Virus record (IMG/VR): IMGVR_UViG_3300035681_000002
Coordinates: 62,001 to 126,000 of that record
Length of the DNA stretch: 64,000 nucleotides
Strand: one strand, 5' to 3'
From: a virus
In this document: in pieces, positions 1-64,000 of the stretch
How positions within the stretch are numbered: position 1 is the stretch's first letter
Layout of the letters: each line of letters begins with the position of its first letter
Translations under genes and position numbers: made by a program
The notes under the pieces: generated by a model
What the model saw: only the letters and a program-made list of their open reading frames with translations
What the model was told of the DNA's origin: nothing
Databases searched by the model: none

Positions 1-504
1 GGGACTGTAGTTCCTAAGAAGTTAACGCAAACTTGGTCTTTAAAAAAGACGCAGTATCTGGCAACTTATCGTAATGCCAAAGGGTTAGGGTTTGGGTTTA
101 ATAGATCTCGCATAAATAGTAGAGGAGAGCAACGCAGCCAAGGTTTATATTTTGATGTCCAACAATTTTATGGGTTGCAATGTTTTCTATTACTTGACCC
201 AAAACGCTCGCAGCAAGACCCTTTTGTAATAGAAATTGGACACAGTCATGCTACAATGACGCACAATCGTCAACTGATTGTGGCGAGAGATAGAAGTCAG
301 ACACCGTGTTTGAAAGGATTTCCAGAGACACACGAATGTTTTCGTTGCCCTTATGGTACAGATAATTGTCCTTTGGCAACGCATCTATTAACTTATAAAA
401 AGGGTAAGTGTAAAAGGTGTAACCAGTTAAGTTTTTTGAATCCTGCAGAAATGGATCATATTGGGGTATGTATCGCATGTGCAGATGCTGAAAGGAAGTC
501 ATGA
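1..504 (+). CDS. Partial CDS: C-terminal part of a cysteine-rich zinc-cluster protein
   Basis: The frame is open from the first base to the TGA at 502-504, so this is the 3' end of a gene that starts outside the window. An internal TTG near 175 is not needed as a start. The last 60 residues hold Cys pairs (ECFRCP, a nearby Cys and His, CKRCN and CIAC), which suggest one or two structural zinc sites. The stop overlaps the next ATG as ATGA, so translation is probably coupled. I do not recognise the family, and the function is unknown. Confidence 0.8.
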   Translation, partial: GTVVPKKLTQTWSLKKTQYLATYRNAKGLGFGFNRSRINSRGEQRSQGLYFDVQQFYGLQCFLLLDPKRSQQDPFVIEIGHSHATMTHNRQLIVARDRSQTPCLKGFPETHECFRCPYGTDNCPLATHLLTYKKGKCKRCNQLSFLNPAEMDHIGVCIACADAERKS

Positions 505-1010
505 CACTACAAGCTAGAATGAGTGCAGAAGATCGCCGACTTTATAACCCAAGTAGAGATGTTGCTCATAATTTTCAACAAGTTATGGAGCTAGTAGCAG
601 CTAGACTAGAAGACCAAAGTTGGCCCGAGCTGGAAGAAATACTTCGGCGAGAAAAAGTAAGTATGGACGATTTAGGCGAAGCTTGTGGAGCTTATTGCAG
701 TTATCTAGCCAATGCTGTTGATTTTCCCACTTTGTCTATGTTTGAAAGCTTAGCTCAGAGCAAGTTCTTCCAATGTAAACCAGGAGCTCAAGTAGCTGTT
801 CTAGCTATGATTGGTACATGTTATGCTGGGCTACATTATGCAGGCATAAGAGAAGCCACGATTGCCAGTGAAGGTCCAATGCAGACCATTGGTGATTTAA
901 TGAAACATGCTGAACGTTTTCGTAAGTACGCTGGTATGTCCAGATGGCAACGCTGGTTTATTAAATGGAAAGCACGCATATACGCTAGCTTTTCGGCCTT
1001 ATCAAAGTAA
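501..1010 (+). CDS. Hypothetical protein, 169 aa, helical
   Basis: The ATG overlaps the upstream TGA (ATGA) and has AAAGGA 5 nt upstream. The product is mostly alpha-helical by composition. It has a Cys/Tyr-containing middle (GEACGAYCSYL) and a basic, Trp-rich C terminus (SRWQRWFIKWKARIY) that could contact membrane or nucleic acid. No catalytic motif is visible. It lies directly before a DnaQ-like exonuclease in the same operon, so a DNA-metabolism role is possible but is only inferred from position. Confidence 0.75.
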   Translation: MTLQARMSAEDRRLYNPSRDVAHNFQQVMELVAARLEDQSWPELEEILRREKVSMDDLGEACGAYCSYLANAVDFPTLSMFESLAQSKFFQCKPGAQVAVLAMIGTCYAGLHYAGIREATIASEGPMQTIGDLMKHAERFRKYAGMSRWQRWFIKWKARIYASFSALSK

Positions 1011-1024
1011 GAAAGTAATTGTAA

Positions 1025-1876
1025 ATGATTATTGATGCATGGGGGCAAGAGTTCGCTACAAAGTATGGCAATACTTTACCTAAAAGCTATTTGTGTTTCG
1101 ACACAGAGTTTACTGGGAGTAGCGAACAAACTGATCTAATCATGGAGATTGGTCACACAATAGTTGAAGATGGCAAAGTTGTTGATCAGCTTAGTCTTGT
1201 CCTTAACTGGTATGATCATCCTTCCATCACAGAAGATTGGTTAGACTACAAGTTAAATACCATGCGATCTATCATAGGGGAAGGCTGGCAACTACTACCG
1301 GACTATGTGAAGAAAAAAGGCATCAATCCTTTACAAGCCTTACAATTCTATTACAAGTTGTTTGACGCATGGAATAACAGAAATCTTCCATTTGTAGCTC
1401 AGAATGGGCAGAACGCAGATGAAAGGTTGCTTCGTGGTAACTTTAATAGATTCTTAAACAAAGGTTTTGAACTACCTTCTGATAATTACTTTGATGTGGG
1501 TGGCATTTATAAGGCTACACAGATATGGGAATCTTCAAATTCTAACTGTGCTAATTATCGATTAACCGTATTACCTTATAGGTCAGACGATTTAAAAAGT
1601 TACTTTAAACGAGTAATCGGAATAAAAGTAGCCGGAATTAAATGGTCATTGCCATTAATCTTGGAACAATATGGATTGATAGCTAAGCACAATGTTTCCC
1701 CAGAACAAATGCATAGTGCAGGTTTTGATTCGTTATGCTTGCATTGGATTATGGAAGAGTTTCGAGCACAGATGCAGAAAAAGCAAGAAACAAAGCCTAA
1801 GTCGATACTTGTGGCTAATTCTTCGCAATCAGATTTAAGGCAGCGTAACCCGACACGGCGACAGCGCTTAATATGA
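1025..1876 (+). CDS. DnaQ-like DEDDh 3'-5' exonuclease
   Basis: This is an RNase T/DnaQ-fold exonuclease, a family that removes nucleotides from DNA or RNA 3' ends using two metal ions. The expected acidic residues are visible: D26-T-E28 in CFDTEFTG (ExoI motif), an N..D segment around residues 125-135 (AQNGQNADERLL, ExoII), and H230-S-A-G-F-D235 (ExoIII, the HxAxxD form of the DEDDh class). At 283 aa it is long for a bare exonuclease domain (about 180 aa), with an insertion around residues 60-120 and a basic C-terminal tail. The ribosome site is weak. It may serve proofreading, nucleotide recycling or RNA turnover; which one cannot be told from sequence. Confidence 0.85.
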   Translation: MIIDAWGQEFATKYGNTLPKSYLCFDTEFTGSSEQTDLIMEIGHTIVEDGKVVDQLSLVLNWYDHPSITEDWLDYKLNTMRSIIGEGWQLLPDYVKKKGINPLQALQFYYKLFDAWNNRNLPFVAQNGQNADERLLRGNFNRFLNKGFELPSDNYFDVGGIYKATQIWESSNSNCANYRLTVLPYRSDDLKSYFKRVIGIKVAGIKWSLPLILEQYGLIAKHNVSPEQMHSAGFDSLCLHWIMEEFRAQMQKKQETKPKSILVANSSQSDLRQRNPTRRQRLI

Positions 1877-1890
1877 AAGGGGGTATAAGA

Positions 1891-2586
1891 ATGAATCCCG
1901 AATTTGATATTGTAGATCTTGGTACTAAACATGGATGGGCAATGGATGAATGCCGTCGAATAGGTAACATGTATCTAAAAAATAAAGATTTGTTTGATAA
2001 ACTACAGCCACGCCGTTGCGTTGGATATGAAAGACCAGAGATGGAAAAATATCGAACAATTGTTGAAAAAAAGAATTACAATTTTCGTATTGCGGATCTG
2101 GCAGTGGACGAATCTATTGCAGCTTTACCTAAATCAGAAATTTATCTTGCTTGGCATTTTCTTGAACATGTACCAAACAAAGAGTGGGCTCGAAAACTAG
2201 TATGGGAGTCATTGAAGAATGCCAAACATTTAGTTTGGTTTCGTTTACCTAGTTTTCAGCAGGATACTGAAAACGGAGAGGGTGTGCTTCGGCAACATGG
2301 TATGCGGTTTACTTGGACTTTTTGGCAAGGACATCCAACCCACTGGTTAGTCGAAGACTGCACCGAAGCTATTGCGACTTGGGCTAAGGAAGTGCCAAGT
2401 AGGGCATATGATTTATTTGTGAGACCTTCAAGTCTTGTGCATAACATGGCTAATTCTCGTGTAGTCCCTATTAATGCACCAATAGATACTCAAAAGTATG
2501 AACCTAGTCATGGTCCAAAACCATTAGATGTCAAATTTAAACAGCCGGTTGTTGAAGAGTGGGAAATTGTCGTAAGGTTCAAATAA
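1891..2586 (+). CDS. SAM-dependent methyltransferase-like protein
   Basis: The start at 1891 is preferred over the in-frame ATG at 1873 because AAAGGGGG lies about 10 nt upstream of it, inside the overlap with the previous gene. The N terminus (DIVDLGTKHGWAMDECRRIG) resembles the glycine-rich motif I of class I methyltransferases but is degenerate. Later segments fit the usual order: an acidic strand end (CVGYERPE), then AWHFLEHVPNKEW, like the post-motif LEHV of Methyltransf_11-type proteins. Substrate unknown. Its place between an exonuclease and a resolvase suggests nucleic acid, but the weak motif I leaves open a non-catalytic role. Confidence 0.5.
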   Translation: MNPEFDIVDLGTKHGWAMDECRRIGNMYLKNKDLFDKLQPRRCVGYERPEMEKYRTIVEKKNYNFRIADLAVDESIAALPKSEIYLAWHFLEHVPNKEWARKLVWESLKNAKHLVWFRLPSFQQDTENGEGVLRQHGMRFTWTFWQGHPTHWLVEDCTEAIATWAKEVPSRAYDLFVRPSSLVHNMANSRVVPINAPIDTQKYEPSHGPKPLDVKFKQPVVEEWEIVVRFK

Positions 2587-2628
2587 GAATCAATGAATAT
2601 AACTTTTATTATTAAAGGAAATACAAAT

Positions 2629-3003
2629 ATGGCAAAAAGAAAGAATTCTCGTAACAAAGGTGCAGTTGGTGAAAGAGAACTAGCTGCGGAATTAAATAGA
2701 CTGTTTGGTGCAAAGGCACGAAGAGGGCAGCAATATAGCGGGTTAGAAGGAGAAGATGTTGTAGGGCTGGGCAATATCCATGTAGAAAGCAAACGTGTAG
2801 AAAAACTGAACATCTACGAAGCAGTAGAACAAGCGGTCACTGATGCAAAGTCTGTTAAAATACCTGCGGTGTTTCATCGTAGGAACCACAAACCTTGGTT
2901 GGTTACAGTTCGTTTAGATGACATCGAAGCATTTTCTATTGCGTTGCAAGAGGTGTTGTCTCAGCGACAGCCAACAAACGATACCGGTGTAGTGATTGTT
3001 TAA
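2629..3003 (+). CDS. PDDEXK nuclease, Holliday junction resolvase-like
   Basis: The start at 2629 has AAAGGA upstream; the longer frame from 2593 has no ribosome site. The 124-aa product is basic at its N terminus and carries the PD-(D/E)xK core: E15 in VGEREL, D43 in GEDVVG, and E53-x-K55 in HVESKR. QA helices and an HRRN segment follow, as in archaeal Hjc and phage resolvase-like proteins. Such enzymes cut branched DNA, which phages need before packaging. The length fits the family. A restriction-type nuclease with the same fold cannot be excluded. Confidence 0.75.
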   Translation: MAKRKNSRNKGAVGERELAAELNRLFGAKARRGQQYSGLEGEDVVGLGNIHVESKRVEKLNIYEAVEQAVTDAKSVKIPAVFHRRNHKPWLVTVRLDDIEAFSIALQEVLSQRQPTNDTGVVIV

Positions 3004-3006
3004 TTT

Positions 3007-3020
3007 AAAATCCAGATTTT
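3007..3020. promoter_or_regulatory. Dispersed quasi-palindrome, intergenic copy 1
   Basis: AAAATCCAGATTTT lies between the stop at 3003 and the ATG at 3034. The arms AAAATC and GATTTT are exact inverted repeats around a CA centre. The same element recurs across the window (see findings). Function unknown. Confidence 0.5.
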
Positions 3021-3033
3021 AGAAAGGATTGTA

Positions 3034-4161
3034 ATGTCAGAAGAAGAACTCAAACCCACAGAGACAGCCACTAACCCAGTTGCCGACGCAATTGATCCGC
3101 AGCTCGTTACTGACATGGAGTTAGTCGCAGCAACCGCCAATAAATTAGTAGGTAGTCATCCTGGTTTCACCCAGCTTATAGCAAGCATGCTTGCATCTAG
3201 GCAGCTGTATGCTATGTGCCTTTATGAACTGGATTGGCTTTGTCGAGACACTGACTTTAGTGCTGTAGACACTGCCCTTGCAGACATGACAGACCAGCAG
3301 ATGATCATGTTTAAAGAAGTGCTAATTAATGCAGCTGCTGTACAAGCTCAACAGCCCTTTGACGAGCAAGTTCTATTTGCTGGAATGACTCAAACTGTAT
3401 TCCCTTGGATGCAGACTGTAGTTAAAAAACACAGTGAGCATCAAGCTGCAGAGAAGAAGAAAGGTAATGAACAAAGAGAAGAGTTGCGTGTTTCTACTCC
3501 TATCAATCTTGGATTTCAATTTTATGCAGAAAACGAAGCAGTTGAAACGCATGCGATCAATCGGCATAAACCTGTTTTGTTGGTTGGCAAACAAGATGCA
3601 GTCCGTTGGCTATTGCATCGAATTACTGAAAGTGTTTTAACTCCCGGAAGTGGTGCAACGCAGCTAACTAGGTTGTTAGAAGGTGCACCTAAGATTACTG
3701 ACTCACATTTGGTTAACATTCCTAAAGATGTGTGGGAGAACTGTGCAAGCAGTAACGCAGGGTTTCAAAAGATTTATGACTTTTTTGTCTATCCCAAGCT
3801 TAATGAACCAGTAGATCTACTGATAGTTGATAACTTGATGCAAACTTGCAAAGGCATGACTTCTATACCTATTACAAGCATTGCAAACGAAGCACAGCGT
3901 AGATTTAAAAACTGGGGAGAGAAAGCTGGAGCTTTAGTTCTTGGGTGTATACCTTTAGACAGAGAGCTACGAGCAAACGAATTAAATGGGACGGAGTACG
4001 AAACTCTGAGAGTCCATAATGTCATTCGAGGAGTTGTAGCCGAACCTTGTATGGTAAACGAAGTTCCTCATGTCAAGATATGGGTTGGGCAGCACGAAGT
4101 TGCACAAATTACAGCTGCAGAACTATCTAATTTTCACATTAGTGAAATCATTATCGCTTAG
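3034..4161 (+). CDS. Hypothetical protein with RecA-like fold features, 375 aa
   Basis: AAAGGA precedes the ATG. Residues 1-150 are helical with a charged linker (AAEKKKGNEQREE). The second half looks like a RecA/DnaB-type core: a hydrophobic strand ending in VGKQD where a P-loop would sit, and a Walker-B-like DLLIVDN at about residue 265 followed by a helix and the strand GALVLGCIP. The P-loop lacks the GK[T/S] signature, so ATP hydrolysis is doubtful. It may be an inactive RecA-like protein. It is the first of seven genes leading to the portal gene; role unknown. Confidence 0.7.
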   Translation: MSEEELKPTETATNPVADAIDPQLVTDMELVAATANKLVGSHPGFTQLIASMLASRQLYAMCLYELDWLCRDTDFSAVDTALADMTDQQMIMFKEVLINAAAVQAQQPFDEQVLFAGMTQTVFPWMQTVVKKHSEHQAAEKKKGNEQREELRVSTPINLGFQFYAENEAVETHAINRHKPVLLVGKQDAVRWLLHRITESVLTPGSGATQLTRLLEGAPKITDSHLVNIPKDVWENCASSNAGFQKIYDFFVYPKLNEPVDLLIVDNLMQTCKGMTSIPITSIANEAQRRFKNWGEKAGALVLGCIPLDRELRANELNGTEYETLRVHNVIRGVVAEPCMVNEVPHVKIWVGQHEVAQITAAELSNFHISEIIIA

Positions 4162-4169
4162 GAGAACTT

Positions 4170-4847
4170 ATGCGTGTATTTGTTAGTTGGGCAGATGTGA
4201 CAACTGCGGAAGAAGCAGAGACAGCTCGATTAGATTGGGTAGAAAAAGCTAAGAAGTCTAAAGCTGCAGAGGATAAACAATTTGCAGCTACATTAGCTCC
4301 TACTCTGTGTCTTCCAGAGTATCACGAATACTTGCAAACCATGAAACAGCAAGAAAGTGCGTTCGCACAGTTAGACCCGCTCAATCGTAATATTCTTGCA
4401 ATTCGATTTGTTGTTCCAGCTTTGGAAAAAGTGGTGACTTACCAACTTGCCAAGAGAGTACCTGGAGATAATAAGTTGGCGGTAAGCCTAGCAGCTCGTG
4501 CTTTCTTATTAAACACCTTTCCCGGTGAATGGGTAGGTAACTCACAGGCTAAGCACATTACATTTATAGGCATGCAAGGTTTAAAGAATTTTATGCAACG
4601 ATTTGCTTACGCATGCGGGGCACTAGGACAACCTCTTCCATCGGCTTTATGGATGGACAGCCCGCAGTTAGAAATAGCGGATGCAATCTCAGTACGAGAT
4701 TTAATGGAAGCTTGTGCTTTTACAGAGCCTATTGAGGAGAACAAGCAAAAATATACTGGATTAACACAAGGTTGGATGGGCATAGGAGCTAGTGCTGATC
4801 GTGATAGTTCTTTGCTAGTTGCTACATTGTTTAAATTAGGGTTTTGA
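4170..4847 (+). CDS. Hypothetical protein, 225 aa
   Basis: TAGGAG precedes the ATG. The N-terminal 50 residues are highly charged (DWVEKAKKSKAAEDKQ) and likely helical; the rest is mixed. No known catalytic motif is seen. It sits between the RecA-like protein and a run of small genes that ends at the portal gene, with spacers under 10 nt, so it is part of one transcription unit. I do not recognise it. Confidence 0.75.
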   Translation: MRVFVSWADVTTAEEAETARLDWVEKAKKSKAAEDKQFAATLAPTLCLPEYHEYLQTMKQQESAFAQLDPLNRNILAIRFVVPALEKVVTYQLAKRVPGDNKLAVSLAARAFLLNTFPGEWVGNSQAKHITFIGMQGLKNFMQRFAYACGALGQPLPSALWMDSPQLEIADAISVRDLMEACAFTEPIEENKQKYTGLTQGWMGIGASADRDSSLLVATLFKLGF

Positions 4848-4850
4848 ACC

Positions 4851-5552
4851 ATGGATTCTCCATTTAAACCAAAAGATGACAAATTCTATGAGTTTAAAGC
4901 ATTTCGTGTACCAAAGTACCGTATAGAATTTCAACGGGCAGGGAGGCTCGAAGATGTTCCTGGTTATGTTTGGTACACTCCTGCTGCTTTGTATCTATGG
5001 GGTAGGTACACCGACACCAACTTAGCAGACTTAGTGCAACAACATAATTTAAAGATATTTTGGTACAAATTTGAGAAGCCAGTTTTTAATGGATTTAAGT
5101 TTAATGACGATCCTAGTTGGAATCATGTCTTATGGGCTTCAAGTGTTGAACAGTGGGGTAGTCTTGTAGACGGCATGCTCGAATCTGTTCAATTTGACAT
5201 TCAAAACTCAAAGCTTTATCAATATGCTTTACAGCAATTAACCATATATGATCCTTTAGCTGTAGATGTGCAGCGAGTTGTTTCTAGCTTAACCCCTACA
5301 GTTAAAGTGCATGCTTTTGCTGTATTAAGTAATGAGCAACAATATGCTTTTGATGTTAGGAATAAAGATGTGCGGTTACTTCCATCTGTTTCTAGTTTTA
5401 AGCCAGATCCTTTACATATAAAAGCAGCTAATCGGCTTTTTTCTTACCCAGAGCTGACTCAAGATAAAGCATTTTCTCGATATAAAGAAATCTTGATTAG
5501 TGAACAAGATTTGGCTTATCAAAAACAAAATATAAAGAAAGGTAAACCATGA
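4851..5552 (+). CDS. Hypothetical protein, 233 aa, aromatic-rich
   Basis: It starts 3 nt after the upstream stop with no clear ribosome site, so it is probably translated by coupling. The product is unusually rich in Phe, Tyr and Trp (WYTPAALYLWGRY, IFWYKFEKPVF), as in beta-rich structural proteins. Its stop overlaps the next start (ATGA). A structural or connector role near the portal is plausible but rests on position only. Confidence 0.75.
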   Translation: MDSPFKPKDDKFYEFKAFRVPKYRIEFQRAGRLEDVPGYVWYTPAALYLWGRYTDTNLADLVQQHNLKIFWYKFEKPVFNGFKFNDDPSWNHVLWASSVEQWGSLVDGMLESVQFDIQNSKLYQYALQQLTIYDPLAVDVQRVVSSLTPTVKVHAFAVLSNEQQYAFDVRNKDVRLLPSVSSFKPDPLHIKAANRLFSYPELTQDKAFSRYKEILISEQDLAYQKQNIKKGKP

Positions 5553-5788
5553 GTAAATCTGTAGAATTTCCATTACAATCATTACGCCAATTTATGCTGC
5601 CGGATCAAACTGTAAAGTTAAAGACTTTTGAAGCAAAAGATTTACAACAACTTGATACGCAAATTAATACATGGGTGAAACAAACCAATAACATTATTGC
5701 TATACCTGGCCCAGTAGTTATTACATCAGAAGGTGTAGTATTGAGTTTGACTTTTGTAGAAGCAGCAGAAGGGATAACAAATGGCTAA
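5549..5788 (+). CDS. Hypothetical small protein, 79 aa
   Basis: ATGA overlap with the previous gene and AAAGG upstream support the start. The C-terminal half (IIAIPGPVVITSEGVVLSLTFVE) looks like beta-strands; the middle is amphipathic. No family recognised. It overlaps the next gene by 8 nt, so these reading frames are coupled. Confidence 0.7.
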   Translation: MSKSVEFPLQSLRQFMLPDQTVKLKTFEAKDLQQLDTQINTWVKQTNNIIAIPGPVVITSEGVVLSLTFVEAAEGITNG

Positions 5789-6374
5789 GACTAATGGCGA
5801 GAAATGGGAAGCTTATAAAGTTGCTGTACCCGGCTTAGACTCTTTGTTAAAACCAGCACTTACGGCATTATCTGACTCTGACATGGAATACAATTCATTA
5901 AAAGAAAAATTGCCTTCAGATGTATCAGCACAGATGCAAGATATAAAACAAGAAAGCGGTGAAGCTGGAACCAATATTAGTATTACGCATCATTGGTGTC
6001 TATGTGACATGCAAGAAGGAGATTTTCCTAGAGTGCATATTTACCCAAATTTGCAAAGTTTAAGCGAAGCAATTGCTAAACGAGAAGGAAAAGAAACCGC
6101 TGTGTGGGCAATGTATGGTATACCTTTACAGTTGACTAAGCCAATCCTTAAACCAAATGGAGATAAGCAGCGTTATTTGTTGTTGCCTAATCAAATGGCG
6201 GTTACTGTGGGTAACAAGGAAGATTACCAAATGATGGAGCAATCATTGTTGCCCCCGACAACTTTGGAAGAAACAGGATGGCTTGGTAATCCTTTATATT
6301 TAGAATCTCAACAGTTTTACACGCCTGGTTTTGTGGATGATGACCAGTTTTCAGAAGAACCAGACGAAGACTAA
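5781..6374 (+). CDS. Hypothetical protein, 197 aa, acidic tail
   Basis: It overlaps the upstream gene and has GGGATAAC as a ribosome site. The C-terminal 15 residues are acidic (DDDQFSEEPDED), a common interaction tail in phage accessory proteins. The middle carries HHWCLCD, which might bind metal, but the pattern is too short to claim. The stop is followed by a T-run (6376-6386) without a clear stem. Function unknown. Confidence 0.75.
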   Translation: MAKTNGEKWEAYKVAVPGLDSLLKPALTALSDSDMEYNSLKEKLPSDVSAQMQDIKQESGEAGTNISITHHWCLCDMQEGDFPRVHIYPNLQSLSEAIAKREGKETAVWAMYGIPLQLTKPILKPNGDKQRYLLLPNQMAVTVGNKEDYQMMEQSLLPPTTLEETGWLGNPLYLESQQFYTPGFVDDDQFSEEPDED

Positions 6375-6404
6375 TTCTTTTTTTTTAGCTATTGGACAAC
6401 AATT

Positions 6405-7406
6405 ATGGCAGATAACTCAGTTAGATCTAACACTCCAGACCCAACACGTTACCACGCTAACCAGTCAGGCATGACTGGCACCATGATACCTCGGTCTGGA
6501 GCTGATGGTCAATCTTTAGGATTTGACCCTAATCAGCCCCAGACTGTAATAGTAGATCCCGGAGTAGAAGGTGGTGGTTTTATTTTAGATTTAAAGGCAA
6601 TATCTTCCTCTAGACCTCAGTTTAATTCGGAAGCGAAGCGTAGTGGTGTAGTCAATGATGTACATTCTTTTTACAAAGGGTTGAGTCAGCAAGTGCCGGT
6701 TTTAGATGAAAAAACAAACTATAACGAAAAGGAGCTGCGTGTGGATGAACCTCTTAAACCTTTAAATTTTCTTAATTCAAATGATGATTCTGGCGAGGAT
6801 ATGTTAGCAGCTCCCTCTCTAGGATTTGAAAATAATCCAACTACTAAACTTGCAGATGAAATTCAAAACCTATTACAAGTAGAAATGCCTAGGGTACAAA
6901 ATGCAAAATTAGAATTTCAAACTCGTAAGTTGCAAACAGAAGCGGCAATTGCCGCCCTGTCGTCAACATCTAACCCTCAGCAATTAGCTGACCAGACTAA
7001 CTTGCTAAACGCGCTCGTTGGTAGAGTAAATAGGCTAAGTGCTGCTTCCGTTGAGCACAAAGAAATGCCTGATTCTATACAGACAGCCTTTGCTAAGCTA
7101 CAAATTCCATTCTTTTCTGGAGTTAAACCAGAGAGACCGCTATATGAAGTCTATTTTGAAATGGCAAAGTTAGGTACAATGTCTGCAAGGTACCATGCAG
7201 TGATTGCTGGGGATGCTTGTGTTGCTTTGGTTTATGACACTAGATTTGAAGATGGATTTCAATATTTACCTCCAAATCTAGGGGAAGAACAGATTTCAAT
7301 TTCTGTTCCCAAAACCAAAGAAACTTATTTGTGCTCTTCACTTGGGCTGCATTGGTCACTTGGTTGTTTAGATGTCGTTATTTTAATTCGATATAAGGAG
7401 GATTAA
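6405..7406 (+). CDS. Hypothetical protein preceding the portal gene, 333 aa
   Basis: The N-terminal 60 residues are polar and glycine/proline-rich, likely disordered. The middle (about 150-220) is a helical, coiled-coil-like stretch (QTRKLQTEAAIAALSSTSNPQQLADQ has few helix breakers). The C-terminal third is beta-rich and ends in hydrophobic strands. This shape fits a virion accessory or scaffold-type protein. No specific family is recognised. The next gene starts 4 nt after its stop. Confidence 0.75.
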   Translation: MADNSVRSNTPDPTRYHANQSGMTGTMIPRSGADGQSLGFDPNQPQTVIVDPGVEGGGFILDLKAISSSRPQFNSEAKRSGVVNDVHSFYKGLSQQVPVLDEKTNYNEKELRVDEPLKPLNFLNSNDDSGEDMLAAPSLGFENNPTTKLADEIQNLLQVEMPRVQNAKLEFQTRKLQTEAAIAALSSTSNPQQLADQTNLLNALVGRVNRLSAASVEHKEMPDSIQTAFAKLQIPFFSGVKPERPLYEVYFEMAKLGTMSARYHAVIAGDACVALVYDTRFEDGFQYLPPNLGEEQISISVPKTKETYLCSSLGLHWSLGCLDVVILIRYKED

Positions 7407-7410
7407 TGCA

Positions 7411-7620
7411 ATGGAAAAGAATGGAGCTATTACAACAAACACCCCTAGATGTGGCGGTGGTTGCGGCTGTGGTGGTAATTGCAGCTGTAAAACTAAAACA
7501 GCTGGTGCAAAACAACTTTTGTTATTTCCAGAAACTAAGGAAATTGCAGACAATCTAGACCAAGACTTAATTAAAAAAGCAGTAGAATTAGTTAAAGATA
7601 GCAGTAAACCAGCTCAGTAA
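7411..7620 (+). CDS. Small cysteine/glycine-rich protein, metallothionein-like cluster
   Basis: A strong AAGGAGG sits 8 nt before the ATG. Residues 13-28 read CGGGCGCGGNCSCK, six cysteines counting the flank, then a helical 40-residue tail. Such clusters bind soft metals (Zn, Cu, Fe-S) or form disulfides. The protein is 69 aa and lies directly before the portal gene, so a structural metal site in the packaging or neck complex is possible. A true metallothionein is an alternative; nothing here decides. Confidence 0.75.
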   Translation: MEKNGAITTNTPRCGGGCGCGGNCSCKTKTAGAKQLLLFPETKEIADNLDQDLIKKAVELVKDSSKPAQ

Positions 7621-7655
7621 TTATAGCTGTGCAAAATTGCTAGGGAGAATCAGCA

Positions 7656-9572
7656 ATGTCAATGATGTCTTCGGGCAGCCAATTCTTTAATCGCAGTGCC
7701 ACTAATACCGGTTTTGCTGACCCTTTTAATGACATAGCCACTACGCAAATGCCGACTACTATGAAGTCGGCATTGTGGTGGTCTGAGTACATTTGGACTG
7801 TGCAGGGCACCTACCGCATGGCAATGGAACGCATTGTCAGCTATTTCATCACAGATATTGAAATAGGGGGAGACACTAGTGACGACGAAAAAAACAAGTA
7901 TTCTGACTTTTTAAACAAACAATTGCATGTGTTAGATTTCCTTGGGCAAATTATGCGAGACCGCCTTTGCTATGGAAATTCTTTTTCTAGCGTAGTTGTT
8001 CCATTTCGTAGGTTTCTTCGCAATCCAAAGACCGGAGATATCTACCCACTTAAATATGTATACGATAATTTTGATTTCAAGTTTACAGAAGATTTCAAAT
8101 TTGAAGCTACTTGCCCAAAGACTAAATGGCGTGGTGCTTGGATTGTTGAAGATAAGGCCAGAGAAGAATCAAAGCATGTAATTTTAAAGCGATGGAGTCC
8201 CCACGAAATTGAAATCTTGCATGACCCCTACACAGACGAAGTATCTTATCTATGGCGTATTCCCGAGTACTACAAGAAAATGATTAAAGATGGGAATCTA
8301 TTTCATCTCGAGCGAGCAAGTAAGCAAGTGCTTGAAGCTATTCGTACAGACAAATTGTTTAGATTTAATCCAGATGCCATTTTTCATATGAAAGAACCAA
8401 CCTTAGCGGGTATTCGTAACCTAGGCTGGGGTTTACCACGCAGTTTAACCAACTATCGCCAAATATGGTATGTGCAGGTCCTTCGTAGGTACAATGAAGC
8501 CATCGCCTTGGACTATGTTATCCCCTTCCGTTTAATTACCCCTGCTGCCCGCAGTGGTGGCTCTAATGCAGGTAGTGTGGCGACACAAGACCCCATGTCT
8601 ATTTACTCAGCTGGTGACTTTCGATCTCAAGTCAGACAAATGATCAACAGACGCAGACGAGATCCAGCAGCTTGGCAGCTTCTGCCTTTTCCAGTTAACT
8701 ACCAGATCCTTGGGGGAGATGCGAAACAACTAGCTCCCACTGAGTTGATTCAACAAGGTACTGAAGAGTTATTAAACGAATGCGGTACACCTGTGGAGTT
8801 CTATCAAGGTTCCTTGTCGCTACAAGCTGCCCCTGTGGCCCTTCGCCTTTTTGAAAGCACCCATCGTCAGCTGGTTACAGATGCAAACTCCTTTCTGCAG
8901 TGGATGTGCACTGCTATTAGTCAAATCATGTCTTGGGAAACAGTGGAGTGCAGCTTACAGCGTGTTACTACTGCGGATGATATGCAGAAACAGATGGCTG
9001 CGTTGCAGTTAATGATGGGGCAACAGTTGTCTGGTACAACTGGACTTCGAGCAATGGGCTACAGTTGGGACGCAGAACAGAAGTTACTTGCAGAAGAAGC
9101 AAGCAAACAACAGAAAATGCAAGCTCGTCAAGCGGAAGAAGCAGAGCAAGCTGGGTTCGCTTCTCAAGTGTCTAAAGGTATTAACCCAGAAGCTGGGGCA
9201 GGTGCTCCTCCTCCAGGTGGTGCCCCTCCAGCGGGCGGTGCCCCTCCAGCCGGTGGCGGACCTGCCCCAGCGGGTGCAGGCGGTGCACTTGGTGGCGGTG
9301 TTCCAACCCCCGTCACGACTTATTTGGCTTCAATGGGACCGAATGCAGCCATTACCCCTAATGATCTACAGTCAGCAGCAGAACAGCTTGCACAAGAGTT
9401 GTTAGGCATTCCTGAATCCGTCAAAGATTCTGAATTGCGCAAACTTAAAGCAAATAATCCTACATTGCATTCAATTACTCGCACTAAGCTAGATGAACAG
9501 CGTAGGCAGATGCGTATGCAAGGCGGGGCTATGTTACAGCAGCAACTACAGCAGGGCGGCGGAGGCAGCTAA
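7656..9572 (+). CDS. Phage portal protein
   Basis: The portal is the dodecameric ring at one capsid vertex through which DNA is packaged and ejected. The 638-aa product shows the usual layout: an N-terminal segment with TYRMAMERIVSYFITDIEIGG, a clip/stem region with the basic stretch INRRRRDPAAW (about residue 330), and a core segment GTEELLNECGTPVEFYQGSLS typical of portal wings in large phages. The C terminus has a Pro/Gly-rich repeat (PPAGGAPPAGG, about residues 515-545), then a helical tail ending in glutamines and glycines. AGGGAG lies upstream of the ATG. The large terminase subunit is not in this window and may lie upstream. Confidence 0.8.
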   Translation: MSMMSSGSQFFNRSATNTGFADPFNDIATTQMPTTMKSALWWSEYIWTVQGTYRMAMERIVSYFITDIEIGGDTSDDEKNKYSDFLNKQLHVLDFLGQIMRDRLCYGNSFSSVVVPFRRFLRNPKTGDIYPLKYVYDNFDFKFTEDFKFEATCPKTKWRGAWIVEDKAREESKHVILKRWSPHEIEILHDPYTDEVSYLWRIPEYYKKMIKDGNLFHLERASKQVLEAIRTDKLFRFNPDAIFHMKEPTLAGIRNLGWGLPRSLTNYRQIWYVQVLRRYNEAIALDYVIPFRLITPAARSGGSNAGSVATQDPMSIYSAGDFRSQVRQMINRRRRDPAAWQLLPFPVNYQILGGDAKQLAPTELIQQGTEELLNECGTPVEFYQGSLSLQAAPVALRLFESTHRQLVTDANSFLQWMCTAISQIMSWETVECSLQRVTTADDMQKQMAALQLMMGQQLSGTTGLRAMGYSWDAEQKLLAEEASKQQKMQARQAEEAEQAGFASQVSKGINPEAGAGAPPPGGAPPAGGAPPAGGGPAPAGAGGALGGGVPTPVTTYLASMGPNAAITPNDLQSAAEQLAQELLGIPESVKDSELRKLKANNPTLHSITRTKLDEQRRQMRMQGGAMLQQQLQQGGGGS

Positions 9573-9582
9573 AGAAAATATT

Positions 9583-10380
9583 ATGCTTAAAATTGGGTTC
9601 ATTTGCCCCGTATACAATGCGACAGCTTTTGCAAGTTACACTCAAAAAGCTTTAAAGTCTTTTTTTGATACTACTCCAAATGGTGTAGCTATCGTCGTAA
9701 ACGATGGAGAAGCTGGGTGGAGCAATGATTATGAGCAGTCATTGCAGCAGCTAGCAAATAGCTACCCCACCATTTCTTTATATATTTTAAATTTCACTGA
9801 ATCTGCAGGACTGACTCGAAGCTGGAATGCAGGGCTTGCGTTAGCTTCAAAACTAAAATTAGACTATGTTATTGCGGGGAATAATGACATCATTTTCTCG
9901 GCGGGTTGGCACGAAGGGATGACATATGCTTTAGCTAATGGTTATTCGCTAGTTGGCCCAATCTCTAACGCTCCTGGAGTCACAGCCAAAGGTAGACAGA
10001 ATGTGGAAGCCTACATACCTAATTACAAGCTTACGGATGATTCGGTAGAAATTGAGCAAGTCGCAACGCAATTAAAGCAAATGCACTTTAATAAAATTTT
10101 AGAAAGAAAAATCAATGGGTTTTTCTTAATGGCAACTTTAAAAGCTTGGGAAGATGGAAAGTTTGATGAGCGTCATTTTTTCAGACCTAAAAATAAATAT
10201 TATGTCTATGGTAGGCTTAATCCAACTCCTATGATGACCGGAAATGAAGATGAGCTACAAGCACGCTGGGCTAAAAAAGGAATGAAATCCGGTGTTGTTT
10301 TAAGCACTTTTATTTTTCATTATCGATCTGTTTCTAGAGGTGACAAATATAAGTGGGGAAGATGGTACCGGCAATCATGA
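9583..10380 (+). CDS. Family 2-type glycosyltransferase (GT-A)
   Basis: The start at 9583 follows the portal stop; the longer frame from 9493 lies inside the portal gene and is rejected. The protein opens with a GT-A strand (KIGFICPVYNA) and has SAGLTRSWNAGLALA, the typical nucleotide-sugar contact helix, followed by IAGNNDIIF in place of the DxD motif. These enzymes move a sugar from a nucleotide donor to an acceptor. Acceptor unknown. It starts a three-gene glycosyltransferase block and overlaps the next gene by 4 nt. Confidence 0.8.
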   Translation: MLKIGFICPVYNATAFASYTQKALKSFFDTTPNGVAIVVNDGEAGWSNDYEQSLQQLANSYPTISLYILNFTESAGLTRSWNAGLALASKLKLDYVIAGNNDIIFSAGWHEGMTYALANGYSLVGPISNAPGVTAKGRQNVEAYIPNYKLTDDSVEIEQVATQLKQMHFNKILERKINGFFLMATLKAWEDGKFDERHFFRPKNKYYVYGRLNPTPMMTGNEDELQARWAKKGMKSGVVLSTFIFHYRSVSRGDKYKWGRWYRQS

Positions 10381-11102
10381 GTAAAACGCTAGTCTACAGT
10401 TGCGTTGCGGGTAAACATGATAATGTTACAAAAAGCTTGTTATCTTCGCTTGCTCCTACAGAACAGGATGTAGAGTATGTCTTATATACCGATCAAACAA
10501 TTAAAAATGCTATTAAAATAAGCCAAGACTGTTATCAGTATCAAGCACCTAATGGAAGTATTGTTTGGCAGATAAAGCCTTTAGTTTGGACGCACCCTTT
10601 GTGTAAAAGGCGCACAGCTCGTTTCTGCAAAGTTAACCCCCATATCTTTTGTACTGATGATATAACCCACACCCTCTGGTTGGATGGAACTCAAATCATC
10701 AAAGAAGATGTAAAATTAGTAGATAGTGTGCTGCCTTTTTTAAAAGACAATTTTATTTCTACTTTCAAGCATCCTGAGCGTATTTGTATTTATCAAGAAC
10801 TGAACGCATGCATAAAGTACAAAAAAGACAACAAAGCATTGATGCAGCAGCAAATTGCAAACTATCGAAAAGAAGGTTATCCAGCTTACAACGGGTTAGT
10901 AGAGACAGCTTGTTTACTACGCAAGCAAGGGGAAGCAACTACGGAATTTAATAAGCATTGGTGGGCCGAGATAGAGCACAACAGCTATAGGGATCAATTG
11001 AGTTTTAATTATGTAGCATGGAAAAATAAGCAAAAATATGGTCTAATTCCAGGAAGGCGGGATAAATCTAATTTTTTCCATCACATGATTCATTCAAAAT
11101 AG
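10377..11102 (+). CDS. DUF616/TOD1-MUCI70-like glycosyltransferase
   Basis: The ATG at 10377 overlaps the previous stop (ATGA). The product matches the pattern I know for the DUF616 glycosyltransferase-like domain: KVNPH, TLWLDGTQIIKED (acidic metal/donor site), TFKHPERICIYQE, a spaced YRKEGYPAYNGLVE segment, then a C-terminal WW and RDQLSFNYV. The family is known in bacteria and in plant pectin or cell-wall enzymes. It likely acts with its two neighbours on the same glycan. The acceptor could be a virion protein or host surface polymer. Confidence 0.75.
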   Translation: MSKTLVYSCVAGKHDNVTKSLLSSLAPTEQDVEYVLYTDQTIKNAIKISQDCYQYQAPNGSIVWQIKPLVWTHPLCKRRTARFCKVNPHIFCTDDITHTLWLDGTQIIKEDVKLVDSVLPFLKDNFISTFKHPERICIYQELNACIKYKKDNKALMQQQIANYRKEGYPAYNGLVETACLLRKQGEATTEFNKHWWAEIEHNSYRDQLSFNYVAWKNKQKYGLIPGRRDKSNFFHHMIHSK

Positions 11103-11125
11103 ATAATTCAAGCCTAGGAGTTATC

Positions 11126-12190
11126 GTGCTCAAAGTTGGAATTTTTGCTCCCTATGTTCGCAACGAAACCACTTTAGCAGCCGTGCAAATAGCAGACTGG
11201 TTAGTGCGTTGCGGTATTGAAGTAGAATTTCTAGCTGATGGTAAGGTTTCAAAGGGCATTCACCCTATATGGGATTGTAAGGTTAAACGAGCAAACGAAG
11301 ATTCGATACATCATTGGGCTTTTCAAGCAACACATTTGTGCTGGTTTAGCCCTAGCATATGGGCATTACAAGAAGCTAAGCTAGTAAGTTCATTTAGCCC
11401 AAAGTATCAGACTTTACATTATTACTTCCCTTATTGGGGAATGTGGAATGAAGATAACTCAACATTTCTAAAAATGGCAGATCGAATTATTTGTTTAAGC
11501 CATGACTTATCTAATTGGTTAGACAAGCATCAAGGCAGGGTTTTGCCTAATCGCACTTGGGCTAACTTGGTAGTTCCGGATAAATTGTTATCTCCAAAGT
11601 GTGGGTGGGTACAGCCTGGCCTTCAACAGTTTTTAATTGTTTTATCTAAGTCAGTAAAATTAGATATGGGACCAGAACTGTTAGATATATTTTATTCGCT
11701 TTTAGACAATTACAGTGGGACTAGATTTACTTTTTTGTTAGAACACTCCATGCCTCGCAGATATCGTACAGATATCAAGCAGCTTCAACAGGCTTATCCT
11801 AATAGAGTTGCTTGTGTAACCAGCCCGCCTTACTATGACTACAGTAATCTAGCTCGTCAGCATGATTGGGTCTACATGGCGAACACTAGATATACTTATG
11901 GGTCGGTCATGGCAGCCTTGGTTAGTAGTTCCTCAGTTTTGGCTTGTCATGATATTCCTCCAGTGGGAGCCCATTTGGTGGACGACTCCAATGGTAAGCT
12001 AATTGTGTGTGGGTTAGATGAACAGCCAGCTCCTATTGCCGAAGTGTCTTTAGATGATGTGGAAATTGCCTTGTCGGAGTTAGCTGAGGTTCCCACAGAG
12101 TTACTAGAGTCCATGCAGCTGGTTACAGCAGAGTATGTGCGTAAGAAACAGAAAGCTTTTGAATGGTTCATTTGCAACGAGTTTGTGTAA
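11126..12190 (+). CDS. GT-B-like glycosyltransferase
   Basis: GTG start with TAGGAG upstream. The 354-aa protein begins with KVGIFAPYVRNETTLAAVQIADWLVRCG, like the acceptor-side Rossmann domain of GT4-type enzymes. A second domain follows from about residue 180 (QFLIVLSKSVKLDMGPELL). The late segment TYGSVMAALVSSSSVLACHD resembles the donor-binding region that usually carries E-x7-E, but those glutamates are not obvious. I call the fold with moderate confidence and leave the reaction open. Confidence 0.55.
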   Translation: MLKVGIFAPYVRNETTLAAVQIADWLVRCGIEVEFLADGKVSKGIHPIWDCKVKRANEDSIHHWAFQATHLCWFSPSIWALQEAKLVSSFSPKYQTLHYYFPYWGMWNEDNSTFLKMADRIICLSHDLSNWLDKHQGRVLPNRTWANLVVPDKLLSPKCGWVQPGLQQFLIVLSKSVKLDMGPELLDIFYSLLDNYSGTRFTFLLEHSMPRRYRTDIKQLQQAYPNRVACVTSPPYYDYSNLARQHDWVYMANTRYTYGSVMAALVSSSSVLACHDIPPVGAHLVDDSNGKLIVCGLDEQPAPIAEVSLDDVEIALSELAEVPTELLESMQLVTAEYVRKKQKAFEWFICNEFV

Positions 12191-12753
12191 CCAAGCATGT
12201 GTTGGTAGCGGGTACTCCCGGAGCTTGGGTAAACCAAGTAGCTAGAAGATTATACAATTTTGGCTGGGCAGTGTTGTGGCCTAATCAAGACATAGAAATG
12301 CCACATGTTAATTTTTATTTTGAACATGATTTTCAAAATTACGAGTCACAGAGGATTCATGAAGATATTTGTGAAAACCATGGAGTTAGTTGTTTAAGTG
12401 ATCAGATTCCTCTTTATTACCCTACTCCATTTCCTGGCCCAGCTGAGTTTATTGCTAAATTCAATAGTCCTGCAGTTATCTCGGGCACAACAATGGCTCC
12501 ATTTTTAGATTTGTGGGTTAATATAACTAATATTGTAATAGATGTACAAGCAACAGAGGCTGAAGATGCAGCTATGATTACACGTTGGACCAAGGGTTCG
12601 TTTAATCCTGATTACATAAAATCTATCTGCAATTGTTACCGTAAGAGGTACAATACGCACTTGAAATTGTTTAATAAAGTTTTCACAATGACAAACTCTG
12701 AAGTTAAAGACAATCAGTTTGAGAATTTAGATAAGTTTCTAACTTCTATTTAA
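12163..12753 (+). CDS. P-loop-like protein, possible sulfotransferase/kinase fold
   Basis: The frame overlaps the upstream gene by 28 nt from the ATG at 12163; a start nearer 12199 is possible. The segment HVLVAGTPGAWVNQVARRL at the N terminus resembles a P-loop of nucleotide kinases or PAPS sulfotransferases, with GTPGAW in place of GxxxxGK[ST]. Because the lysine is missing, activity is uncertain. A downstream Cys-rich piece (SICNCYRKRY) precedes a polar C terminus. It closes the glycosyltransferase block, so glycan modification is a reasonable guess. Confidence 0.5.
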   Translation: MVHLQRVCVTKHVLVAGTPGAWVNQVARRLYNFGWAVLWPNQDIEMPHVNFYFEHDFQNYESQRIHEDICENHGVSCLSDQIPLYYPTPFPGPAEFIAKFNSPAVISGTTMAPFLDLWVNITNIVIDVQATEAEDAAMITRWTKGSFNPDYIKSICNCYRKRYNTHLKLFNKVFTMTNSEVKDNQFENLDKFLTSI

Positions 12754-12777
12754 TGTTTTTAAAACAAGGATAACGCA

Positions 12778-14073
12778 ATGAGTAATTCAGATGGTTCGAT
12801 TGAGCAGCAAATGAAGGCATCGTTGAGCAAGGCATCGGGCATCCCCATTGCCACCCCTCCCATTGCTGCCCCAGTTGCCCCTGTCGCCACACCTTCAATC
12901 GCACCTCCAGTTGCAGCCCCCGGCGTTGTGCACATAGGTAACATCGCTGCAGCATTGAATCCTGCTGCCCATAAGCAAGCGGCAACCCAAGTAGTGGTAA
13001 ACGATGCCTTTCCTTATGATGTCGCATTTAACATGGCATTTCTGGGGTCTGGGCAGGGCGGTGCTCGCTTAGCCTCCAGCTTCTGGTCTTTAGGCTATAG
13101 ACGAGTGGCCTTATTCAACACCGCAGAGAGCGACTTCCAAGGATTACCCGATGAGATTCAGCGACATACGCTGCAATTGGGTGGAGCTGCAAAAGATGCG
13201 AGGTTTGCGGAACAAGCAATAAATGGACACGAAGAGGAAATCTGGGATCTGTTGCAACGCTCGTGGGGCAACGATGTGGACTATGGCCTAATCTGTGTAG
13301 GTTTAGGTGGTGGTACTGGCTCTGGTACTAGTGGTAAGCTGGTGCAAGTGGCTAGAGAGTACTTAGAGTCTAAGGGCAAGCCACCTCGAGTTGGAGTGAT
13401 AGCTTCAATTCCGGCTTTTACGGAAGGTCAGCAAGTATGTCGTAATGCAGTTACATCTTTCCAAAGACTAATGGAGCTCAAAGTAAGCCCATTAATCTTG
13501 ATTGACAATGCCCGCATTAACCAATTGTACCGCCCAGGCATGGCACAGCTGTACAATGTGGCTAATAGCACAGTCAGTCAGCTATTCCATTTGTTTAACC
13601 AATTGGCTGCGGTACATAGCCCTTTAATCACCTTTGATCGCAGTGAGCTAGCTCAGTTGCTGGATCATGGTATTTGTGTGATGGGTGCAGCTAGCTTACA
13701 AAACATTACAAGTCCTGCAGACATTTCTGCAGCGATTAGAGATCAGCTCACTAACAATGTGTTAGCTGAAGTAGATCTGAAGCAAGGAACTAAGGGTGCT
13801 TGTCTGTTTGTGGGAGATCAAAACCACTTAGACAACCTTGGTTTGGAATACTTCGATGCAGGGTTCACGCAAATGAATCGTACATTGAAGGGTGGTACTA
13901 GTGTAGTGCATAGGGGTGTGTACATTGGCTCATCGCCCGGTTTACAAGCCTATGCTATGATTAGTGATCTTAAGCCACCCTTGCCTACCTTGGCTAAGTT
14001 GGCAAAAGAAGCTAACATTTCTAAAAGTCAGCTGACCAGTGGGTTAGCTCAGTTCCTCGGTGTGAATGATTAA
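12778..14073 (+). CDS. Tubulin/FtsZ-superfamily GTPase with Pro/Ala-rich N terminus
   Basis: Tubulin/FtsZ GTPases polymerise into filaments; in some large phages they position the replication compartment. Here the GTPase begins at about residue 85 with FLGSGQGGARLA (G-box 1), the signature GLGGGTGSGTSG lies at about 176-187, and the T7-like loop appears as TFDRSELAQLL near 285, keeping acidic residues for GTP hydrolysis. About 80 N-terminal residues are a Pro/Ala-rich linker (ATPPIAAPVAPVATP) not usual in FtsZ or PhuZ. At 431 aa it is longer than PhuZ (about 315). The last 30 residues look like a helical tail. It is unlikely to be a host FtsZ copy because the surrounding residues differ strongly. 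Confidence 0.85.
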   Translation: MSNSDGSIEQQMKASLSKASGIPIATPPIAAPVAPVATPSIAPPVAAPGVVHIGNIAAALNPAAHKQAATQVVVNDAFPYDVAFNMAFLGSGQGGARLASSFWSLGYRRVALFNTAESDFQGLPDEIQRHTLQLGGAAKDARFAEQAINGHEEEIWDLLQRSWGNDVDYGLICVGLGGGTGSGTSGKLVQVAREYLESKGKPPRVGVIASIPAFTEGQQVCRNAVTSFQRLMELKVSPLILIDNARINQLYRPGMAQLYNVANSTVSQLFHLFNQLAAVHSPLITFDRSELAQLLDHGICVMGAASLQNITSPADISAAIRDQLTNNVLAEVDLKQGTKGACLFVGDQNHLDNLGLEYFDAGFTQMNRTLKGGTSVVHRGVYIGSSPGLQAYAMISDLKPPLPTLAKLAKEANISKSQLTSGLAQFLGVND

Positions 14074-14085
14074 GAAAGGATTGAT

Positions 14086-14391
14086 ATGAATAGTACTATA
14101 AGCAAGATGTCTGGAGAATTGGTAGACTTGCTCAGTTATTTGGAAACAGAGTATCGTAAGGCATATGAGATACCTACAAGTATTTCTGATGACTCTGATA
14201 AGTTCCTTGATTGGGCAAAGAAGCTATTGTCAGAAAAGAGACCAGTAGAAGTGTTCAGTGTAAGTAACAACTATGGCATCATGTTGTCAAATGGACAAAG
14301 ACTTAAAATCAGTCCAGATGTAACTGCAACTAAAGCCGTAGCGGGTACAATGTCGAGCCCAGATTCATCGATTGCTATCTTTAATACTTAG
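14086..14391 (+). CDS. Hypothetical protein downstream of the tubulin homologue, 101 aa
   Basis: AAAGGA lies upstream of the ATG, 12 nt after the tubulin stop, so the pair is probably co-transcribed. The first 65 residues are helical and acidic. The rest contains short beta segments and reads NNYGIMLSNGQRLKISP. It could be a partner of the filament protein, but no TubR/TubY-type HTH is seen. A terminator-like hairpin follows. Confidence 0.7.
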   Translation: MNSTISKMSGELVDLLSYLETEYRKAYEIPTSISDDSDKFLDWAKKLLSEKRPVEVFSVSNNYGIMLSNGQRLKISPDVTATKAVAGTMSSPDSSIAIFNT

Positions 14392-14405
14392 TATTTTGCC
14401 TTATT

Positions 14406-14440
14406 AACGGCGGGAATGAAAGGATTCAACCCGCTGTTTT
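14406..14440 (+). terminator. Rho-independent terminator
   Basis: AACGGCGGG (14406-14414) pairs with CCCGCTGTT (14430-14438) in a 9-bp GC-rich stem with one G-T pair, followed directly by a T-run and TTTTAA. It closes the tubulin transcription unit. Confidence 0.7.
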
Positions 14441-14461
14441 AACTCACAAAGGAATTACAAA

Positions 14462-15004
14462 ATGGGTGCTAAATATAGGTCAATGCGTGGTGACAAGAAC
14501 CTAACGCAAGGGCTGTTAGACCTTATAAGCTACATAAATAACATATATCCAACTAAAAGCATGAGACTACTTGAGATAGGGTCATATACTGGAGAATCCA
14601 CTTCAGTCTTCTGCCAGCACTTTGAAAGTGTTACCGCTGTAGATCCTCACAATATAGTTGATTCCAAATTTGCTGATGGCAATGAGGTTCATGGTGCATT
14701 CTGTTTTAGGATGAAGCCCTATGCTAACCATAATTTAATACGAAAAACCTCTAATGATGCTTTTGAAGAGTTAGCAAATCGACAGTTCGATGTGGTGTAC
14801 ATAGATGGTAATCATGATTATGACTATGTAAAGAAAGACATATTAAACTATCAAAAGCTAGTAAAACCGAATGGCTTTATTACTGGGCATGATTATGAAG
14901 ATGGCTGGCCGGGCGTAGAACAAGCAGTTAATGAGTGCTTGGGTAAGCCTCAAATGAGATTCAGAGACGCAAGCTGGTTAGTAAGAAAAACTGAAAAGGA
15001 ATAA
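14462..15004 (+). CDS. Class I SAM methyltransferase, Methyltransf_24-like (copy A)
   Basis: AAAGGA precedes the ATG. The 180-aa protein carries LLEIGSYTGESTSVF (SAM-binding motif I), an acidic end of strand 2 (AVDPHN), FDVVYIDGNHDYDYV (motif with metal-type DGxH) and GFITGHDYEDGWPGV. This layout matches the Methyltransf_24/cephalosporin-hydroxylase-like group, whose members often modify sugars or small molecules. It is followed within 1 nt by a paralogue, showing a tandem duplication. Placed near glycosyltransferases and an acyl carrier protein, sugar O-methylation is a plausible role. Confidence 0.8.
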   Translation: MGAKYRSMRGDKNLTQGLLDLISYINNIYPTKSMRLLEIGSYTGESTSVFCQHFESVTAVDPHNIVDSKFADGNEVHGAFCFRMKPYANHNLIRKTSNDAFEELANRQFDVVYIDGNHDYDYVKKDILNYQKLVKPNGFITGHDYEDGWPGVEQAVNECLGKPQMRFRDASWLVRKTEKE

Positions 15005-15005
15005 C

Positions 15006-15578
15006 ATGATCGTATCTAGCATTATTCAAATGAGAGTGGGCCAGTATGAGCAAGGTTTGAGGGACATGATAGCGTATATAGATAAAAGGTCCCCAATCAA
15101 AAACATGAGGTTATTGGAGATAGGTGCTTACACAGGTGAATCCACCGCTATCTTCTGCCAAAACTTCAAAACTGTAGTTACTGTTGATCCTTTTTTAGAC
15201 GACTACGATGGTAGTGATAGAGTCTGTAGTGAGGGTGTGCCCATGTCTGCCATTTACGTTGAATTCTGTGCGAGAATGGGTAGATACAATAATTACGAAC
15301 TAATAAAAAAGAAGTCTGATGATGCGATCCAAGAGTTAATGAATAACCCAGTAGTGCACTGCTTTGATGTTGTGTATATAGATGGCATGCACCAGTATGA
15401 ACAAGTGAAGAAAGACATATTGAACTATAGGGATTTAGTTCGTAAAGGTGGGTTTGTAGCTGGGCATGATTATGGTGGTGGCTGGGTAGGGTATGTCGAT
15501 AAGGCTGTGAATGAGATCTATGGGGAGCCAGATGTTGTTTTCAATGATACTAGCTGGTTAGTTAGAAAAGGCACTTGA
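15006..15578 (+). CDS. Class I SAM methyltransferase, Methyltransf_24-like (copy B)
   Basis: This is the tandem paralogue of the preceding gene: LLEIGAYTGESTAIF, TVDPFLDDYDG, FDVVYIDGMHQYEQV and GFVAGHDYGGGW align in order. It has an insertion after strand 2 (about residues 60-80). AAAGGA lies in the end of copy A. Two related enzymes side by side suggest two positions on one substrate, or divergence after duplication. Both keep the motif I glycines and the DG(N/M)H site, so both look active. Confidence 0.8.
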   Translation: MIVSSIIQMRVGQYEQGLRDMIAYIDKRSPIKNMRLLEIGAYTGESTAIFCQNFKTVVTVDPFLDDYDGSDRVCSEGVPMSAIYVEFCARMGRYNNYELIKKKSDDAIQELMNNPVVHCFDVVYIDGMHQYEQVKKDILNYRDLVRKGGFVAGHDYGGGWVGYVDKAVNEIYGEPDVVFNDTSWLVRKGT

Positions 15579-15675
15579 CATAAATTACAATATCGAACAC
15601 CCTTATTTGGCTAATACCCTTGAAATAGGCCGATATTGTGACGGATATCAGAATAGATGGAGAAAGGACGAGCTA

Positions 15676-15945
15676 ATGGCTAACTTATACGGCAATTTAG
15701 TGGACATCGTGGCGGAGCATTTGGACATAGCTGCGGACCGCATTCGAGCTACCGATACCTTCCATTCGTTAGGAATAGACAGTCTTAGCTCTATGGAGCT
15801 ATGGTTCGTGATTGAAGATCGCTGGGGCATAGACAAAGCTATATTAGACAATGGCATGCACCAAACCTTGGGAGATCTAGCACACCAGCTAGAGCAACAG
15901 GTGCAGAAACGTGGCATGCCCGATAAACCGGTTTTTATTAAGTGA
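15676..15945 (+). CDS. Acyl carrier protein
   Basis: The start at 15676 has AAAGGA upstream; the frame from 15607 has none. The 89-aa protein has the carrier signature LGIDSLSSMEL with the likely phosphopantetheine serine at residue 36, between helices typical of ACP, and an acidic helix II. ACPs carry acyl chains as thioesters and need a phosphopantetheinyl transferase, here presumably the host's. No ketosynthase or acyltransferase is seen nearby, so its acyl group and partner are unknown. A carrier for a modification of a surface glycan is one possibility. Confidence 0.85.
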   Translation: MANLYGNLVDIVAEHLDIAADRIRATDTFHSLGIDSLSSMELWFVIEDRWGIDKAILDNGMHQTLGDLAHQLEQQVQKRGMPDKPVFIK

Positions 15946-15959
15946 TGAAACTTAGTTTC

Positions 15960-15971
15960 AAATCCGGATTT
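15960..15971. promoter_or_regulatory. Dispersed quasi-palindrome, intergenic copy 2
   Basis: AAATCCGGATTT, a perfect 12-bp palindrome, lies between the ACP gene and the next ATG at 15992. Confidence 0.5.
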
Positions 15972-15991
15972 TAACTTGCAAGGATGCATGT

Positions 15992-16342
15992 ATGTGGTTC
16001 GCACTATCGGATGGTGGTGAATTAAACAAATCTGAATTTCTAAATGAACTTCGCAACAATCGTGTATGTCCTCTGCTGGTGTACCAGAAGGAGGATCAAC
16101 CGACTGTCCCTACATTTGCGAGCCAAGAGCTTGCTGCCCGATTCGCTAGGCGAAACACTTCCAAGGAATGCTCAGTTGGAGCGATGGAAGCTGTAGAGGA
16201 AGACATGGAAAAGCTCCGTAAGGAAGGCTTTGTCTTCGAGAAGCTGGAATGGCCCAATCTTCGTAGTGTTACTGTACATGTCCTATGGATAGATCGAGAG
16301 GTGGAACCGATAACCAAAGGCTTTAGAAAAGACATTAGTTGA
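15992..16342 (+). CDS. Hypothetical protein, 116 aa
   Basis: GCAAGG lies about 10 nt before the ATG. The protein mixes strands and an amphipathic, charged helix (AMEAVEEDMEKLRKEGF) and ends in a basic tail. I recognise no family. It sits between the carrier protein and a secreted cytochrome-like gene. Confidence 0.7.
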   Translation: MWFALSDGGELNKSEFLNELRNNRVCPLLVYQKEDQPTVPTFASQELAARFARRNTSKECSVGAMEAVEEDMEKLRKEGFVFEKLEWPNLRSVTVHVLWIDREVEPITKGFRKDIS

Positions 16343-16371
16343 TGTTATAAACTCTCTTGAAAGGAATTCTC

Positions 16372-17064
16372 ATGTTTAATTGCGTATTTGTTTTAATTGC
16401 ACTGCCCCTGCAGGGAGCAGTTTCTTTCCCCAATGCGGGCCAAGATCAATACTTATCCTTAGCGGAACAACAAAGGATCCATAAGATGTGGCCCAAGGGA
16501 TTAGCATTCCCCGACAGGCTACACTTCTACAACCGATCTAACTACAGCCAGCGACTCACCATCACCAATGGACTGGATCACCATGTCTGGGTACCTACCA
16601 GCCAAGATGACAGCATTGCAAGGGAAACTAATCCTAACCGCAAGTTCCCTTGGGCAACCTCGGGTGGTACAGATGATCTAGCCGACTTTGTATCCTATGT
16701 GGGAGTCTCGTTCCCCAAGGATGCGGAAGTAAACCTCTACATTGAACATGTGGATGCAGGGGCAAGAAGGGCATTACCCATGCACAAGTGGGGTTGGCCC
16801 AAGGGTTCTATCTTCATTGACATGCTAACGCACAAGAAACAAACCTTTGAGGTGCGTAAGCGAGAGAAGGTAGGTGAAGATGAATGGACATCCAAAGTAA
16901 TATTCACCGATGTTGATTGCGCCCCTAGTGGTTTCACTGGTGCGGGGCAGTCCTGTATGTCCTGTCACGGTAAGACTGGTAGCCAAGATGGCTATGGTAT
17001 TAGGATCCGTGGTGGCGACACAGTGTTCTCGCTGACCCCAATCAGTCTGATACCTAAAAAATAG
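16372..17064 (+). CDS. Secreted c-type cytochrome-like protein (P460-like)
   Basis: AAAGGA lies 7 nt before the ATG at 16372; the longer frame starts at a TTG and is rejected. Residues 1-18 form a signal peptide (MFNCVFVLIALPLQGAVS), so the product should cross the inner membrane. A single c-type heme motif, C195-M-S-C198-H199, lies 31 residues from the C terminus. The preceding stretch (WPKGSIFIDML...FEVRKREK..DEW) resembles the cytochrome P460 fold, in which CxxCH is also near the C terminus. Heme attachment would rely on the host Ccm or Ccs system. The protein is 230 aa. Phage-encoded cytochromes of this kind are unusual. It could support host respiration or detoxification during infection, or be a captured host gene. 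Confidence 0.7.
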   Translation: MFNCVFVLIALPLQGAVSFPNAGQDQYLSLAEQQRIHKMWPKGLAFPDRLHFYNRSNYSQRLTITNGLDHHVWVPTSQDDSIARETNPNRKFPWATSGGTDDLADFVSYVGVSFPKDAEVNLYIEHVDAGARRALPMHKWGWPKGSIFIDMLTHKKQTFEVRKREKVGEDEWTSKVIFTDVDCAPSGFTGAGQSCMSCHGKTGSQDGYGIRIRGGDTVFSLTPISLIPKK

Positions 17065-17068
17065 CACT

Positions 17069-17091
17069 ATATCTCTGTTAGGCTGAGATAT
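17069..17091 (+). other. Hairpin after the cytochrome gene
   Basis: ATATCTC (17069-17075) pairs with GAGATAT (17085-17091), loop of 9 nt. It sits 5 nt after the stop and may form the first half of a double hairpin with the next element. Confidence 0.45.
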
Positions 17092-17097
17092 GGAAGC

Positions 17098-17126
17098 ATC
17101 GCCAGTCTATATTGTAGGCTGGCGAT
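17098..17126 (+). terminator. Strong hairpin, terminator-like
   Basis: ATCGCCAGTCTA pairs with TAGGCTGGCGAT in a 12-bp stem with one G-T pair and loop TATTG. An AT-rich tail follows (AATATTAATAAC) rather than a pure T-run, so transcription termination or 3' end protection is likely but not certain. It separates the cytochrome gene from the PhoH region. Confidence 0.55.
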
Positions 17127-17162
17127 AATATTAATAACTTTGATCATATTTGTAATGCTGCT

Positions 17163-17639
17163 GTGTACTATTTAGGCATGTCTTGGGTAGACTCATATCT
17201 TATGAGACGCACTATGAAAACAGCCAAAGCCCTACCCGATATCGCTTCAGCCCCGCATCTGACAGCATGGCCTGTATCAATGCAGATAAGTCGTTGTAGA
17301 CAGAAGGCTACGCTTCAAGATATGAGCTCTAAGGGGCTATCTGACCTAGTGTGTAATGGTTGGCACTGTAACTTAAATCCGGAATTTAACTGCTTATCTG
17401 TGAACCTAGTAGCAGGTCAAAGAAAGTCGTTATGCCACTGGATTAAGAAGTTCAGCATGCTAGGGCATGAGCACTGCATACTAGTACAGTTGCCTAAGAC
17501 TGAAGTATTGCTGTACCGCCCTGTGTGTACGCAAGCTAGTGAAGATTATCTCTGCTTCCATTACTTAAACCGAATATACCGACCTTGGAAACAATTCACC
17601 TTTAACAAGGAGTCTTACCATGGCCAAGAAGAAACCTAA
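17163..17639 (+). CDS. Possible small gene upstream of phoH, 158 aa
   Basis: The open frame overlaps the phoH start by 20 nt. There is no good ribosome site, and the start could be the GTG at 17163 or the ATG at 17178. The product is rich in Cys and His (CNGWHCNLNPEFNC, LGHEHC), which could bind metal, but composition is not typical of neighbours. The dispersed palindrome copy at 17375 falls inside it. It may be a real small protein or a leader region with a chance frame. Confidence 0.4.
   Translation: MYYLGMSWVDSYLMRRTMKTAKALPDIASAPHLTAWPVSMQISRCRQKATLQDMSSKGLSDLVCNGWHCNLNPEFNCLSVNLVAGQRKSLCHWIKKFSMLGHEHCILVQLPKTEVLLYRPVCTQASEDYLCFHYLNRIYRPWKQFTFNKESYHGQEET
17375..17387. promoter_or_regulatory. 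Dispersed quasi-palindrome, copy 3
   Basis: AAATCCGGAATTT, the same family as the copies at 3007 and 15960, with one extra base in the right arm. It lies 250 bp before phoH. Confidence 0.45.
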
Positions 17640-18279
17640 TACAACTGCATCATTACAAGAAACTGTGTTCCACTTCAAACCTGCAAACCCGACTCAGATC
17701 AAAGTTGCTAAAGATTACCCCACCCATGACCTCATATTTCTCACCGGACCCGCTGGAACCGGCAAAACTCATTGTGCCCTAGCCTGTGCACTGCAAGAGC
17801 TGTTAGCTGGTGAAAAGAAGCAGATCCTTGTGGTTAGGCCCATTGTAGAGGTTGGAGATACTCTGGGATTCCTCCCAGGCACCGTGGAAGAGAAGATAAG
17901 TCCTTACTTCGATCCAATCCGAAGATTGATCAAACGCTTAACTTATAAGTTGCCTGAGGAAGCTGTGTTGTTTCAGCCCTTAGCCTATATGCGGGGCGAT
18001 ACCTTTGAAGACACTGTATTGTTCCTTGATGAGGCTCAAAACGCAACCTATAGCCAACTTAAGATGTTTTTGACTAGGGTGGGTAACAACTCTAAGGTAC
18101 TCATCTCCTGTGACCCCGAACAAACTGATGTTAAACCACACAACCCTGACAACACACCTTGTGATATACTGTCTGTGATGCAGCGATTGTCCTCTATGCC
18201 CACAGCATGCACACACACCTTTACGGAGGGTGAGTCTCTTCGCCATCCGTTGGTGCGTGAAGTGCTAAAGAGACTTTAA
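17620..18279 (+). CDS. phoH: PhoH-like P-loop ATPase
   Basis: AAGGAG precedes the ATG. The 219-aa protein consists of the PhoH ATPase domain alone. GPAGTGKT (Walker A) lies at about residue 43, followed by VVRPIVEVGDTLGFLPGTVEEKISPYFDPI, which is nearly diagnostic, and by LFLDEAQN (Walker B) at about residue 135 with TRVGNNSKVLISCDPEQTD. PhoH proteins are RNA/DNA-linked ATPases, common in phages as auxiliary genes, with an exact role still debated. The KH or PIN domains found in PhoH2/PhoL are absent. Confidence 0.9.
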   Translation: MAKKKPNTTASLQETVFHFKPANPTQIKVAKDYPTHDLIFLTGPAGTGKTHCALACALQELLAGEKKQILVVRPIVEVGDTLGFLPGTVEEKISPYFDPIRRLIKRLTYKLPEEAVLFQPLAYMRGDTFEDTVLFLDEAQNATYSQLKMFLTRVGNNSKVLISCDPEQTDVKPHNPDNTPCDILSVMQRLSSMPTACTHTFTEGESLRHPLVREVLKRL

Positions 18280-18295
18280 ATTAACGAGACTAACC

Positions 18296-21223
18296 ATGGC
18301 TAACATTCCTAAACTGCGATTGATGCTTGCTCGGATGGAGAAGACTGCGTCACGCTGGCGTACAGTTCAAGGCTTAACTGCTTTGTTGGGTAAAGATGTT
18401 GTTGCAGAGTATCCACGAATTGGAGCATTGCAATTAGCAGCAAAGCAACAAGGCATAAAATTACCAGGAGAAGGGTTTGCTAAGGCATTAGATAGCCTGC
18501 CTAGCGGCCCAGCAGGTGCAACTATAGGTTTTTCAAGATCTGCAGAACCTGCTCAAGTATTTCGTGGCGGGAATGTAGCTGATTTGACTCGTGGAGGTTA
18601 TTCTACTGATTATCTTCATGCTACCCCATTTAAAGGCGTTGCTGCGGCATATGGTCGAATAAAGCAACCAAGACTGTTAGGGCCACGTTCTAACTATGTT
18701 CCCCCTGACAGTTATGATGGCACTGTTTACAGCCCTAAAAGTTTAGTTGGTGTTTATGGAACAACAAAAAATCAAAGATATATGCCTGATTATGGCTTTG
18801 AACGAGATCGAACTCAGCTGATGGGTCATGATAGAATTGATCCAACTAGAGGGTTAAATTATGCCTATAGGGCATGGCAAGATTCAATGAAGATAAAGAA
18901 TCATATTCGTAAACACCAATTGACTTCTATTACCCCAAAAAATCCAATCCCAGAAGTGTTTCAACCTTTCTTCTATCATACCTCAAACAGATATGAAACA
19001 CTAGTAAAGCCATCCCAACTGCAGTCCGTTTTACTTGACGGCCAAGTACTTCCCGCAACAGCTAAAGGACGGGAGTTATTACAGACTGGTACGCTGCCTG
19101 CAGGTGCTCAGCTCCCACCAGAGATTCTTAAATCAGCAGCTGATTTAGATAAAGAAGCCGGAATAGCAGACATAGCTAACCGAGTATTGAGCACTCTCAT
19201 AAAAAGTCCTATTACTCCTAGCTTTGTTAAGAACACTTTTTACCCAGGCTTTCCTGCGGTTAGAGAAGCGTTGCGGGCTACTGGTAGGGTAAAGACAGTT
19301 GTTCCGTCAACTGGGGTAGGTGACATTCCGACTTTTGCTGTTAGGGGTGAAAACTCTCCAGCTTTTAAAGCATTGAGAAGTCAATTTAAAACAATGGTCC
19401 CAGAGAATCAAACTCCCGAAGGCGTATTTGATAAGATAACGACTGAGATGTCTGGAACTCCGCTACAGAGGACTTATTCGGGATTTGTAGCAAAAAATCA
19501 AGCAACAGCTGATTTCAAACATGCACCTTGGGGCGAGATATATACACCTCCAGGTGCTCATTATCTTCCAAGAACTAATGCTATTGTTAATTTTACTCCA
19601 AATAATAATAAATTCATGCGGCATGAACTTACGCATGGTCTTCAATTTCAATTGCCCAACAACTTTAACTCACTGCATACCTTGATCACAGGCACAAAAT
19701 TTCCTATTAAACCTGAATCTGGTTGGACTACTGTTAGAGGTAAAGTGGCTCCGAATAGGAGTAACTTTCTTATGGAAATGAATGCAAATGCGGCTATGAG
19801 TAGAACTCCCTTAGGACAGATTGGGGAGGCCATAAGCTTCGCTACAGATCCTTGGCGTGCTCGCGCTTACGCACCTAAATACACCCCAACTGAACAATGG
19901 GTGCACAACACTCTTTCCTTCCCTAGAGATATTCCAAGGCGGGTTAAAGCTATGCCGGGTCAGCTTATGGATTGGATCGACTCAAAGATACTACCACCTA
20001 ATTTAACCAAAGGTGCAGGAGTCTTCACCGCCTCAGGTAATAAGGTGCAAGGTGTTGGGCTTAGGAAGTTGTATCACTCTTTATTAGACGAGCGTGGGCT
20101 AACTGGCTTAGGAGTCAACAACGAGGACACGGGCGATGTGGAGTTGTCCTTCGATGGAGATGAGGCAAGAAGGAAAGAAGTGTTCAAAGAGCTAGCTGCA
20201 AGGATTAGGGCTAAGACCAATCATCCTGTAACCTTTGCTCCTACTACTGTTCCTCAGACTTCAACTCCAGTGAAGTTATCAAACAAAGACTCAGAGAGGC
20301 TTAATGCTATCCATCATTTGGCGTATCGCATGTCTAACATGTATGACCCAGCTGACCCGCTTATGGATCCTAACGACACCTTTAAGCAGAAGCTTGCGGA
20401 TAGGTTTAGATTACAAGTGAACAAAAGAGGGCTAACTGGTACAGTTCCAAGTAGGGCAGCAGAGCAGTTATTGGGTACTAGGCCCATGTATGCGGGCATG
20501 ATGCCTGCCAGAAGGACTCGTAGCGAAGCCGAGGCATTAAGTGATATGCCTATGGAGCAACAACAGAGATTATTCAAGGCGTTAAAGAGTGGTAGGGGCT
20601 TCTTGGCAGCAGCTAAAGAAAAGTCAGCTGCTCCAATGAACTTATACTCTTACATTCCAAATGGTTCTATCGAGCATGTAAAAAAGCATGGACTGTTATC
20701 AGGAAACGAATTAGCAAAGCCTGAAAATAGGCACTTGTTAGATATAGCTAGACCGGATGGAGATGCAGACAGGTGGCTTAAAGAAAGGGATGCAAGATTA
20801 GCTAAGTCTCCGTGGACAAACTCCTACAATGGCCCCTCTGCTTTCTTTGGTGATATAGATGCTGAGAAAATCCACGATAAGCACCCAATTAAGAAGTTTG
20901 ATACAACTAGGGCTGTAATTAAATTACGTGAGCTATTGAGGGACTACCCCGCTACAAAGATGGAAGGCAGCGAATTGATTCCATTCTCAGACACGACTTA
21001 TGCTGCCTTAGACGAAAAAGGTAGGAATGAATTTGTAAATAAACGGCACCATACATTATCATTGGACGAAATTAAGGCATTGCTAACTAGGGGTCAAAAC
21101 CCGAAAGACATGTGGAAAGACTTTAAGGACACAGAAGGTAAGTATTACGCATCGGATGTACCGCATGCTCAAGTTGTTACACCTATGGGGAAGATACCTT
21201 CTAAATATATTGAGTTTAAATGA
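18296..21223 (+). CDS. Large polyvalent-type virion protein with zincin motif
   Basis: The 975-aa product begins with LMLARMEKTASRW, a Lys-x-Ala motif shared with other large proteins here. Residues 80-110 (VFRGGNVADLTRGGYSTDYLHATPFKGVAA is the area) look like the R..S core of ADP-ribosyltransferases. H443-E-L-T-H447 is a zinc-protease motif. The C-terminal 200 residues start LYSYIPNGSIEHVKKHGLLSG and contain GPSAFFG, again ART-like. Several unrelated modules in one chain fit the polyvalent proteins that phages package and inject. Catalytic glutamates of ART enzymes were not traced, so that part is tentative. The stop overlaps the next start (ATGA). Confidence 0.65.
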   Translation: MANIPKLRLMLARMEKTASRWRTVQGLTALLGKDVVAEYPRIGALQLAAKQQGIKLPGEGFAKALDSLPSGPAGATIGFSRSAEPAQVFRGGNVADLTRGGYSTDYLHATPFKGVAAAYGRIKQPRLLGPRSNYVPPDSYDGTVYSPKSLVGVYGTTKNQRYMPDYGFERDRTQLMGHDRIDPTRGLNYAYRAWQDSMKIKNHIRKHQLTSITPKNPIPEVFQPFFYHTSNRYETLVKPSQLQSVLLDGQVLPATAKGRELLQTGTLPAGAQLPPEILKSAADLDKEAGIADIANRVLSTLIKSPITPSFVKNTFYPGFPAVREALRATGRVKTVVPSTGVGDIPTFAVRGENSPAFKALRSQFKTMVPENQTPEGVFDKITTEMSGTPLQRTYSGFVAKNQATADFKHAPWGEIYTPPGAHYLPRTNAIVNFTPNNNKFMRHELTHGLQFQLPNNFNSLHTLITGTKFPIKPESGWTTVRGKVAPNRSNFLMEMNANAAMSRTPLGQIGEAISFATDPWRARAYAPKYTPTEQWVHNTLSFPRDIPRRVKAMPGQLMDWIDSKILPPNLTKGAGVFTASGNKVQGVGLRKLYHSLLDERGLTGLGVNNEDTGDVELSFDGDEARRKEVFKELAARIRAKTNHPVTFAPTTVPQTSTPVKLSNKDSERLNAIHHLAYRMSNMYDPADPLMDPNDTFKQKLADRFRLQVNKRGLTGTVPSRAAEQLLGTRPMYAGMMPARRTRSEAEALSDMPMEQQQRLFKALKSGRGFLAAAKEKSAAPMNLYSYIPNGSIEHVKKHGLLSGNELAKPENRHLLDIARPDGDADRWLKERDARLAKSPWTNSYNGPSAFFGDIDAEKIHDKHPIKKFDTTRAVIKLRELLRDYPATKMEGSELIPFSDTTYAALDEKGRNEFVNKRHHTLSLDEIKALLTRGQNPKDMWKDFKDTEGKYYASDVPHAQVVTPMGKIPSKYIEFK

Positions 21224-21933
21224 GCAAGATAACTTTCGTCCTTTTAAACTACAAGCGACCAAGAAACCTAGTTGAACACATTCTCCCAAGCTTATTGAAG
21301 AACGAGCTAATCGATAAGATAATAGTGTCGCATGCGTTAAGAGAGACTTGCTTTGATACTTATGTATACAACGATAGGTTGCTGCAGTTAAAAAACTTTG
21401 AAGAGCAGAAAAAAGTAGGGATGTATTGTAGGTTCCTAGCCACAGAGAGAGCTACCACCGAGTGTATTGCTTTCCAAGACGATGACTTCGTAGTGGATAA
21501 CGCTTCTATCAAGTTTTGTTATGAACAGTGGCTAGAGGACAAGCATTCAATTCATGGAGTTACGGGTAGAGTTATAACAGAGACTACCTACATTCCTAAG
21601 AACGCACTCTCTGCCCATGTTCCAGTGATACTGCCCCACTTTGCTATGACCTCTAGCCTTACTATAAAGAAAGTGATGGAGCTGGCACCTATAGTTGCAC
21701 CTTATGTGCAAGACTGTAAGCCAATATGGAATGGGGAAGACATCTTTCTAAGCATTGTTGCAATGCTACAGACGAAGAAGTTCAACCGAAGGCATAACTT
21801 GAAACTTCAAGAGTTGCCATGCCCTGCAGCTATTTGTCAAATTGAAGGGCACTATGACCATAGAACTTACTTAGTTACAAAGTTATTTGAACTGTTTCCG
21901 GAGCTTAAGCAAATATTTGAAAGGCAAAAGTGA
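21220..21933 (+). CDS. GT-A-type glycosyltransferase
   Basis: ATGA overlap with the giant protein indicates translational coupling. The N-terminal KITFVLLNYKRPRNL matches a GT-A/GT64-like first strand, and AFQDDDFVVDN carries the DDD metal/donor motif. A later WNGEDIFLS is typical of the acceptor-side acidic site in GT2/GT64 enzymes. 237 aa fits a single catalytic domain. The acceptor is unknown. Confidence 0.75.
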   Translation: MSKITFVLLNYKRPRNLVEHILPSLLKNELIDKIIVSHALRETCFDTYVYNDRLLQLKNFEEQKKVGMYCRFLATERATTECIAFQDDDFVVDNASIKFCYEQWLEDKHSIHGVTGRVITETTYIPKNALSAHVPVILPHFAMTSSLTIKKVMELAPIVAPYVQDCKPIWNGEDIFLSIVAMLQTKKFNRRHNLKLQELPCPAAICQIEGHYDHRTYLVTKLFELFPELKQIFERQK

Positions 21934-21936
21934 ACC

Positions 21937-22662
21937 GTGCTTAAAACATTATACTATACTATCTCCTCTCCCGACGCTTCTGCCTTAGCCTGCACCAAGC
22001 TCATGCATAAAAGCTTAGTGCAGAAACTGGGCAACATTGATTTTAAGATAGTCGTAGCTCAGGGGAGTGAGTGTTTGTATCCCCTTGATGTCCACCCTTT
22101 GCTGCTGCCTGTGGCAAAGGTCAATCCTAGCTGGCCTGGGGTGTTGGATTTGAAATACACCCAGACTGTCTTTGATTTAGACTATGACCACTTTGTGTTC
22201 TTAGACAGTGATATTCTATGGTTTGCCAACGACTTCAACCCTTATATAAACCAATATTGTAAAGATGTTGCACTTCTTAACACAACTTGGTGCAGTACTG
22301 GCTGGCCCTTTGTGCCTACGGCGGAGCATAAAGGAGCCAACTCAGGGTTTTTCAGCGTAGATAAACAGACTGGCTTAGCGATGGCCAAGCACATGCATGC
22401 AAACATCAGCATTAGAAATGAATATTTTCCTCCTTTAGAGCAATCCATGTACAATCTATTTCTGTATGAAACCAAATATGAAGGTTGGCATTGTATGACA
22501 GATAAGTTTGTTTTGTTTGCTAAAGAGTGGGACAAGTTTGAAGATGGGAAGATCTATCACTTCATGAATTTTGCGGGGCATATGCACAATAAAATTAAAC
22601 AAATGGAATGTTTTATTGCTACCAATGCCGCAGAAGAACTTATCAAAAATTGTTTTCAATAA
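21937..22662 (+). CDS. GT8-like glycosyltransferase
   Basis: GTG start with AAAGG about 10 nt upstream, 3 nt after the previous stop. FVFLDSDILWF is a DxD motif in a GT8-like setting, with a mid-protein GANSGFFSVDK (typical glycine/asparagine segment of GT8) and IYHFMNFAGHMHNK near the end, similar to the late His motif. It likely works with the preceding glycosyltransferase. 241 aa. Confidence 0.7.
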   Translation: MLKTLYYTISSPDASALACTKLMHKSLVQKLGNIDFKIVVAQGSECLYPLDVHPLLLPVAKVNPSWPGVLDLKYTQTVFDLDYDHFVFLDSDILWFANDFNPYINQYCKDVALLNTTWCSTGWPFVPTAEHKGANSGFFSVDKQTGLAMAKHMHANISIRNEYFPPLEQSMYNLFLYETKYEGWHCMTDKFVLFAKEWDKFEDGKIYHFMNFAGHMHNKIKQMECFIATNAAEELIKNCFQ

Positions 22663-22745
22663 ATAAATTTCGATTCATAGAGGTTCATTAAGGTTCGCAG
22701 AGAAGTGCAGAGTTTCGCAAAGATCAGCACCAAGCAGCAAATTAG

Positions 22746-22761
22746 GATTGAACGTTCAATC
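22746..22761. promoter_or_regulatory. Perfect 16-bp palindrome in a 200-bp gap
   Basis: GATTGAACGTTCAATC is a perfect palindrome. The gap between 22662 and 22863 also holds a short CCCC-AAA-GGGG hairpin (22798-22808) and the first copy of the duplicated leader. A dimeric repressor site is a reasonable guess. Confidence 0.5.
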
Positions 22762-22811
22762 TTGTTTAATCATGGATAAAGATTTAGCTAGACAACTCCC
22801 CAAAGGGGGCT

Positions 22812-22862
22812 AAAATAATCTTCGGTTATACAAACTATGTTTCCCCTTAGGAGGAGAATATT
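22812..22862 (+). repeat. Duplicated 51-bp leader, copy 1
   Basis: This 51-bp block, immediately before the ATG at 22863, matches 23659-23709 at 46 of 51 positions. It includes GGTTATACAAACTATG, which contains a -10-like TATACA/TATG stretch, and the Shine-Dalgarno GGAGGAGA. The shared block probably drives or tunes expression of both genes in the same way. Confidence 0.75.
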
Positions 22863-23660
22863 ATGTCAGCATCAGATTTGAAACAAAGCGGAACTAAATG
22901 GGATGGATATGACAATGCAGATAAATGCTGTGTATGCAGTGATAAATTTCCTCGAGTTGACAGCTATCACCGGGACAAAGATGAGGGGGAGCAGTGTTAC
23001 TACTGCCAAGATATAGTATGCAGAGATTGCATAGAGCACGATGCTGCTCATATCATAGGTGAGTATAAATTAGAAATTGAAACAATATGCAAGTCTTGTT
23101 GCGCTTACGAAGTCGTAGTGCGTGTAGCTAAAGAGCAAGCCGAAGAAGATGATTCTATAGCTCGTGCTGAAGACGCAGATATCGAGGATTCTATTGAAGC
23201 TGCCAAAGAGCAAGCCGATATCGAGGATTCTATTGAAGCTGCCAAAGAGCAAGCCGAAGAAGATGATTCTATAGCTCGTGCTGAAGACGCAGATATCGAG
23301 GATTCTATTGAAGCTGCCAAAGAAGATGAAATGATAGAGAAGATTGAGCTAGCTACTCTTTACGAGTTGAGACGCAGAAAATTAGAGCATTTGAAAAGTA
23401 TGGAAGCCAAAGCTCGCAAAAAATCAGACAAAGAACATAAAAACCACGCAGTACTTAAATCAATGTTAGATATTGAAAAAGCAGAAGTGGCAAGGATAAA
23501 AGCTTCTATTAATGAGTATGCAGGTGACATGTATGAATTTTATGTAGAAGCAGAAAGAGTAGCAAATCAAATGCTAAAGATTGCAGTTGGTCCTTTTACA
23601 GAGGATAGATACACTCGATATATTGCTACATTTAAAAATAGTAAATGGCATAAGAAATAA
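22863..23660 (+). CDS. Zinc-finger protein with acidic tandem repeats
   Basis: The N terminus (about residues 20-80) has Cys pairs CCVC, CYYC, CRDC and CKSCC with a histidine between, like a RING/FYVE-type treble-clef zinc finger. Residues 90-155 consist of acidic repeats (EEDDSIARAEDADIEDS and EAAKEQ). A charged coiled coil follows to about 240. The repeats are recent: the DNA units are 75, 39 and 75 bp with near-identical sequence. The leader is shared with the next gene. It may be a scaffold or protein-interaction factor. Function unknown. Confidence 0.75.
   Translation: MSASDLKQSGTKWDGYDNADKCCVCSDKFPRVDSYHRDKDEGEQCYYCQDIVCRDCIEHDAAHIIGEYKLEIETICKSCCAYEVVVRVAKEQAEEDDSIARAEDADIEDSIEAAKEQADIEDSIEAAKEQAEEDDSIARAEDADIEDSIEAAKEDEMIEKIELATLYELRRRKLEHLKSMEAKARKKSDKEHKNHAVLKSMLDIEKAEVARIKASINEYAGDMYEFYVEAERVANQMLKIAVGPFTEDRYTRYIATFKNSKWHKK
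23130..23318 (+). repeat. In-frame tandem repeat, 75-39-75 bp
   Basis: Copies at 23130-23204 and 23244-23318 are 75 bp and the middle unit 23205-23243 is 39 bp, a shortened version with the same ends. All are multiples of three, so the reading frame is kept. Copy number probably varies between relatives. Confidence 0.85.
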
Positions 23661-23709
23661 AATAATCTGTGGTTATACAAACTATGTTTCCCCCTAAAAG
23701 GAGAATATT
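23659..23709 (+). repeat. Duplicated 51-bp leader, copy 2
   Basis: Second copy of the leader before the ATG at 23710. Its five differences from copy 1 fall at the spacer after AATCT and in the stretch before the Shine-Dalgarno. Confidence 0.75.
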
Positions 23710-24063
23710 ATGAAGCTGAATAATTCAAATAAAGCTGCTTTTGCTGAAAAAATGAAGCACAAGGATAAGTTGCGCAGCATTGCTAAAAATGAATTTGTAG
23801 AGGCTACCGCAAAAGATTTGGACACGATTGCAGCTGCAATGTTGGAGTTCGAAGAAACAGCGGAATCTTTGGGTATTGCCCGATTAAATGCAAAATTAAA
23901 GATGCTAGGAATACCTAAAAATGTAAGTAAAGATTGGATAATCGATGTTTTTAGCAAAGTTGGTAATGATCTTCCTTTAAAAGGAATTGAAAAGTATCAA
24001 ACAGCATTCTTTAAAGCCGAAGCTGAATTGTATAGGCTTAAAAAGCTTTATGAAAATAAATAG
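23710..24063 (+). CDS. Hypothetical helical protein, 117 aa
   Basis: AAAGGAGA, 7 nt upstream, is part of the duplicated leader. The protein is basic at its N terminus and almost wholly helical (FVEATAKDLDTIAAAMLEFEE, then AEAELYRLKKLYENK). It shares its leader with the zinc-finger protein, so the two are likely expressed together, possibly as partners. No domain recognised. Confidence 0.7.
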   Translation: MKLNNSNKAAFAEKMKHKDKLRSIAKNEFVEATAKDLDTIAAAMLEFEETAESLGIARLNAKLKMLGIPKNVSKDWIIDVFSKVGNDLPLKGIEKYQTAFFKAEAELYRLKKLYENK

Positions 24064-24105
24064 GAATGCAGCTATTAACCCATTTCAAACACATCGGTAT
24101 TTAAA

Positions 24106-24768
24106 ATGAGTATTACTATTGTTTCTGCTGTGATGAATAGGGCTGACATGCTGCGGGTCAGCCTAATGTCTTGGTTGAAGTATAAAGAGGTTACTAAAAT
24201 CATTGTGGTAGATTGGTCGTCCAGCGACTTATCTGCTGATTTTGTAAAGTCTTTTTGTCTTCTAGACAATAGGATCGAATTTAAGCGAGTTGATAACAAA
24301 GACACATACCATGTGGCCGCAGCTTGGAATATTGCTTTTTCACATGTCGATACCGAGTTTGTTTTAAAAATGGATGTCGATTACATCTTAAATCCTTACT
24401 TTAATTTTTTTGATATTCATAAGCTTAGTGATAAAGATTTCTTTACTGGTGACTACAGGATGGAGGTGTTTGACAATAAATTAGGTTTTATGAAATATCT
24501 TCATGGTTTATTGTACATTAGAACTGCTGATTTTAGGGCTGTTGGTGGGTTTGATGAGCGTTTTGTTAATTATAGTTTTGAGGACACTGACATTTACGCT
24601 AGGTTAAGGAAACAGGGGCTGACTCATCGGTTTATTGATGCAAAAAAGTTATCTGTTTATCATAACCCACATGGTAACGATAAGCGGACTGAGAATTTTG
24701 TCGAGAAGGATGTTAATAAGTCATTGCGTACAAATGGTGATATGTTTCGTAAAAATAACGCTAACTAA
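24106..24768 (+). CDS. GT2-type glycosyltransferase
   Basis: The N-terminal segment SITIVSAVMNRADMLRVSL and IIVVDWSSSDL match the GT2 donor-binding strands, KMDVDYIL is the DxD motif, and VGGFDERFVNYSFEDTDIYARLRKQG is the acceptor-site stretch with ED seen in galactosyltransferase-like GT2 enzymes. The complete motif set suggests an active enzyme. 220 aa. Confidence 0.85.
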   Translation: MSITIVSAVMNRADMLRVSLMSWLKYKEVTKIIVVDWSSSDLSADFVKSFCLLDNRIEFKRVDNKDTYHVAAAWNIAFSHVDTEFVLKMDVDYILNPYFNFFDIHKLSDKDFFTGDYRMEVFDNKLGFMKYLHGLLYIRTADFRAVGGFDERFVNYSFEDTDIYARLRKQGLTHRFIDAKKLSVYHNPHGNDKRTENFVEKDVNKSLRTNGDMFRKNNAN

Positions 24769-24785
24769 GCTACCCTTGCGTTTAA

Positions 24786-24838
24786 TCCCTATGCTATTTA
24801 AACTAAAACCAATGAAGTTAGTTTAAATAGCATAGGGA
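24786..24838 (+). promoter_or_regulatory. Perfect 21-bp hairpin that sequesters a ribosome site
   Basis: The arms at 24786-24806 and 24818-24838 are exact inverted complements of 21 bases with an 11-nt loop. The right arm ends in AGGGA, the only Shine-Dalgarno for the ATG at 24847, so the RNA hairpin would hide it. No T-run follows, so termination is less likely. It could make translation depend on which promoter is used or on a ribosome or protein that melts the stem. Confidence 0.8.
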
Positions 24839-24846
24839 AATGCATT

Positions 24847-25161
24847 ATGTTTTACAAAACCGCAAAGCTACGCAATATGCTTAACCGCTTAGAAAAACAA
24901 GCTATTGCCAGCACTAGAGAAAAACGTGCCATTGCTGCATTGTTAGGCCCCTTATTTAGAGCGGCATCTCGTGCCCCGCTTACTACTGCAGCTGCTGGTC
25001 TAGGTGGTATGGCGGGCTATGAATTTGCTCGGCAACCTAAGAAGCTTGCTAATCCAGCTTTGCTCCCTAATGCAAGTACTTCTCCACCTCCAAACACTGA
25101 GGTTGGGTTAGGGAAGACATCTTTAGATAAACAAATCCTCAGTGCATTGTTGCGCCGTTAA
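24847..25161 (+). CDS. Small membrane/virion-type protein, 104 aa
   Basis: Its ribosome site lies within the hairpin just upstream. The N terminus repeats Lys-x-Ala motifs (YKTAKL, LEKQAIA, EKRAIA). A hydrophobic segment follows (APLTTAAAGLGGMAGYEF) that could be a membrane helix, and the C terminus is proline-rich then charged. It fits a virion-associated or injected small protein. The next gene begins 23 nt later. Confidence 0.7.
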   Translation: MFYKTAKLRNMLNRLEKQAIASTREKRAIAALLGPLFRAASRAPLTTAAAGLGGMAGYEFARQPKKLANPALLPNASTSPPPNTEVGLGKTSLDKQILSALLRR

Positions 25162-25184
25162 ATCATTAAAATTAGGGTTTAATT

Positions 25185-28100
25185 ATGCCATTCAAATCTG
25201 ATGCTCAGCGTAAGTTATGTTACCTTCTCAAAGGCAAAGGTCAGGCAGGTTCGTGGGACTGCTCTGAATGGTCCGAAGCTACAGGAGGTAAGAAGTTGCC
25301 AGAGCATGTAGAAGACCAAACAGAGAAGAAGGCACTAGGAATCACCAATAAGCTGAAAGGCGGAGTTGGTGATAATAAGAATCCTGCGGACTTAGATAAA
25401 GCAGAGTTAAATTCCGGAATTAAAGAAGAAAAAGAACATACTAATGATACGGATGTAGCTACAGAGATTGCGGTGGATCATCTTACCGAAGAGCCTAAGT
25501 ACTACTCAAAAATGGAAAAGGTTGAAAAGAAAAGCAGTGTTCAGACTAGCCAGCCTTCAAGATTTGCTGCGTTGTTAGCTAAGGTAGCAGCAGTACGGCC
25601 GGGCCTTTGGGCCAACATAAGAGCTAAGAAGCGCAGGGGCGAAACTACTGCCAAGCCTGGGGACGAAGACTATCCAGATTCTAAGAACTGGGACAAGGTA
25701 ACGGCGATCTCTGAGAAGAAGGCGCAATGCTGGGAAGGTTACGAACGAGTACCAGGCACTAAAGCTTTAACTCCCGGATCTTGTCGGCCTACAGGTAAGA
25801 AGAAAGAGGCAGAGAAGCAAAGCGGTGCAGCTTGGCAAACTGCTGAAGGTAAGAATCCCGAAGGCGGTTTAAATGATAAAGGTCGAGCCAGCTTAAAGGC
25901 ACAAGGACACGACATCAAACGACCTCAGCCCGAAGGTGGATCTCGTAAAGATAGCTTCTGTGCACGCATGGGTGGTATGAAGGCTAAGCTCACTTCTAGT
26001 GCAACGGCTAATGATCCCGATAGCCGCATCAACAAAGCACTGCGTAAGTGGAAGTGTGGCAGTGATGCATTTGAACAAATTGCTTTATTAGCTAAATCAG
26101 CGATGGATTCTGTTTATTCTCCGCAGCAGCCACAACAGCCCCAGCAGCAGTGGATGCAGCAACCACAACAACAACCTATCTTTGTAATCAATTCTGCTCC
26201 TTCTCAATCTGGGATAATGACAGGACTTGGTAACTTGACTGCGGCCGGAGGCGGTATTGCAGGTGCTGGCTCTTTAGCGGTGAATTACGGGGCGAACAAA
26301 GGCATTCCAGCTCTGCAGCGGTATGACCAGTTTGAACCTAATTTGTTGAACCGAGTGGATCAATTTAATACGAAAATGAATTCTCCAACATTAAATGCTG
26401 CTGAAAAATTGAAAGCATATGTTGAGCATGGTACGGACTTAATTCAACAACCTGTATGGACGAGGCCCGATGGTACTAAACTTATTGGGCGCGATATGAT
26501 TGAACAGGTTTACAAGAATCCTATTACCACAATGATAGCTGACGGATCTCAGCCTAATATGAAATGGAGTCCTTCACTATCAGAGCACTACGGACAATTC
26601 AATAAAGGGCCAGCTGCAGCTTATGCACAGTTGGGTGCAGAACTTCTCGGAGATGATGCGATACAGGGACCGATGTTTCAGCGACAATTTGCGCTACACG
26701 AGGCAGCTCGAAACAACAAAATTTCGCTGTTAGGAACAGCAGCTGCGCGTAACGATGTCAATACAGCAAAAGCTGTAGCAGACAGGGCAGCTATAGCTCG
26801 CAAAATGGATACCATGCAGGGGAAAGTAAAGTCTAAAGTGGAGAACCTTATTGAAAGGTTACGAGGTAAAGGGTTGCTGGGCGAAAGGGAAGATGCATGG
26901 GCTTCTAAGTTTAGACCTAGATTGCAGCTGCGTCATGATAGAATGAATGAGTTTAGTCAGAAGTCCCTAGCACCTCAAGACGAGATAATAAATAAGTTAA
27001 ATAGCCGAGGAGATTTTATAAAAAATAAGCTAATTTCTAACGGCAACAACCTATCCGGTGATGCTTTAAAACAGCATTTAACTGGGCTAGCGGATGCATC
27101 TAAAGAACGCATACTTAACTCAATAGCTCCAGTTTTACCTGGGGATAAGTATGGGCTTACACGTAATGCAATGCAAGACGAGCTGCTTCAACTAGCCAAA
27201 TCTAAGCCAGAATTTGCAAGCAGTCTAGGCAGAGGACTCGAGAGTCTGAGCAGAGATCAACAGTTAAAGCTTGTGGATTATGCGCATAGAACTCCGCTCG
27301 GACAGAGTATGACTAGTTCCTTTGGGGATCCAACATCTTTAGCATTTAGAACAAATTCTTATGGTAATTTAAGCAACGCTATTGCTGCTCCTAAAAGAAT
27401 TTTAAATTGGGGAGTTTCAAATCTAGGAAGATTAGCAGCTAAGTCTAGGATAGGTGCAATGTTATCCTTACCCGTAGTAGGGAGCGGGCTGGCAATGCGT
27501 TATCTAGGTGGTAGTCAAGATGCTGCAAATTCAGAAGCAGCTACCCAAAGTATGGTAGACAAGATACGCAAAGCTCTCAACTCAAATGTGTTACCTGCTC
27601 TTACTCCCGAGGCTACTCCCTACGCTAGTCTTCCAAAATCCGGAATTTTACCTTCTCTGATTGGTAAGCCTTACATAGGTAAACAATCGAGTGATTATAT
27701 AGCTGCATTAGCTAAGCAGGCAGCGACTCAAGCTGGAGGATCTTACTTAAACAGAGTAGTAGCTTTAAATGAACAGGATACAGCTAGAATGAAAGATCAG
27801 GCTGCAAGAGTTAGAGCTGCCTCAGGTATTCCTAACCCAACTGGGAATGGTACGCATAGCTGGGGTGGGCATGTATTCCCAGATAGAGTTGAAAACCCTA
27901 CTTACAACTTTACTCCCCCTGCAGCTACTCCACCAATACCCTATACTGGGCTTGGCTCGCAGTATCTAAACGGAGCAGAAGGCAGGTTACCATATCCTTT
28001 GCTTAGGACTGCCCCAGCGCAATCAGGTCAAGCTTTCACTCCAAAAGGCGGTACTGTGCCTCCTTCTGCACCTATTAGTAGCCTTCGTGACCATCCTGCG

Positions 28101-29063
28101 TTTAGACGCAATGGTCTTAGTAATAGCTCCATGTTTAAAGAAGACTTTAATGATATGGCTACAGATAGGACTAAGGTGGAGCAGCTACAAAACGCTATAG
28201 GTGGTGTTGGTAATGGCACGCACCAAGGAGTTTTTAGCGGAGGTAAAATTCAACCCGATACTGCTACTTTTACACCCAAAAACTTACCTTCAACTAATTT
28301 GATTGACTCTAATCCTGAAGCTTCACCCCCTTCTAATTTTGCGCCAGAAACCCCCGGCTATTTAACTCCCGGAAATGCTGCAGCAGCTAATCTTGGCTCT
28401 TCAATATTGAATGGGGCTCAGTATGGTGGCATGGGTAATATTCTAACTGGGGCCTCTACCTACGATTCAGGAACTCAAAAAACAAGGAATGGTAAGAACT
28501 TCTATCGTGGTGATTTGCAGACACAACCCGGCCCTACTAATGTGACAACAAACATTGATGCGAACACTGGTGCATTTAACCAGCAGCGTGGTGCTTCTGG
28601 TAATTCACGAGCAAGCGCAACTAGCGGAAGTTTTAGAACTGCTACACCTAAGCCCGCAAATACTTGGAAGCCTATAGACATTAGTGGAGAGCGAAGAGAG
28701 AAAGAGAAGCAACTAGGGTTGCCAGAGGGCTCCATGAACGAAGGTGGAGAGCACTATGCTAAAAATGGACCACGCTCTGCCGAACTAGCTAAAGCACCGG
28801 CATCCATTTCTAATACTTATGTTGCACCGCCTGGAGAAGATCCTCAACATACTGCACTCAACAAAGCGATGTTTGACATTAAAAAAGAACAGCGTGTGGC
28901 CCTAGCTAGCGGGAAAACTTGGTCACCTAGCGGTGTTAATATAATTAATCCAGTTAAACCAACTGCTATGGCACAAGCTCCTGCACCTAAGGCTCCTTCT
29001 AACACCTATGCTACTTCTAGGTTTTCTTCCGATCTACCAAGTTGGGCGACTCAAGGAAGGTAA
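25185..29063 (+). CDS. Large virion-type protein, 1292 aa
   Basis: It begins PFKSDAQRKLCYLLKGKG, a motif I associate with phage structural or injected proteins. Many Lys-x-Ala/Ser motifs are spread over the chain (TEKKALG, SEKKAQC, LAKSAMDS, GKQSSDY, LAKQAAT). Residues 305-325 are Gln/Pro-rich, then a hydrophobic glycine-rich segment (GLGNLTAAGGGIAGAGSL), helical parts and long Pro/Ser/Thr-rich low-complexity stretches. Three unconnected DNA-palindrome copies lie in this and the next gene. No enzymatic motif is visible. Likely a tail-tip, internal or ejection protein. Confidence 0.7.
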   Translation: MPFKSDAQRKLCYLLKGKGQAGSWDCSEWSEATGGKKLPEHVEDQTEKKALGITNKLKGGVGDNKNPADLDKAELNSGIKEEKEHTNDTDVATEIAVDHLTEEPKYYSKMEKVEKKSSVQTSQPSRFAALLAKVAAVRPGLWANIRAKKRRGETTAKPGDEDYPDSKNWDKVTAISEKKAQCWEGYERVPGTKALTPGSCRPTGKKKEAEKQSGAAWQTAEGKNPEGGLNDKGRASLKAQGHDIKRPQPEGGSRKDSFCARMGGMKAKLTSSATANDPDSRINKALRKWKCGSDAFEQIALLAKSAMDSVYSPQQPQQPQQQWMQQPQQQPIFVINSAPSQSGIMTGLGNLTAAGGGIAGAGSLAVNYGANKGIPALQRYDQFEPNLLNRVDQFNTKMNSPTLNAAEKLKAYVEHGTDLIQQPVWTRPDGTKLIGRDMIEQVYKNPITTMIADGSQPNMKWSPSLSEHYGQFNKGPAAAYAQLGAELLGDDAIQGPMFQRQFALHEAARNNKISLLGTAAARNDVNTAKAVADRAAIARKMDTMQGKVKSKVENLIERLRGKGLLGEREDAWASKFRPRLQLRHDRMNEFSQKSLAPQDEIINKLNSRGDFIKNKLISNGNNLSGDALKQHLTGLADASKERILNSIAPVLPGDKYGLTRNAMQDELLQLAKSKPEFASSLGRGLESLSRDQQLKLVDYAHRTPLGQSMTSSFGDPTSLAFRTNSYGNLSNAIAAPKRILNWGVSNLGRLAAKSRIGAMLSLPVVGSGLAMRYLGGSQDAANSEAATQSMVDKIRKALNSNVLPALTPEATPYASLPKSGILPSLIGKPYIGKQSSDYIAALAKQAATQAGGSYLNRVVALNEQDTARMKDQAARVRAASGIPNPTGNGTHSWGGHVFPDRVENPTYNFTPPAATPPIPYTGLGSQYLNGAEGRLPYPLLRTAPAQSGQAFTPKGGTVPPSAPISSLRDHPAFRRNGLSNSSMFKEDFNDMATDRTKVEQLQNAIGGVGNGTHQGVFSGGKIQPDTATFTPKNLPSTNLIDSNPEASPPSNFAPETPGYLTPGNAAAANLGSSILNGAQYGGMGNILTGASTYDSGTQKTRNGKNFYRGDLQTQPGPTNVTTNIDANTGAFNQQRGASGNSRASATSGSFRTATPKPANTWKPIDISGERREKEKQLGLPEGSMNEGGEHYAKNGPRSAELAKAPASISNTYVAPPGEDPQHTALNKAMFDIKKEQRVALASGKTWSPSGVNIINPVKPTAMAQAPAPKAPSNTYATSRFSSDLPSWATQGR
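25410..25421. promoter_or_regulatory. Dispersed quasi-palindrome, coding copy
   Basis: AATTCCGGAATT, a perfect palindrome inside the 1292-aa gene, coding for Asn-Ser-Gly-Ile. Confidence 0.45.
27635..27649. promoter_or_regulatory. Dispersed quasi-palindrome, coding copy
   Basis: AAAATCCGGAATTTT inside the 1292-aa gene, coding for Lys-Ser-Gly-Ile-Leu. Confidence 0.45.
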
Positions 29064-29068
29064 ACTAA

Positions 29069-30589
29069 GTGTTTAAACGCTCCAGTAATACCTTTGACGC
29101 AATTGCCTATTTAGCAACGCAAGCTGCTAAGTTGAGTTTCACCAAGCGTGCAGATTTAAATTCTGGAATTGAGCTGCAACCTCATCAAAAAAGAGTTGTA
29201 CGCAATGTGCAAAATCAGCTTGCTACTGAGGACAAGGTTAGATTGCTACTGTATCAAGGGCTGGGCTCGGGTAAGACCTTAGGTGGTTTAGCGGCTGCTG
29301 AAAGCTCGAAGCTCCCCTACACCGCAATCGTACCCGCTGCTCTCCGTACCAATCTAAGGAAAGAGCAAGAGAAGTTCATCGACCAAGATACGGCAGTGCC
29401 TAGCAGCATTATGAGCCATACTGGGCTAGGCAGAGGACTTCCTATAGCGAATCCTAATTCGTTGCTTATTGATGAAACACATCGGTTTAGAAACGCTCAA
29501 TCTGCGCAGACGCAGAATTTGTTAGACGCAGCTAGAAAAGCAAAACAAGTGGTGATGCTAAGCGGTACTCCTATTGTGAACTCGCCTGCGGATTTTGCAG
29601 TGCCTTACAGCGTGCTTACCGGCAAGGATACGACTCCAGAAGAGTTTAGTGCTAGGTATGTAGACAATGACCCACAACCTTCGCTGTATCGCCGTTTCTT
29701 TAATCTAAAGGCACCCGATCCGGGTTTAAAGAATGTAGAGGAGTTAAAGAACAACTTAAGAGGCAAGGTAGATTACTTTGCACCAGCTAAGCCTCAAGCA
29801 GAGATCAATAGGGAAGATGTGATTACAGAGATGACTAGGGATCAGACGGACCTAAACTCACAAATGTATGGTAAGCTACCCGCCTTGCTCAAATGGAAGT
29901 TGCAATTAAACTACCCGCTGAGTGATGCAGAGTCTAAGAAGATGGTTAGCTTTTTGACTGGGCCAAGACAGCTGGGTTTATCTACTAGCACATTCACACA
30001 AGACAAAGCTGACCCTATGGCTGCGTTCAACAGTTCCCCAAAGCTAACAGAAGCATTTAGAAGAGTTAATGAGTTGGTTAAAAAGGATCCCAAGGGTAAA
30101 GCTCTCATCTTCTCTAACTTTATTGAGTCAGGACTGAACCCTTATCAAGCTGCGTTGGACAAAGCTGGTATCCCTGCAGCGTCCTTCACAGGTGCACTAT
30201 CAGACAAACAACGAAAGAAGCTGGTAGACGACTACAACTCAGATAAGCTGAAGGTAGCGTTGCTTGGTCCGTCTGGTACTGAGGGACTTTCGTTTAAGGG
30301 TACGAAGCTTATGCAGCTATTGGATCCGCATTGGAATAATGTTAGGTCTGAGCAGAGTGAAGGTAGAGGATTAAGGTATGACAGTCATGCCCACCTTCCT
30401 CTTGCAGATAGGAAAGTAAAGATAGAGAGATATATAGCTAGAACAGCCCCAAGTCGATTAAAGTCTCTACTACGCTACATCGGAATTAAAGTTAATCCTT
30501 TATCTGCTACCGATGATTACCTCATTGCGGCGGGTAATCGTAAGCAGCAGCTAAATGACAAGTTTCTAGATTTGCTTAAGGAACTTTAG
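29069..30589 (+). CDS. SNF2-family helicase/ATPase
   Basis: GTG start with AAGGAAGG 8 nt upstream. Superfamily 2 motifs are in order: GLGSGKT (I, about residue 65), LLIDETHRF (II, DETH, about 133), MLSGTPIVNSP (III), ALIFSNF (IV), GTEGLSFKG (V) and SEQSEGRGLRYD (VI). SNF2-type enzymes move along DNA or remodel nucleoprotein. The N terminus carries ATQAAKLSFTKRAD, a Lys-x-Ala/Ser-type stretch like those of virion proteins, and the gene lies between giant virion genes, so it may be packaged and act at genome entry. A host-infection-stage helicase is the alternative. Confidence 0.85.
   Translation: MFKRSSNTFDAIAYLATQAAKLSFTKRADLNSGIELQPHQKRVVRNVQNQLATEDKVRLLLYQGLGSGKTLGGLAAAESSKLPYTAIVPAALRTNLRKEQEKFIDQDTAVPSSIMSHTGLGRGLPIANPNSLLIDETHRFRNAQSAQTQNLLDAARKAKQVVMLSGTPIVNSPADFAVPYSVLTGKDTTPEEFSARYVDNDPQPSLYRRFFNLKAPDPGLKNVEELKNNLRGKVDYFAPAKPQAEINREDVITEMTRDQTDLNSQMYGKLPALLKWKLQLNYPLSDAESKKMVSFLTGPRQLGLSTSTFTQDKADPMAAFNSSPKLTEAFRRVNELVKKDPKGKALIFSNFIESGLNPYQAALDKAGIPAASFTGALSDKQRKKLVDDYNSDKLKVALLGPSGTEGLSFKGTKLMQLLDPHWNNVRSEQSEGRGLRYDSHAHLPLADRKVKIERYIARTAPSRLKSLLRYIGIKVNPLSATDDYLIAAGNRKQQLNDKFLDLLKEL
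29158..29170. promoter_or_regulatory. Dispersed quasi-palindrome, coding copy
   Basis: AAATTCTGGAATT near the helicase N terminus, coding for Asn-Ser-Gly-Ile. Confidence 0.4.
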
Positions 30590-30671
30590 TCCTAACGATT
30601 GCTAAAGTTAACAAACAAAGTTAAAGTAATAACTAAGTTTGCGGTTTTGTTTCGATTTTACGGAGATAATC

Positions 30672-33647
30672 ATGTACGAAAAAAATGCAGATATAATGGA
30701 CTCATTGAGAAACGCAAAAAACTCAGTGGCAGACGGAGCTATGAGCCTATTACAAAAGATTAGAGGCTCTTCCGCAAACGATGGAGTTTCAGCCCTTCCT
30801 CCCGAAGCACAACAAGTTATAGGTGATGGAGTTGCTGCCCTACCTGAATCTGCTCGCAAAACTGTAGAGTCATTGAGGGGCCAACCCATGGAAAATCTGG
30901 CAGAGAAAGCCACAAAGGCTTTAGGAGAGGGTGGTCGTAAACTTAAAGATAGTGCTGCTTCTGGGTTAGCCTATGTTCCGGGAGTTGGTGGAAGTCTAGA
31001 TGGATTTTTTAATCCAATACCTGGACGAGGACGACTTGTTAGCGCAATGGGTGAAGGCCAGATGGCTAGTCGATTTGGTGCCTCTAGCGGGCTTCTTGGC
31101 GGTATTGGTGGTGCCACTGTAGGAACTGGTGGTGCGCTATTAGCACTCTTGTTATCTAAAGGTAAACTTAATCCTCGTGCGTCTTTAGCTCTTGGTCTTG
31201 GCGGTCCTCTTGGTGGGGCTGCTGCTGGTGGTTTAGTTGGTAATTCCATAGGTACGCATGCAGGTGCTAATCTTTTCCGTGAGATGGCAGCAAAAGAAGG
31301 TGCGTTTACACCTCCGCTTACCGGAAACCAAGAAGAAATTGATGTTAATGATAATGGTAAAATCGAAGCAGCAGATTTAGCTGCTTTGCGAAAGGGCAAA
31401 AAGCTATCTAAGGATAAAACTAAGTTTGCTGAATGGCCAACCCCGCCCGTATTTACTGCGGGTATGCCATTGCCCGAAAAGAAGCCTAATGTTTATGCGG
31501 GTAAGCCACCTGCTAAAAAAGCAGATACAGCTGGGATACAACAGGCTGCACAAGATAAACTTGCCTCGCAAGATAATTGCTCACCTTCTCGCTCAGCTGC
31601 AGGGGATAGCAAAGGTGTGAAGTACAAACAGCAGAACGAAGACCATGCAACAGGCACGGCTGCGTTTGACTCGTTAGACAAGTATTTGAGGATGGCGAAG
31701 AAAGCAGGATTGAACGATTTCCAAAGTAACTTCTTTGGTCGATTGATTCAAGAAGGTAGAAACGAACACGAGATGTATGCAGCGATTAAACAAGCAGGGG
31801 ATCAGTTTGGGTACAAAGTAGGTAAAGAGTTAAATCGTGGCTTAGAAAAACTAAGCAACTGGGGAAAAGGTCTTATGATGGGAGCAGGTGCACTCGGTTT
31901 AGGTGGTGCACTAGGTGGTGCAGGTTATGCTGCAGCTAAAATGCCTGGAGCGGTTCAAGCTGGAGCGAAGCAAGGAATGCAGCAAGGGGTAGAGAATGTG
32001 GGTAATAATGCAATTAATAGCGCAGGTAATTTCATGAATAATGCAATAGGCAATCCTATGCAAGCTGTGATGTCACGTGCACCTGCGACCGGTGGTAACC
32101 CATTCCAAAATGTACTTAACGCAGGCATGCAGCATTTTGGAAATATGATGACAGGAGCAGGAGCAGGAGTGGGCGGAGCTTCTGGCGTAGGTATGCAGCA
32201 TCTTAGAAATATGGCAACTGGTGCGCAGAATATGGTGAGAGCTAATGGTCTTGGTGGTGGTTTCACAGGTAATGGGATGGGCAAGCAAAGTCATGAAAAG
32301 AAAGCTGTTAATTGGGCAGGGCTGGCGCGATCTGCAGCTAATTACTTAGGCACGGGTTTGGCTAGACCGGGTGCGGCTGTAAAAAGTGTTTATGACGCTG
32401 CTAAAAATAGTGCGGGGGCTGCTGGTCCTTCGATGCCGAGTATTAGCAAAGGAATAAAAGGAGTATTGAACGATAAGACTATGCGCAGCCAAATGTGGAC
32501 TGGTGCAGGAACTGGGGCAACAAATCCCTTCACTGGTGCGTTTACTCCGAGCGATGACCCGAATGCTGGCTGGGGTGATTATGCCGCTCGAGTTGGCGGA
32601 AGTGCGTTAGCCGGAGCAGGTGCAGGTCTTCTTGGTGGCAAAGGTGTGCAAGATGTAATGAAGCGTATGTACGCTGGTAGTTTAGCCGGTTCTACGGCGG
32701 ATCTTGGGGCAGGGGCATTTGGCATTGATACAGGTGGCTTAGGCGGTAAAGCTGGATTTTTAGGGGCAGGAATATCACCTGCAAAAATGCCTAAGTTTCT
32801 GGGAGCAAGGGCTAATCGTTTCGCAGGTGGTACCGATGCTCGTGCTGGTCTCGGATGGACGATACCTGGTACACAAGGTGACACGGTAACCGCATTGAAT
32901 AAGCTAGACCCATTTAGCCTCATAGGTAATGGCTATACGAAATTTGTTAAACCTAATGTACGCCCGGCACTTGACGCAATGAAAGCTAATAAGGGGCTTA
33001 CAGCTGGGATAGGATTAGGAACTGCCGGTATTGGCACTGGTGCTTACATAGGCAACAAGGCTGTCAGTGGCATAAATGATGCATCCGAAAGAATGAATGC
33101 GCAGATGAATATGTTGCGTAATGAAACACACAATAACTTGTCGGGCATCCGTCAAGATCTTGGTGGCGGCATGGGTGGGATAGGCCAGTTCTTTGAAGAG
33201 AACAAACATTGGTTAATGCCTGCATTGTTAGCTGGTGGCGGTGCTCTTGCGGGTGGTGCTATTGGCGGTGGCCAAGGTGCGGCACTCGGTGGGCTTAGCT
33301 TACCCGCTCTCTACATGATGCACCAGAATGGTATGTTTGGTGGGGGTAAAGCTAATCCTTTGCATGCACCAGAAGCAACCACACACCGTCCTGACTACGC
33401 ACAGCAAAATCAACAATACGAGCGAGAACAAGCAGACAAGCAAATTGCGGCGCGGACTAGAGATCCAAGGTTGGCTAGTCCTACTAGCCAGATTTTCCCT
33501 AATAACTCTATAGAGGGCGGGATTAGGCAAGCCATAGACAACGCAAAAAAATATGATCCCATAACTGGCCGGATTATAGAGAATTTCTCAAAAAAATCAG
33601 CTGGTGACAGAGCCGTAAGGCTTCTGCGTCACTTTGCAAAGAATTAA
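30672..33647 (+). CDS. Giant glycine-zipper virion-type protein, 991 aa
   Basis: The start at 30672 has CGGAG upstream; 30639 lacks one. Long Gly/Ala-rich hydrophobic segments (GGIGGATVGTGGALLALLL, GLGGPLGGAAAGGLVG) look like glycine zippers and could insert in membrane. DVNDNGKIEAADLAAL (about residue 225) matches an EF-hand/dockerin calcium loop. Lys-x-Ala motifs recur (YEKNADI, KKAGLND, EKKAVNW, SKKSAGD). A pair of sub-repeats (GMQHFGNM and GMQHLRNM) lies mid-chain. This suggests a virion internal or channel-forming protein for DNA entry. Confidence 0.7.
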   Translation: MYEKNADIMDSLRNAKNSVADGAMSLLQKIRGSSANDGVSALPPEAQQVIGDGVAALPESARKTVESLRGQPMENLAEKATKALGEGGRKLKDSAASGLAYVPGVGGSLDGFFNPIPGRGRLVSAMGEGQMASRFGASSGLLGGIGGATVGTGGALLALLLSKGKLNPRASLALGLGGPLGGAAAGGLVGNSIGTHAGANLFREMAAKEGAFTPPLTGNQEEIDVNDNGKIEAADLAALRKGKKLSKDKTKFAEWPTPPVFTAGMPLPEKKPNVYAGKPPAKKADTAGIQQAAQDKLASQDNCSPSRSAAGDSKGVKYKQQNEDHATGTAAFDSLDKYLRMAKKAGLNDFQSNFFGRLIQEGRNEHEMYAAIKQAGDQFGYKVGKELNRGLEKLSNWGKGLMMGAGALGLGGALGGAGYAAAKMPGAVQAGAKQGMQQGVENVGNNAINSAGNFMNNAIGNPMQAVMSRAPATGGNPFQNVLNAGMQHFGNMMTGAGAGVGGASGVGMQHLRNMATGAQNMVRANGLGGGFTGNGMGKQSHEKKAVNWAGLARSAANYLGTGLARPGAAVKSVYDAAKNSAGAAGPSMPSISKGIKGVLNDKTMRSQMWTGAGTGATNPFTGAFTPSDDPNAGWGDYAARVGGSALAGAGAGLLGGKGVQDVMKRMYAGSLAGSTADLGAGAFGIDTGGLGGKAGFLGAGISPAKMPKFLGARANRFAGGTDARAGLGWTIPGTQGDTVTALNKLDPFSLIGNGYTKFVKPNVRPALDAMKANKGLTAGIGLGTAGIGTGAYIGNKAVSGINDASERMNAQMNMLRNETHNNLSGIRQDLGGGMGGIGQFFEENKHWLMPALLAGGGALAGGAIGGGQGAALGGLSLPALYMMHQNGMFGGGKANPLHAPEATTHRPDYAQQNQQYEREQADKQIAARTRDPRLASPTSQIFPNNSIEGGIRQAIDNAKKYDPITGRIIENFSKKSAGDRAVRLLRHFAKN

Positions 33648-33660
33648 ATGAATCTGTGTG

Positions 33661-33955
33661 TCGAGTAAGTGGCTGTGTAGGGCGCAAGGCGGGTTGGTAA
33701 GTTCCCCGAATCATCCCTAGCAGCTGGGTGCATTTGTTTCTAGTAGGCAAATGCGCAGAACGCTGCTGAGGAAAATTCCTTGCGATCAGTGTTTCGGGCA
33801 GTTGGAATGGTGGCTGTTTTAAAGGGTCCACGATGCCTCAGGTCTCCTTTCGCCCTACCACCATATAACTTGAGACCTCTGACACATTACAGAGTGTCAC
33901 GTTTCGACGAGGAAAAGCGGAAACGCCGGACCGGGTGCGACTGCCTAGCTTGACT
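33661..33955 (+). ncRNA. Structured non-coding RNA candidate with possible long-range pairing
   Basis: This 327-nt gap holds no ORF with a ribosome site. Seen in sequence: GCATTTG pairs with CAAATGC (33730-33754) inside AGCAGC/GCTGCT (33719-33767); AGGTCTC pairs with GAGACCT (33840-33878); TGACAC with GTGTCA (33880-33899); GCG-GAAA-CGC is a GNRA-capped hairpin (33917-33926); GGTCC (33825) may pair GGACC (33928). In the loop of the second hairpin, CGCCCTACCACCAT is exactly complementary to TAGGGCG (33678) and ATGGTGG (33807), which would make a pseudoknot-like fold. The role is unknown; it does not match RNase P, tmRNA or group I intron landmarks I know. Confidence 0.55.
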
Positions 33956-33957
33956 TT

Positions 33958-33971
33958 AAATTCTGGATTTT
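33958..33971. promoter_or_regulatory. Dispersed quasi-palindrome, intergenic copy
   Basis: AAATTCTGGATTTT directly before the ATG at 33975, at the 3' end of the structured region. Confidence 0.5.
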
Positions 33972-33974
33972 AAA

Positions 33975-34766
33975 ATGAAAAACTATAAATTTGCTATTGT
34001 TCGTATCCTTGGTAATGAGAACCCGCCTAGAGATACGCCAGGAGCCAGACTGAAGGCATTAGAATTTACCTTAAAAAATGAACCTTATTTTCCAGACACA
34101 ATTAAACTTTTTTTGTTAAATCGTTTTGTAGATTTACCTTTTCAAAAACAGCTAGAAGACTTGTTGCTGGAACATCGTGTACGCTACCTAGAATTGCCAT
34201 TACATTGGGATAAGCTTAAAATAATGCAACAGTCCAAAGCTTCAAACGAAGCTTTTAACTTAGAAGTAATTGGTATTAATTCTGCAAGAAATACGGCTAT
34301 AGACTATGGTCATGTGTTTGCCACAAATGCAATTATACTAGATGGTGATTGTATTTTTGATCAAGAAGGTTGGAATCAATTTAAACAAACTACAGAAGAA
34401 CATCCTAGCCAGTATTATAGCTTACCTATGGCACGCATACCCTTTGAGCACTATGGGCAAAAGTTAAATACTTTTTTAGAGGAAAGTCAATTAGTCTTCC
34501 GAGAAGATTCTTCTCTACGCTTTAATGAAAATATATTGTTTGGAGATAGGGATAAATTAGATTTATTGTTCCGCCTTGGGCATGACCAAACTCCTTTAAC
34601 TGGGCATCTTAAGATTGAAGGGGACCAAACGAGGTTGGCAGGCTACATATTGCATTTATATACTGGAAAAACTGCTACAGAAAATTATGGGGATATTCGT
34701 GGAGTTGAGCGAAAAGAGTCATTGCGTTGTTTGTTTGACAAAGTACGAGCAATAGCTAAAGGGTAA
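33975..34766 (+). CDS. GT-A-like glycosyltransferase
   Basis: The ATG directly follows the dispersed palindrome. The 263-aa protein opens YKFAIVRILGNENPPRD, has INSARNTAIDYGHVFATNAIILDGDCIF with a DGD motif, and a late EGDQTRLAGY segment. This resembles GT-A enzymes of the GT2/capsular type. The usual ribosome site is missing, so its expression may depend on the upstream RNA. Acceptor unknown. Confidence 0.65.
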   Translation: MKNYKFAIVRILGNENPPRDTPGARLKALEFTLKNEPYFPDTIKLFLLNRFVDLPFQKQLEDLLLEHRVRYLELPLHWDKLKIMQQSKASNEAFNLEVIGINSARNTAIDYGHVFATNAIILDGDCIFDQEGWNQFKQTTEEHPSQYYSLPMARIPFEHYGQKLNTFLEESQLVFREDSSLRFNENILFGDRDKLDLLFRLGHDQTPLTGHLKIEGDQTRLAGYILHLYTGKTATENYGDIRGVERKESLRCLFDKVRAIAKG

Positions 34767-34771
34767 AATCG

Positions 34772-35296
34772 TTGTTAAACACACGTAAAATACTACATGT
34801 AGATTGGCCTCTTGAACTTCAGCTAATGAATAGGCTCAGAGACAACTTACTTAAGTTAAATATAAATGCGTCCAACGCAGTCGTAGTTGCAGTGTCCACA
34901 GATTACTCTTCCGTAGTTGCTCAGTACCTTAGGCACCAGTTATCTCACGACGGCGAAATATGTGAGGGGTTTGGCGTGGATGTCCCCTACCCTGATGAAG
35001 AGTTTGATGACAAGTTTGTTAACGCTATCTTAGCTTTGTTCTACTTAAACCTTGCAGATATCGGAAACAAGAAAATCCTTCTTGTGGAAGCGGGTGTTAT
35101 TCGAGGTGGTAACTACACCAAAGTTCATGAGATAATTAGGAAGCAGCTTAAGTTAACCCAAGAGATATACACCCTTACTTTGTTTGAGAATTTTAAAAGT
35201 AAATTCAAGTCAGACTTTGTAGGGCGATACTACGATGACTCCAAAGAAGACTTAACTTTTTGGTGGGAAAAGCCGAATAAGCATTGGCTGCTCTAG
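34772..35296 (+). CDS. Phosphoribosyltransferase-like protein
   Basis: The frame begins with TTG at 34772; an ATG at 34850 or elsewhere inside is possible, since no good ribosome site is seen. KKILLVEAGVIRGGNYTKV matches the PRPP-binding loop pattern of type I phosphoribosyltransferases (hydrophobic strand, acidic residues, small-residue turn), though the acidic pair is reduced to E-A-G. Residues 35-60 contain a Ser/Tyr-rich strand. It may be a nucleotide-salvage or modified PRTase. Medium confidence because the motif is imperfect. Confidence 0.45.
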   Translation: MLNTRKILHVDWPLELQLMNRLRDNLLKLNINASNAVVVAVSTDYSSVVAQYLRHQLSHDGEICEGFGVDVPYPDEEFDDKFVNAILALFYLNLADIGNKKILLVEAGVIRGGNYTKVHEIIRKQLKLTQEIYTLTLFENFKSKFKSDFVGRYYDDSKEDLTFWWEKPNKHWLL

Positions 35297-35360
35297 CAAC
35301 TAACAAGGGTAGAGAGGTACAATCTATGCTGCTGCTAGAATATCAGTGCAGCTTAGGCTG

Positions 35361-35405
35361 AATCTGTTGACACAGATTACCAACATTAGGTATTACTAAT
35401 AGTTG
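35361..35405 (+). other. Two hairpins in the 5' leader of the 35.4 kb gene
   Basis: AATCTGT-TGAC-ACAGATT (35361-35378) is a perfect 7-bp stem with a 4-nt loop. CAACATTAG pairs with CTAAT-A-GTTG (35381-35405) with one bulge. Together they occupy the 140-bp gap before the ATG at 35437 and could control that gene. Confidence 0.5.
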
Positions 35406-35436
35406 ATGACATAAGAAAATAACAAGGAGCATTACA

Positions 35437-36930
35437 ATGCGTAGAAGTTTAGCAAGTCAGCACCGAATTAAGACCGCACACCATTTACTCAATATTGTTG
35501 CATTAAAGCGAGAAATGGACACCTACAATGTCGAAGGGTTGTTGAAAGCTGCTTCTACTGGGCACAGCAAGGAAGCTTGTTTGAAATACGCAGCGCTGCA
35601 CACTGCTTTGCTTTTTGAAAAGCGATCTATAGAAGAGCTCGGCAATGTGGCTAGAAGTGCACCAACAGCAGCATCTCGGAGAGGGTTTGGCGGTATAAGT
35701 GATAGTCTAGGGCTAACGGGGCTGGGTAACAGTATTTCTAACGCAGCCGGCAGCGCTGGCAACTATCTTTCTGGGTTATTACCTACGCCTAAGCCAATGG
35801 ACCCAGCGCAAAAAAAATCTATATATGGCATACCTGGGCTGCGAACTGAAGCGGCAGCCCCAAAGTTTCCTAGGGACGGCTTCACAGCAGGGGGTTCGTT
35901 AAAGCAACAACCTGCCCCTCAAGTTCCAAGCGGATCTCTTCGTTATAACCCTAATGCGGCTGACCCTGTTAGAGATGCACAAATTGCTGCTTCCAATGCT
36001 TCGAATGCTTTAGAGTCTGGTGTACCTTCGTTTGCAGACAACGAAAGAGTACCTAGTAATTTTGGGGGTGCTCCTGCAGTCACTGCTGCAAAAGCCGTAG
36101 CTAAAACTCCAGCTAAGCCAACTCCAGCAAGTGTAATTCCTAAACCTGCAGCCACAGGTAGTGCGGATCCATTCGCAGCTAACTCTGCTGCTTATGCAAA
36201 AGCACAAGGGGCAACTGGAGCACAAGGGGCAAGCGGAGTACAAGGAGCGGCTAAGCGCCCTGCTAAGCCGGTTAACCCAGACACCTTCAACGATATAACC
36301 GGTAAATCTACTCCTGCAGCAAAGCCTAGCCGTGATCCATTTGCTGCAAATTCCGCTGCTTACGCAAAAGCACAAGGTGCTGCTCAACCCTCCTACACAG
36401 AAGATCCTGTGGAAGCAGCTTACTCGAAGAAACTAAACCAAGGTGCTGCGCAAAGTGCGGGCCGGCAGCAAGCTACTAACATAGCTAGCGGCATAGGCAA
36501 CTTCATGAGTAATTTTGGTAAGACTACAGCTAATGCGGTTAATAGTGCAAGTAATGCTATGGGTGGGGCTAAGGCTCCAAGCACAGGTTACGCTGCATCT
36601 CAATCCGCCTATGGGGCATCTCCAGCAGCTGCATCCGCTCCTGCACAAAATGATTACGACAGCCAAATAGCTGAAAGCCAGAGATACAGCGATGCCTCGA
36701 AGCAGCAAGGTGACGAAGATGCTTACATGAAGAGCATAGAGCCTACCGCTCCCACATATTCTGTCAGTGGAGCTGCAGGGAGCACAGGAAGTACAGGGCA
36801 AGAAGAAGTAGCCCGGCAATCACAGCCTCAGCAGCCACAGGGTCGCCAAACAGTAATTGGTAGCGGAGCACCTTTACAAGCAATGCAAAATAATAGGCAG
36901 ATGCGTATACAAAGACGCAGAGGACTTTAA
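35437..36930 (+). CDS. Virion-type low-complexity protein, 497 aa
   Basis: AAGGAG precedes the ATG. The N terminus has Lys-x-Ala motifs (RIKTAHH, LLKAAST, EACLKYAA) in a basic helical region. The remainder is Ala/Pro/Ser/Gln-rich with an imperfect repeat (DPFAANSAAYAKAQGA, twice) and ends in a basic tail (MRIQRRRGL) that may bind DNA. It looks like an internal or scaffold-type virion protein. No enzyme domain. Confidence 0.7.
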   Translation: MRRSLASQHRIKTAHHLLNIVALKREMDTYNVEGLLKAASTGHSKEACLKYAALHTALLFEKRSIEELGNVARSAPTAASRRGFGGISDSLGLTGLGNSISNAAGSAGNYLSGLLPTPKPMDPAQKKSIYGIPGLRTEAAAPKFPRDGFTAGGSLKQQPAPQVPSGSLRYNPNAADPVRDAQIAASNASNALESGVPSFADNERVPSNFGGAPAVTAAKAVAKTPAKPTPASVIPKPAATGSADPFAANSAAYAKAQGATGAQGASGVQGAAKRPAKPVNPDTFNDITGKSTPAAKPSRDPFAANSAAYAKAQGAAQPSYTEDPVEAAYSKKLNQGAAQSAGRQQATNIASGIGNFMSNFGKTTANAVNSASNAMGGAKAPSTGYAASQSAYGASPAAASAPAQNDYDSQIAESQRYSDASKQQGDEDAYMKSIEPTAPTYSVSGAAGSTGSTGQEEVARQSQPQQPQGRQTVIGSGAPLQAMQNNRQMRIQRRRGL

Positions 36931-36949
36931 TTAGTTACAATCTTGAATT

Positions 36950-36980
36950 GAACCTAGGCACTTATTTGTAGCCTAGGTTC
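36950..36980 (+). terminator. Hairpin after the 497-aa gene
   Basis: GAACCTAGGC (36950-36959) pairs with GCCTAGGTTC (36971-36980), a perfect 10-bp stem with an 11-nt loop, 20 nt after the stop. The following T stretch is broken (TACTTAGTTTC), so termination is likely but not certain. Confidence 0.55.
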
Positions 36981-37005
36981 TACTTAGTTTCTTATGAGGG
37001 ATATC

Positions 37006-37761
37006 ATGTCAAATTTATTGATTAAACAAGCTAATCGTTTGCGTATTTTAAATGCAGAGCTTGCTCGCTATAATCCTGCCAGCTTGATTAAGCAAGCTGC
37101 AGAGTATCCTACTACAAGGAACAAGCAAGCATGTGCTTATTACCTTGGGTTGAAGAAGCAAGCATCGATAGAGAAGAAAGCTATTTTAAAGCTTTTAGGG
37201 AATTTATTATATGGTGCTGGCGGGATGGGCTGGGCTGGGCTTAAAGGTTTAGGTTCTGGTATAAGCAAGGGAACTAGAGTAGCTGGAAGAACGGCAGTTG
37301 ACTTTACTAGAGCTAATCCCGCTGCGGGCATAATTGGTGGCGGTGCTGGTGCCCTTGGTATCAAAGAAATTGGTCTGCCATTCGCAGGCGATGTAATTGA
37401 AGCAGCTAAAAAGAGATACAATGAATCCGAAAGTGGAATAGGCGCTGTGCTAAATAAGTTTCGTAGGGGTATTGATGCGTTCAACTCTGATTCCACAACT
37501 GATTACTCAAGCCCTGGTGTAAATAAATCTAGAACAGTGATAGAAAGTGCTAAACCTGGGACTGGGCTGCAACCTTATGTACGCCAGAAACCGCCTATAA
37601 TTATGGAAATCAATCCAGATTCAGTAGCCCCTGGTACACAGTATAACGCGCCTAACACAAATCCTAATTACACTCCGTCCTTTCCTCCGCTAAACCCGTA
37701 TTATCCTAATCCAAACTACCCACTATATAATCCGGGTACACGGGGTAGGGCTACTGTCTAA
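37006..37761 (+). CDS. Virion-type protein with glycine zipper, 251 aa
   Basis: The start at 37006 has GAGGGA upstream. The N-terminal 60 residues are packed with Lys-x-Ala motifs (LIKQANR, LIKQAAE, LKKQASIEKKAI). A Gly-rich hydrophobic stretch follows (LLGNLLYGAGGMGWAGLKGL; IIGGGAGALG), then a helical region and a Pro/Tyr/Asn-rich tail (NPNYTPSFPPLNPYYPN). It fits a small membrane-active ejection or tail-tube protein. Confidence 0.7.
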   Translation: MSNLLIKQANRLRILNAELARYNPASLIKQAAEYPTTRNKQACAYYLGLKKQASIEKKAILKLLGNLLYGAGGMGWAGLKGLGSGISKGTRVAGRTAVDFTRANPAAGIIGGGAGALGIKEIGLPFAGDVIEAAKKRYNESESGIGAVLNKFRRGIDAFNSDSTTDYSSPGVNKSRTVIESAKPGTGLQPYVRQKPPIIMEINPDSVAPGTQYNAPNTNPNYTPSFPPLNPYYPNPNYPLYNPGTRGRATV

Positions 37762-37776
37762 GTTTTTCTGTTGAAA

Positions 37777-38595
37777 ATGTTGACAACTTTTGGGCAAACA
37801 ATGACGCACTATGCCTCGATAATTGCATTGGCAAAGACTGCTGCTTCTAATACTTTGGAAGACTCAGCTAAACCAGCATCTCGGGGCTTAGACTACTTGT
37901 GGGGGCTTGGAATCCCTCCTGCGTTGCTGACTCCCCTCTTAGCAACAACCGCATATGCACACAAAGTAATGACTCCTTTTGAAAAAGCCACATCTGGAAA
38001 TGCAAATCCATCTAAGCATTATGCCGCACACAATAACCCGCAGCTCTTCAATTTTAGTCCTAAGCCAGAGAATGTGAAGGCTACGCAAGCTTTAAAAAGA
38101 TTGGCTTTATCTAGAGGTATAGACTTTGCACCTCAATCTAATAATCTAGGTTATTCTTATGATACCAGAAGCAATTTGATAAGGACTGGGGTAAATGAAT
38201 CACCCGCTATCCTTGCACACGAAATAGGGCATTCTTTAACACCTAAAAAATTACTATCACCGAATAATCTTTCGTCGGGCCAAATTGCAAGCAGGTTGGG
38301 TACTGTTGGTGGTACTTGGGGAGCTTTGTTGTCCAGTGACGAGGGCAATTCAAGAAATGCTGCGTTGCTTGGTAGCTCCGCACACATTCCATTACTTGCC
38401 GCAGAAGTAGATGCAAGTGTGCGAGGTGGTGCTTTATTAAAAAGACTTGGTCAGTCTCGCTGGGGTGCTTCTATAGGATTACCTACTTACGGAGCTCTAG
38501 CCGCAACCCCTTTACTTGCGCATTATGGTAAAAAACTACTAGGTGGTTTTTCAAAAAAAGTAGCTCCTACAGGTATACTTCCGCAGCTTAATTAA
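37777..38595 (+). CDS. Zinc-metalloprotease-like virion-type protein
   Basis: The start is unsure (ATG at 37777 or 37801; neither has a good ribosome site). LAKTAAS near the N terminus is the shared Lys-x-Ala motif. H148-E-I-G-H152 (ILAHEIGHSL) is a textbook zincin motif with the expected preceding hydrophobic helix, and a later glutamate (LAAEVDAS) could be the third metal ligand. A hydrophobic segment precedes it. It may cut cell-wall peptides or process virion proteins. About 272 aa. Confidence 0.7.
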   Translation: MLTTFGQTMTHYASIIALAKTAASNTLEDSAKPASRGLDYLWGLGIPPALLTPLLATTAYAHKVMTPFEKATSGNANPSKHYAAHNNPQLFNFSPKPENVKATQALKRLALSRGIDFAPQSNNLGYSYDTRSNLIRTGVNESPAILAHEIGHSLTPKKLLSPNNLSSGQIASRLGTVGGTWGALLSSDEGNSRNAALLGSSAHIPLLAAEVDASVRGGALLKRLGQSRWGASIGLPTYGALAATPLLAHYGKKLLGGFSKKVAPTGILPQLN

Positions 38596-38698
38596 ATCAT
38601 GTCTTGATTCATTTACATAAGCGGCATACGCTCTTTAAAGTCAAATAAGCTCTGTTTGCTAAATTTCACTAGCATCGCAATGTCATGGAGGACTCTGT

Positions 38699-40069
38699 AT
38701 GCCAGTTAAGCCTAAGTATGATATTCCCATTCAAGTTATCTTTGATACGGCAATAAGCTGTGGTGGTAGCTTGGCTAAAACAGCCACAGCACTAGGTATA
38801 CCTTATCGTTCCACTGTTGGTGCAAGGCTTAAAAAAGCTGGGCTAATGGAACGCATGCGGGCAATGACCAGCATAAAGCCAAAGCCTGGTCAGAATATTG
38901 CAAAGTCTGCCAAAGAAAAACTAACTATCAATGAACGAGGTCAATTTACTGAAGTTGATTACGTGGGCGACCAGATTAACACTGCAGAAGAACTTCTTTT
39001 AAAATCCGGAATTGACATGGAGTTGTATGAGGTGGAACGCATCACCGTCAACAACTGGGAAGTTGCAGGGGCTAAGCCCACCAGCGGGATCTGGAAGACT
39101 GGGCTAAAGCAGATTAAGGTACAGCTAAGGCGTAAGCGAGATGAAAGAGTGGCGGTAGATCGTGTGCTTCAGCAGCTAGAAGATAACTCGCCTATTACGC
39201 TGAAGATTAAATATCCTAAAGACAAGAAGCAGAAAGCTCGTCGTGCCCTTGAAGTATCGATCATGGATCCGCACTATGGCATGCAATGCTACAAGGGTGA
39301 AAGCGATCACAATTGGAGCTTAGAGGAATGCAGTCGCATGTGTCTGTGGGCAATTGACTCGCTGCTAGCCCAAGCCCACTTGTATGGTAAGTTTGAAGAG
39401 ATTGTCTTTCCTTTTGGGAATGACTTCCTCCACCATGATAACGCAATGCACACCACCACGAGGGGAACACTTCAGCCAGAAGGTCTGTCCTTCCAGCATG
39501 TGTACGAGAATGCAATTAAGCTTGCAGTTACCATGGTGGACAAGCTTACGGCACTAGCTCCGGTTAGGGTAATTCAAGTTTCTGGTAATCACGACCAGCA
39601 AGCTTCGTTTAGCCTAGGACAGGTGTTAAAAGCCTACTATCGCAACGACGATAATGTTACAGTAGATGTAACTCCAAGCCCTTATAAGTTTTATCGTTTC
39701 GGTACTAACTTGATTGGGTTTGATCATGGGCATCATATTAAGTCCATTCGATTGGCTGCCTTGATGGCACACGAATGCCGTGAGCACTGGGCAGACACTA
39801 GCTTTAGGGAGTGGCATTTAGGAGACCAGCACCGCAAAGGAACTGGAAGTCCTGTAGTAATGGAGGAGCAAGGGGTTGGCGTTGAGTATTTACCCGCTTT
39901 AACTCCTCCTAATGCTTGGCATCGATTAAAAGGATTTAACTGGCAGCAACGGGGTGCTATGGCCTTTGTATGGGATCACGATACTGGCCCAGTAGCAAGA
40001 TTGCAGGTAAACCTCAATAGTTACACGGGGAAGCCCACGGGTGTGGGTTTTCCCCAGAAGGGCAAGTAA
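38699..40069 (+). CDS. Metallophosphoesterase with N-terminal HTH
   Basis: GGAGG precedes the ATG. Residues 15-45 (GGSLAKTATALGIPYRSTVG) form a helix-turn-helix-like segment. The calcineurin-type core follows: D190-x-H192 (MDPHYG), GNDFLHHDN, VSGNHDQQ (GNHD) and GFDHGHH, with WHLGDQH near the end. Such enzymes hydrolyse phosphoesters and in phages often act on DNA ends or nucleotides. Combining HTH and phosphoesterase suggests DNA binding. The stop is directly followed by the HNH gene start. Confidence 0.8.
   Translation: MPVKPKYDIPIQVIFDTAISCGGSLAKTATALGIPYRSTVGARLKKAGLMERMRAMTSIKPKPGQNIAKSAKEKLTINERGQFTEVDYVGDQINTAEELLLKSGIDMELYEVERITVNNWEVAGAKPTSGIWKTGLKQIKVQLRRKRDERVAVDRVLQQLEDNSPITLKIKYPKDKKQKARRALEVSIMDPHYGMQCYKGESDHNWSLEECSRMCLWAIDSLLAQAHLYGKFEEIVFPFGNDFLHHDNAMHTTTRGTLQPEGLSFQHVYENAIKLAVTMVDKLTALAPVRVIQVSGNHDQQASFSLGQVLKAYYRNDDNVTVDVTPSPYKFYRFGTNLIGFDHGHHIKSIRLAALMAHECREHWADTSFREWHLGDQHRKGTGSPVVMEEQGVGVEYLPALTPPNAWHRLKGFNWQQRGAMAFVWDHDTGPVARLQVNLNSYTGKPTGVGFPQKGK
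39002..39014. promoter_or_regulatory. Dispersed quasi-palindrome, coding copy
   Basis: AAATCCGGAATTG in the phosphoesterase gene, coding for Lys-Ser-Gly-Ile. Confidence 0.4.
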
Positions 40070-40486
40070 ATGAAGTTCTTTTGGTTAGTACTTTTGTTGT
40101 TTTTCGGCTGTTTATTGGGGTGGGGGAATTTCCCCACCCTCTATGAACTGGAAATTCCGCTAGAGCCAGTTGAACAACAAGCTGAGATGGTATCGCATGA
40201 CCATGCGGTATTCGAGGGCCCTCGCTCGGGGAAGTGGCCTGCGGTGCGCCAGCGATTTATCAAGGCGCACCCTTGCTGTGAAGCTTGCGGTAGCTCGCAA
40301 AACCTCAATGTGCATCATATTTTTAGTTTTAAAAACAATCCCGAGTTGGAGCTGGATCCGGATAATTTAATTACCTTATGTCGCAAGCATCATTTTTTTC
40401 TAGGTCATTCGGGTAACTGGACAATCACTAACAAAAAGTGTCAGGAAGAGGTGAAGGCTTACCGCCAACTACATCCGTGGAAGTAA
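40070..40486 (+). CDS. HNH endonuclease with N-terminal membrane anchor/signal
   Basis: The ATG abuts the previous stop. Residues 1-20 are strongly hydrophobic (KFFWLVLLLFFGCLLGWG), a signal peptide or single membrane helix. The HNH domain follows: CEAC (about 69-72), NVHHIF (His-His), a central NLITLC and CRKHHFFLG. HNH enzymes nick or cut DNA with one metal. A membrane-targeted nuclease is uncommon and could act outside the cytoplasm, against incoming DNA or host DNA in the periplasm. 138 aa. Confidence 0.8.
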   Translation: MKFFWLVLLLFFGCLLGWGNFPTLYELEIPLEPVEQQAEMVSHDHAVFEGPRSGKWPAVRQRFIKAHPCCEACGSSQNLNVHHIFSFKNNPELELDPDNLITLCRKHHFFLGHSGNWTITNKKCQEEVKAYRQLHPWK

Positions 40487-40521
40487 CTGTTGTTTTATGC
40501 CAAAGTGCCAAGGAGGGTGAC

Positions 40522-40872
40522 ATGGCTGAGCGAACAGATGGACAAGGTGCAAAGTTTCGTGCGGTCTTACGCATGTTACGCAAAGAATGCAAAATAGCCC
40601 GCCCTATCAAAGTAATTAGTAAAGATCTAAACAGAGAAAAGCTATGCGGATGCTGCATAGCTTATTTGGATGATAATGGCAAAGTAACTCGTTTTGTCAT
40701 TGAAGTAGACAGTAATTTAGCCCCAGTTACGGCTATTGATACCCTTCTTCATGAGTGGGCACACGCATTAGACCAAGTAGCACATGGGGTAACTGGAGAG
40801 CCCCATCGTAGCAGCTGGGGTAAGTGCTATGCTCGGGTCTGGCGAGCGTATGTCTCAAAAATAATTGATTAA
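40522..40872 (+). CDS. SprT-like zincin protease domain protein
   Basis: The start at 40522 has AAGGAGGG upstream; the frame from 40438 lies partly in the previous gene. H77-E-W-A-H81 (LLHEWAHALDQ) is the HExxH zincin motif, preceded by IDT and followed by HxxSW, as in SprT/WSS1-like domains. 116 aa. SprT-type proteases act on DNA-protein crosslinks in cells, which would fit a phage with extensive DNA handling. A different substrate cannot be excluded. Confidence 0.7.
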   Translation: MAERTDGQGAKFRAVLRMLRKECKIARPIKVISKDLNREKLCGCCIAYLDDNGKVTRFVIEVDSNLAPVTAIDTLLHEWAHALDQVAHGVTGEPHRSSWGKCYARVWRAYVSKIID

Positions 40873-40951
40873 ATTTAGTTGACTGTGTCCCCTTAAGTGG
40901 GTACAAACCCATCTGCTTTAGGATGATCAATGTAAAATCCACGGAGGGTTT

Positions 40952-41728
40952 ATGGCTTGGTACAACCGAGAAAACGCAGAAATTCTTAATTTTATGGTGA
41001 TCGGAAATCGGCATTCGGGGTATGGTTTATTACAGTCTTCTTTAGCTGCACACCCTGACATAGTTTGTCATGGCGATCTGCTTCACGATGATGACAAGGT
41101 TAGAAAAGTCGAACATTCCATGTACTTTGGGACTACTGGTAAAATCATTGACCATTTTGATCCCACCCATCTAAGCGTTGAACAATACTTCAATAACAAG
41201 ATTTTTGACAACATACTGCATGGCGAAAAGGCCGTCGGGGTAAAGGTCAATTACGAACACTTACGCCATTACGATTTGTGGGATTATACGGACCAGCGTT
41301 GTCGCCGTGGCGATTTCTGTTTAGTGCATGTTGTGCGTAATCCTATTGCTTGTTATGTTGCGTGGAAACAGCAGCAGCAAAGGGAGGGTAATGTGGAAAT
41401 TAGTAGTAGTGACCGCTTACCTGCAATTTGCATTGAACCTGCAGAACTAACGCAATTTGTGCGGGACCACACTGCAGCTATGTCTAAAGTTAATAGGCTT
41501 TGCCCAGACCGAGCTGTTATTCCCTATCATGAGTTACTTTTAGACTTTCGAGGTGTCTTAGAGAATCTGTTAGAGTTTTTGGAGTTAAAGTTTAGCCCAG
41601 CATGTTTGCCCAACCAAAAACGAGTACAGCGTAGGGATGTTCGCAGTCGAGTGATGAATTGGACCGAGCTGAAAAGTGCGGCGCCTCATGATGTGCTCGA
41701 ATACATGGATAGTACCACTTTATTTTAA
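40952..41728 (+). CDS. Sulfotransferase-like protein
   Basis: GGAGGG precedes the ATG. ILNFMVIGNRHSGYGLLQSSL matches the PAPS 5'-phosphosulfate-binding loop region in a modified form (GNRHSGYGLL for KxGTT), and LVHVVRNPIACYVAWKQ matches the 3'-phosphate-binding motif (RxP..). These transfer sulfate from PAPS to sugars or proteins. With seven glycosyltransferase genes in the window, sulfation of a glycan is plausible. The lysine of the loop is absent, so activity is uncertain. 258 aa. Confidence 0.65.
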   Translation: MAWYNRENAEILNFMVIGNRHSGYGLLQSSLAAHPDIVCHGDLLHDDDKVRKVEHSMYFGTTGKIIDHFDPTHLSVEQYFNNKIFDNILHGEKAVGVKVNYEHLRHYDLWDYTDQRCRRGDFCLVHVVRNPIACYVAWKQQQQREGNVEISSSDRLPAICIEPAELTQFVRDHTAAMSKVNRLCPDRAVIPYHELLLDFRGVLENLLEFLELKFSPACLPNQKRVQRRDVRSRVMNWTELKSAAPHDVLEYMDSTTLF

Positions 41729-41749
41729 TTAGGATAGTAAGGTAAAAAC

Positions 41750-41959
41750 ATGCAGCAAGACAAAGGGTTGACGGCACGAGAACGGGAAATAGTCATACTA
41801 ATCAGTAAAAACTTAAAGTACAAAGACATTGCAGTAAAGCTTAATCTTGGCTATGAAACAATTAAGACTTATGTTAAACGTATCCGTAAAAAACTAAATC
41901 TTTCCTCTAAGTTAGAGGTGGGATTGTGGGGCTACAAACAGGGGTGGACGGAAGGTTAA
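41750..41959 (+). CDS. LuxR-type HTH DNA-binding protein (solo)
   Basis: The whole 69-aa protein is one GerE/LuxR helix-turn-helix: LTAREREIVILISKNLKYKDIAVKLNLGYETIKTYVKRIRKKL, matching the family's conserved LT..E..V......N..IA..L......T.K..V..I..KL. There is no receiver or autoinducer domain, so it is likely a constitutive DNA-binding regulator. A ribosome site is weak (AAGG). Confidence 0.85.
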   Translation: MQQDKGLTAREREIVILISKNLKYKDIAVKLNLGYETIKTYVKRIRKKLNLSSKLEVGLWGYKQGWTEG

Positions 41960-41977
41960 ACCAAAGAAAGGACCTAC

Positions 41978-42703
41978 ATGAGTAAGTTTAAAAAAGCGGT
42001 TATGCTTCATAATAAAGAAGAGTGGCAGCATTATCAGAAAGATATGATAACTGAATTGAATATGGCTGCAGATGGCAGTTCGTTGTCGATACAGTTACCT
42101 AAAAGCCCAGAATCCTATCCTTGCCTCGTGTACACGACTTTATTACCTTTAAGCCAAAACTCTGATTCCGTAACCCACGCTGAAATTGCCTGCTGCTATG
42201 TGTATACAGACAATGCAGAAGAACTAGTAAAGCTAATAGGACCGGAAAATCTGCTTGATTTCTTTTCTTCGTTGGAAAGCAAACTGGCTACAGATAATAC
42301 ATATAAGGAGAACTACAAGGAGAACTACAAGGAGTGCCATAATTACGAAGGGCACAAAGGTAGGGAAGGGGTTGAAGGTAGCGACGAAGAAGACGACGAT
42401 GATGACGAAGAAATCATCTTTGATGACGATGCTTACCTTCCAGTTGAAGATTCCTTCAAAGCGGATGAGGACGAGATAAAGATTAAAAAAGGTAAAACAG
42501 AAGACTATGTGCCGGCTTCTGCTGGGGTGTTACTGCTTACCTTGGTGTCAGAGCTTCGCAGTATAGGTGCCTTGCGTTTAGACCGAATGATGGAGACAGC
42601 TAAGGAAGTAGAAAAGTGGATGGTAGAGAACAAGGAAGAGAACTTACAATCCGATTTGTGGGAACTTTTAAAAAGGCTATGGGATAAAAAAGATGCCAGC
42701 TAA
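41978..42703 (+). CDS. Acidic hypothetical protein, 241 aa
   Basis: AAAGGA precedes the ATG. The centre has a tandem nucleotide repeat encoding KENYKENYKE and then a strongly acidic run (EEDDDDDEEIIFDDDAY). The N-terminal 100 residues look folded, and the C terminus is helical. No family. Acidic proteins of this type often mimic DNA or bind basic partners. Confidence 0.7.
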   Translation: MSKFKKAVMLHNKEEWQHYQKDMITELNMAADGSSLSIQLPKSPESYPCLVYTTLLPLSQNSDSVTHAEIACCYVYTDNAEELVKLIGPENLLDFFSSLESKLATDNTYKENYKENYKECHNYEGHKGREGVEGSDEEDDDDDEEIIFDDDAYLPVEDSFKADEDEIKIKKGKTEDYVPASAGVLLLTLVSELRSIGALRLDRMMETAKEVEKWMVENKEENLQSDLWELLKRLWDKKDAS

Positions 42704-42731
42704 CCTAACAAATTTCCTACTCTTGCTGTTG

Positions 42732-42945
42732 CCTCTACTTAAGAGGTATAATCAGCCCAAGTGGCTTTATCGCAGGTGCCGATAGGTTAGGAAATGCAGC
42801 GCAGCTAGGATAGCCGCAATTTGCATTAGGATTGCTGGGCAAGTGAAAAACAGCCAGCTGGTGGAGTTCCAGTCGCACCTTATGACTGTTACCAGCGGAA
42901 CGCTTCCGCACTGGACTTGAGGAAGGGGATCTCAAGGGGCCACTT
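42732..42945 (+). ncRNA. Structured RNA candidate: multibranch element
   Basis: The gap before the next gene folds into an organised set of helices. AAGTGGC (42759-42765) pairs with GCCACTT (42939-42945) and closes the element. Inside are: TATCG/CGATA (42768-42784); AATGCA/TGCATT (42793-42827) with an inner GCG-CA-GCT/AGC-CGC stem; GCTGGT/ACCAGC (42857-42896) enclosing CAGTC/GACTG; CGGAA-CGC-TTCCG (42896-42908); and CTTGAG/CTCAAG (42916-42936). CCTCT/AGAGG (42732-42746) stands 5'. Several stems have exact complementarity, which is hard to get by chance. It is in sense before the ATG at 42982, so a 5' regulatory RNA or independent ncRNA fits. I do not recognise a riboswitch class. Confidence 0.6.
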
Positions 42946-42981
42946 AGCTATTTCTCTTCTCTTACAAGGATGCCGAGAAGC

Positions 42982-43323
42982 ATGACAACTACTCAATATC
43001 ACGCCTTAGCATTAACTCAAGAAAGATTAATACAACAAGTGGCATCAGTTGAAGCTAAAGTGGATCATATGAGTCAGGACATTCATATCCTGTGTAAGTT
43101 GGTACGAGATGGTAATGGTCAGCCGTCTATTATGCAGCGGTTAGCTCAAGTAGAGACAGTATTAGAAGGTCAGATTAAAGACTTAGAACAAATTAGCCAA
43201 TATGCCAATTCTATGACCGCTTCTCGCATGCTCACTAGAACACAGTTAGTTGTAGGTTTGTCTGGCATGATTCTTACTGTGTTGCTTTCTTCATTTTCAG
43301 TTTATGCCGCAATTATGAAATAG
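42982..43323 (+). CDS. Coiled-coil protein with C-terminal membrane segment
   Basis: The start at 42982 (AAGG about 12 nt upstream) is preferred to 42970, where the ribosome site would overlap. The 113-aa protein has heptad-like leucine/valine spacing (LIQQVASVEAKVDHM, LAQVETVLEGQIKDL) and a C-terminal hydrophobic helix (LVVGLSGMILTVLLSSFSVYAAI). This matches the XhlA-like small membrane proteins near phage lysis genes, but no endolysin lies nearby. Membrane-linked role likely. Confidence 0.65.
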   Translation: MTTTQYHALALTQERLIQQVASVEAKVDHMSQDIHILCKLVRDGNGQPSIMQRLAQVETVLEGQIKDLEQISQYANSMTASRMLTRTQLVVGLSGMILTVLLSSFSVYAAIMK

Positions 43324-43338
43324 GTTAAGGGAGTTTTT

Positions 43339-43923
43339 ATGAGTCTGATCTCTACAGCTGATATTCCAGATTATCGGCATTTATTGCTCTATGATGTTTT
43401 GCAAATGCCCGAGAAATGGGCGGAAGTTAAAATGACGGGTTTGCTTCAAATCACTAATTCAAAATGTGCAGCTCCTAGTTACTTGATAGTTGGCATACCT
43501 ACTGCATTAGTCCGTGGTATTTTCGACGCAATGCACGAACCTGGTATTTCTTTACCCACTTCTGTAGATGGCGGGGCTTTGCGTGCAGGTATCGTGGTTA
43601 TGACCCCCGAAGAATTAAAGCAAATAGGTGGTACTGAGAAGATAAGCGAGCGAGGTAAAGCTTTTAGCTATTACCTTGATGGGCTTGAAGAAACATCTGC
43701 CAAAGGTTGGCCCGGTGTTTCTACTTGCTGGCACATGCGAATCAAATCGCCAGAACTAGGTAAGTTACGCCGTAGCTACGGGTTACCTACCAAAGTTGAA
43801 GGTGATTCTGATTTTTCCATAATAGTGGCAGTGCGTAAAACTGGGGTACTCACTGCCAATGCTACGAGTAAATCTACGAAGCAGAAGGATTCTCAGGAGC
43901 TTCCAAGTTGGACTCTGCCTTGA
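43339..43923 (+). CDS. Hypothetical protein overlapping csrA antisense, 194 aa
   Basis: GGGAG precedes the ATG. The protein is beta-rich (LLQITNSKCAAPSYLIVGIPTAL, FSIIVAVRKTGVLTANAT) and ends in a polar tail. Its last 50 bases overlap the end of csrA on the opposite strand. Convergent overlap could make RNA-RNA effects between the two transcripts possible. Function unknown. Confidence 0.7.
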   Translation: MSLISTADIPDYRHLLLYDVLQMPEKWAEVKMTGLLQITNSKCAAPSYLIVGIPTALVRGIFDAMHEPGISLPTSVDGGALRAGIVVMTPEELKQIGGTEKISERGKAFSYYLDGLEETSAKGWPGVSTCWHMRIKSPELGKLRRSYGLPTKVEGDSDFSIIVAVRKTGVLTANATSKSTKQKDSQELPSWTLP

Positions 43924-44086
43924 GTTTATTTTCAATTAACTTCGCTATTTCGCTACGGTGTACGGCAACTTCACGAGGAGCTTCTATTCCTATTTGAATT
44001 TTATCCCCACGAATGTCCACTATGGTGATAGTGATGTTATCACTGATCTTAATGCTCTCGCCTTTTCTTCGACTTAATACTAGCAT
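43874..44086 (-). CDS. csrA: Carbon storage regulator CsrA/RsmA homologue
   Basis: CsrA dimers bind GGA motifs in mRNA leaders and block or stabilise translation. The 70-aa product has MLVLSRRKGESI (with the L4 and R6 that contact RNA), IGIEAPREVAVHRSEI (the R44-containing surface) and a short tail. It is the only convincing minus-strand gene in the window. Its ribosome site, AAGGAAGG, holds two GGA motifs, so it could repress its own translation. It overlaps the end of the plus-strand gene. Confidence 0.95.
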   Translation of the reverse strand: MLVLSRRKGESIKISDNITITIVDIRGDKIQIGIEAPREVAVHRSEIAKLIENKLKAESNLEAPENPSAS

Positions 44087-44129
44087 TTGAATCGTCCTTC
44101 CTTGAAGTTAAAATGCTTGGAATTCGATC

Positions 44130-44158
44130 ACCATACTTATTTTATGCAAGCAAGTCAA
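44130..44158 (-). promoter_or_regulatory. Sigma70-type promoter for csrA
   Basis: On the minus strand, TTGACT (44158-44153) and TATGGT (44135-44130) are separated by 17 nt, a consensus-like -35/-10 pair. The start would be near 44123, about 37 nt before the ATG at 44086. This suggests transcription by the host polymerase rather than the phage enzyme. Confidence 0.65.
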
Positions 44159-44170
44159 TAAGGAGTTATC

Positions 44171-44617
44171 ATGGAAGCGTTTCTTCAGCGATTACGAGCA
44201 GTACCTATCCGATTTACTGACAAAATGGCCTCTAGCCATAATGGCTGGTATATAGGGGAATCCCATATAAAAGGGAAAGGTATATTTGCGGATAAAGATT
44301 ACAAAGAAGGAGAGAGCATTGGTAGTGCTGGGACTGCTGGCGGAGAAGATGAGTTTGGGTCTAAAATCTGGAATTTAACAGAATTAGCTCGTTACTGTAA
44401 CCATCAATGGAAAGCAAATGTTGACATAAAGAAAGATAAGGATCAAATTGATTTAGTAGCAAAGCGAGAAATTAGCAAAGATCAAGAAATTGTAGCGGAT
44501 TATGCACAAGTTTCTCGAGAGCTTGGGCCTCGTTCTCGCATGATGTGGAATGGCAAAGATGTACCTTCTACTGACTTTTCTGATTATGTAGAAAAAAACA
44601 ACGATCACGAACAATAA
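44171..44617 (+). CDS. SET-domain protein
   Basis: GGAG precedes the ATG. The 148-aa protein carries SET landmarks: GKGIFADKDYKEGE (GxG.F), ARYCNHQWKANVDI (the NHxxxxN SAM-binding site) and EIVADYAQ (equivalent to ELxxDY). SET enzymes methylate lysines on proteins. Phage examples are few. Substrate could be a virion or host protein. The N-terminal 20 residues are an extension. Confidence 0.75.
   Translation: MEAFLQRLRAVPIRFTDKMASSHNGWYIGESHIKGKGIFADKDYKEGESIGSAGTAGGEDEFGSKIWNLTELARYCNHQWKANVDIKKDKDQIDLVAKREISKDQEIVADYAQVSRELGPRSRMMWNGKDVPSTDFSDYVEKNNDHEQ
44363..44377. promoter_or_regulatory. Dispersed quasi-palindrome, coding copy
   Basis: AAAATCTGGAATTTA in the SET gene, read here as Lys-Ile-Trp-Asn-Leu, a different frame relation from the Ser-Gly copies. 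Confidence 0.45.
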
Positions 44618-44652
44618 AGTTAGGTGCTGCAAGCTGTTCAAATTTTTAAGTT

Positions 44653-44681
44653 GACGCAGCATCTTGCGCTGTGTATCGATA
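44653..44681 (+). promoter_or_regulatory. Weak promoter-like site before the ribonucleotide reductase
   Basis: TTGACG and TATCGA lie 17 nt apart about 60 nt before the GTG at 44738. The -10 is poor, so this is only a suggestion. Confidence 0.25.
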
Positions 44682-44737
44682 GTATGGCCATGTTTAAACA
44701 AGAGTCTATTAGTTTTTAATTTATCTAGGAGATAGGT

Positions 44738-47017
44738 GTGCAAATTACTTCTTTTAAAAAAGATGCTTCAGCTCGTAGTCATGTGGATTTAACGGTTAAG
44801 AAGCGAAGCGGGAAAGTGGTGAACTTTGATCAAGCTCGCATCTACACTGCCTTACATCGTTGCTTAGTAAGTGAGCTAAAATACGATGAAGGCGAGGCAG
44901 CTCGCATCAGCAAACTAGTTGGGGAGCAAGTATACAACATTGTGTGCAGCAGCAACAAAGTAGTAGATGTGGAAGAGATTCAGAATCTAGTGGAAACCCA
45001 ATTGATGGCTAATGGGTTATACCTCGTGGCCAAGCAGTATATTCTCTTTCGAGAAGTCAAAAGACAGCAACGAGAAAACGCACCATTGCCCGAAGCGGTA
45101 GTTGCTGCATTTCAAGAAAACGACACTTATTTTGATAACGAGCTGCAGAAGTTCCAAGCTTTAGACAAGTTTGCTCGTTTTGTTCCCGAGCTAGGGCGCA
45201 GAGAGACTTGGCCTGAAACAGTGGATCGGGTTATCGGATTTTTTCAAACACATTGCAAGCGTGAAAACCACAATGTAACTGAAGAAGAATGGGGGAAGCT
45301 TAAGCAAAGTCTTTTGCGGTTAGAGTCTGCTCCTTCCATGCGTTGCGTGCAGATGGCTGGACCTGCTTTAGAACGATGTCATGTCGGAGTATACAACTGT
45401 TCTTTTCAAATGCTGCAAAATACTACAGATTTGGCAGAGGAACTCTATGTACTCATGCAGGGCACGGGTGTTGGATTTTCAGTAGAAAAAGAGTTTAGCG
45501 TAGAAGAGTTTCCTCGAGTTAAACGACAAAAGAAGCATAGTGAACCTATTACTTATGTAATCGAAGACAGCACAGAAGGTTGGTGTGATGCGTATAAGGC
45601 AGGGTTAGACGCATGGTGGGCAGGTGAAGATATCCACTTTGATTACAGTCATATCCGAGAATCAGGTGCTCCACTTAAAATCAAAGGTGGAAGAGCTTCT
45701 GGCCCAGGTCCATTAAAAGACTTGTTAGAGTTTTCTAAAGCTCGAATCTTAGCAAGACAAGGACGGTATCTGTCTAGCTTGGATCTTCATGACATTAATT
45801 GTTTTGCTCATCGAATTGTGCGTATGGGTGGGGTGCGTAGGGCTAGCGGTATATCTTTATCAGATCTGCATGATCGTGAAATGCGAGATTGCAAGCAACA
45901 AGATTTCTGGACTACCAATGAGCAACGCAATCAGGCTAACAACTCTGCAGTCTATAACGAAAAACCTGATCAATTGATTTGGATGGAAGAATGGTTATCG
46001 ATGGCCAAGTCAAACTCGGGTGAGCGTGGTATCTTCAATCGAGGCGGGTTGAAAAGTCAGTTTCCCAAACGGCGCAAACACCATGGCCACCTCTTTGGGA
46101 CGAATCCTTGCGGTGAAATTATTCTGAGACACAAGCAGTTCTGCAACCTATCCATTGCGGTTATTCGTGTCACGGACACTTATGAAGAGATTGCTCGTAA
46201 AGTGGAGTTAGCTACAATTTGGGGCACGCTTCAATCTACGATGACTCGCTTTAAGTACATTGGAGAAGAATGGAAAAAGAATAGTGAAGAAGAGAGGTTA
46301 CTGGGTGTAGATTTGCTTGGTTTTCTTGATCACCCGCTATTCCAAGACAACGCAAAAGCTGGTGGAACTTTAGCTAAGTTATTAAGTTTAGTCAACGAAG
46401 TTAATGCTAAATGGGCAGCACGATTTGGTATCAATGTCTCTGCAGCCACAACTTGTATTAAGCCTTCGGGGGATAGCAGTGTGTTTTTCAACACGCCTGC
46501 AGGTTTCAAAGGACATCACGGGGAATGGTATGTTAGGCGAGTTAGGGCAAACTCTACTAATCCAGTAGCACAGATGTTGAAAGATGAAGGTGTACCTTGC
46601 TTAACCGATTACGATGGTAGTGGCTTGGTATTAGAGTTTCCTATGAAGGCTCCTAAAGGTGGAGTGCTGTTAGAAACTCAAACAGCTCTTAGCCAGTTGG
46701 AAAAATGGAAAACCTTCAAGGTGCATTGGACTGAGCATAATCCTAGCGTCACTATTTACATTCGACCTACTGAATGGTTGGAAGTGGGCAAATGGGTCTA
46801 TGACAACTGGGATATTGTGGGAGGCTTAAGTTTCTTGCCCTTTGATGGGGGTATGTATCATTTAGCCCCTTATGAAGCGATTTCTCAAGAAGAGTTCGAC
46901 CGTAGAGTTGCAGCTATGCCCAAGATCAACTGGGCTAAACTAGTTCGCTATGAACGATCCGACATGACAGATTTGCATCAGCAGACTGCGTGCGCAGGCG
47001 GTGCTTGTGCTTTGTAA
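44738..47017 (+). CDS. Adenosylcobalamin-dependent ribonucleotide reductase, class II monomeric
   Basis: It reduces ribonucleoside triphosphates to deoxy forms using coenzyme B12, independent of oxygen. Seen: an ATP-cone-like N terminus (KKRSGKVVNFDQARIY), YNCSF, NPCGEIILRHKQFCNLS with cysteines 11 apart (the radical and reducing Cys in class II RTPR), and TTCIKPSGDSS. The C terminus is CAGGAC, a C-x4-C pair like the redox pair of the Lactobacillus enzyme. 759 aa fits. GTG start with TAGGAG. The host must supply B12. Confidence 0.95.
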   Translation: MQITSFKKDASARSHVDLTVKKRSGKVVNFDQARIYTALHRCLVSELKYDEGEAARISKLVGEQVYNIVCSSNKVVDVEEIQNLVETQLMANGLYLVAKQYILFREVKRQQRENAPLPEAVVAAFQENDTYFDNELQKFQALDKFARFVPELGRRETWPETVDRVIGFFQTHCKRENHNVTEEEWGKLKQSLLRLESAPSMRCVQMAGPALERCHVGVYNCSFQMLQNTTDLAEELYVLMQGTGVGFSVEKEFSVEEFPRVKRQKKHSEPITYVIEDSTEGWCDAYKAGLDAWWAGEDIHFDYSHIRESGAPLKIKGGRASGPGPLKDLLEFSKARILARQGRYLSSLDLHDINCFAHRIVRMGGVRRASGISLSDLHDREMRDCKQQDFWTTNEQRNQANNSAVYNEKPDQLIWMEEWLSMAKSNSGERGIFNRGGLKSQFPKRRKHHGHLFGTNPCGEIILRHKQFCNLSIAVIRVTDTYEEIARKVELATIWGTLQSTMTRFKYIGEEWKKNSEEERLLGVDLLGFLDHPLFQDNAKAGGTLAKLLSLVNEVNAKWAARFGINVSAATTCIKPSGDSSVFFNTPAGFKGHHGEWYVRRVRANSTNPVAQMLKDEGVPCLTDYDGSGLVLEFPMKAPKGGVLLETQTALSQLEKWKTFKVHWTEHNPSVTIYIRPTEWLEVGKWVYDNWDIVGGLSFLPFDGGMYHLAPYEAISQEEFDRRVAAMPKINWAKLVRYERSDMTDLHQQTACAGGACAL

Positions 47018-47064
47018 GCCTAGCTTAGTCTAGCTATGCAGGGTATAAATGGAGTAAGATAGTT

Positions 47065-47092
47065 AGCCATGTGTCATCTTTGACGCATGGCT
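47065..47092 (+). terminator. Terminator-like hairpin after the reductase
   Basis: AGCCATGTGTCA pairs with TGACGCATGGCT in a 12-bp stem with one G-T pair and a TCTT loop, followed by TTGTACTT. It lies between the reductase and the next gene. Confidence 0.6.
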
Positions 47093-47108
47093 TTGTACTT
47101 GTAACTCA

Positions 47109-48224
47109 ATGGATAAGCATGTGGCATACGATAGCGAGTTACCTAATTTAAATGTCGAACAGACTCTAGATTTAGGGTTATACGCTGATTTTCCCGGCAC
47201 TATTGATTACTTGGCCGAGAAGTGTGCTGCTCCGGCTCAAATCATAAGACGGATAGTGTCTCCTTTATACACAAAAACAGATATAGGTATTTACTGGAAT
47301 CCAGCTCTTGAAAAGGCTGGCATGTATGTACGCCCAGTACTAAACCAAGAAGAGTTTGATTGGGGTCTACGGCTTTTAACAGAAAAGCTTGGAACAGACC
47401 GAGTGCATTCTGAGCCTTTGACACCTTACGATTTACATGACTGGTGGGTAAAGGTAGCTTACTCCCCAACTATACGACGATTAGGAGAACTAGCTCAATT
47501 TTTTCCAAGCAAAGACATTCCCGGCTATGGTGGACGACCTATTGCAGCTATGGTTGCCAGCGGGCTTATAGGTACAGGTCTTGGGTATGGGGCAGGTTGG
47601 TTAGGTGAACAAGTATTGCCAGACTGGGCACAGACTAAAGGTACTTTACGAAAACGGCTGGCTTTATTAGGCGGAGCAGGTGGAGCTTTAGTAGGTTCAG
47701 TACCCGGTTTAATAAATCTGCACGAAGGTCGAGAATTTAATGATCCAACTCTTTTTAAAGGTTTTCCCGAAGACGGATTTGAAGATAAGTTGCCTACTTC
47801 CGTAAAGTATAAGGAGGCGGTGGCAAACTTTATATCTAAGCATTCTAGTGATGCCTTTGGGACTATTGGTGGTCCTTCTTTTACTGAAATGCCCTTGATC
47901 CGCACAAACGAGCTTGGGCAAGTTCTTTGGGGGACTAATGCAAGTCCTCAAACCACAGCTATGACAATGGGAGCAGTATATGGGGCAGGGCAAATGCAAG
48001 ATCCCAATTCAAGCCCAGGAATGGTAACCCCACACCAAGTTGGGTTATTTGGTATGGCCATGGGTGCCGCAGGTGGCGGACTTAAAGGTTACATTACTGG
48101 GCGTACAGTTGGTTATGGCCTTGGATTACTAACTGGCATGCCTGGCGGAACGCAAGCTACATTAGGGCAAACTGGGGCTACCCTAGGTGTGATTAATAGT
48201 ATAGTGCCTCGTCTTTTTAACTAA
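47109..48224 (+). CDS. Membrane-active virion-type protein, 371 aa
   Basis: No clear ribosome site. The first 140 residues look folded and carry LAEKCAAPAQ and WVKVAYS, Lys/Cys-x-Ala type motifs. A glycine-zipper region follows (PIAAMVASGLIGTGLGYGAGWLG, LLGGAGGALVGSVPGL, GMAMGAAGGGLKG) suited to membrane insertion. The layout resembles other virion-type proteins in the window. Function not known. Confidence 0.7.
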   Translation: MDKHVAYDSELPNLNVEQTLDLGLYADFPGTIDYLAEKCAAPAQIIRRIVSPLYTKTDIGIYWNPALEKAGMYVRPVLNQEEFDWGLRLLTEKLGTDRVHSEPLTPYDLHDWWVKVAYSPTIRRLGELAQFFPSKDIPGYGGRPIAAMVASGLIGTGLGYGAGWLGEQVLPDWAQTKGTLRKRLALLGGAGGALVGSVPGLINLHEGREFNDPTLFKGFPEDGFEDKLPTSVKYKEAVANFISKHSSDAFGTIGGPSFTEMPLIRTNELGQVLWGTNASPQTTAMTMGAVYGAGQMQDPNSSPGMVTPHQVGLFGMAMGAAGGGLKGYITGRTVGYGLGLLTGMPGGTQATLGQTGATLGVINSIVPRLFN

Positions 48225-48240
48225 GTATAAGGAGATAGTT

Positions 48241-48672
48241 ATGGCTACAGTACAAGAACAGTTGGAACAAACAATCCTTGCGATGGTTGATCGCTATAAG
48301 GGGTATACAGCAGACGGAAAAATAACTTATTCAGAAGTGCTTGGGTTATTGTACAACGGGGCAGCCACCCTTGTGCGACTTGTAGAAATAGCAGGGCAGG
48401 GTAGCCGTGAGGAAAAAAAGCAGCTAGTGTTAGCTGGGCTGGATAAGTTCTACGATACCGTGATTGCTCCAATCGATATCATTGGTGTTCCTAACATGCT
48501 TGAGCCCATGGTGGATTCCACTATAAAGTCATTGCTACTTTCCACAATTGACGGGGCTACAGATTCTATATTTAATGTGTTTGAAAAGATGGGCTGGATA
48601 GCTGAAGATACTAGTAACGAGCCTCAAGCTGTTAAAATGGCAGCAAGGGCTAAGCCTGTTATGATTTTCTAA
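48241..48672 (+). CDS. Hypothetical helical protein, 143 aa
   Basis: AAGGAG precedes the ATG. It is alpha-helical throughout with amphipathic stretches (LIKSLLLSTIDG-like segments) and ends with AVKMAARAKPVMIF, a C-terminal Lys-x-Ala motif like those found N-terminally in other proteins. The first of several small genes before the polymerase. Probably virion-associated. Confidence 0.7.
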   Translation: MATVQEQLEQTILAMVDRYKGYTADGKITYSEVLGLLYNGAATLVRLVEIAGQGSREEKKQLVLAGLDKFYDTVIAPIDIIGVPNMLEPMVDSTIKSLLLSTIDGATDSIFNVFEKMGWIAEDTSNEPQAVKMAARAKPVMIF

Positions 48673-48684
48673 ATTCTAGATTTT
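48671..48684. promoter_or_regulatory. Dispersed quasi-palindrome, intergenic copy
   Basis: AAATTCTAGATTTT overlaps the stop codon of one gene and lies 10 nt before the next ATG at 48695. Confidence 0.45.
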
Positions 48685-48694
48685 AAGGTGTGAT

Positions 48695-49093
48695 ATGACT
48701 GTATTGCTTGGAACGAATAATGGGGTTGTTTTCTTTGGTCCTCGAACTAACCCAAAAGCGGTTCGTTGGTGGGCGGAACGAGGGCAACTCCATTGGGAAG
48801 ATTCTCGGAACAACAGCTATGGAGTGGTGTCTATTCGAGAATTTCTTCTGCGATTGCAAGGCATCAACGATATGATGTCTAATGGTCGCAGTAAAGATAA
48901 TGAAGGTTTTATGCACCAAGATGAGGTGGAACGGCATATGCGTTTCATCGAACAAGCATTAGACTTAGTACATAAAGCAAGGGAGCAGGGTGCCCCTGAT
49001 GATCCTACGGTGCAGAGACACAAGGCGATGAGTTTGCCTGTCACTGTAATTATGCCATCTTGTTTGACCAGTGGCAAAAGTGTTGCGTTCTAG
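48695..49093 (+). CDS. Hypothetical protein, 132 aa
   Basis: AAGGTG precedes the ATG. The N terminus has an aromatic-rich strand pair (FFGPRTNPKAVRWWAERGQLHW) and the centre is helical with His and charged residues. No family recognised. It precedes the 127-aa gene by 11 nt. Confidence 0.7.
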   Translation: MTVLLGTNNGVVFFGPRTNPKAVRWWAERGQLHWEDSRNNSYGVVSIREFLLRLQGINDMMSNGRSKDNEGFMHQDEVERHMRFIEQALDLVHKAREQGAPDDPTVQRHKAMSLPVTVIMPSCLTSGKSVAF

Positions 49094-49104
49094 GAGATTA
49101 TTTA

Positions 49105-49485
49105 ATGCAAGTACACGAAGCATTTAAACTTGGGTTTTTGTCTAGGTGTGTTGAAGAGGGAATGAGCCCTGAGCAGACACATGGTTTGTCTAAAATGGCT
49201 GCAAGTTTGTTTAGCCCCATGGGTGAAGTTAATAACGCTGTAAGCGCAGCTGGATCTATTGCTCCTTATTTGATGGCAGGTTTAGCAATTCCTCCGGCCA
49301 TTGGCGGTATTGCTGCTTACTTTGCTAACCAAGCTGCAGACACAGAAGGTAGCCGAGGAATTGAAAACATTAAACGGCAAGAGTTGCAAGACACTTATGA
49401 AAGATTAGCAGGACAGCTGCAAAGGCAGAAAGAACGACAAGATTATAAAGCAAAGCGTAAAAGTACTGGGCGTATTTTTCTGTAA
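49105..49485 (+). CDS. Virion-type protein with F-GF-RC-E-G motif, 126 aa
   Basis: The start at 49105 has AGGAG upstream; the frame from 49060 lies in the previous gene. The N terminus reads EAFKLGFLSRCVEEGMSPEQ and then GLSKMAAS, a pattern I associate with N termini of virion proteins in uncultured large phages. A hydrophobic segment (SIAPYLMAGLAIPPAIGGIAAYF) and a charged coiled coil follow. It is probably a small ejected or membrane-associated protein. Confidence 0.7.
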   Translation: MQVHEAFKLGFLSRCVEEGMSPEQTHGLSKMAASLFSPMGEVNNAVSAAGSIAPYLMAGLAIPPAIGGIAAYFANQAADTEGSRGIENIKRQELQDTYERLAGQLQRQKERQDYKAKRKSTGRIFL

Positions 49486-49500
49486 CTAGAAGAGGCTAAG

Positions 49501-49875
49501 ATGGCGAATAGTTTAGTGAAGTTTACGAATCGCAAAGAAGGTAACGAACGAGGCCAATTATTTTGGGATCGTGCGGATGTAGATGGTTTGCCTTTTCGTG
49601 GGCATCAAGCACCTCTTTATAAAAACGAAGAGTATGAAGATAGACTAGTACGAGTAGCAGACCCTAAAAATGCTACATTTTACACTGGAGACAATGAACA
49701 GAATCAAGCGTATTTAAAAGTCATGGATGGTGTGGCAAATTCTTGGTATCAGTTGGTATTTATCGAGAGATGGCGAGAAGAGAAGGATAAGCATCATTAT
49801 ATCTATGCAGAATGGCTCGAATATTTCTTAGAAGATGGTAATCCTTGCTTGATGCCTTCTTCCTCTACCCCATAA
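49501..49875 (+). CDS. Hypothetical protein, 124 aa
   Basis: It starts after AGAGGCTAAG. The composition is polar and aromatic with likely beta-strands (GQLFWDRADVDGLPF, SWYQLVFIERW). No family. Gene order and short spacing suggest it belongs to the virion block. Confidence 0.65.
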   Translation: MANSLVKFTNRKEGNERGQLFWDRADVDGLPFRGHQAPLYKNEEYEDRLVRVADPKNATFYTGDNEQNQAYLKVMDGVANSWYQLVFIERWREEKDKHHYIYAEWLEYFLEDGNPCLMPSSSTP

Positions 49876-49885
49876 GGATATGGAC

Positions 49886-50674
49886 ATGAATAAGACAAGT
49901 GCAAAAAAGTTATTGAAACAAATTAAAGTTGAAAAATCTGCAGCAACCCCCATTGTTACTCCAGTAGGTGCAATTGGTGAAGACCTCAGAACTCAAGTTA
50001 ATCAGCAAATGCAAGCTGATGCAATTAAAAGTATTCTTAAAACATTAGCATTAGGCGTAGGGGCAGGAGCTGCAGTTCGAGGGATTACAGGACTTTTTGA
50101 TAATACAAAAAATCCTAAAAAGGGGCCACGCGTAATTGATATGCCAGTAGCTTACCCAAAAGAGAAAAATGCTATTGATTCGAATTCTAGAGCAACTTCT
50201 CCTTATGGCTTAGACTATTATTTGCCTGGTATGCTTTTAGGAGCTCCGCTTGCTGCTTATGGCGGGTGGAAAGGTGTGGATCTTTTGTTAAACAGAGCAA
50301 AAGAACAAGAAAGCAAAGCAAAACTTGAAGCCTCAAAAAAGAAGTATGAGGAAGCTTTATTAGGCGCATATAAGAAAGGAACTGATGATTATTTAGATCG
50401 AGCATTTGCAGGGTACAGTCAAAAGTCGGCATTAGATCCTGTTGGAGCTATCTCTGACACATTTAATTCTACTTTTCCAAACGCTTCTGGTATTAGCAAA
50501 GGGTTAGCTTTAACTTGGTTATTATCAAGTGTTCCTGCTGGTTACTATTTGGTCAATAAAGCAATGAAGAAGAATAGCAGGCGTGCGATATTGGATGAGG
50601 CTGTGGAGGAAAGAGCACGTCGGCAGGCATTAGTACAGCCTCCTGAAATTTATGCTATTCCTCATGCCATATAA
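49886..50674 (+). CDS. Virion-type membrane protein, 262 aa
   Basis: The start at 49886 is preferred: AAGGA is 7 nt upstream, whereas 49880 is too close. N-terminal motifs NKTSAKKLL and VEKSAATP belong to the shared Lys-x-Ala/Ser set. Two hydrophobic segments (ILKTLALGVGAGAAVRG; LPGMLLGAPLAAYGGWKG) and a late one (GLALTWLLSSVPAGYYLV) look membrane-inserting. It sits just before the polymerase gene. Likely ejection or membrane-bound. Confidence 0.7.
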   Translation: MNKTSAKKLLKQIKVEKSAATPIVTPVGAIGEDLRTQVNQQMQADAIKSILKTLALGVGAGAAVRGITGLFDNTKNPKKGPRVIDMPVAYPKEKNAIDSNSRATSPYGLDYYLPGMLLGAPLAAYGGWKGVDLLLNRAKEQESKAKLEASKKKYEEALLGAYKKGTDDYLDRAFAGYSQKSALDPVGAISDTFNSTFPNASGISKGLALTWLLSSVPAGYYLVNKAMKKNSRRAILDEAVEERARRQALVQPPEIYAIPHAI

Positions 50675-50694
50675 TCTTATTTAGAGTTTTATGA

Positions 50695-53600
50695 ATGCTT
50701 CCACTTTCGTCTAATTTGTTTGATACTGCTAACATCTCGTTGCTAGGCGGGGTGCCACAACAGGCACAGCTTCTACAAACAATGCAGCCTGCAGCTCCAT
50801 TGCCTAGTTTTCATGAATTTCACGACACCAAAAAAGTCAAATCTATTATTTATGACAGAGTGTTGCAAGCAGCACAGCAAGTACAACCTATATCTAATGA
50901 CCGACATACGCTTAGTTTAACTGGAGTAAACTATCGTGATGGGGATACCGCCAGCAAGCAGGAGCAGAAAGCTGCTATTCTTAATGGTAGGTCTCAAGGT
51001 CGTAGGTTAGAAGGAACTTGGGAGTTAATGGATAATGCAACACAGCAAGTGATAGCCTCCAAGAAATCAGTTCTTGCCACTGTCCCACACTTAACGGAGC
51101 GTGGTACCTTTATTAACAATGGCACTGAGTACATTTTAAGAAATCAACAGCGGTTACTGCCCGGAGTTTACACCCGCACACGGAACAATGGTGAAATTGA
51201 ATCCCATGTTAATGTGATGCCTGGAAAAGGCGTATCACAGCGTTATTTCTTAGACCCTGAGAAAGGCAAATTTAAGCTTAAGGTTGGGCAAGCTTCAGTT
51301 GGATTAACTCCTTTGTTAAAAGCTATGGGAGTTACCTCGGAGCAGGCGCAGGAAGCTTGGGGTAAAGATCTATTCGCTTCTAATTACAATTCGGATGATG
51401 CATCTGAGTATACAAGACTTAAAGGCATGTTTCTTTCTTCTAAAGAACTAGCTGAACCAGAAGAAAAACAAAAACAAGCATTGCTTGCTAAGTTTTCTAA
51501 GATGGAAATGGATCCCGAGGTAAATCGTCGCACGCTGGGAAACCCACATTCAGGTGTCACACTAGACACATTGATGGACATTACCAAAAAGCTGATAAAG
51601 GTTAATAGAAAGGAAGCGGATCCGGATGATAGAGATGCACTGCATTTTCAGCAGTTTGTAGGTCCAGAAGATTTGTTTTCAGAGCGTATTGCACGAGATA
51701 AAGGCGGGGTTCGCCGTAACCTACTGTGGAAGATGTCAGGCAAAGGTAATTTGGATTCGATGCCGTCTTCAGCATTAGAAAAACAGTTAAAAAGTGCTTT
51801 GCTCGGTAGCGGGCTAGGGCAAGCGATTGAAGAAATTAATCCTACAGACATTTATGAAAAGACAATGTCTGTTACTCGAGTGGGTGAGGGTGGTATTGGT
51901 TCTATGGATGCAATTCCCATGGAATCCAGAAATGTACAGTCAAGCATGTTGGGTTATGTGGATCCTGTGCGTACTCCCGAGTCGGGTCGTGTAGGGGTGG
52001 ACACATATCTAGCTAGGGGATCTCGTAAAGGAAGCGATGGTAAGCTCTATGCTCAGTTTAAGGATCTGCGTAGCGGGGAAATGACTTTTAAAACTCCTCA
52101 AGATGTAGCAGACTTAACCGTTGGTTTTCCCGGAAGCCAAGATGGTGAAGATGCCCGTGTAGTGGCGATGCGTGGCGGTAAGATGTTACATGTACCTAAA
52201 TCAAGCATTGATTTAGAGCTTCCTGACATGGAAGAAGCATTTAATCCTCTTTCTAATGTCATCCCCATGAAGAGTCAGGTAAAAGGTCAGCGATTAGTGA
52301 TGGCATCTCGTATGACCACACAAGCATTACCTTTAGCTTCTCCTGAAGCTCCTTTGGTACAGTCTGCAGTTCCGCACACAGGCGGTAAACAAAGTTATGA
52401 AGAGCTATACTCATCTGGGATGGGAGCTTTAAGGGCAACACAAGGAGGTACAGTTACCTCGGTGACGGATGAAGAGATTAAAGTGCGTAATGCAGACGGA
52501 ACAGAAGAAACGCACGAACTTTATCATAATTTTCCTTTCAATCGTAAAACCTTTTTTCATCAAACTGCCGCAGTTAAACCCGGTGACACATTTAGACCAA
52601 ATCAGTTATTAGCTAGCTCTAACTTCACGGACAGTACTGGAACAATGGCTTTAGGCCGAAATGCTCGCACTGCCTATATCCCATGGCAGGGTAAAAACTT
52701 TGAAGATGCGGTTGTTATCTCAGAAAGCTTTGCAAAGAAGACAGCTTCTTCCCATATGTACCAGCATGAGTTGGAAGTGGATGACAAAACACAAGTCGGT
52801 AAAAGACAATTTATTCAAGCATTTCCAGCTACCTTTAAAAAAGACATATTAGCGAACATAGACGATCAAGGAGTGGTCAAGCCTGGTACAGTAGTTAACT
52901 TTGGAGATCCTTTGGTATTGGGGATCACACAAAAGGAAAATGTATACAACAAAGTGCATAAGAAGGGTCAATCTGGATTCAACGACGCAGCAGTACTTTG
53001 GCAGCATCACGATAGTGGTGTTGTTACTGATGTGGTAATGGGTAAGAAAGGTCCAGTCGTTGTAGTTAAGGCAGAATCGCCAACGCAGGTTGGAGATAAG
53101 CTGTCGGGTCGTTATGGGGATAAAGGTGTTATTGCTGACATCATCCCAGATAGCGAAATGCCCCATGATTCAAATAAACAACCTTTTGAAGTGCTTCTTA
53201 ATCCTCTTGGGATTATTAGCCGAACCAACCCAGCTCAAATGTCTGAATTGTTTCTAGGTAAAATAGCAGCTAAGCGTGGCATGCCTATTAAGGTGGATGA
53301 TTTTGACACTAAAAAAGATATGACTCAATGGGTTATGCAAGAATTAGCTAAGGAAGGTTTGTCGGACTTAGAAGACATTATAGACCCATCTAAAGATCAA
53401 AAAATTAAAAATGTGGCAACGGGTAATCGTTTCTTCATGAAACTGCATCACACCTCTGAGTCTAAAGGACAAGGTAGAAGTGGTGGAGCTTACACGATGG
53501 AAGATGCACCGGCTAAAGGTGGTGTTGAAGGTTCTAAGCGTATTGGGCTAATGGATGCCAACGCATTACTTTCTCACGGAGCTACGGACACACTGCAGGA

Positions 53601-55161
53601 CATTTTTACAATTCGTAGGCAGAAGAATGATGATTATTGGATGCAGTACATGTCTGGGTATAACCCTAAGGTTACTAAAGTTCCTTTTGCTTATCAGAAG
53701 TTTGTAGCCCAGCTGCAATCTGCTGGAGTTAATGTGGTTAAGCAAGGAACGCAGACTCAAATCATGGCATTGACGGACAAGGACATTGACAACTTAGCTG
53801 GGGATCGTGAGCTTAGCAGCGCAGACGGAGTAGAATGGGGAAATCAGCTTAAAGAGATTAATGGTGGCTTATTTGACAAGGCTAAAACTGGTGGACACGG
53901 GGGCACTCGTTGGTCGTTTATGCGTTTGCACGAACCTTTACCTAACCCAGTAATGGAAGAACCTATTCGTCATATGCTTGGGCTAACACAGAAAAAGTTT
54001 GAAGGCATTGTGGCAGGTACAGAATTTTTAGAGAAATATGGCACCGGTACGAAAGCTTTACAAAAGGCATTAGAGAATCTTAATCCAGAAGCAGAAATCC
54101 CTAAAGCTCGAGCTATGATAGCCGCAGGGCGAGGGGCGCAACGAGATGCCGCAATTCGTAAGCTTAGCTATTTTAAATCTGCACATAAACTAGGGCTGAA
54201 GCCTGCGGACTACATGCTGACCAAAGTGCCAGTTCTTCCTCCAATGTTTCGTCCAGTTAGCTTGATGAGCAATGGCATGCCATTGGTTAACGACGCTAAT
54301 CACCTTTATAAAGAACTGTTTGAGGCTAATCAGAATTTTAGCAAAATGCAGCAAGAAGTAGGGGAAGAAGCTTCGGGATCGGAGCGTCTTTCTACCTATC
54401 AAGCATTTAAAGCGGTGACTGGGTTAGGTGATCCTATTAGTGCAAAAAGCCAAGAGAAGAATGTTCGTGGGGCTTTAAAAAATGTGTTTGGTGCAAGCCC
54501 TAAGTTCGGGGTTGTACAACGCAAACTGATTTCGTCTACGGTAGACAATGTAGGTCGAGCGGTAATTACTCCAAATCCGGAATTGGACATGGACTCGGTA
54601 GGGCTGCCCGAAGATAAAGCATTTAAGGTCTATGAGAAATTTGTTACTAGAAGATTGGTGCGACAAGGCATGTCGATGCTGCAGGCTCGTACTCAATTAG
54701 AAGATAAGACTCCGGTAGCACGCAAATTCTTGCTTGAAGAGATGGAGCATCGTCCTGTATATATTAGTCGTGCTCCTGTTTTGCATAAGTTTGGGATTAT
54801 GGCGATGAGGCCAAGATTGACTAAAGGGAATACCCTACAAGTAAGTCCTTTGATCGTGAAGGGATTTGGTGCTGACTTTGATGGCGACACCATGAACTAT
54901 CATGTGCCAAGTACGGAAAAAGCTAGGCAAGAAGCATTTGACCGCTTATTGCCAAGTCGTAATCTTTTTAGTGTGGGTGATATGAAGTCTGTAATGCATG
55001 CCCCTGCTAATGAGTACATTGGTGGTTTATTTATGGGTACAGATCCTTCTCGTAAATCTGATCGACCATTAAGGATTTTCCAGAATATACAGGATGTAAG
55101 ACGAGCGCATGCACGTGGAGATATTTCGATCAACGATCCCGTACGAATTTTAAATGGTTAG
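50695..55161 (+). CDS. Phage RNA polymerase: beta fused to the N-terminal half of beta'
   Basis: The 1488-aa protein carries beta landmarks first: GKNFEDAVVISE (about 662, as in bacterial YNFEDA), GDKLSGRYGDKGVI (about 800, GDKMAGRHGNKG) and LLNPLGIISRTNPAQMSEL (about 835). It then shows beta' landmarks: TKVPVLPPMFRPV (about 1178), ISRAPVLHKFGIMAMRP and GADFDGDTMNYHVP (about 1392), which keeps the three catalytic aspartates. The remaining beta' half lies in another gene. It lacks alpha and any sigma, as in phiKZ-type enzymes. The fusion has the same break as cyanobacterial RpoC1/RpoC2. ATG is in a weak ribosome context. Confidence 0.9.
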   Translation: MLPLSSNLFDTANISLLGGVPQQAQLLQTMQPAAPLPSFHEFHDTKKVKSIIYDRVLQAAQQVQPISNDRHTLSLTGVNYRDGDTASKQEQKAAILNGRSQGRRLEGTWELMDNATQQVIASKKSVLATVPHLTERGTFINNGTEYILRNQQRLLPGVYTRTRNNGEIESHVNVMPGKGVSQRYFLDPEKGKFKLKVGQASVGLTPLLKAMGVTSEQAQEAWGKDLFASNYNSDDASEYTRLKGMFLSSKELAEPEEKQKQALLAKFSKMEMDPEVNRRTLGNPHSGVTLDTLMDITKKLIKVNRKEADPDDRDALHFQQFVGPEDLFSERIARDKGGVRRNLLWKMSGKGNLDSMPSSALEKQLKSALLGSGLGQAIEEINPTDIYEKTMSVTRVGEGGIGSMDAIPMESRNVQSSMLGYVDPVRTPESGRVGVDTYLARGSRKGSDGKLYAQFKDLRSGEMTFKTPQDVADLTVGFPGSQDGEDARVVAMRGGKMLHVPKSSIDLELPDMEEAFNPLSNVIPMKSQVKGQRLVMASRMTTQALPLASPEAPLVQSAVPHTGGKQSYEELYSSGMGALRATQGGTVTSVTDEEIKVRNADGTEETHELYHNFPFNRKTFFHQTAAVKPGDTFRPNQLLASSNFTDSTGTMALGRNARTAYIPWQGKNFEDAVVISESFAKKTASSHMYQHELEVDDKTQVGKRQFIQAFPATFKKDILANIDDQGVVKPGTVVNFGDPLVLGITQKENVYNKVHKKGQSGFNDAAVLWQHHDSGVVTDVVMGKKGPVVVVKAESPTQVGDKLSGRYGDKGVIADIIPDSEMPHDSNKQPFEVLLNPLGIISRTNPAQMSELFLGKIAAKRGMPIKVDDFDTKKDMTQWVMQELAKEGLSDLEDIIDPSKDQKIKNVATGNRFFMKLHHTSESKGQGRSGGAYTMEDAPAKGGVEGSKRIGLMDANALLSHGATDTLQDIFTIRRQKNDDYWMQYMSGYNPKVTKVPFAYQKFVAQLQSAGVNVVKQGTQTQIMALTDKDIDNLAGDRELSSADGVEWGNQLKEINGGLFDKAKTGGHGGTRWSFMRLHEPLPNPVMEEPIRHMLGLTQKKFEGIVAGTEFLEKYGTGTKALQKALENLNPEAEIPKARAMIAAGRGAQRDAAIRKLSYFKSAHKLGLKPADYMLTKVPVLPPMFRPVSLMSNGMPLVNDANHLYKELFEANQNFSKMQQEVGEEASGSERLSTYQAFKAVTGLGDPISAKSQEKNVRGALKNVFGASPKFGVVQRKLISSTVDNVGRAVITPNPELDMDSVGLPEDKAFKVYEKFVTRRLVRQGMSMLQARTQLEDKTPVARKFLLEEMEHRPVYISRAPVLHKFGIMAMRPRLTKGNTLQVSPLIVKGFGADFDGDTMNYHVPSTEKARQEAFDRLLPSRNLFSVGDMKSVMHAPANEYIGGLFMGTDPSRKSDRPLRIFQNIQDVRRAHARGDISINDPVRILNG
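54573..54585. promoter_or_regulatory. Dispersed quasi-palindrome, coding copy
   Basis: AAATCCGGAATTG in the polymerase gene, read as Asn-Pro-Glu-Leu, a different frame from the copies at 25410 and 29158. Confidence 0.4.
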
Positions 55162-55233
55162 GCAATATATCTCTATCCTAGATTTTGATTAGAACTTAGA
55201 ATCATAAGATGAGATCACACAAGGAGTATGTTT

Positions 55234-55962
55234 ATGGCAGTTAATTTGGAATTGTTAAAGATGGCCCGACAACATGTAGGAAAACGACACCTATCTAAAT
55301 ATGCATTTGTTGCGGCAGGCGATCCTGCTATGGGGGCTCCTATGCCTTCTGGCGGTGCTCCTCCTATGGATCCTTCTATGGGCGGTGGTGCTCCACCTCC
55401 TGACCCTTCAATGGGCGGTGCTCCTCCTATGGATCCTTCTATGGGCGGTGGTGCCCCACCTCCTCCTATGGATCCTTCTATGGGTGGCGGTGCTCCACCT
55501 CCTCCCCCTATGGACCCCATGGCAGCAATAATGCCGATGGTTCAACAGGCAGTGCAACAAGCAATGTCAGCTAATGGTGGCGGGCAACCACAAGGCGCAG
55601 GCCCCGGTCTTAAACCTAAAATTGACATCAATGTCGAAATCGTACAGATTAAGAAAATGCTTGCTAAGATTATTGATGCACTTGGCATCCATGTACCTGT
55701 GTCTGATATGGTGGTAACACCTGAAGACTTAAACCAGATTGCACAAGGTGGGCCAGGATTAGCGGCAGCTACTCCCGATGGTAAGTCGGGTGGTGGTCTT
55801 GGGCAGATTCAACCTATTGCTCCTATGAAGTCAGCGGAGGCGTGGGAAAGTGGTACAGCTTTCAGCTTGCCTGCGGATTATTACCCTCAACATACTTCTG
55901 TTAAAAGTGGCAGTGTAGCAGCGTTGGCTACTGCACTTTTAATGCGTAATAATAACAAGTAA
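55234..55962 (+). CDS. Pro/Gly/Met-repeat protein, 242 aa
   Basis: The start at 55234 has AAGGAG 7 nt upstream; the ATG at 55228 is too close. LSKYAFVAAGDPA at the N terminus has the shared Lys-x-Ala pattern. Residues about 40-100 are a tandem repeat (GGAPPMDPSMG units), then a Gln/Met-rich helix and a folded centre (IDINVEIVQIKKMLAKIIDALG). The gene sits between the two polymerase genes. It may be a virion scaffold or linker; unrelated to the polymerase fold. Confidence 0.7.
   Translation: MAVNLELLKMARQHVGKRHLSKYAFVAAGDPAMGAPMPSGGAPPMDPSMGGGAPPPDPSMGGAPPMDPSMGGGAPPPPMDPSMGGGAPPPPPMDPMAAIMPMVQQAVQQAMSANGGGQPQGAGPGLKPKIDINVEIVQIKKMLAKIIDALGIHVPVSDMVVTPEDLNQIAQGGPGLAAATPDGKSGGGLGQIQPIAPMKSAEAWESGTAFSLPADYYPQHTSVKSGSVAALATALLMRNNNK
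55346..55513 (+). repeat. In-frame tandem repeats of about 30-39 bp
   Basis: Units of the type GGTGCTCCTCCTATGG encode GGAPPMDPSMG with small changes. They make this segment prone to length variation. Confidence 0.7.
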
Positions 55963-55974
55963 GGGATTTATTAT

Positions 55975-56199
55975 ATGTTTATCGTGGAGGTACTTGAAAG
56001 TATTGGTAAACCTCCACTTAGGATACCTGCTTCTCAGGTTGTAGTGCGTATGCTAGATGGTACTCCAGTTAGCGTAGCTGCACTTTTTGGTGGTTCTTCC
56101 AGCGTTATGGTGTCTCATTGTGAAGATGCCAGTTTCAATGATAATTTGCGTAAACTAGGTATTAACGAAACCGTTATTTCTACTAAGATACAGGTGTAA
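55975..56199 (+). CDS. Hypothetical small protein, 74 aa
   Basis: AAGGGA precedes the ATG. It is beta-rich (VVVRMLDGTPVSVAAL, SVMVSHCEDASF), probably a small folded domain. No family recognised. One nucleotide separates it from the next gene. Confidence 0.7.
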   Translation: MFIVEVLESIGKPPLRIPASQVVVRMLDGTPVSVAALFGGSSSVMVSHCEDASFNDNLRKLGINETVISTKIQV

Positions 56200-56200
56200 T

Positions 56201-56770
56201 ATGGACGATTCTTTACGATCTTCTGACTGCTACTATCGAGACCGAAAACCAGAGGTTAGCCTTACAGCTATCCCTGCTCCTACTTATCAACAATCTTCTA
56301 ACTTAAACTCTTCTAATAATAAGTATTATGCCGAGATGTCACTACCTATATTAGAAGATGCCCCTCTTATTGCTAAACTTCAACTTCCTCCAAAAAAAGA
56401 AGTAGAGTTAGAAATACTTGATAATTGCTATGGGCTCGCAGCCATACAAGCTGAATTTGAAAACGGAGCCACGCTTATCACAGTGAAGGCCACTGAATAT
56501 ATAATTACACAGCTGCAAATCGTTGTAGACATGTCGGTTGGACGGGGAGAATTAACCCGTGATCAGGCAGACTCCATATCTTTTTCTATACTAGCTCCTG
56601 AAGCTATTAAAGAAGAAGTAGTCAAAGTTGTTGAGAGTATGCCAGAGGCGGCTGCTATTATACAAGATGAACCTAAGCCATCTCGTAAGAAAGCAAAGCG
56701 TGGCAAGAGTGAAGAAATTACTCTTAAAGATATCGAAGCCGCCTTTGGTGGTGACGATAGTGACGACTAA
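56201..56770 (+). CDS. Hypothetical protein with disordered N terminus and basic-acidic tail
   Basis: The start lies 1 nt after the previous stop, with AGGTG inside that gene. The first 50 residues are polar (Ser/Asn/Tyr), the centre folds into helices and strands, and the C terminus is basic (PSRKKAKRGK) then acidic (GGDDSDD). It precedes the beta'C gene and could be an accessory of the polymerase, but that is only positional. Confidence 0.7.
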   Translation: MDDSLRSSDCYYRDRKPEVSLTAIPAPTYQQSSNLNSSNNKYYAEMSLPILEDAPLIAKLQLPPKKEVELEILDNCYGLAAIQAEFENGATLITVKATEYIITQLQIVVDMSVGRGELTRDQADSISFSILAPEAIKEEVVKVVESMPEAAAIIQDEPKPSRKKAKRGKSEEITLKDIEAAFGGDDSDD

Positions 56771-56782
56771 AATCCAGATTTT
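56769..56782. promoter_or_regulatory. Dispersed quasi-palindrome, intergenic copy
   Basis: AAAATCCAGATTTT, identical to the copy at 3007, overlaps the stop codon and lies 29 nt before the beta'C ATG. Confidence 0.5.
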
Positions 56783-56811
56783 AAATAATTTGCACACGCT
56801 GAGAACTATCC

Positions 56812-59800
56812 ATGTTGAATACGACCGTTGGACAACTGTTAATTAATGATGTCCTTCCGGAAGAGTTGAGAGACTCTCATCGTGTGCTAGATAAAAAAGG
56901 GCTGCAATCTTTATTACAGCAAGTGGCACAACAACACCCAGAGCGTTATAAAGACATTTCTTTTAAGCTAAGTGGTCTTGGCCAAAGCATGGCTCAAGAG
57001 CAGGGTGGCATGTCTTTTGGTCTTCGCCATTTGCAAGTAAGCAAAGCGGCATTAGCTTCTCGCCAGAAAGTTAGAGCAACACTTACCAACATTCTATCTG
57101 ACGAATCTTTGACAGATCAGCAGCGAAATGAGCAGATTATTCGTGCCGTTGGTAAAGAAAGTCCAGAACAACAAAAACAAGTACTTGCAGAGGCATTGCT
57201 AAATAAGAATCCGCTTGGGATGCAGGTAATGTCAGGTACGCGCGGTAAGTCTATGAATTTAACTAGTTTGTTAGGTTCAGACATGCTGTATTCGGATCAG
57301 CGGGATGATGTGATTCCAATCCCTGTACTGCGTAGCTACAGCGAAGGGTTGTCCCCTGCCGAGTATTGGGCCGGAACCTATGGGGCACGTAAAGGTATTA
57401 TGGCAACTAAGTTTGCCACACAAGATGCCGGATTTTTTAACAAACAACTTAATCAAACTAGCCATAGATTAGTGGTAACCGGAGAAGATGCCGAAGAGGC
57501 AGAAGATGCACCTATTCGAGGATTGGTAGTAGACACTGATGACGCAGATAACGAAGGAGCACTGCTAGCTCGGGCTGTTGGCCCTTATGCTCGAAACACT
57601 CCCCTTACTCCGAAAATACTGAATCATTTAAAACGGCTTGGCACATCTAAAATCTTAGTACGATCTGCCCTCGTAGGTGGATCTCCCGATGGTGGTGTTT
57701 ATTCTAGGGATGTAGGTATTCGGGAAACTGGAAAGCTTCCAGGGCTTGGCGAGCAAGTTGGGTTACAGGCTGCACATGCTTTAAGTGAACCGATTAGCCA
57801 AGGTCAGCTATCTGCAAAACATTCGGGTGGAGTGGCAGGTCAAGAAAAAGCTGTCAGCGGTTTCCAGTATTTAAACCAATTAGTGCAAGTTCCAAAGAAG
57901 ATGCAAGGCGGGGCAGCGCATGCACTAAAAGATGGAGTAGTACAGCGTATTGAGGAAGCTCCTGCGGGTGGTAGCTATGTAACCATTGGAGATAAACAAC
58001 ATTATGTAGGGGCTGGGTTTGATCTTAAAGTAAAAAAAGGAGACGAGGTAGAGGCTGGGGATGTAATTAGCTCAGGAATTCCTAACCCTGCTACTATTAC
58101 AGAGCACAAAGGGGTAGGCGAAGGAAGACGCTATTTTGTTAATGAGTTTCGTAAGGCAATGGGTGACAGCGGAATGTTCGGGCACAGACGAAACATAGAG
58201 GTATTAGCTCGAGGTCTTATTAACCATGTAAGGCTGACAGAAGAAACAGATGACCATGTACCTGACGATATTGTTCCTTACTCTACGCTTGAGCACACTT
58301 ACAAACCACGAGAAGACCACCAGCGATTAACTCCTAAGCGAGCACTAGGTCAATATCTTGAACGACCTATACTGCATTACACTATTGGTACTAAAATTCG
58401 ACCTTCTATGCTTAAGAATTTTCAAGATTTTGAAATCAATGAAATTCCAGTACACAAGAACCCTCCGCCATTTGAGCCCCACATGGTTCGTGGTTTGTAT
58501 CAAATGCAGCATGATCCTGACTGGATGACTCAAATGTATGGGTCTGGTTTAAAGAAAAGTTTCTTAGATTCTGTGACTCATGGGGCTATCAGCGAAGAAC
58601 GAGGTACAAGCTTTGTTCCTAGTTTAGCAATGGGTCTTGATTTTGGAGAAGGTAAAGACCATGCGGTAATAAAACCTAAACCTAGCTATGAGCTACCTGC
58701 AACTCCTACTCCTCCTGCATTAAAGCCTATAGCACCTAGCAACGCTCCTTTTTTTGGCGGTCGTTTTACCCCTGGCCAAACTAAGCTTGCGATGGACTCT
58801 GTTCCAGATGTTTCTAAACCACCTTCCGTTTCTAAGCCTCCTGCCGTCTCTAAACCGATACCCAATACCCCTGCTACAGAATATATGGGCGGACCAGCCC
58901 CAAGGAATGGGTCAAATTCCCCAGAACATATGGAAGGCGGGGTTGCCCCTCGTAATAATACTGAACCTCATCCTTATACCCCAGCAGCTGACCTTAGCCC
59001 AAATATCATGCCAGCTCTGCCACCTACCCCTGCACCTACTCCTGCGCCTGCACCTACTCCTGCCCCCGCCCCATCACTGTATGACACATACAAAGATACT
59101 GACGCAAAGGGCGATCAGGGCACTTCTGCTTTAGCCCCTCCGCCCGCATCTACACCTACCCCAACCTCAAATTCGGATCAATTTAATCACTTTAATTATT
59201 TGATGCAAAATAATTCTAATTTTGCAGGGCAAGCTGGGCAGATGTTAAATCAAAATCCTTTAATGGGGCTTATGATGTTAGGTGGGATGGCTGGTGGTGG
59301 TAATTTTCAACAGCTATTTAATTCGAGACCCTCACAAGGATTAGCTACAAGTAATAATAATGGGTTGTGGGGTAATATGCTTAATATGTTTGGGGGTGGT
59401 GCCCAAAACAACAGCGGACAAGGACAACAAAATTTAAACCAAAGCCCGCAATCTAATGCACCTAGCAGCAGTCCTACCCCAGCTGCAAACCAAGGTGGGA
59501 TGTGGAATAGCATGCTTAATATGTTTGGTGGCGGTTCCCAGCCTAGTGCCCCTACAGCATCTGCTCCTACAGTAGACTCGCCTACAGAGGAAAAACCAGC
59601 AGCCCGCTCGGGTCCAGATACAGGTACAGCATTTGGGTATGCTGCTCCAATTGGCTACAATGGTATAAAAAATACAATTATGGCACCTAAACCACCTGCA
59701 TTTCCTACCACTCCGCCTCCTATACCCGGAAGCCCGCCCCCCTTTCCTACAACTCCACCACCTGTGCCTGGTAGCCCCCCGCCATTGCCTAAAGGTCCAC

Positions 59801-60744
59801 CCCCATTACCTAAAGCACCTGCAGGTTATGTAGGTAAAGGATTTTCAGCACTTACTAAAGGAGTAGGAAAAGCTCTGCCATTCCTTGGTGCAGGTATGGA
59901 AGCTTATAGCGTTGGTTCAGACATAGTAGATAAAGGTTGGGATAATACAACCAATGATGCAGCACAAAACTGGAGAGACATTCTTTCGTTTAAAGATGGG
60001 CTGCATACAGCATGGCAAGCCCCTGCACAAGCTCTTAACCCAGTGGCTAATGCGCAGCTAATAGCTGGGGGTGCAACTCAGACAGCGGGGATGCTTGGGG
60101 AGCAGGCTGGGATGGCCGGTGAAGCTATTCGTGACAAAGTAACTGGAACTGATGCTCGTTCCCGTGCCTCGGTGGCAGACAAAACGCAAGTTAATGCAAT
60201 GGAAGTAGAAAAGCAAAAAGGTCTAGAAGCACAATTAGCTTTGACTAAACCGCAGAATTTAGAAGGTACTGCAGATTTAAAAGCACAAATACAAGACGCT
60301 AAAACTAGACAAGGAAATACAGCGGATGAAACAGCTAACTGGAGACTAGGCCAACAAAATTGGTTTGGTAGTGGCGGACACAAATTCCGTGATGCCATGC
60401 AAAATTCGGTTACAGCTGCGGACACAGAACTAGCAGAGTTAAAAGCTAAGGGGGAGCTAGACGCAGGGGGGCAAGCAAGGCAGGAGCAGTTATTAAATAG
60501 ACAGGCACAGCGTAAGCAGATGATGGGTACTTACGAGCGAGAGGGTGGTTCTTCAGGTAAGGGCTTGTTTAGCACGGACATGCGTAATCGAGTTAATGGG
60601 CTTAAAGAAAACATTGTGGCAGTTGAAGCACAACTTCGAGATACTTCTCTTCCGCCAGAACAAAGGGCGAAACTAGAATCCCAATTGAGAACTAACAATG
60701 AAGATCTAGCGGAGTATCGAGGATGGGCAGAAAGTTCTAAATGA
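56812..60744 (+). CDS. Phage RNA polymerase beta' C-terminal half with long extension
   Basis: Residues about 130-215 hold the bridge helix/trigger-loop region: GTRGKSMNLTSLLG, GLSPAEYWAGTYGARKG and TQDAGFFNKQL (compare SGARGS, GLxxxEYF, HGARKG). GLQAAHALSEPISQGQLSAKHSGG (about 320) matches [21 protein letters not shown]. The core ends near 620. The remaining 690 residues are not polymerase: a TKLAMDS motif (about 657), Pro/Ala/Gln/Asn-rich stretches and helical, coiled-coil-like ends. Such a tail is unusual and may link the enzyme to the virion. Confidence 0.9.
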   Translation: MLNTTVGQLLINDVLPEELRDSHRVLDKKGLQSLLQQVAQQHPERYKDISFKLSGLGQSMAQEQGGMSFGLRHLQVSKAALASRQKVRATLTNILSDESLTDQQRNEQIIRAVGKESPEQQKQVLAEALLNKNPLGMQVMSGTRGKSMNLTSLLGSDMLYSDQRDDVIPIPVLRSYSEGLSPAEYWAGTYGARKGIMATKFATQDAGFFNKQLNQTSHRLVVTGEDAEEAEDAPIRGLVVDTDDADNEGALLARAVGPYARNTPLTPKILNHLKRLGTSKILVRSALVGGSPDGGVYSRDVGIRETGKLPGLGEQVGLQAAHALSEPISQGQLSAKHSGGVAGQEKAVSGFQYLNQLVQVPKKMQGGAAHALKDGVVQRIEEAPAGGSYVTIGDKQHYVGAGFDLKVKKGDEVEAGDVISSGIPNPATITEHKGVGEGRRYFVNEFRKAMGDSGMFGHRRNIEVLARGLINHVRLTEETDDHVPDDIVPYSTLEHTYKPREDHQRLTPKRALGQYLERPILHYTIGTKIRPSMLKNFQDFEINEIPVHKNPPPFEPHMVRGLYQMQHDPDWMTQMYGSGLKKSFLDSVTHGAISEERGTSFVPSLAMGLDFGEGKDHAVIKPKPSYELPATPTPPALKPIAPSNAPFFGGRFTPGQTKLAMDSVPDVSKPPSVSKPPAVSKPIPNTPATEYMGGPAPRNGSNSPEHMEGGVAPRNNTEPHPYTPAADLSPNIMPALPPTPAPTPAPAPTPAPAPSLYDTYKDTDAKGDQGTSALAPPPASTPTPTSNSDQFNHFNYLMQNNSNFAGQAGQMLNQNPLMGLMMLGGMAGGGNFQQLFNSRPSQGLATSNNNGLWGNMLNMFGGGAQNNSGQGQQNLNQSPQSNAPSSSPTPAANQGGMWNSMLNMFGGGSQPSAPTASAPTVDSPTEEKPAARSGPDTGTAFGYAAPIGYNGIKNTIMAPKPPAFPTTPPPIPGSPPPFPTTPPPVPGSPPPLPKGPPPLPKAPAGYVGKGFSALTKGVGKALPFLGAGMEAYSVGSDIVDKGWDNTTNDAAQNWRDILSFKDGLHTAWQAPAQALNPVANAQLIAGGATQTAGMLGEQAGMAGEAIRDKVTGTDARSRASVADKTQVNAMEVEKQKGLEAQLALTKPQNLEGTADLKAQIQDAKTRQGNTADETANWRLGQQNWFGSGGHKFRDAMQNSVTAADTELAELKAKGELDAGGQARQEQLLNRQAQRKQMMGTYEREGGSSGKGLFSTDMRNRVNGLKENIVAVEAQLRDTSLPPEQRAKLESQLRTNNEDLAEYRGWAESSK

Positions 60745-60756
60745 TATTAGTTGAGT

Positions 60757-60776
60757 GCTTGTATTGCGGTACAAGC
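60757..60776 (+). terminator. Hairpin after the beta'C gene
   Basis: GCTTGTA (60757-60763) pairs with TACAAGC (60770-60776), a 7-bp stem and 6-nt loop, 12 nt after the stop. There is no good T-run, so it may be an mRNA 3' end element. Confidence 0.4.
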
Positions 60777-60831
60777 CCTTGTGTGGCTAAACTAGTCTAA
60801 TAATTTCAAGTTTTAAATTTAGGTGAATATT

Positions 60832-61041
60832 ATGTGGAATAAACCATTGCTTGGTGGGCTTGACATAAAATATGCTGCAGCATACTTGTTGCCTCCAACT
60901 ACCATGAAGAAAAAGAAAAAGAAAACGCCACTAGAGGAAGAAGAAACGGATGTTGAAAAGGTGGCAGCAGCCTTGGGTAATGCCATTGTAAATGCGCGCC
61001 TTTCTTTACTTAGACAGCAGATGCACTCTAATAATCAGTAA
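60832..61041 (+). CDS. Small basic/acidic protein, 69 aa
   Basis: The start at 60832 has AGGTGA 5-6 nt upstream; the in-frame GTG at 60823 does not. LDIKYAAAYLL and VEKVAAALG show the shared Lys-x-Ala pattern around a lysine-rich stretch (MKKKKKKT) and an acidic run. It looks like a small virion or DNA-binding protein. Confidence 0.7.
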   Translation: MWNKPLLGGLDIKYAAAYLLPPTTMKKKKKKTPLEEEETDVEKVAAALGNAIVNARLSLLRQQMHSNNQ

Positions 61042-61066
61042 GTAATACAATCGAGGAATGTGGCTC

Positions 61067-63589
61067 ATGAAAATGTCTAGAAAAAATAATTTATTGAAGA
61101 ATGCTAGTATCGGCGGTAAGGGAGGAGAAACAGAATTTGAACAAGCTTTCTCTAGCTTAGCCTATGCTTATCTAAAAGATAAGGCACCAAGACTTCTTGA
61201 TTATATGTTGGGCTTCCAGCTAATTGATCGTAATGAAGACAATACTAAAGCTATTGGTGTTTTTGGCTTTCAAATCGGTAAGCAGTGGTTGTATGCTCCT
61301 GTCTTTTTCTTAAATGGTGATTTAAAAGGACACGAGCTACTCTACATAAAAAATAATGATTCATTTGTTCCAATGAAAGAAAATTGGATCAACTATCTTA
61401 TGAGCCGGAAACCTCATATTTTAGGAGAACCTTCTGTAGGCAAATTACAAGAGCTCGGAGGCATTGCCCCTGACATTAACTCTTTGTCTATTTCGCCCCA
61501 AGGCAACAAGCACGCAAGTGATTCTCATTGGCTAGCACCTGTGCTTCCTATGCTTGCCGCCTTCAAAGTAAAATTTGCCGGATCCTTGTATCGTGGCGCA
61601 GGTAATCGCAAGTTGGATCAAAAGGCAGTTGTCCAAGTGCCATTTGAAGCGGCGCTAGCAAAGACAGCTTCAAATCTGGATTTTAACCAAGTGCTCCCTA
61701 AAAGCTTGGCATTACTTGAAGCAGCTTACGACTTAGCAGAACGCTATCCCACCATTAAAAAAGCTACTAGTGACTTTTATGGTGTTGATTGTTTTTCCCG
61801 CTGGGCTAAAGAACTTCGAAGTAACACAATCAAGCAGGCTAGCAGCATTCTTCCTACGCCTACTACCGTCACACTTGTGCCTACTACCTTGCTGGGTACG
61901 CTCTCCCAGCCCCAGCCTATTACCGATCACATTAAAGAAGGTAAGTTAGAGATCTATATGTCCGCATCGGTGGTTACGAACAAATCTGATTTGGGCACTT
62001 CAGACCGAGAGAAATTGCTGCAAGGCAAAGTAGTCATCAAAGATCGTAGAGAAGATACAGAAGTAAGTAAGCTTTACACCACTGAAAATGATATTAGCCT
62101 CACTAACCCCTCTGAAACTGAATTATATTCTGTTTTAGAAAGCTCTGGTGAATTTAGCAAAATGCTGGTGGTCTTGAATGGTATCAGCAGTCGTGGAGCA
62201 GAGTCCATGACCACAGTTGTACGGATAGATAAAAAGGATGGAGCTAATAAAAGCTGGTTAAATGCCGACAGCACATCAGTTTTTGCTACACAAGTTTCGG
62301 ACAAAGACGAATGGAAAGATTGGTTTGACGGCTTATCCTCTGACACAGACTTAGACGAGGATGCAGAATATATCGCTATAAACTACAGTCGTTCGGCTAC
62401 TGCGCCTTTCCGTGTAACTACGGACATGGGTGATGGTGAGTACAAAGTAGATTTTCGCACGAATAAAGATTATTCAGCTTCACGTAGCGAGCTGATGCCT
62501 AAGATACAAGATCGGTATGCTCCTTCTAGGCGGGGCATGGCAGCAGGTGCTAATCTAATAAGTTCTTTCAATAGTAATAGTAATTATGGGGCTACTCTAA
62601 TCATTGGCAAAGAAGATAAGAGCGGCCTTAGACTTAGACCTGTCTCCGGGCAACTTCGTGTGCCAGCTTCTTTCAAGTTCATCAAATTGTCGGATGGTTC
62701 TTCTTCCAGCATCTTTGGTGGGTGTGGCTGTTCACCTTTTGACGATGAATCAAATCCTATTAAGTTAGGTGGCTTATCTGACATCAAACGCTTATTAGTT
62801 GAAAAGACAGCTAGGCTCAAAATATTCAATAACGGCACCGATGTGTACTTAGACTCTGTAATCGGTGCCGTTCAATTAAGCAAAAAAGCAGCATTATGCC
62901 GGTTGGTAGACACACATGGACTTCGTGAAAAAGTTGCTATGGATATGCTGCAAAAAGCAGAGAAGTCAGGGCATGCAATTTATCGTGTGCTGTATGCTGC
63001 TGGCTATGGCACAGAGAAACAAGCTGCACCTAATACTAGTGTGTTAGCTGGAGGTCCTTCGTTCCCCCTTGATACGGACACTTCTGGGGATCGTGGTAGC
63101 GAGACATTTGGGCCAAGCACATCTGCCTTGACTCGCTATCCTACGGAAAAGAATTCACCTATACCCTCAATGAGTGGTAAGAATACAAATAGATCCAAGT
63201 GGGACAACTGGCAGAACTTTGAAGCTAAAGATTTTCAACAAAATCTGCAATCAGCACAAACTGCTGGCAAAGATGGTCAGAAAGAAGTATTTGATGTTTC
63301 AATGATGGCAGGTATGTTAAAAACAGTAAGACAAGATTCACTGGTAGACCGCCACTTGGGCGACTTAATGGCAGCCTTGGATTCGCTAGGCCGGTTGTTG
63401 ATGAATTTCTACTGGCATCAAGAAGAATTTGAAGATAGATATGGTAAAAGTGATCTTCCAGAATTAGAAGATAGTTTACGGAATGCCTTTGAATCTCTTG
63501 GTGATATTACACTCTTCTTGAAAGAGAAGACTATTGAGTCATCATTTGATAAAGGTGACATTAACTTAGACGAAGTTTCAAGGAACTAA
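61067..63589 (+). CDS. Large virion-type protein, 840 aa
   Basis: The start at 61067 follows CGAGGA by 9 nt; 61058 is too close. The N-terminal NNLLKNASIGG and many later Lys-x-Ala/Ser motifs (LAKTASN, IKQASSI, VEKTARL, SKKAALC, REKVAMD, TEKQAAP) match other virion-type proteins. A beta-rich centre and a CGCSPF segment (about 550) are seen, with a helical C terminus. No enzyme motif recognised. Likely a tail, baseplate or internal protein. Confidence 0.65.
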   Translation: MKMSRKNNLLKNASIGGKGGETEFEQAFSSLAYAYLKDKAPRLLDYMLGFQLIDRNEDNTKAIGVFGFQIGKQWLYAPVFFLNGDLKGHELLYIKNNDSFVPMKENWINYLMSRKPHILGEPSVGKLQELGGIAPDINSLSISPQGNKHASDSHWLAPVLPMLAAFKVKFAGSLYRGAGNRKLDQKAVVQVPFEAALAKTASNLDFNQVLPKSLALLEAAYDLAERYPTIKKATSDFYGVDCFSRWAKELRSNTIKQASSILPTPTTVTLVPTTLLGTLSQPQPITDHIKEGKLEIYMSASVVTNKSDLGTSDREKLLQGKVVIKDRREDTEVSKLYTTENDISLTNPSETELYSVLESSGEFSKMLVVLNGISSRGAESMTTVVRIDKKDGANKSWLNADSTSVFATQVSDKDEWKDWFDGLSSDTDLDEDAEYIAINYSRSATAPFRVTTDMGDGEYKVDFRTNKDYSASRSELMPKIQDRYAPSRRGMAAGANLISSFNSNSNYGATLIIGKEDKSGLRLRPVSGQLRVPASFKFIKLSDGSSSSIFGGCGCSPFDDESNPIKLGGLSDIKRLLVEKTARLKIFNNGTDVYLDSVIGAVQLSKKAALCRLVDTHGLREKVAMDMLQKAEKSGHAIYRVLYAAGYGTEKQAAPNTSVLAGGPSFPLDTDTSGDRGSETFGPSTSALTRYPTEKNSPIPSMSGKNTNRSKWDNWQNFEAKDFQQNLQSAQTAGKDGQKEVFDVSMMAGMLKTVRQDSLVDRHLGDLMAALDSLGRLLMNFYWHQEEFEDRYGKSDLPELEDSLRNAFESLGDITLFLKEKTIESSFDKGDINLDEVSRN
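61672..61685. promoter_or_regulatory. Dispersed quasi-palindrome, coding copy
   Basis: AAATCTGGATTTTA within the 840-aa gene, read as Asn-Leu-Asp-Phe. Confidence 0.4.
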
Positions 63590-63592
63590 AAC

Positions 63593-64000
63593 ATGGCTTC
63601 AGAATATTCTCGTGTGGTTGCATTTTCTGGCAACTCAAATGCGATCCAAACTTTGGAACTCCCTGCTCCATCTTATGGAACGCTGGACCGCTTTATTATT
63701 ACGCAGACTAGCCCTGCAAGTAATACTGGTAGCGGTACCTTCAAAGTTTATGACCGCAGATCTGCGTGTATTGGATTGACTGATCTTAATGTGGAAAACT
63801 CGGGAACTGTTTCGTCAATAACTGTAACTAGTAATCTTTTTCTCGGGGAATATGCTGGTGGCGCTGATTACAGTATTGGGGACATTGTATCTTATGCTGG
63901 TGTTTTGTGGCGTAGGCTACTTGGCCCAAATACAGGTTATGCCCCAGGTACAGAATATTGGGAAGCGACCCCTATTAGCACACCGGCCAGTATAGTTTTT
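63593..64000 (+). CDS. Partial CDS: start of a virion-type protein with chitin-binding-like motif
   Basis: The ATG at 63593 opens a frame that runs past the window end with no stop (136 codons seen). The first 90 residues look like beta-strands of a structural protein. YSIGDIVSYAGVLWRRLLG followed by an NTGYAPGTEYW segment matches the carbohydrate-binding module 5/12 pattern (Y..GD.V.Y.G.LW......PG....W) known from chitinases and phage tail proteins. It may help the phage hold a surface glycan. Confidence 0.7.
   Translation, partial: MASEYSRVVAFSGNSNAIQTLELPAPSYGTLDRFIITQTSPASNTGSGTFKVYDRRSACIGLTDLNVENSGTVSSITVTSNLFLGEYAGGADYSIGDIVSYAGVLWRRLLGPNTGYAPGTEYWEATPISTPASIVF

Follow-up and report, generated by a model that had tools for sequence, protein, structure and literature searches.

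Our results show that an uncultured phage carries a perfect 21-bp hairpin directly in front of a 104-aa gene, that the hairpin buries the Shine-Dalgarno sequence (SD) of this gene when the leader is folded, and that SD-hiding hairpins recur at the same operon border in relatives. The best reading of these observations, which we hold at slightly better than even chances, is that the hairpin silences read-through RNA by sequestering the SD, and that the gene is translated from a transcript with an internal start. The window, the whole 64,000-nucleotide stretch that we analysed, covers bases 62001–126000 of a 178,753-base virus record (here G000). Unless stated otherwise, positions refer to the plus strand of the window.

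The two arms of the hairpin (24786–24806, TCCCTATGCTATTTAAACTAA, and 24818–24838, TTAGTTTAAATAGCATAGGGA) are complementary at 21/21 positions and enclose an 11-nt loop (24807–24817, AACCAATGAAG). The original prediction of a perfect 21-bp stem is thus borne out. The same is true for its claim that the right arm ends in AGGGA: this putative SD lies at the base of the 3′ arm (24834–24838), and 8 nt separate it from the ATG (24847–24849) of the 104-aa ORF (24847–25161), the putative controlled gene. The interval originally given, 24786–24862, also takes in the first 16 nt of that gene. The stem, which is separated by 17 nt from the upstream stop codon, has G-C pairs at 6 of its 21 positions and is followed by AATGCATTATG, which contains no T-run. 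In minimum free energy folds a possible lower helix extends it, TGCGTT (24777–24782) pairing with AATGCA (24839–24844), but some folds lack this helix. A search of the window against Rfam returned no match.

A stem of this length is exceptional. The next-longest perfect stem in the 178.7-kb record measures 15 bp, and within the 64-kb window just one other perfect stem of at least 11 bp was found (12 bp). Dinucleotide-shuffled versions of the window (n=12) had longest stems of 9–13 bp, and the analytic chance expectation for stems of at least 21 bp is 3.4e-7 per window. The RNA from 24740 to 24900 folds at −42.5 kcal/mol (z = −6.5).

Folding lends good support to the claim that the SD is buried. 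For RNA with a 75-nt leader, the predicted probability that the SD core is unpaired is 0.003. It rises to about 0.62 in RNAs that start at most 45 nt upstream of the ATG and therefore lack the 5′ arm. In the closest relative, G001 (IMGVR_UViG_3300027782_000034), which is mostly 80–90% identical to G000 along much of the genome, the full leader also gives 0.003 despite an imperfect stem; without the 5′ arm the SD is unpaired at about 0.5, and the AUG is then paired. Such closed starts are rare. G000 has 162 gene starts whose SD could be used for this comparison; at eight of them the SD openness is 0.02 or less, and three of these eight also have a fold of −20 kcal/mol or lower, the focal fold being the most stable of the three. 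By the same two measures 2 of 170 starts qualify in G001, and the orthologous start is among them. These ranks refer to the SD alone; averaging over SD and start codon left the focal gene outside the top 20. A second candidate of this kind is a 1157-aa gene whose SD, AGAGGT, lies within a hairpin in both genomes (L102:11596 in G000; minus strand of L113 in G001), with unpaired probabilities of 0.009 and 0.005.

The hairpin stands at a border between exchangeable and fixed genes. The upstream gene, which ends the exchangeable module, encodes a family-2 glycosyltransferase (24106–24768; Pfam Glyco_tranf_2_2, 3.9e-14). At this place G001 has a UDP-glucose/GDP-mannose dehydrogenase gene (UDPG_MGDP_dh_N, 2.1e-31), preceded by an HNH endonuclease gene. 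The leader between stop codon and ATG (24769–24846) is kept in G001 despite the differing flanking genes. The 104-aa protein matches neither Pfam nor PHROG, and a search of viral contigs and six relatives yielded no relatives of it; its counterpart by position in G001 is a 212-aa protein that shares mainly the segment KTAKLR...EKRAIAALL. Next in the operon come a DUF5661/DUF6321 protein gene (25185–29063, beginning MPFKSDAQRKLC) and, as context, an SNF2-type helicase-like gene (29069–30589).

Several other features of these genomes deserve mention in their own right. Many proteins, including those starting at 18296, 24847 and 36994, share a short N-terminal tag (LRxMLxRLEKxA, LIKQA), and successive genes in relatives (L004:5021–6966; L006:2142–3982) carry the tag MNRLEKAAxFGxxMGKxA. 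The shared tag is perhaps a virion-targeting signal or a cleaved leader peptide. Two neighbouring genes of 265 and 117 aa have near-identical leaders (22790–22862 and 23640–23709) of the form GGTTATACAAACTATGTTTCCCC...AGGAGAATATT-ATG, and units resembling EDDSIARAEDADIEDSIEAAKEQA are repeated within the 265-aa ORF (23060–23330). A Tubulin/FtsZ-family protein, possibly PhuZ-like, is encoded at 12778–14073 (Pfam Tubulin, 8.6e-11). Dense short repeats occupy 173.5–174.4 kb of G000 (L106:7483–8400), with many matches to G001:1–630.

How the leader has changed between the two closest genomes is informative. A blastn block at 24768–24850 is 91.6% identical to G001 and is surrounded by otherwise non-homologous sequence. 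Two stretches are identical in both genomes: 38 nt that run from the upstream stop codon through the whole 5′ arm, and the final 19 nt (CATAGGGAAATGCATTATG), which begin in the lower 3′ arm and reach the ATG. All changes are confined to the loop and the loop-proximal half of the 3′ arm; as a result, the G001 stem has one mismatch and one bulge in its right arm, both uncompensated. Since 31–39% of the four-fold sites in three neighbouring genes differ between G000 and G001, the invariance of these 38 and 19 bases is far from neutral, and on this comparison the leader is conserved more strongly than neutral evolution would allow. The 5′ arm is under stronger constraint than the strand it pairs with, which suggests a possible second role as DNA. 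An invariant 5′ arm facing a 3′ arm that drifts on its loop side would fit a candidate promoter in the 5′ strand. The leader occupies a single place in G000 and in G001, without other copies in either. Patterns made from the arms, the upstream leader and the SD region hit only G001 and one chance match (L099) among the viral contigs.

More distant relatives have other hairpins at the same operon border. We call the leader of G000 and G001 form 1 and the leaders of G002, G005, L125 and G004/G007 form 2. These four leaders, from five contigs, form hairpins that are unrelated in sequence to form 1 and hide an AGGAG in their 3′ arm, ahead of the MPFKSD gene of that operon. Where it was scored on AGGAG, the SD is unpaired with a probability of 0.00–0.01. 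In all of these genomes the DUF5661 orthologue immediately follows a glycan or methyltransferase-like gene, and in G002, G004, G005 and G007 the DUF5661/DUF6321 gene adjoins the hairpin directly. Compared with shuffled sequences, the hairpins of G004/G007 are strong (z about −4) and those of the G002 type modest (z about −0.8 to −1.6). The form-2 stems are either short or interrupted. The opening of the SD on loss of the 5′ arm, clear for the G000 window, is weaker here: about 0.28 in G002/G005 and 0.07–0.34 in G004, depending on the start point. RNAalifold detected no pair changed on both sides in the form-2 alignment; an exchange seen by eye (GTT/AAC to GAT/ATC) depends on the alignment and was left uncounted. 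The form-2 motif GAATAYATAGCTTCYGTNGA occurs in one further contig, L145, inside coding sequence. The HNH_3 endonuclease gene of G001 (L092:3321–4142), part of the exchangeable module upstream of the hairpin, has an end, TACGAATACATAGCTTCTGTTGA, that resembles the start of form-2 leaders.

The original prediction had proposed to look for the stem in relatives. Six other contigs retain a buried SD at this operon border. The stem is imperfect in G001, form 2 is unrelated to it in sequence, and a strong hairpin was not found before the most distant orthologue, in G006. The recurrence of hairpins at this border is suggestive, although with a base rate of a few per cent for any one gene it could also be due to chance.

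How could such a hairpin work? We propose that it is a cis-acting translational off-switch heading a fixed operon that consists of the 104-aa, DUF5661/DUF6321 and helicase-like genes. Read-through from the exchangeable glycan-gene module would produce a long RNA with both arms. In this RNA the stem would fold, AGGGA would be buried and the 104-aa gene would stay untranslated. With 17 nt between the upstream stop codon and the stem, a terminating ribosome is probably too far off to melt the stem and would leave it folded. Only RNA without the 5′ arm would then allow expression. The simplest such transcript would have its start within the loop or shortly upstream of it, driven by a promoter that the conserved leader and 5′ arm encode.

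The phage encodes RNA polymerase subunits of its own. A 1488-aa ORF (50695–55161) joins beta (Rpb2_6) and N-terminal beta′ (Rpb1_1, Rpb1_2) in one chain, and a 1310-aa ORF (56812–60744) encodes the C-terminal part of beta′ (Rpb1_5); G000 and G001 have one Rpb1_2 locus each. A search for Sigma70_r2 turned up nothing beyond a sub-threshold match that is interrupted by a stop. Intergenic DNA shows no enrichment of sigma70-like sites, and the leader contains no sigma70-like match of at least 9/12; the best in the G000/G001 leader scores 7/12 by eye (TTGCGT at 24776, 17 nt, TAAACT at 24799). Motif discovery in 152 intergenic regions revealed no clear promoter motif, and no promoter motif common to the form-1 leaders was found. 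All form-2 leaders have TATAAT in their 5′ half (in G004 as TGATATAAT), without a recognisable −35 box. A start shortly downstream of it would drop the 5′ arm. In characterised phages whose polymerases are multisubunit enzymes, the late promoters escaped bioinformatic prediction (PMC7598289), so the missing motif is no evidence against an internal start. As a separate observation, a palindrome, TTAAAATCCRGATTTTAA, recurs shortly before several genes in both genomes (window 3005, 33956, 48669 and 56767; L102:19713, L104:8765 and others). The sequence TAAATCYRGATTTA, with up to two mismatches, occurs in intergenic DNA nine times in G000 (0.4 expected) and five times in G001 (0.3 expected), and also within genes.

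The hairpin had also been likened to those that keep late genes of T4-like phages silent in early read-through transcripts. SD burial, the structural part of this claim, stands. The timing part is carried by analogy only: the phage has its own beta/beta′ polymerase, sigma70-like sites are not enriched, and the sequence TTTAAATA, which matches the T4 late promoter TATAAATA at 7/8 positions at −25 in the 3′ arm of G000, is not kept in G001 (best match 5/8). By analogy with T4, a timing switch would nevertheless be reasonable.

One could also argue that the hairpin belongs to the end of the glycosyltransferase message, as a terminator or 3′-end protector, and that the SD is buried only because the genes are tightly packed. 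In both genomes many intergenic hairpins lie shortly upstream of the following gene, several of them conserved, and a few gene-end hairpins resemble the focal one in having no clear T-run (window 17098 and L104:8731, for example). Nevertheless, we regard this explanation as unlikely. Most other gene-end hairpins have T-rich tails and their SD outside the stem, which supports the earlier assertion that this is not an ordinary terminator; a GC-rich stem followed by a T-run is absent here, and the terminator scan did not list the hairpin. The focal hairpin is also the longest and the nearest to its start codon, and it holds the SD within the stem. Moreover, the SD-proximal stem, the spacer and the ATG region are invariant, and relatives again place the SD inside the border hairpin. 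A decidedly improbable alternative is that the leader marks a recombination border or a mobile regulatory cassette of the PeSL type, with a hairpin that is incidental or aids gene exchange. The conserved block runs almost exactly from stop codon to ATG between differing genes, an HNH endonuclease gene lies nearby in G001, and AACGCTAACTAAG is common to the 3′ ends of the G000 glycosyltransferase and G001 endonuclease genes. In L125, a methyltransferase-like gene separates the leader from the gene that is its immediate upstream neighbour in G002/G005. PeSLs, however, are dense in shuffled regions (PMC4503421), whereas this leader is single-copy in both genomes. It has neither a strong sigma70 promoter nor a T-run, and its constraint stops at the ribosome-binding site and start codon, as would be expected for the leader of a gene.

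Two further explanations invoke the RNA itself. Long RNAs could be cut by RNase III in the 21-bp duplex, which would open or destroy the SD. From general knowledge, the length and perfection of the stem suit this enzyme; the stem is imperfect in G001, however, and the interrupted or short form-2 hairpins suit it poorly, and we consider processing very improbable. Scarcely credible is an attenuation-like control, in which a ribosome on a tiny ORF inside the hairpin (24791–24826, 11 codons, MLFKLKPMKLV) opens the stem. G001 has a counterpart of six codons (MLFKLN), but no SD precedes the ATG at 24791, and neither length nor sequence is conserved; we consider this ORF weak.

Hairpins that hide ribosome-binding sites are known as phage timing devices mainly from T4 and its kin. 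New here is that the same logic would operate in an uncultured phage with its own RNA polymerase subunits, at a gene-exchange border, and that two unrelated hairpin sequences occupy this one border in relatives. A more far-reaching reading, which we put forward as speculation and think unlikely, is that the hairpin is a translational insulator between a fast-swapped glycan module and a fixed operon, perhaps arisen independently in phages with beta/beta′ polymerases. If this were true, transcription of any newly acquired upstream gene would leave the timing of the downstream genes undisturbed. The off-switch itself, should it be confirmed, would illustrate a general means of shielding a fixed operon against read-through that comes from a constantly exchanged module. 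It would also predict that a search for leaders with the SD in a stem between non-homologous neighbours can reveal such borders.

Hairpins that sequester ribosome-binding sites have precedents in T4 e, soc, 49 and I-TevI (PMC3014915, PMC2988022). As in T4 I-TevI, I-TevII, I-TevIII, segB and Aeh1 mobE, a hairpin conceals an SD that lies about 8 nt upstream of the ATG, and in those systems the active transcript lacks the 5′ arm (PMC2988022). There the controlled gene encodes a homing endonuclease; here an HNH endonuclease is a mere neighbour, upstream of the hairpin in G001. The PeSL cassettes of T4-like phages (Arbiol 2010 and Comeau 2014, as cited in PMC4503421) are likewise short intergenic stem-loops that are kept amid gene shuffling. 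They differ from our leader, which is single-copy, has its SD inside the stem, and lacks a strong sigma70 promoter and a terminator T-run. These data do not establish the phage as T4-like, and any likeness would be one of mechanism. The closest parallel is the leader of T4 gene e (lysozyme), where the SD also lies in the 3′ strand of a stable stem and read-through RNA is expected to be silent. A sequence relation to it is not established, the focal stem is longer and perfect, the T4 late promoter is not kept, the phage has its own beta/beta′ RNA polymerase and the controlled gene is no recognisable lysozyme. Yet in T4-related phages the late promoter of gene e lies within the region that encodes the 5′ strand of the hairpin (PMC3014915), and it is this same strand that is invariant here.
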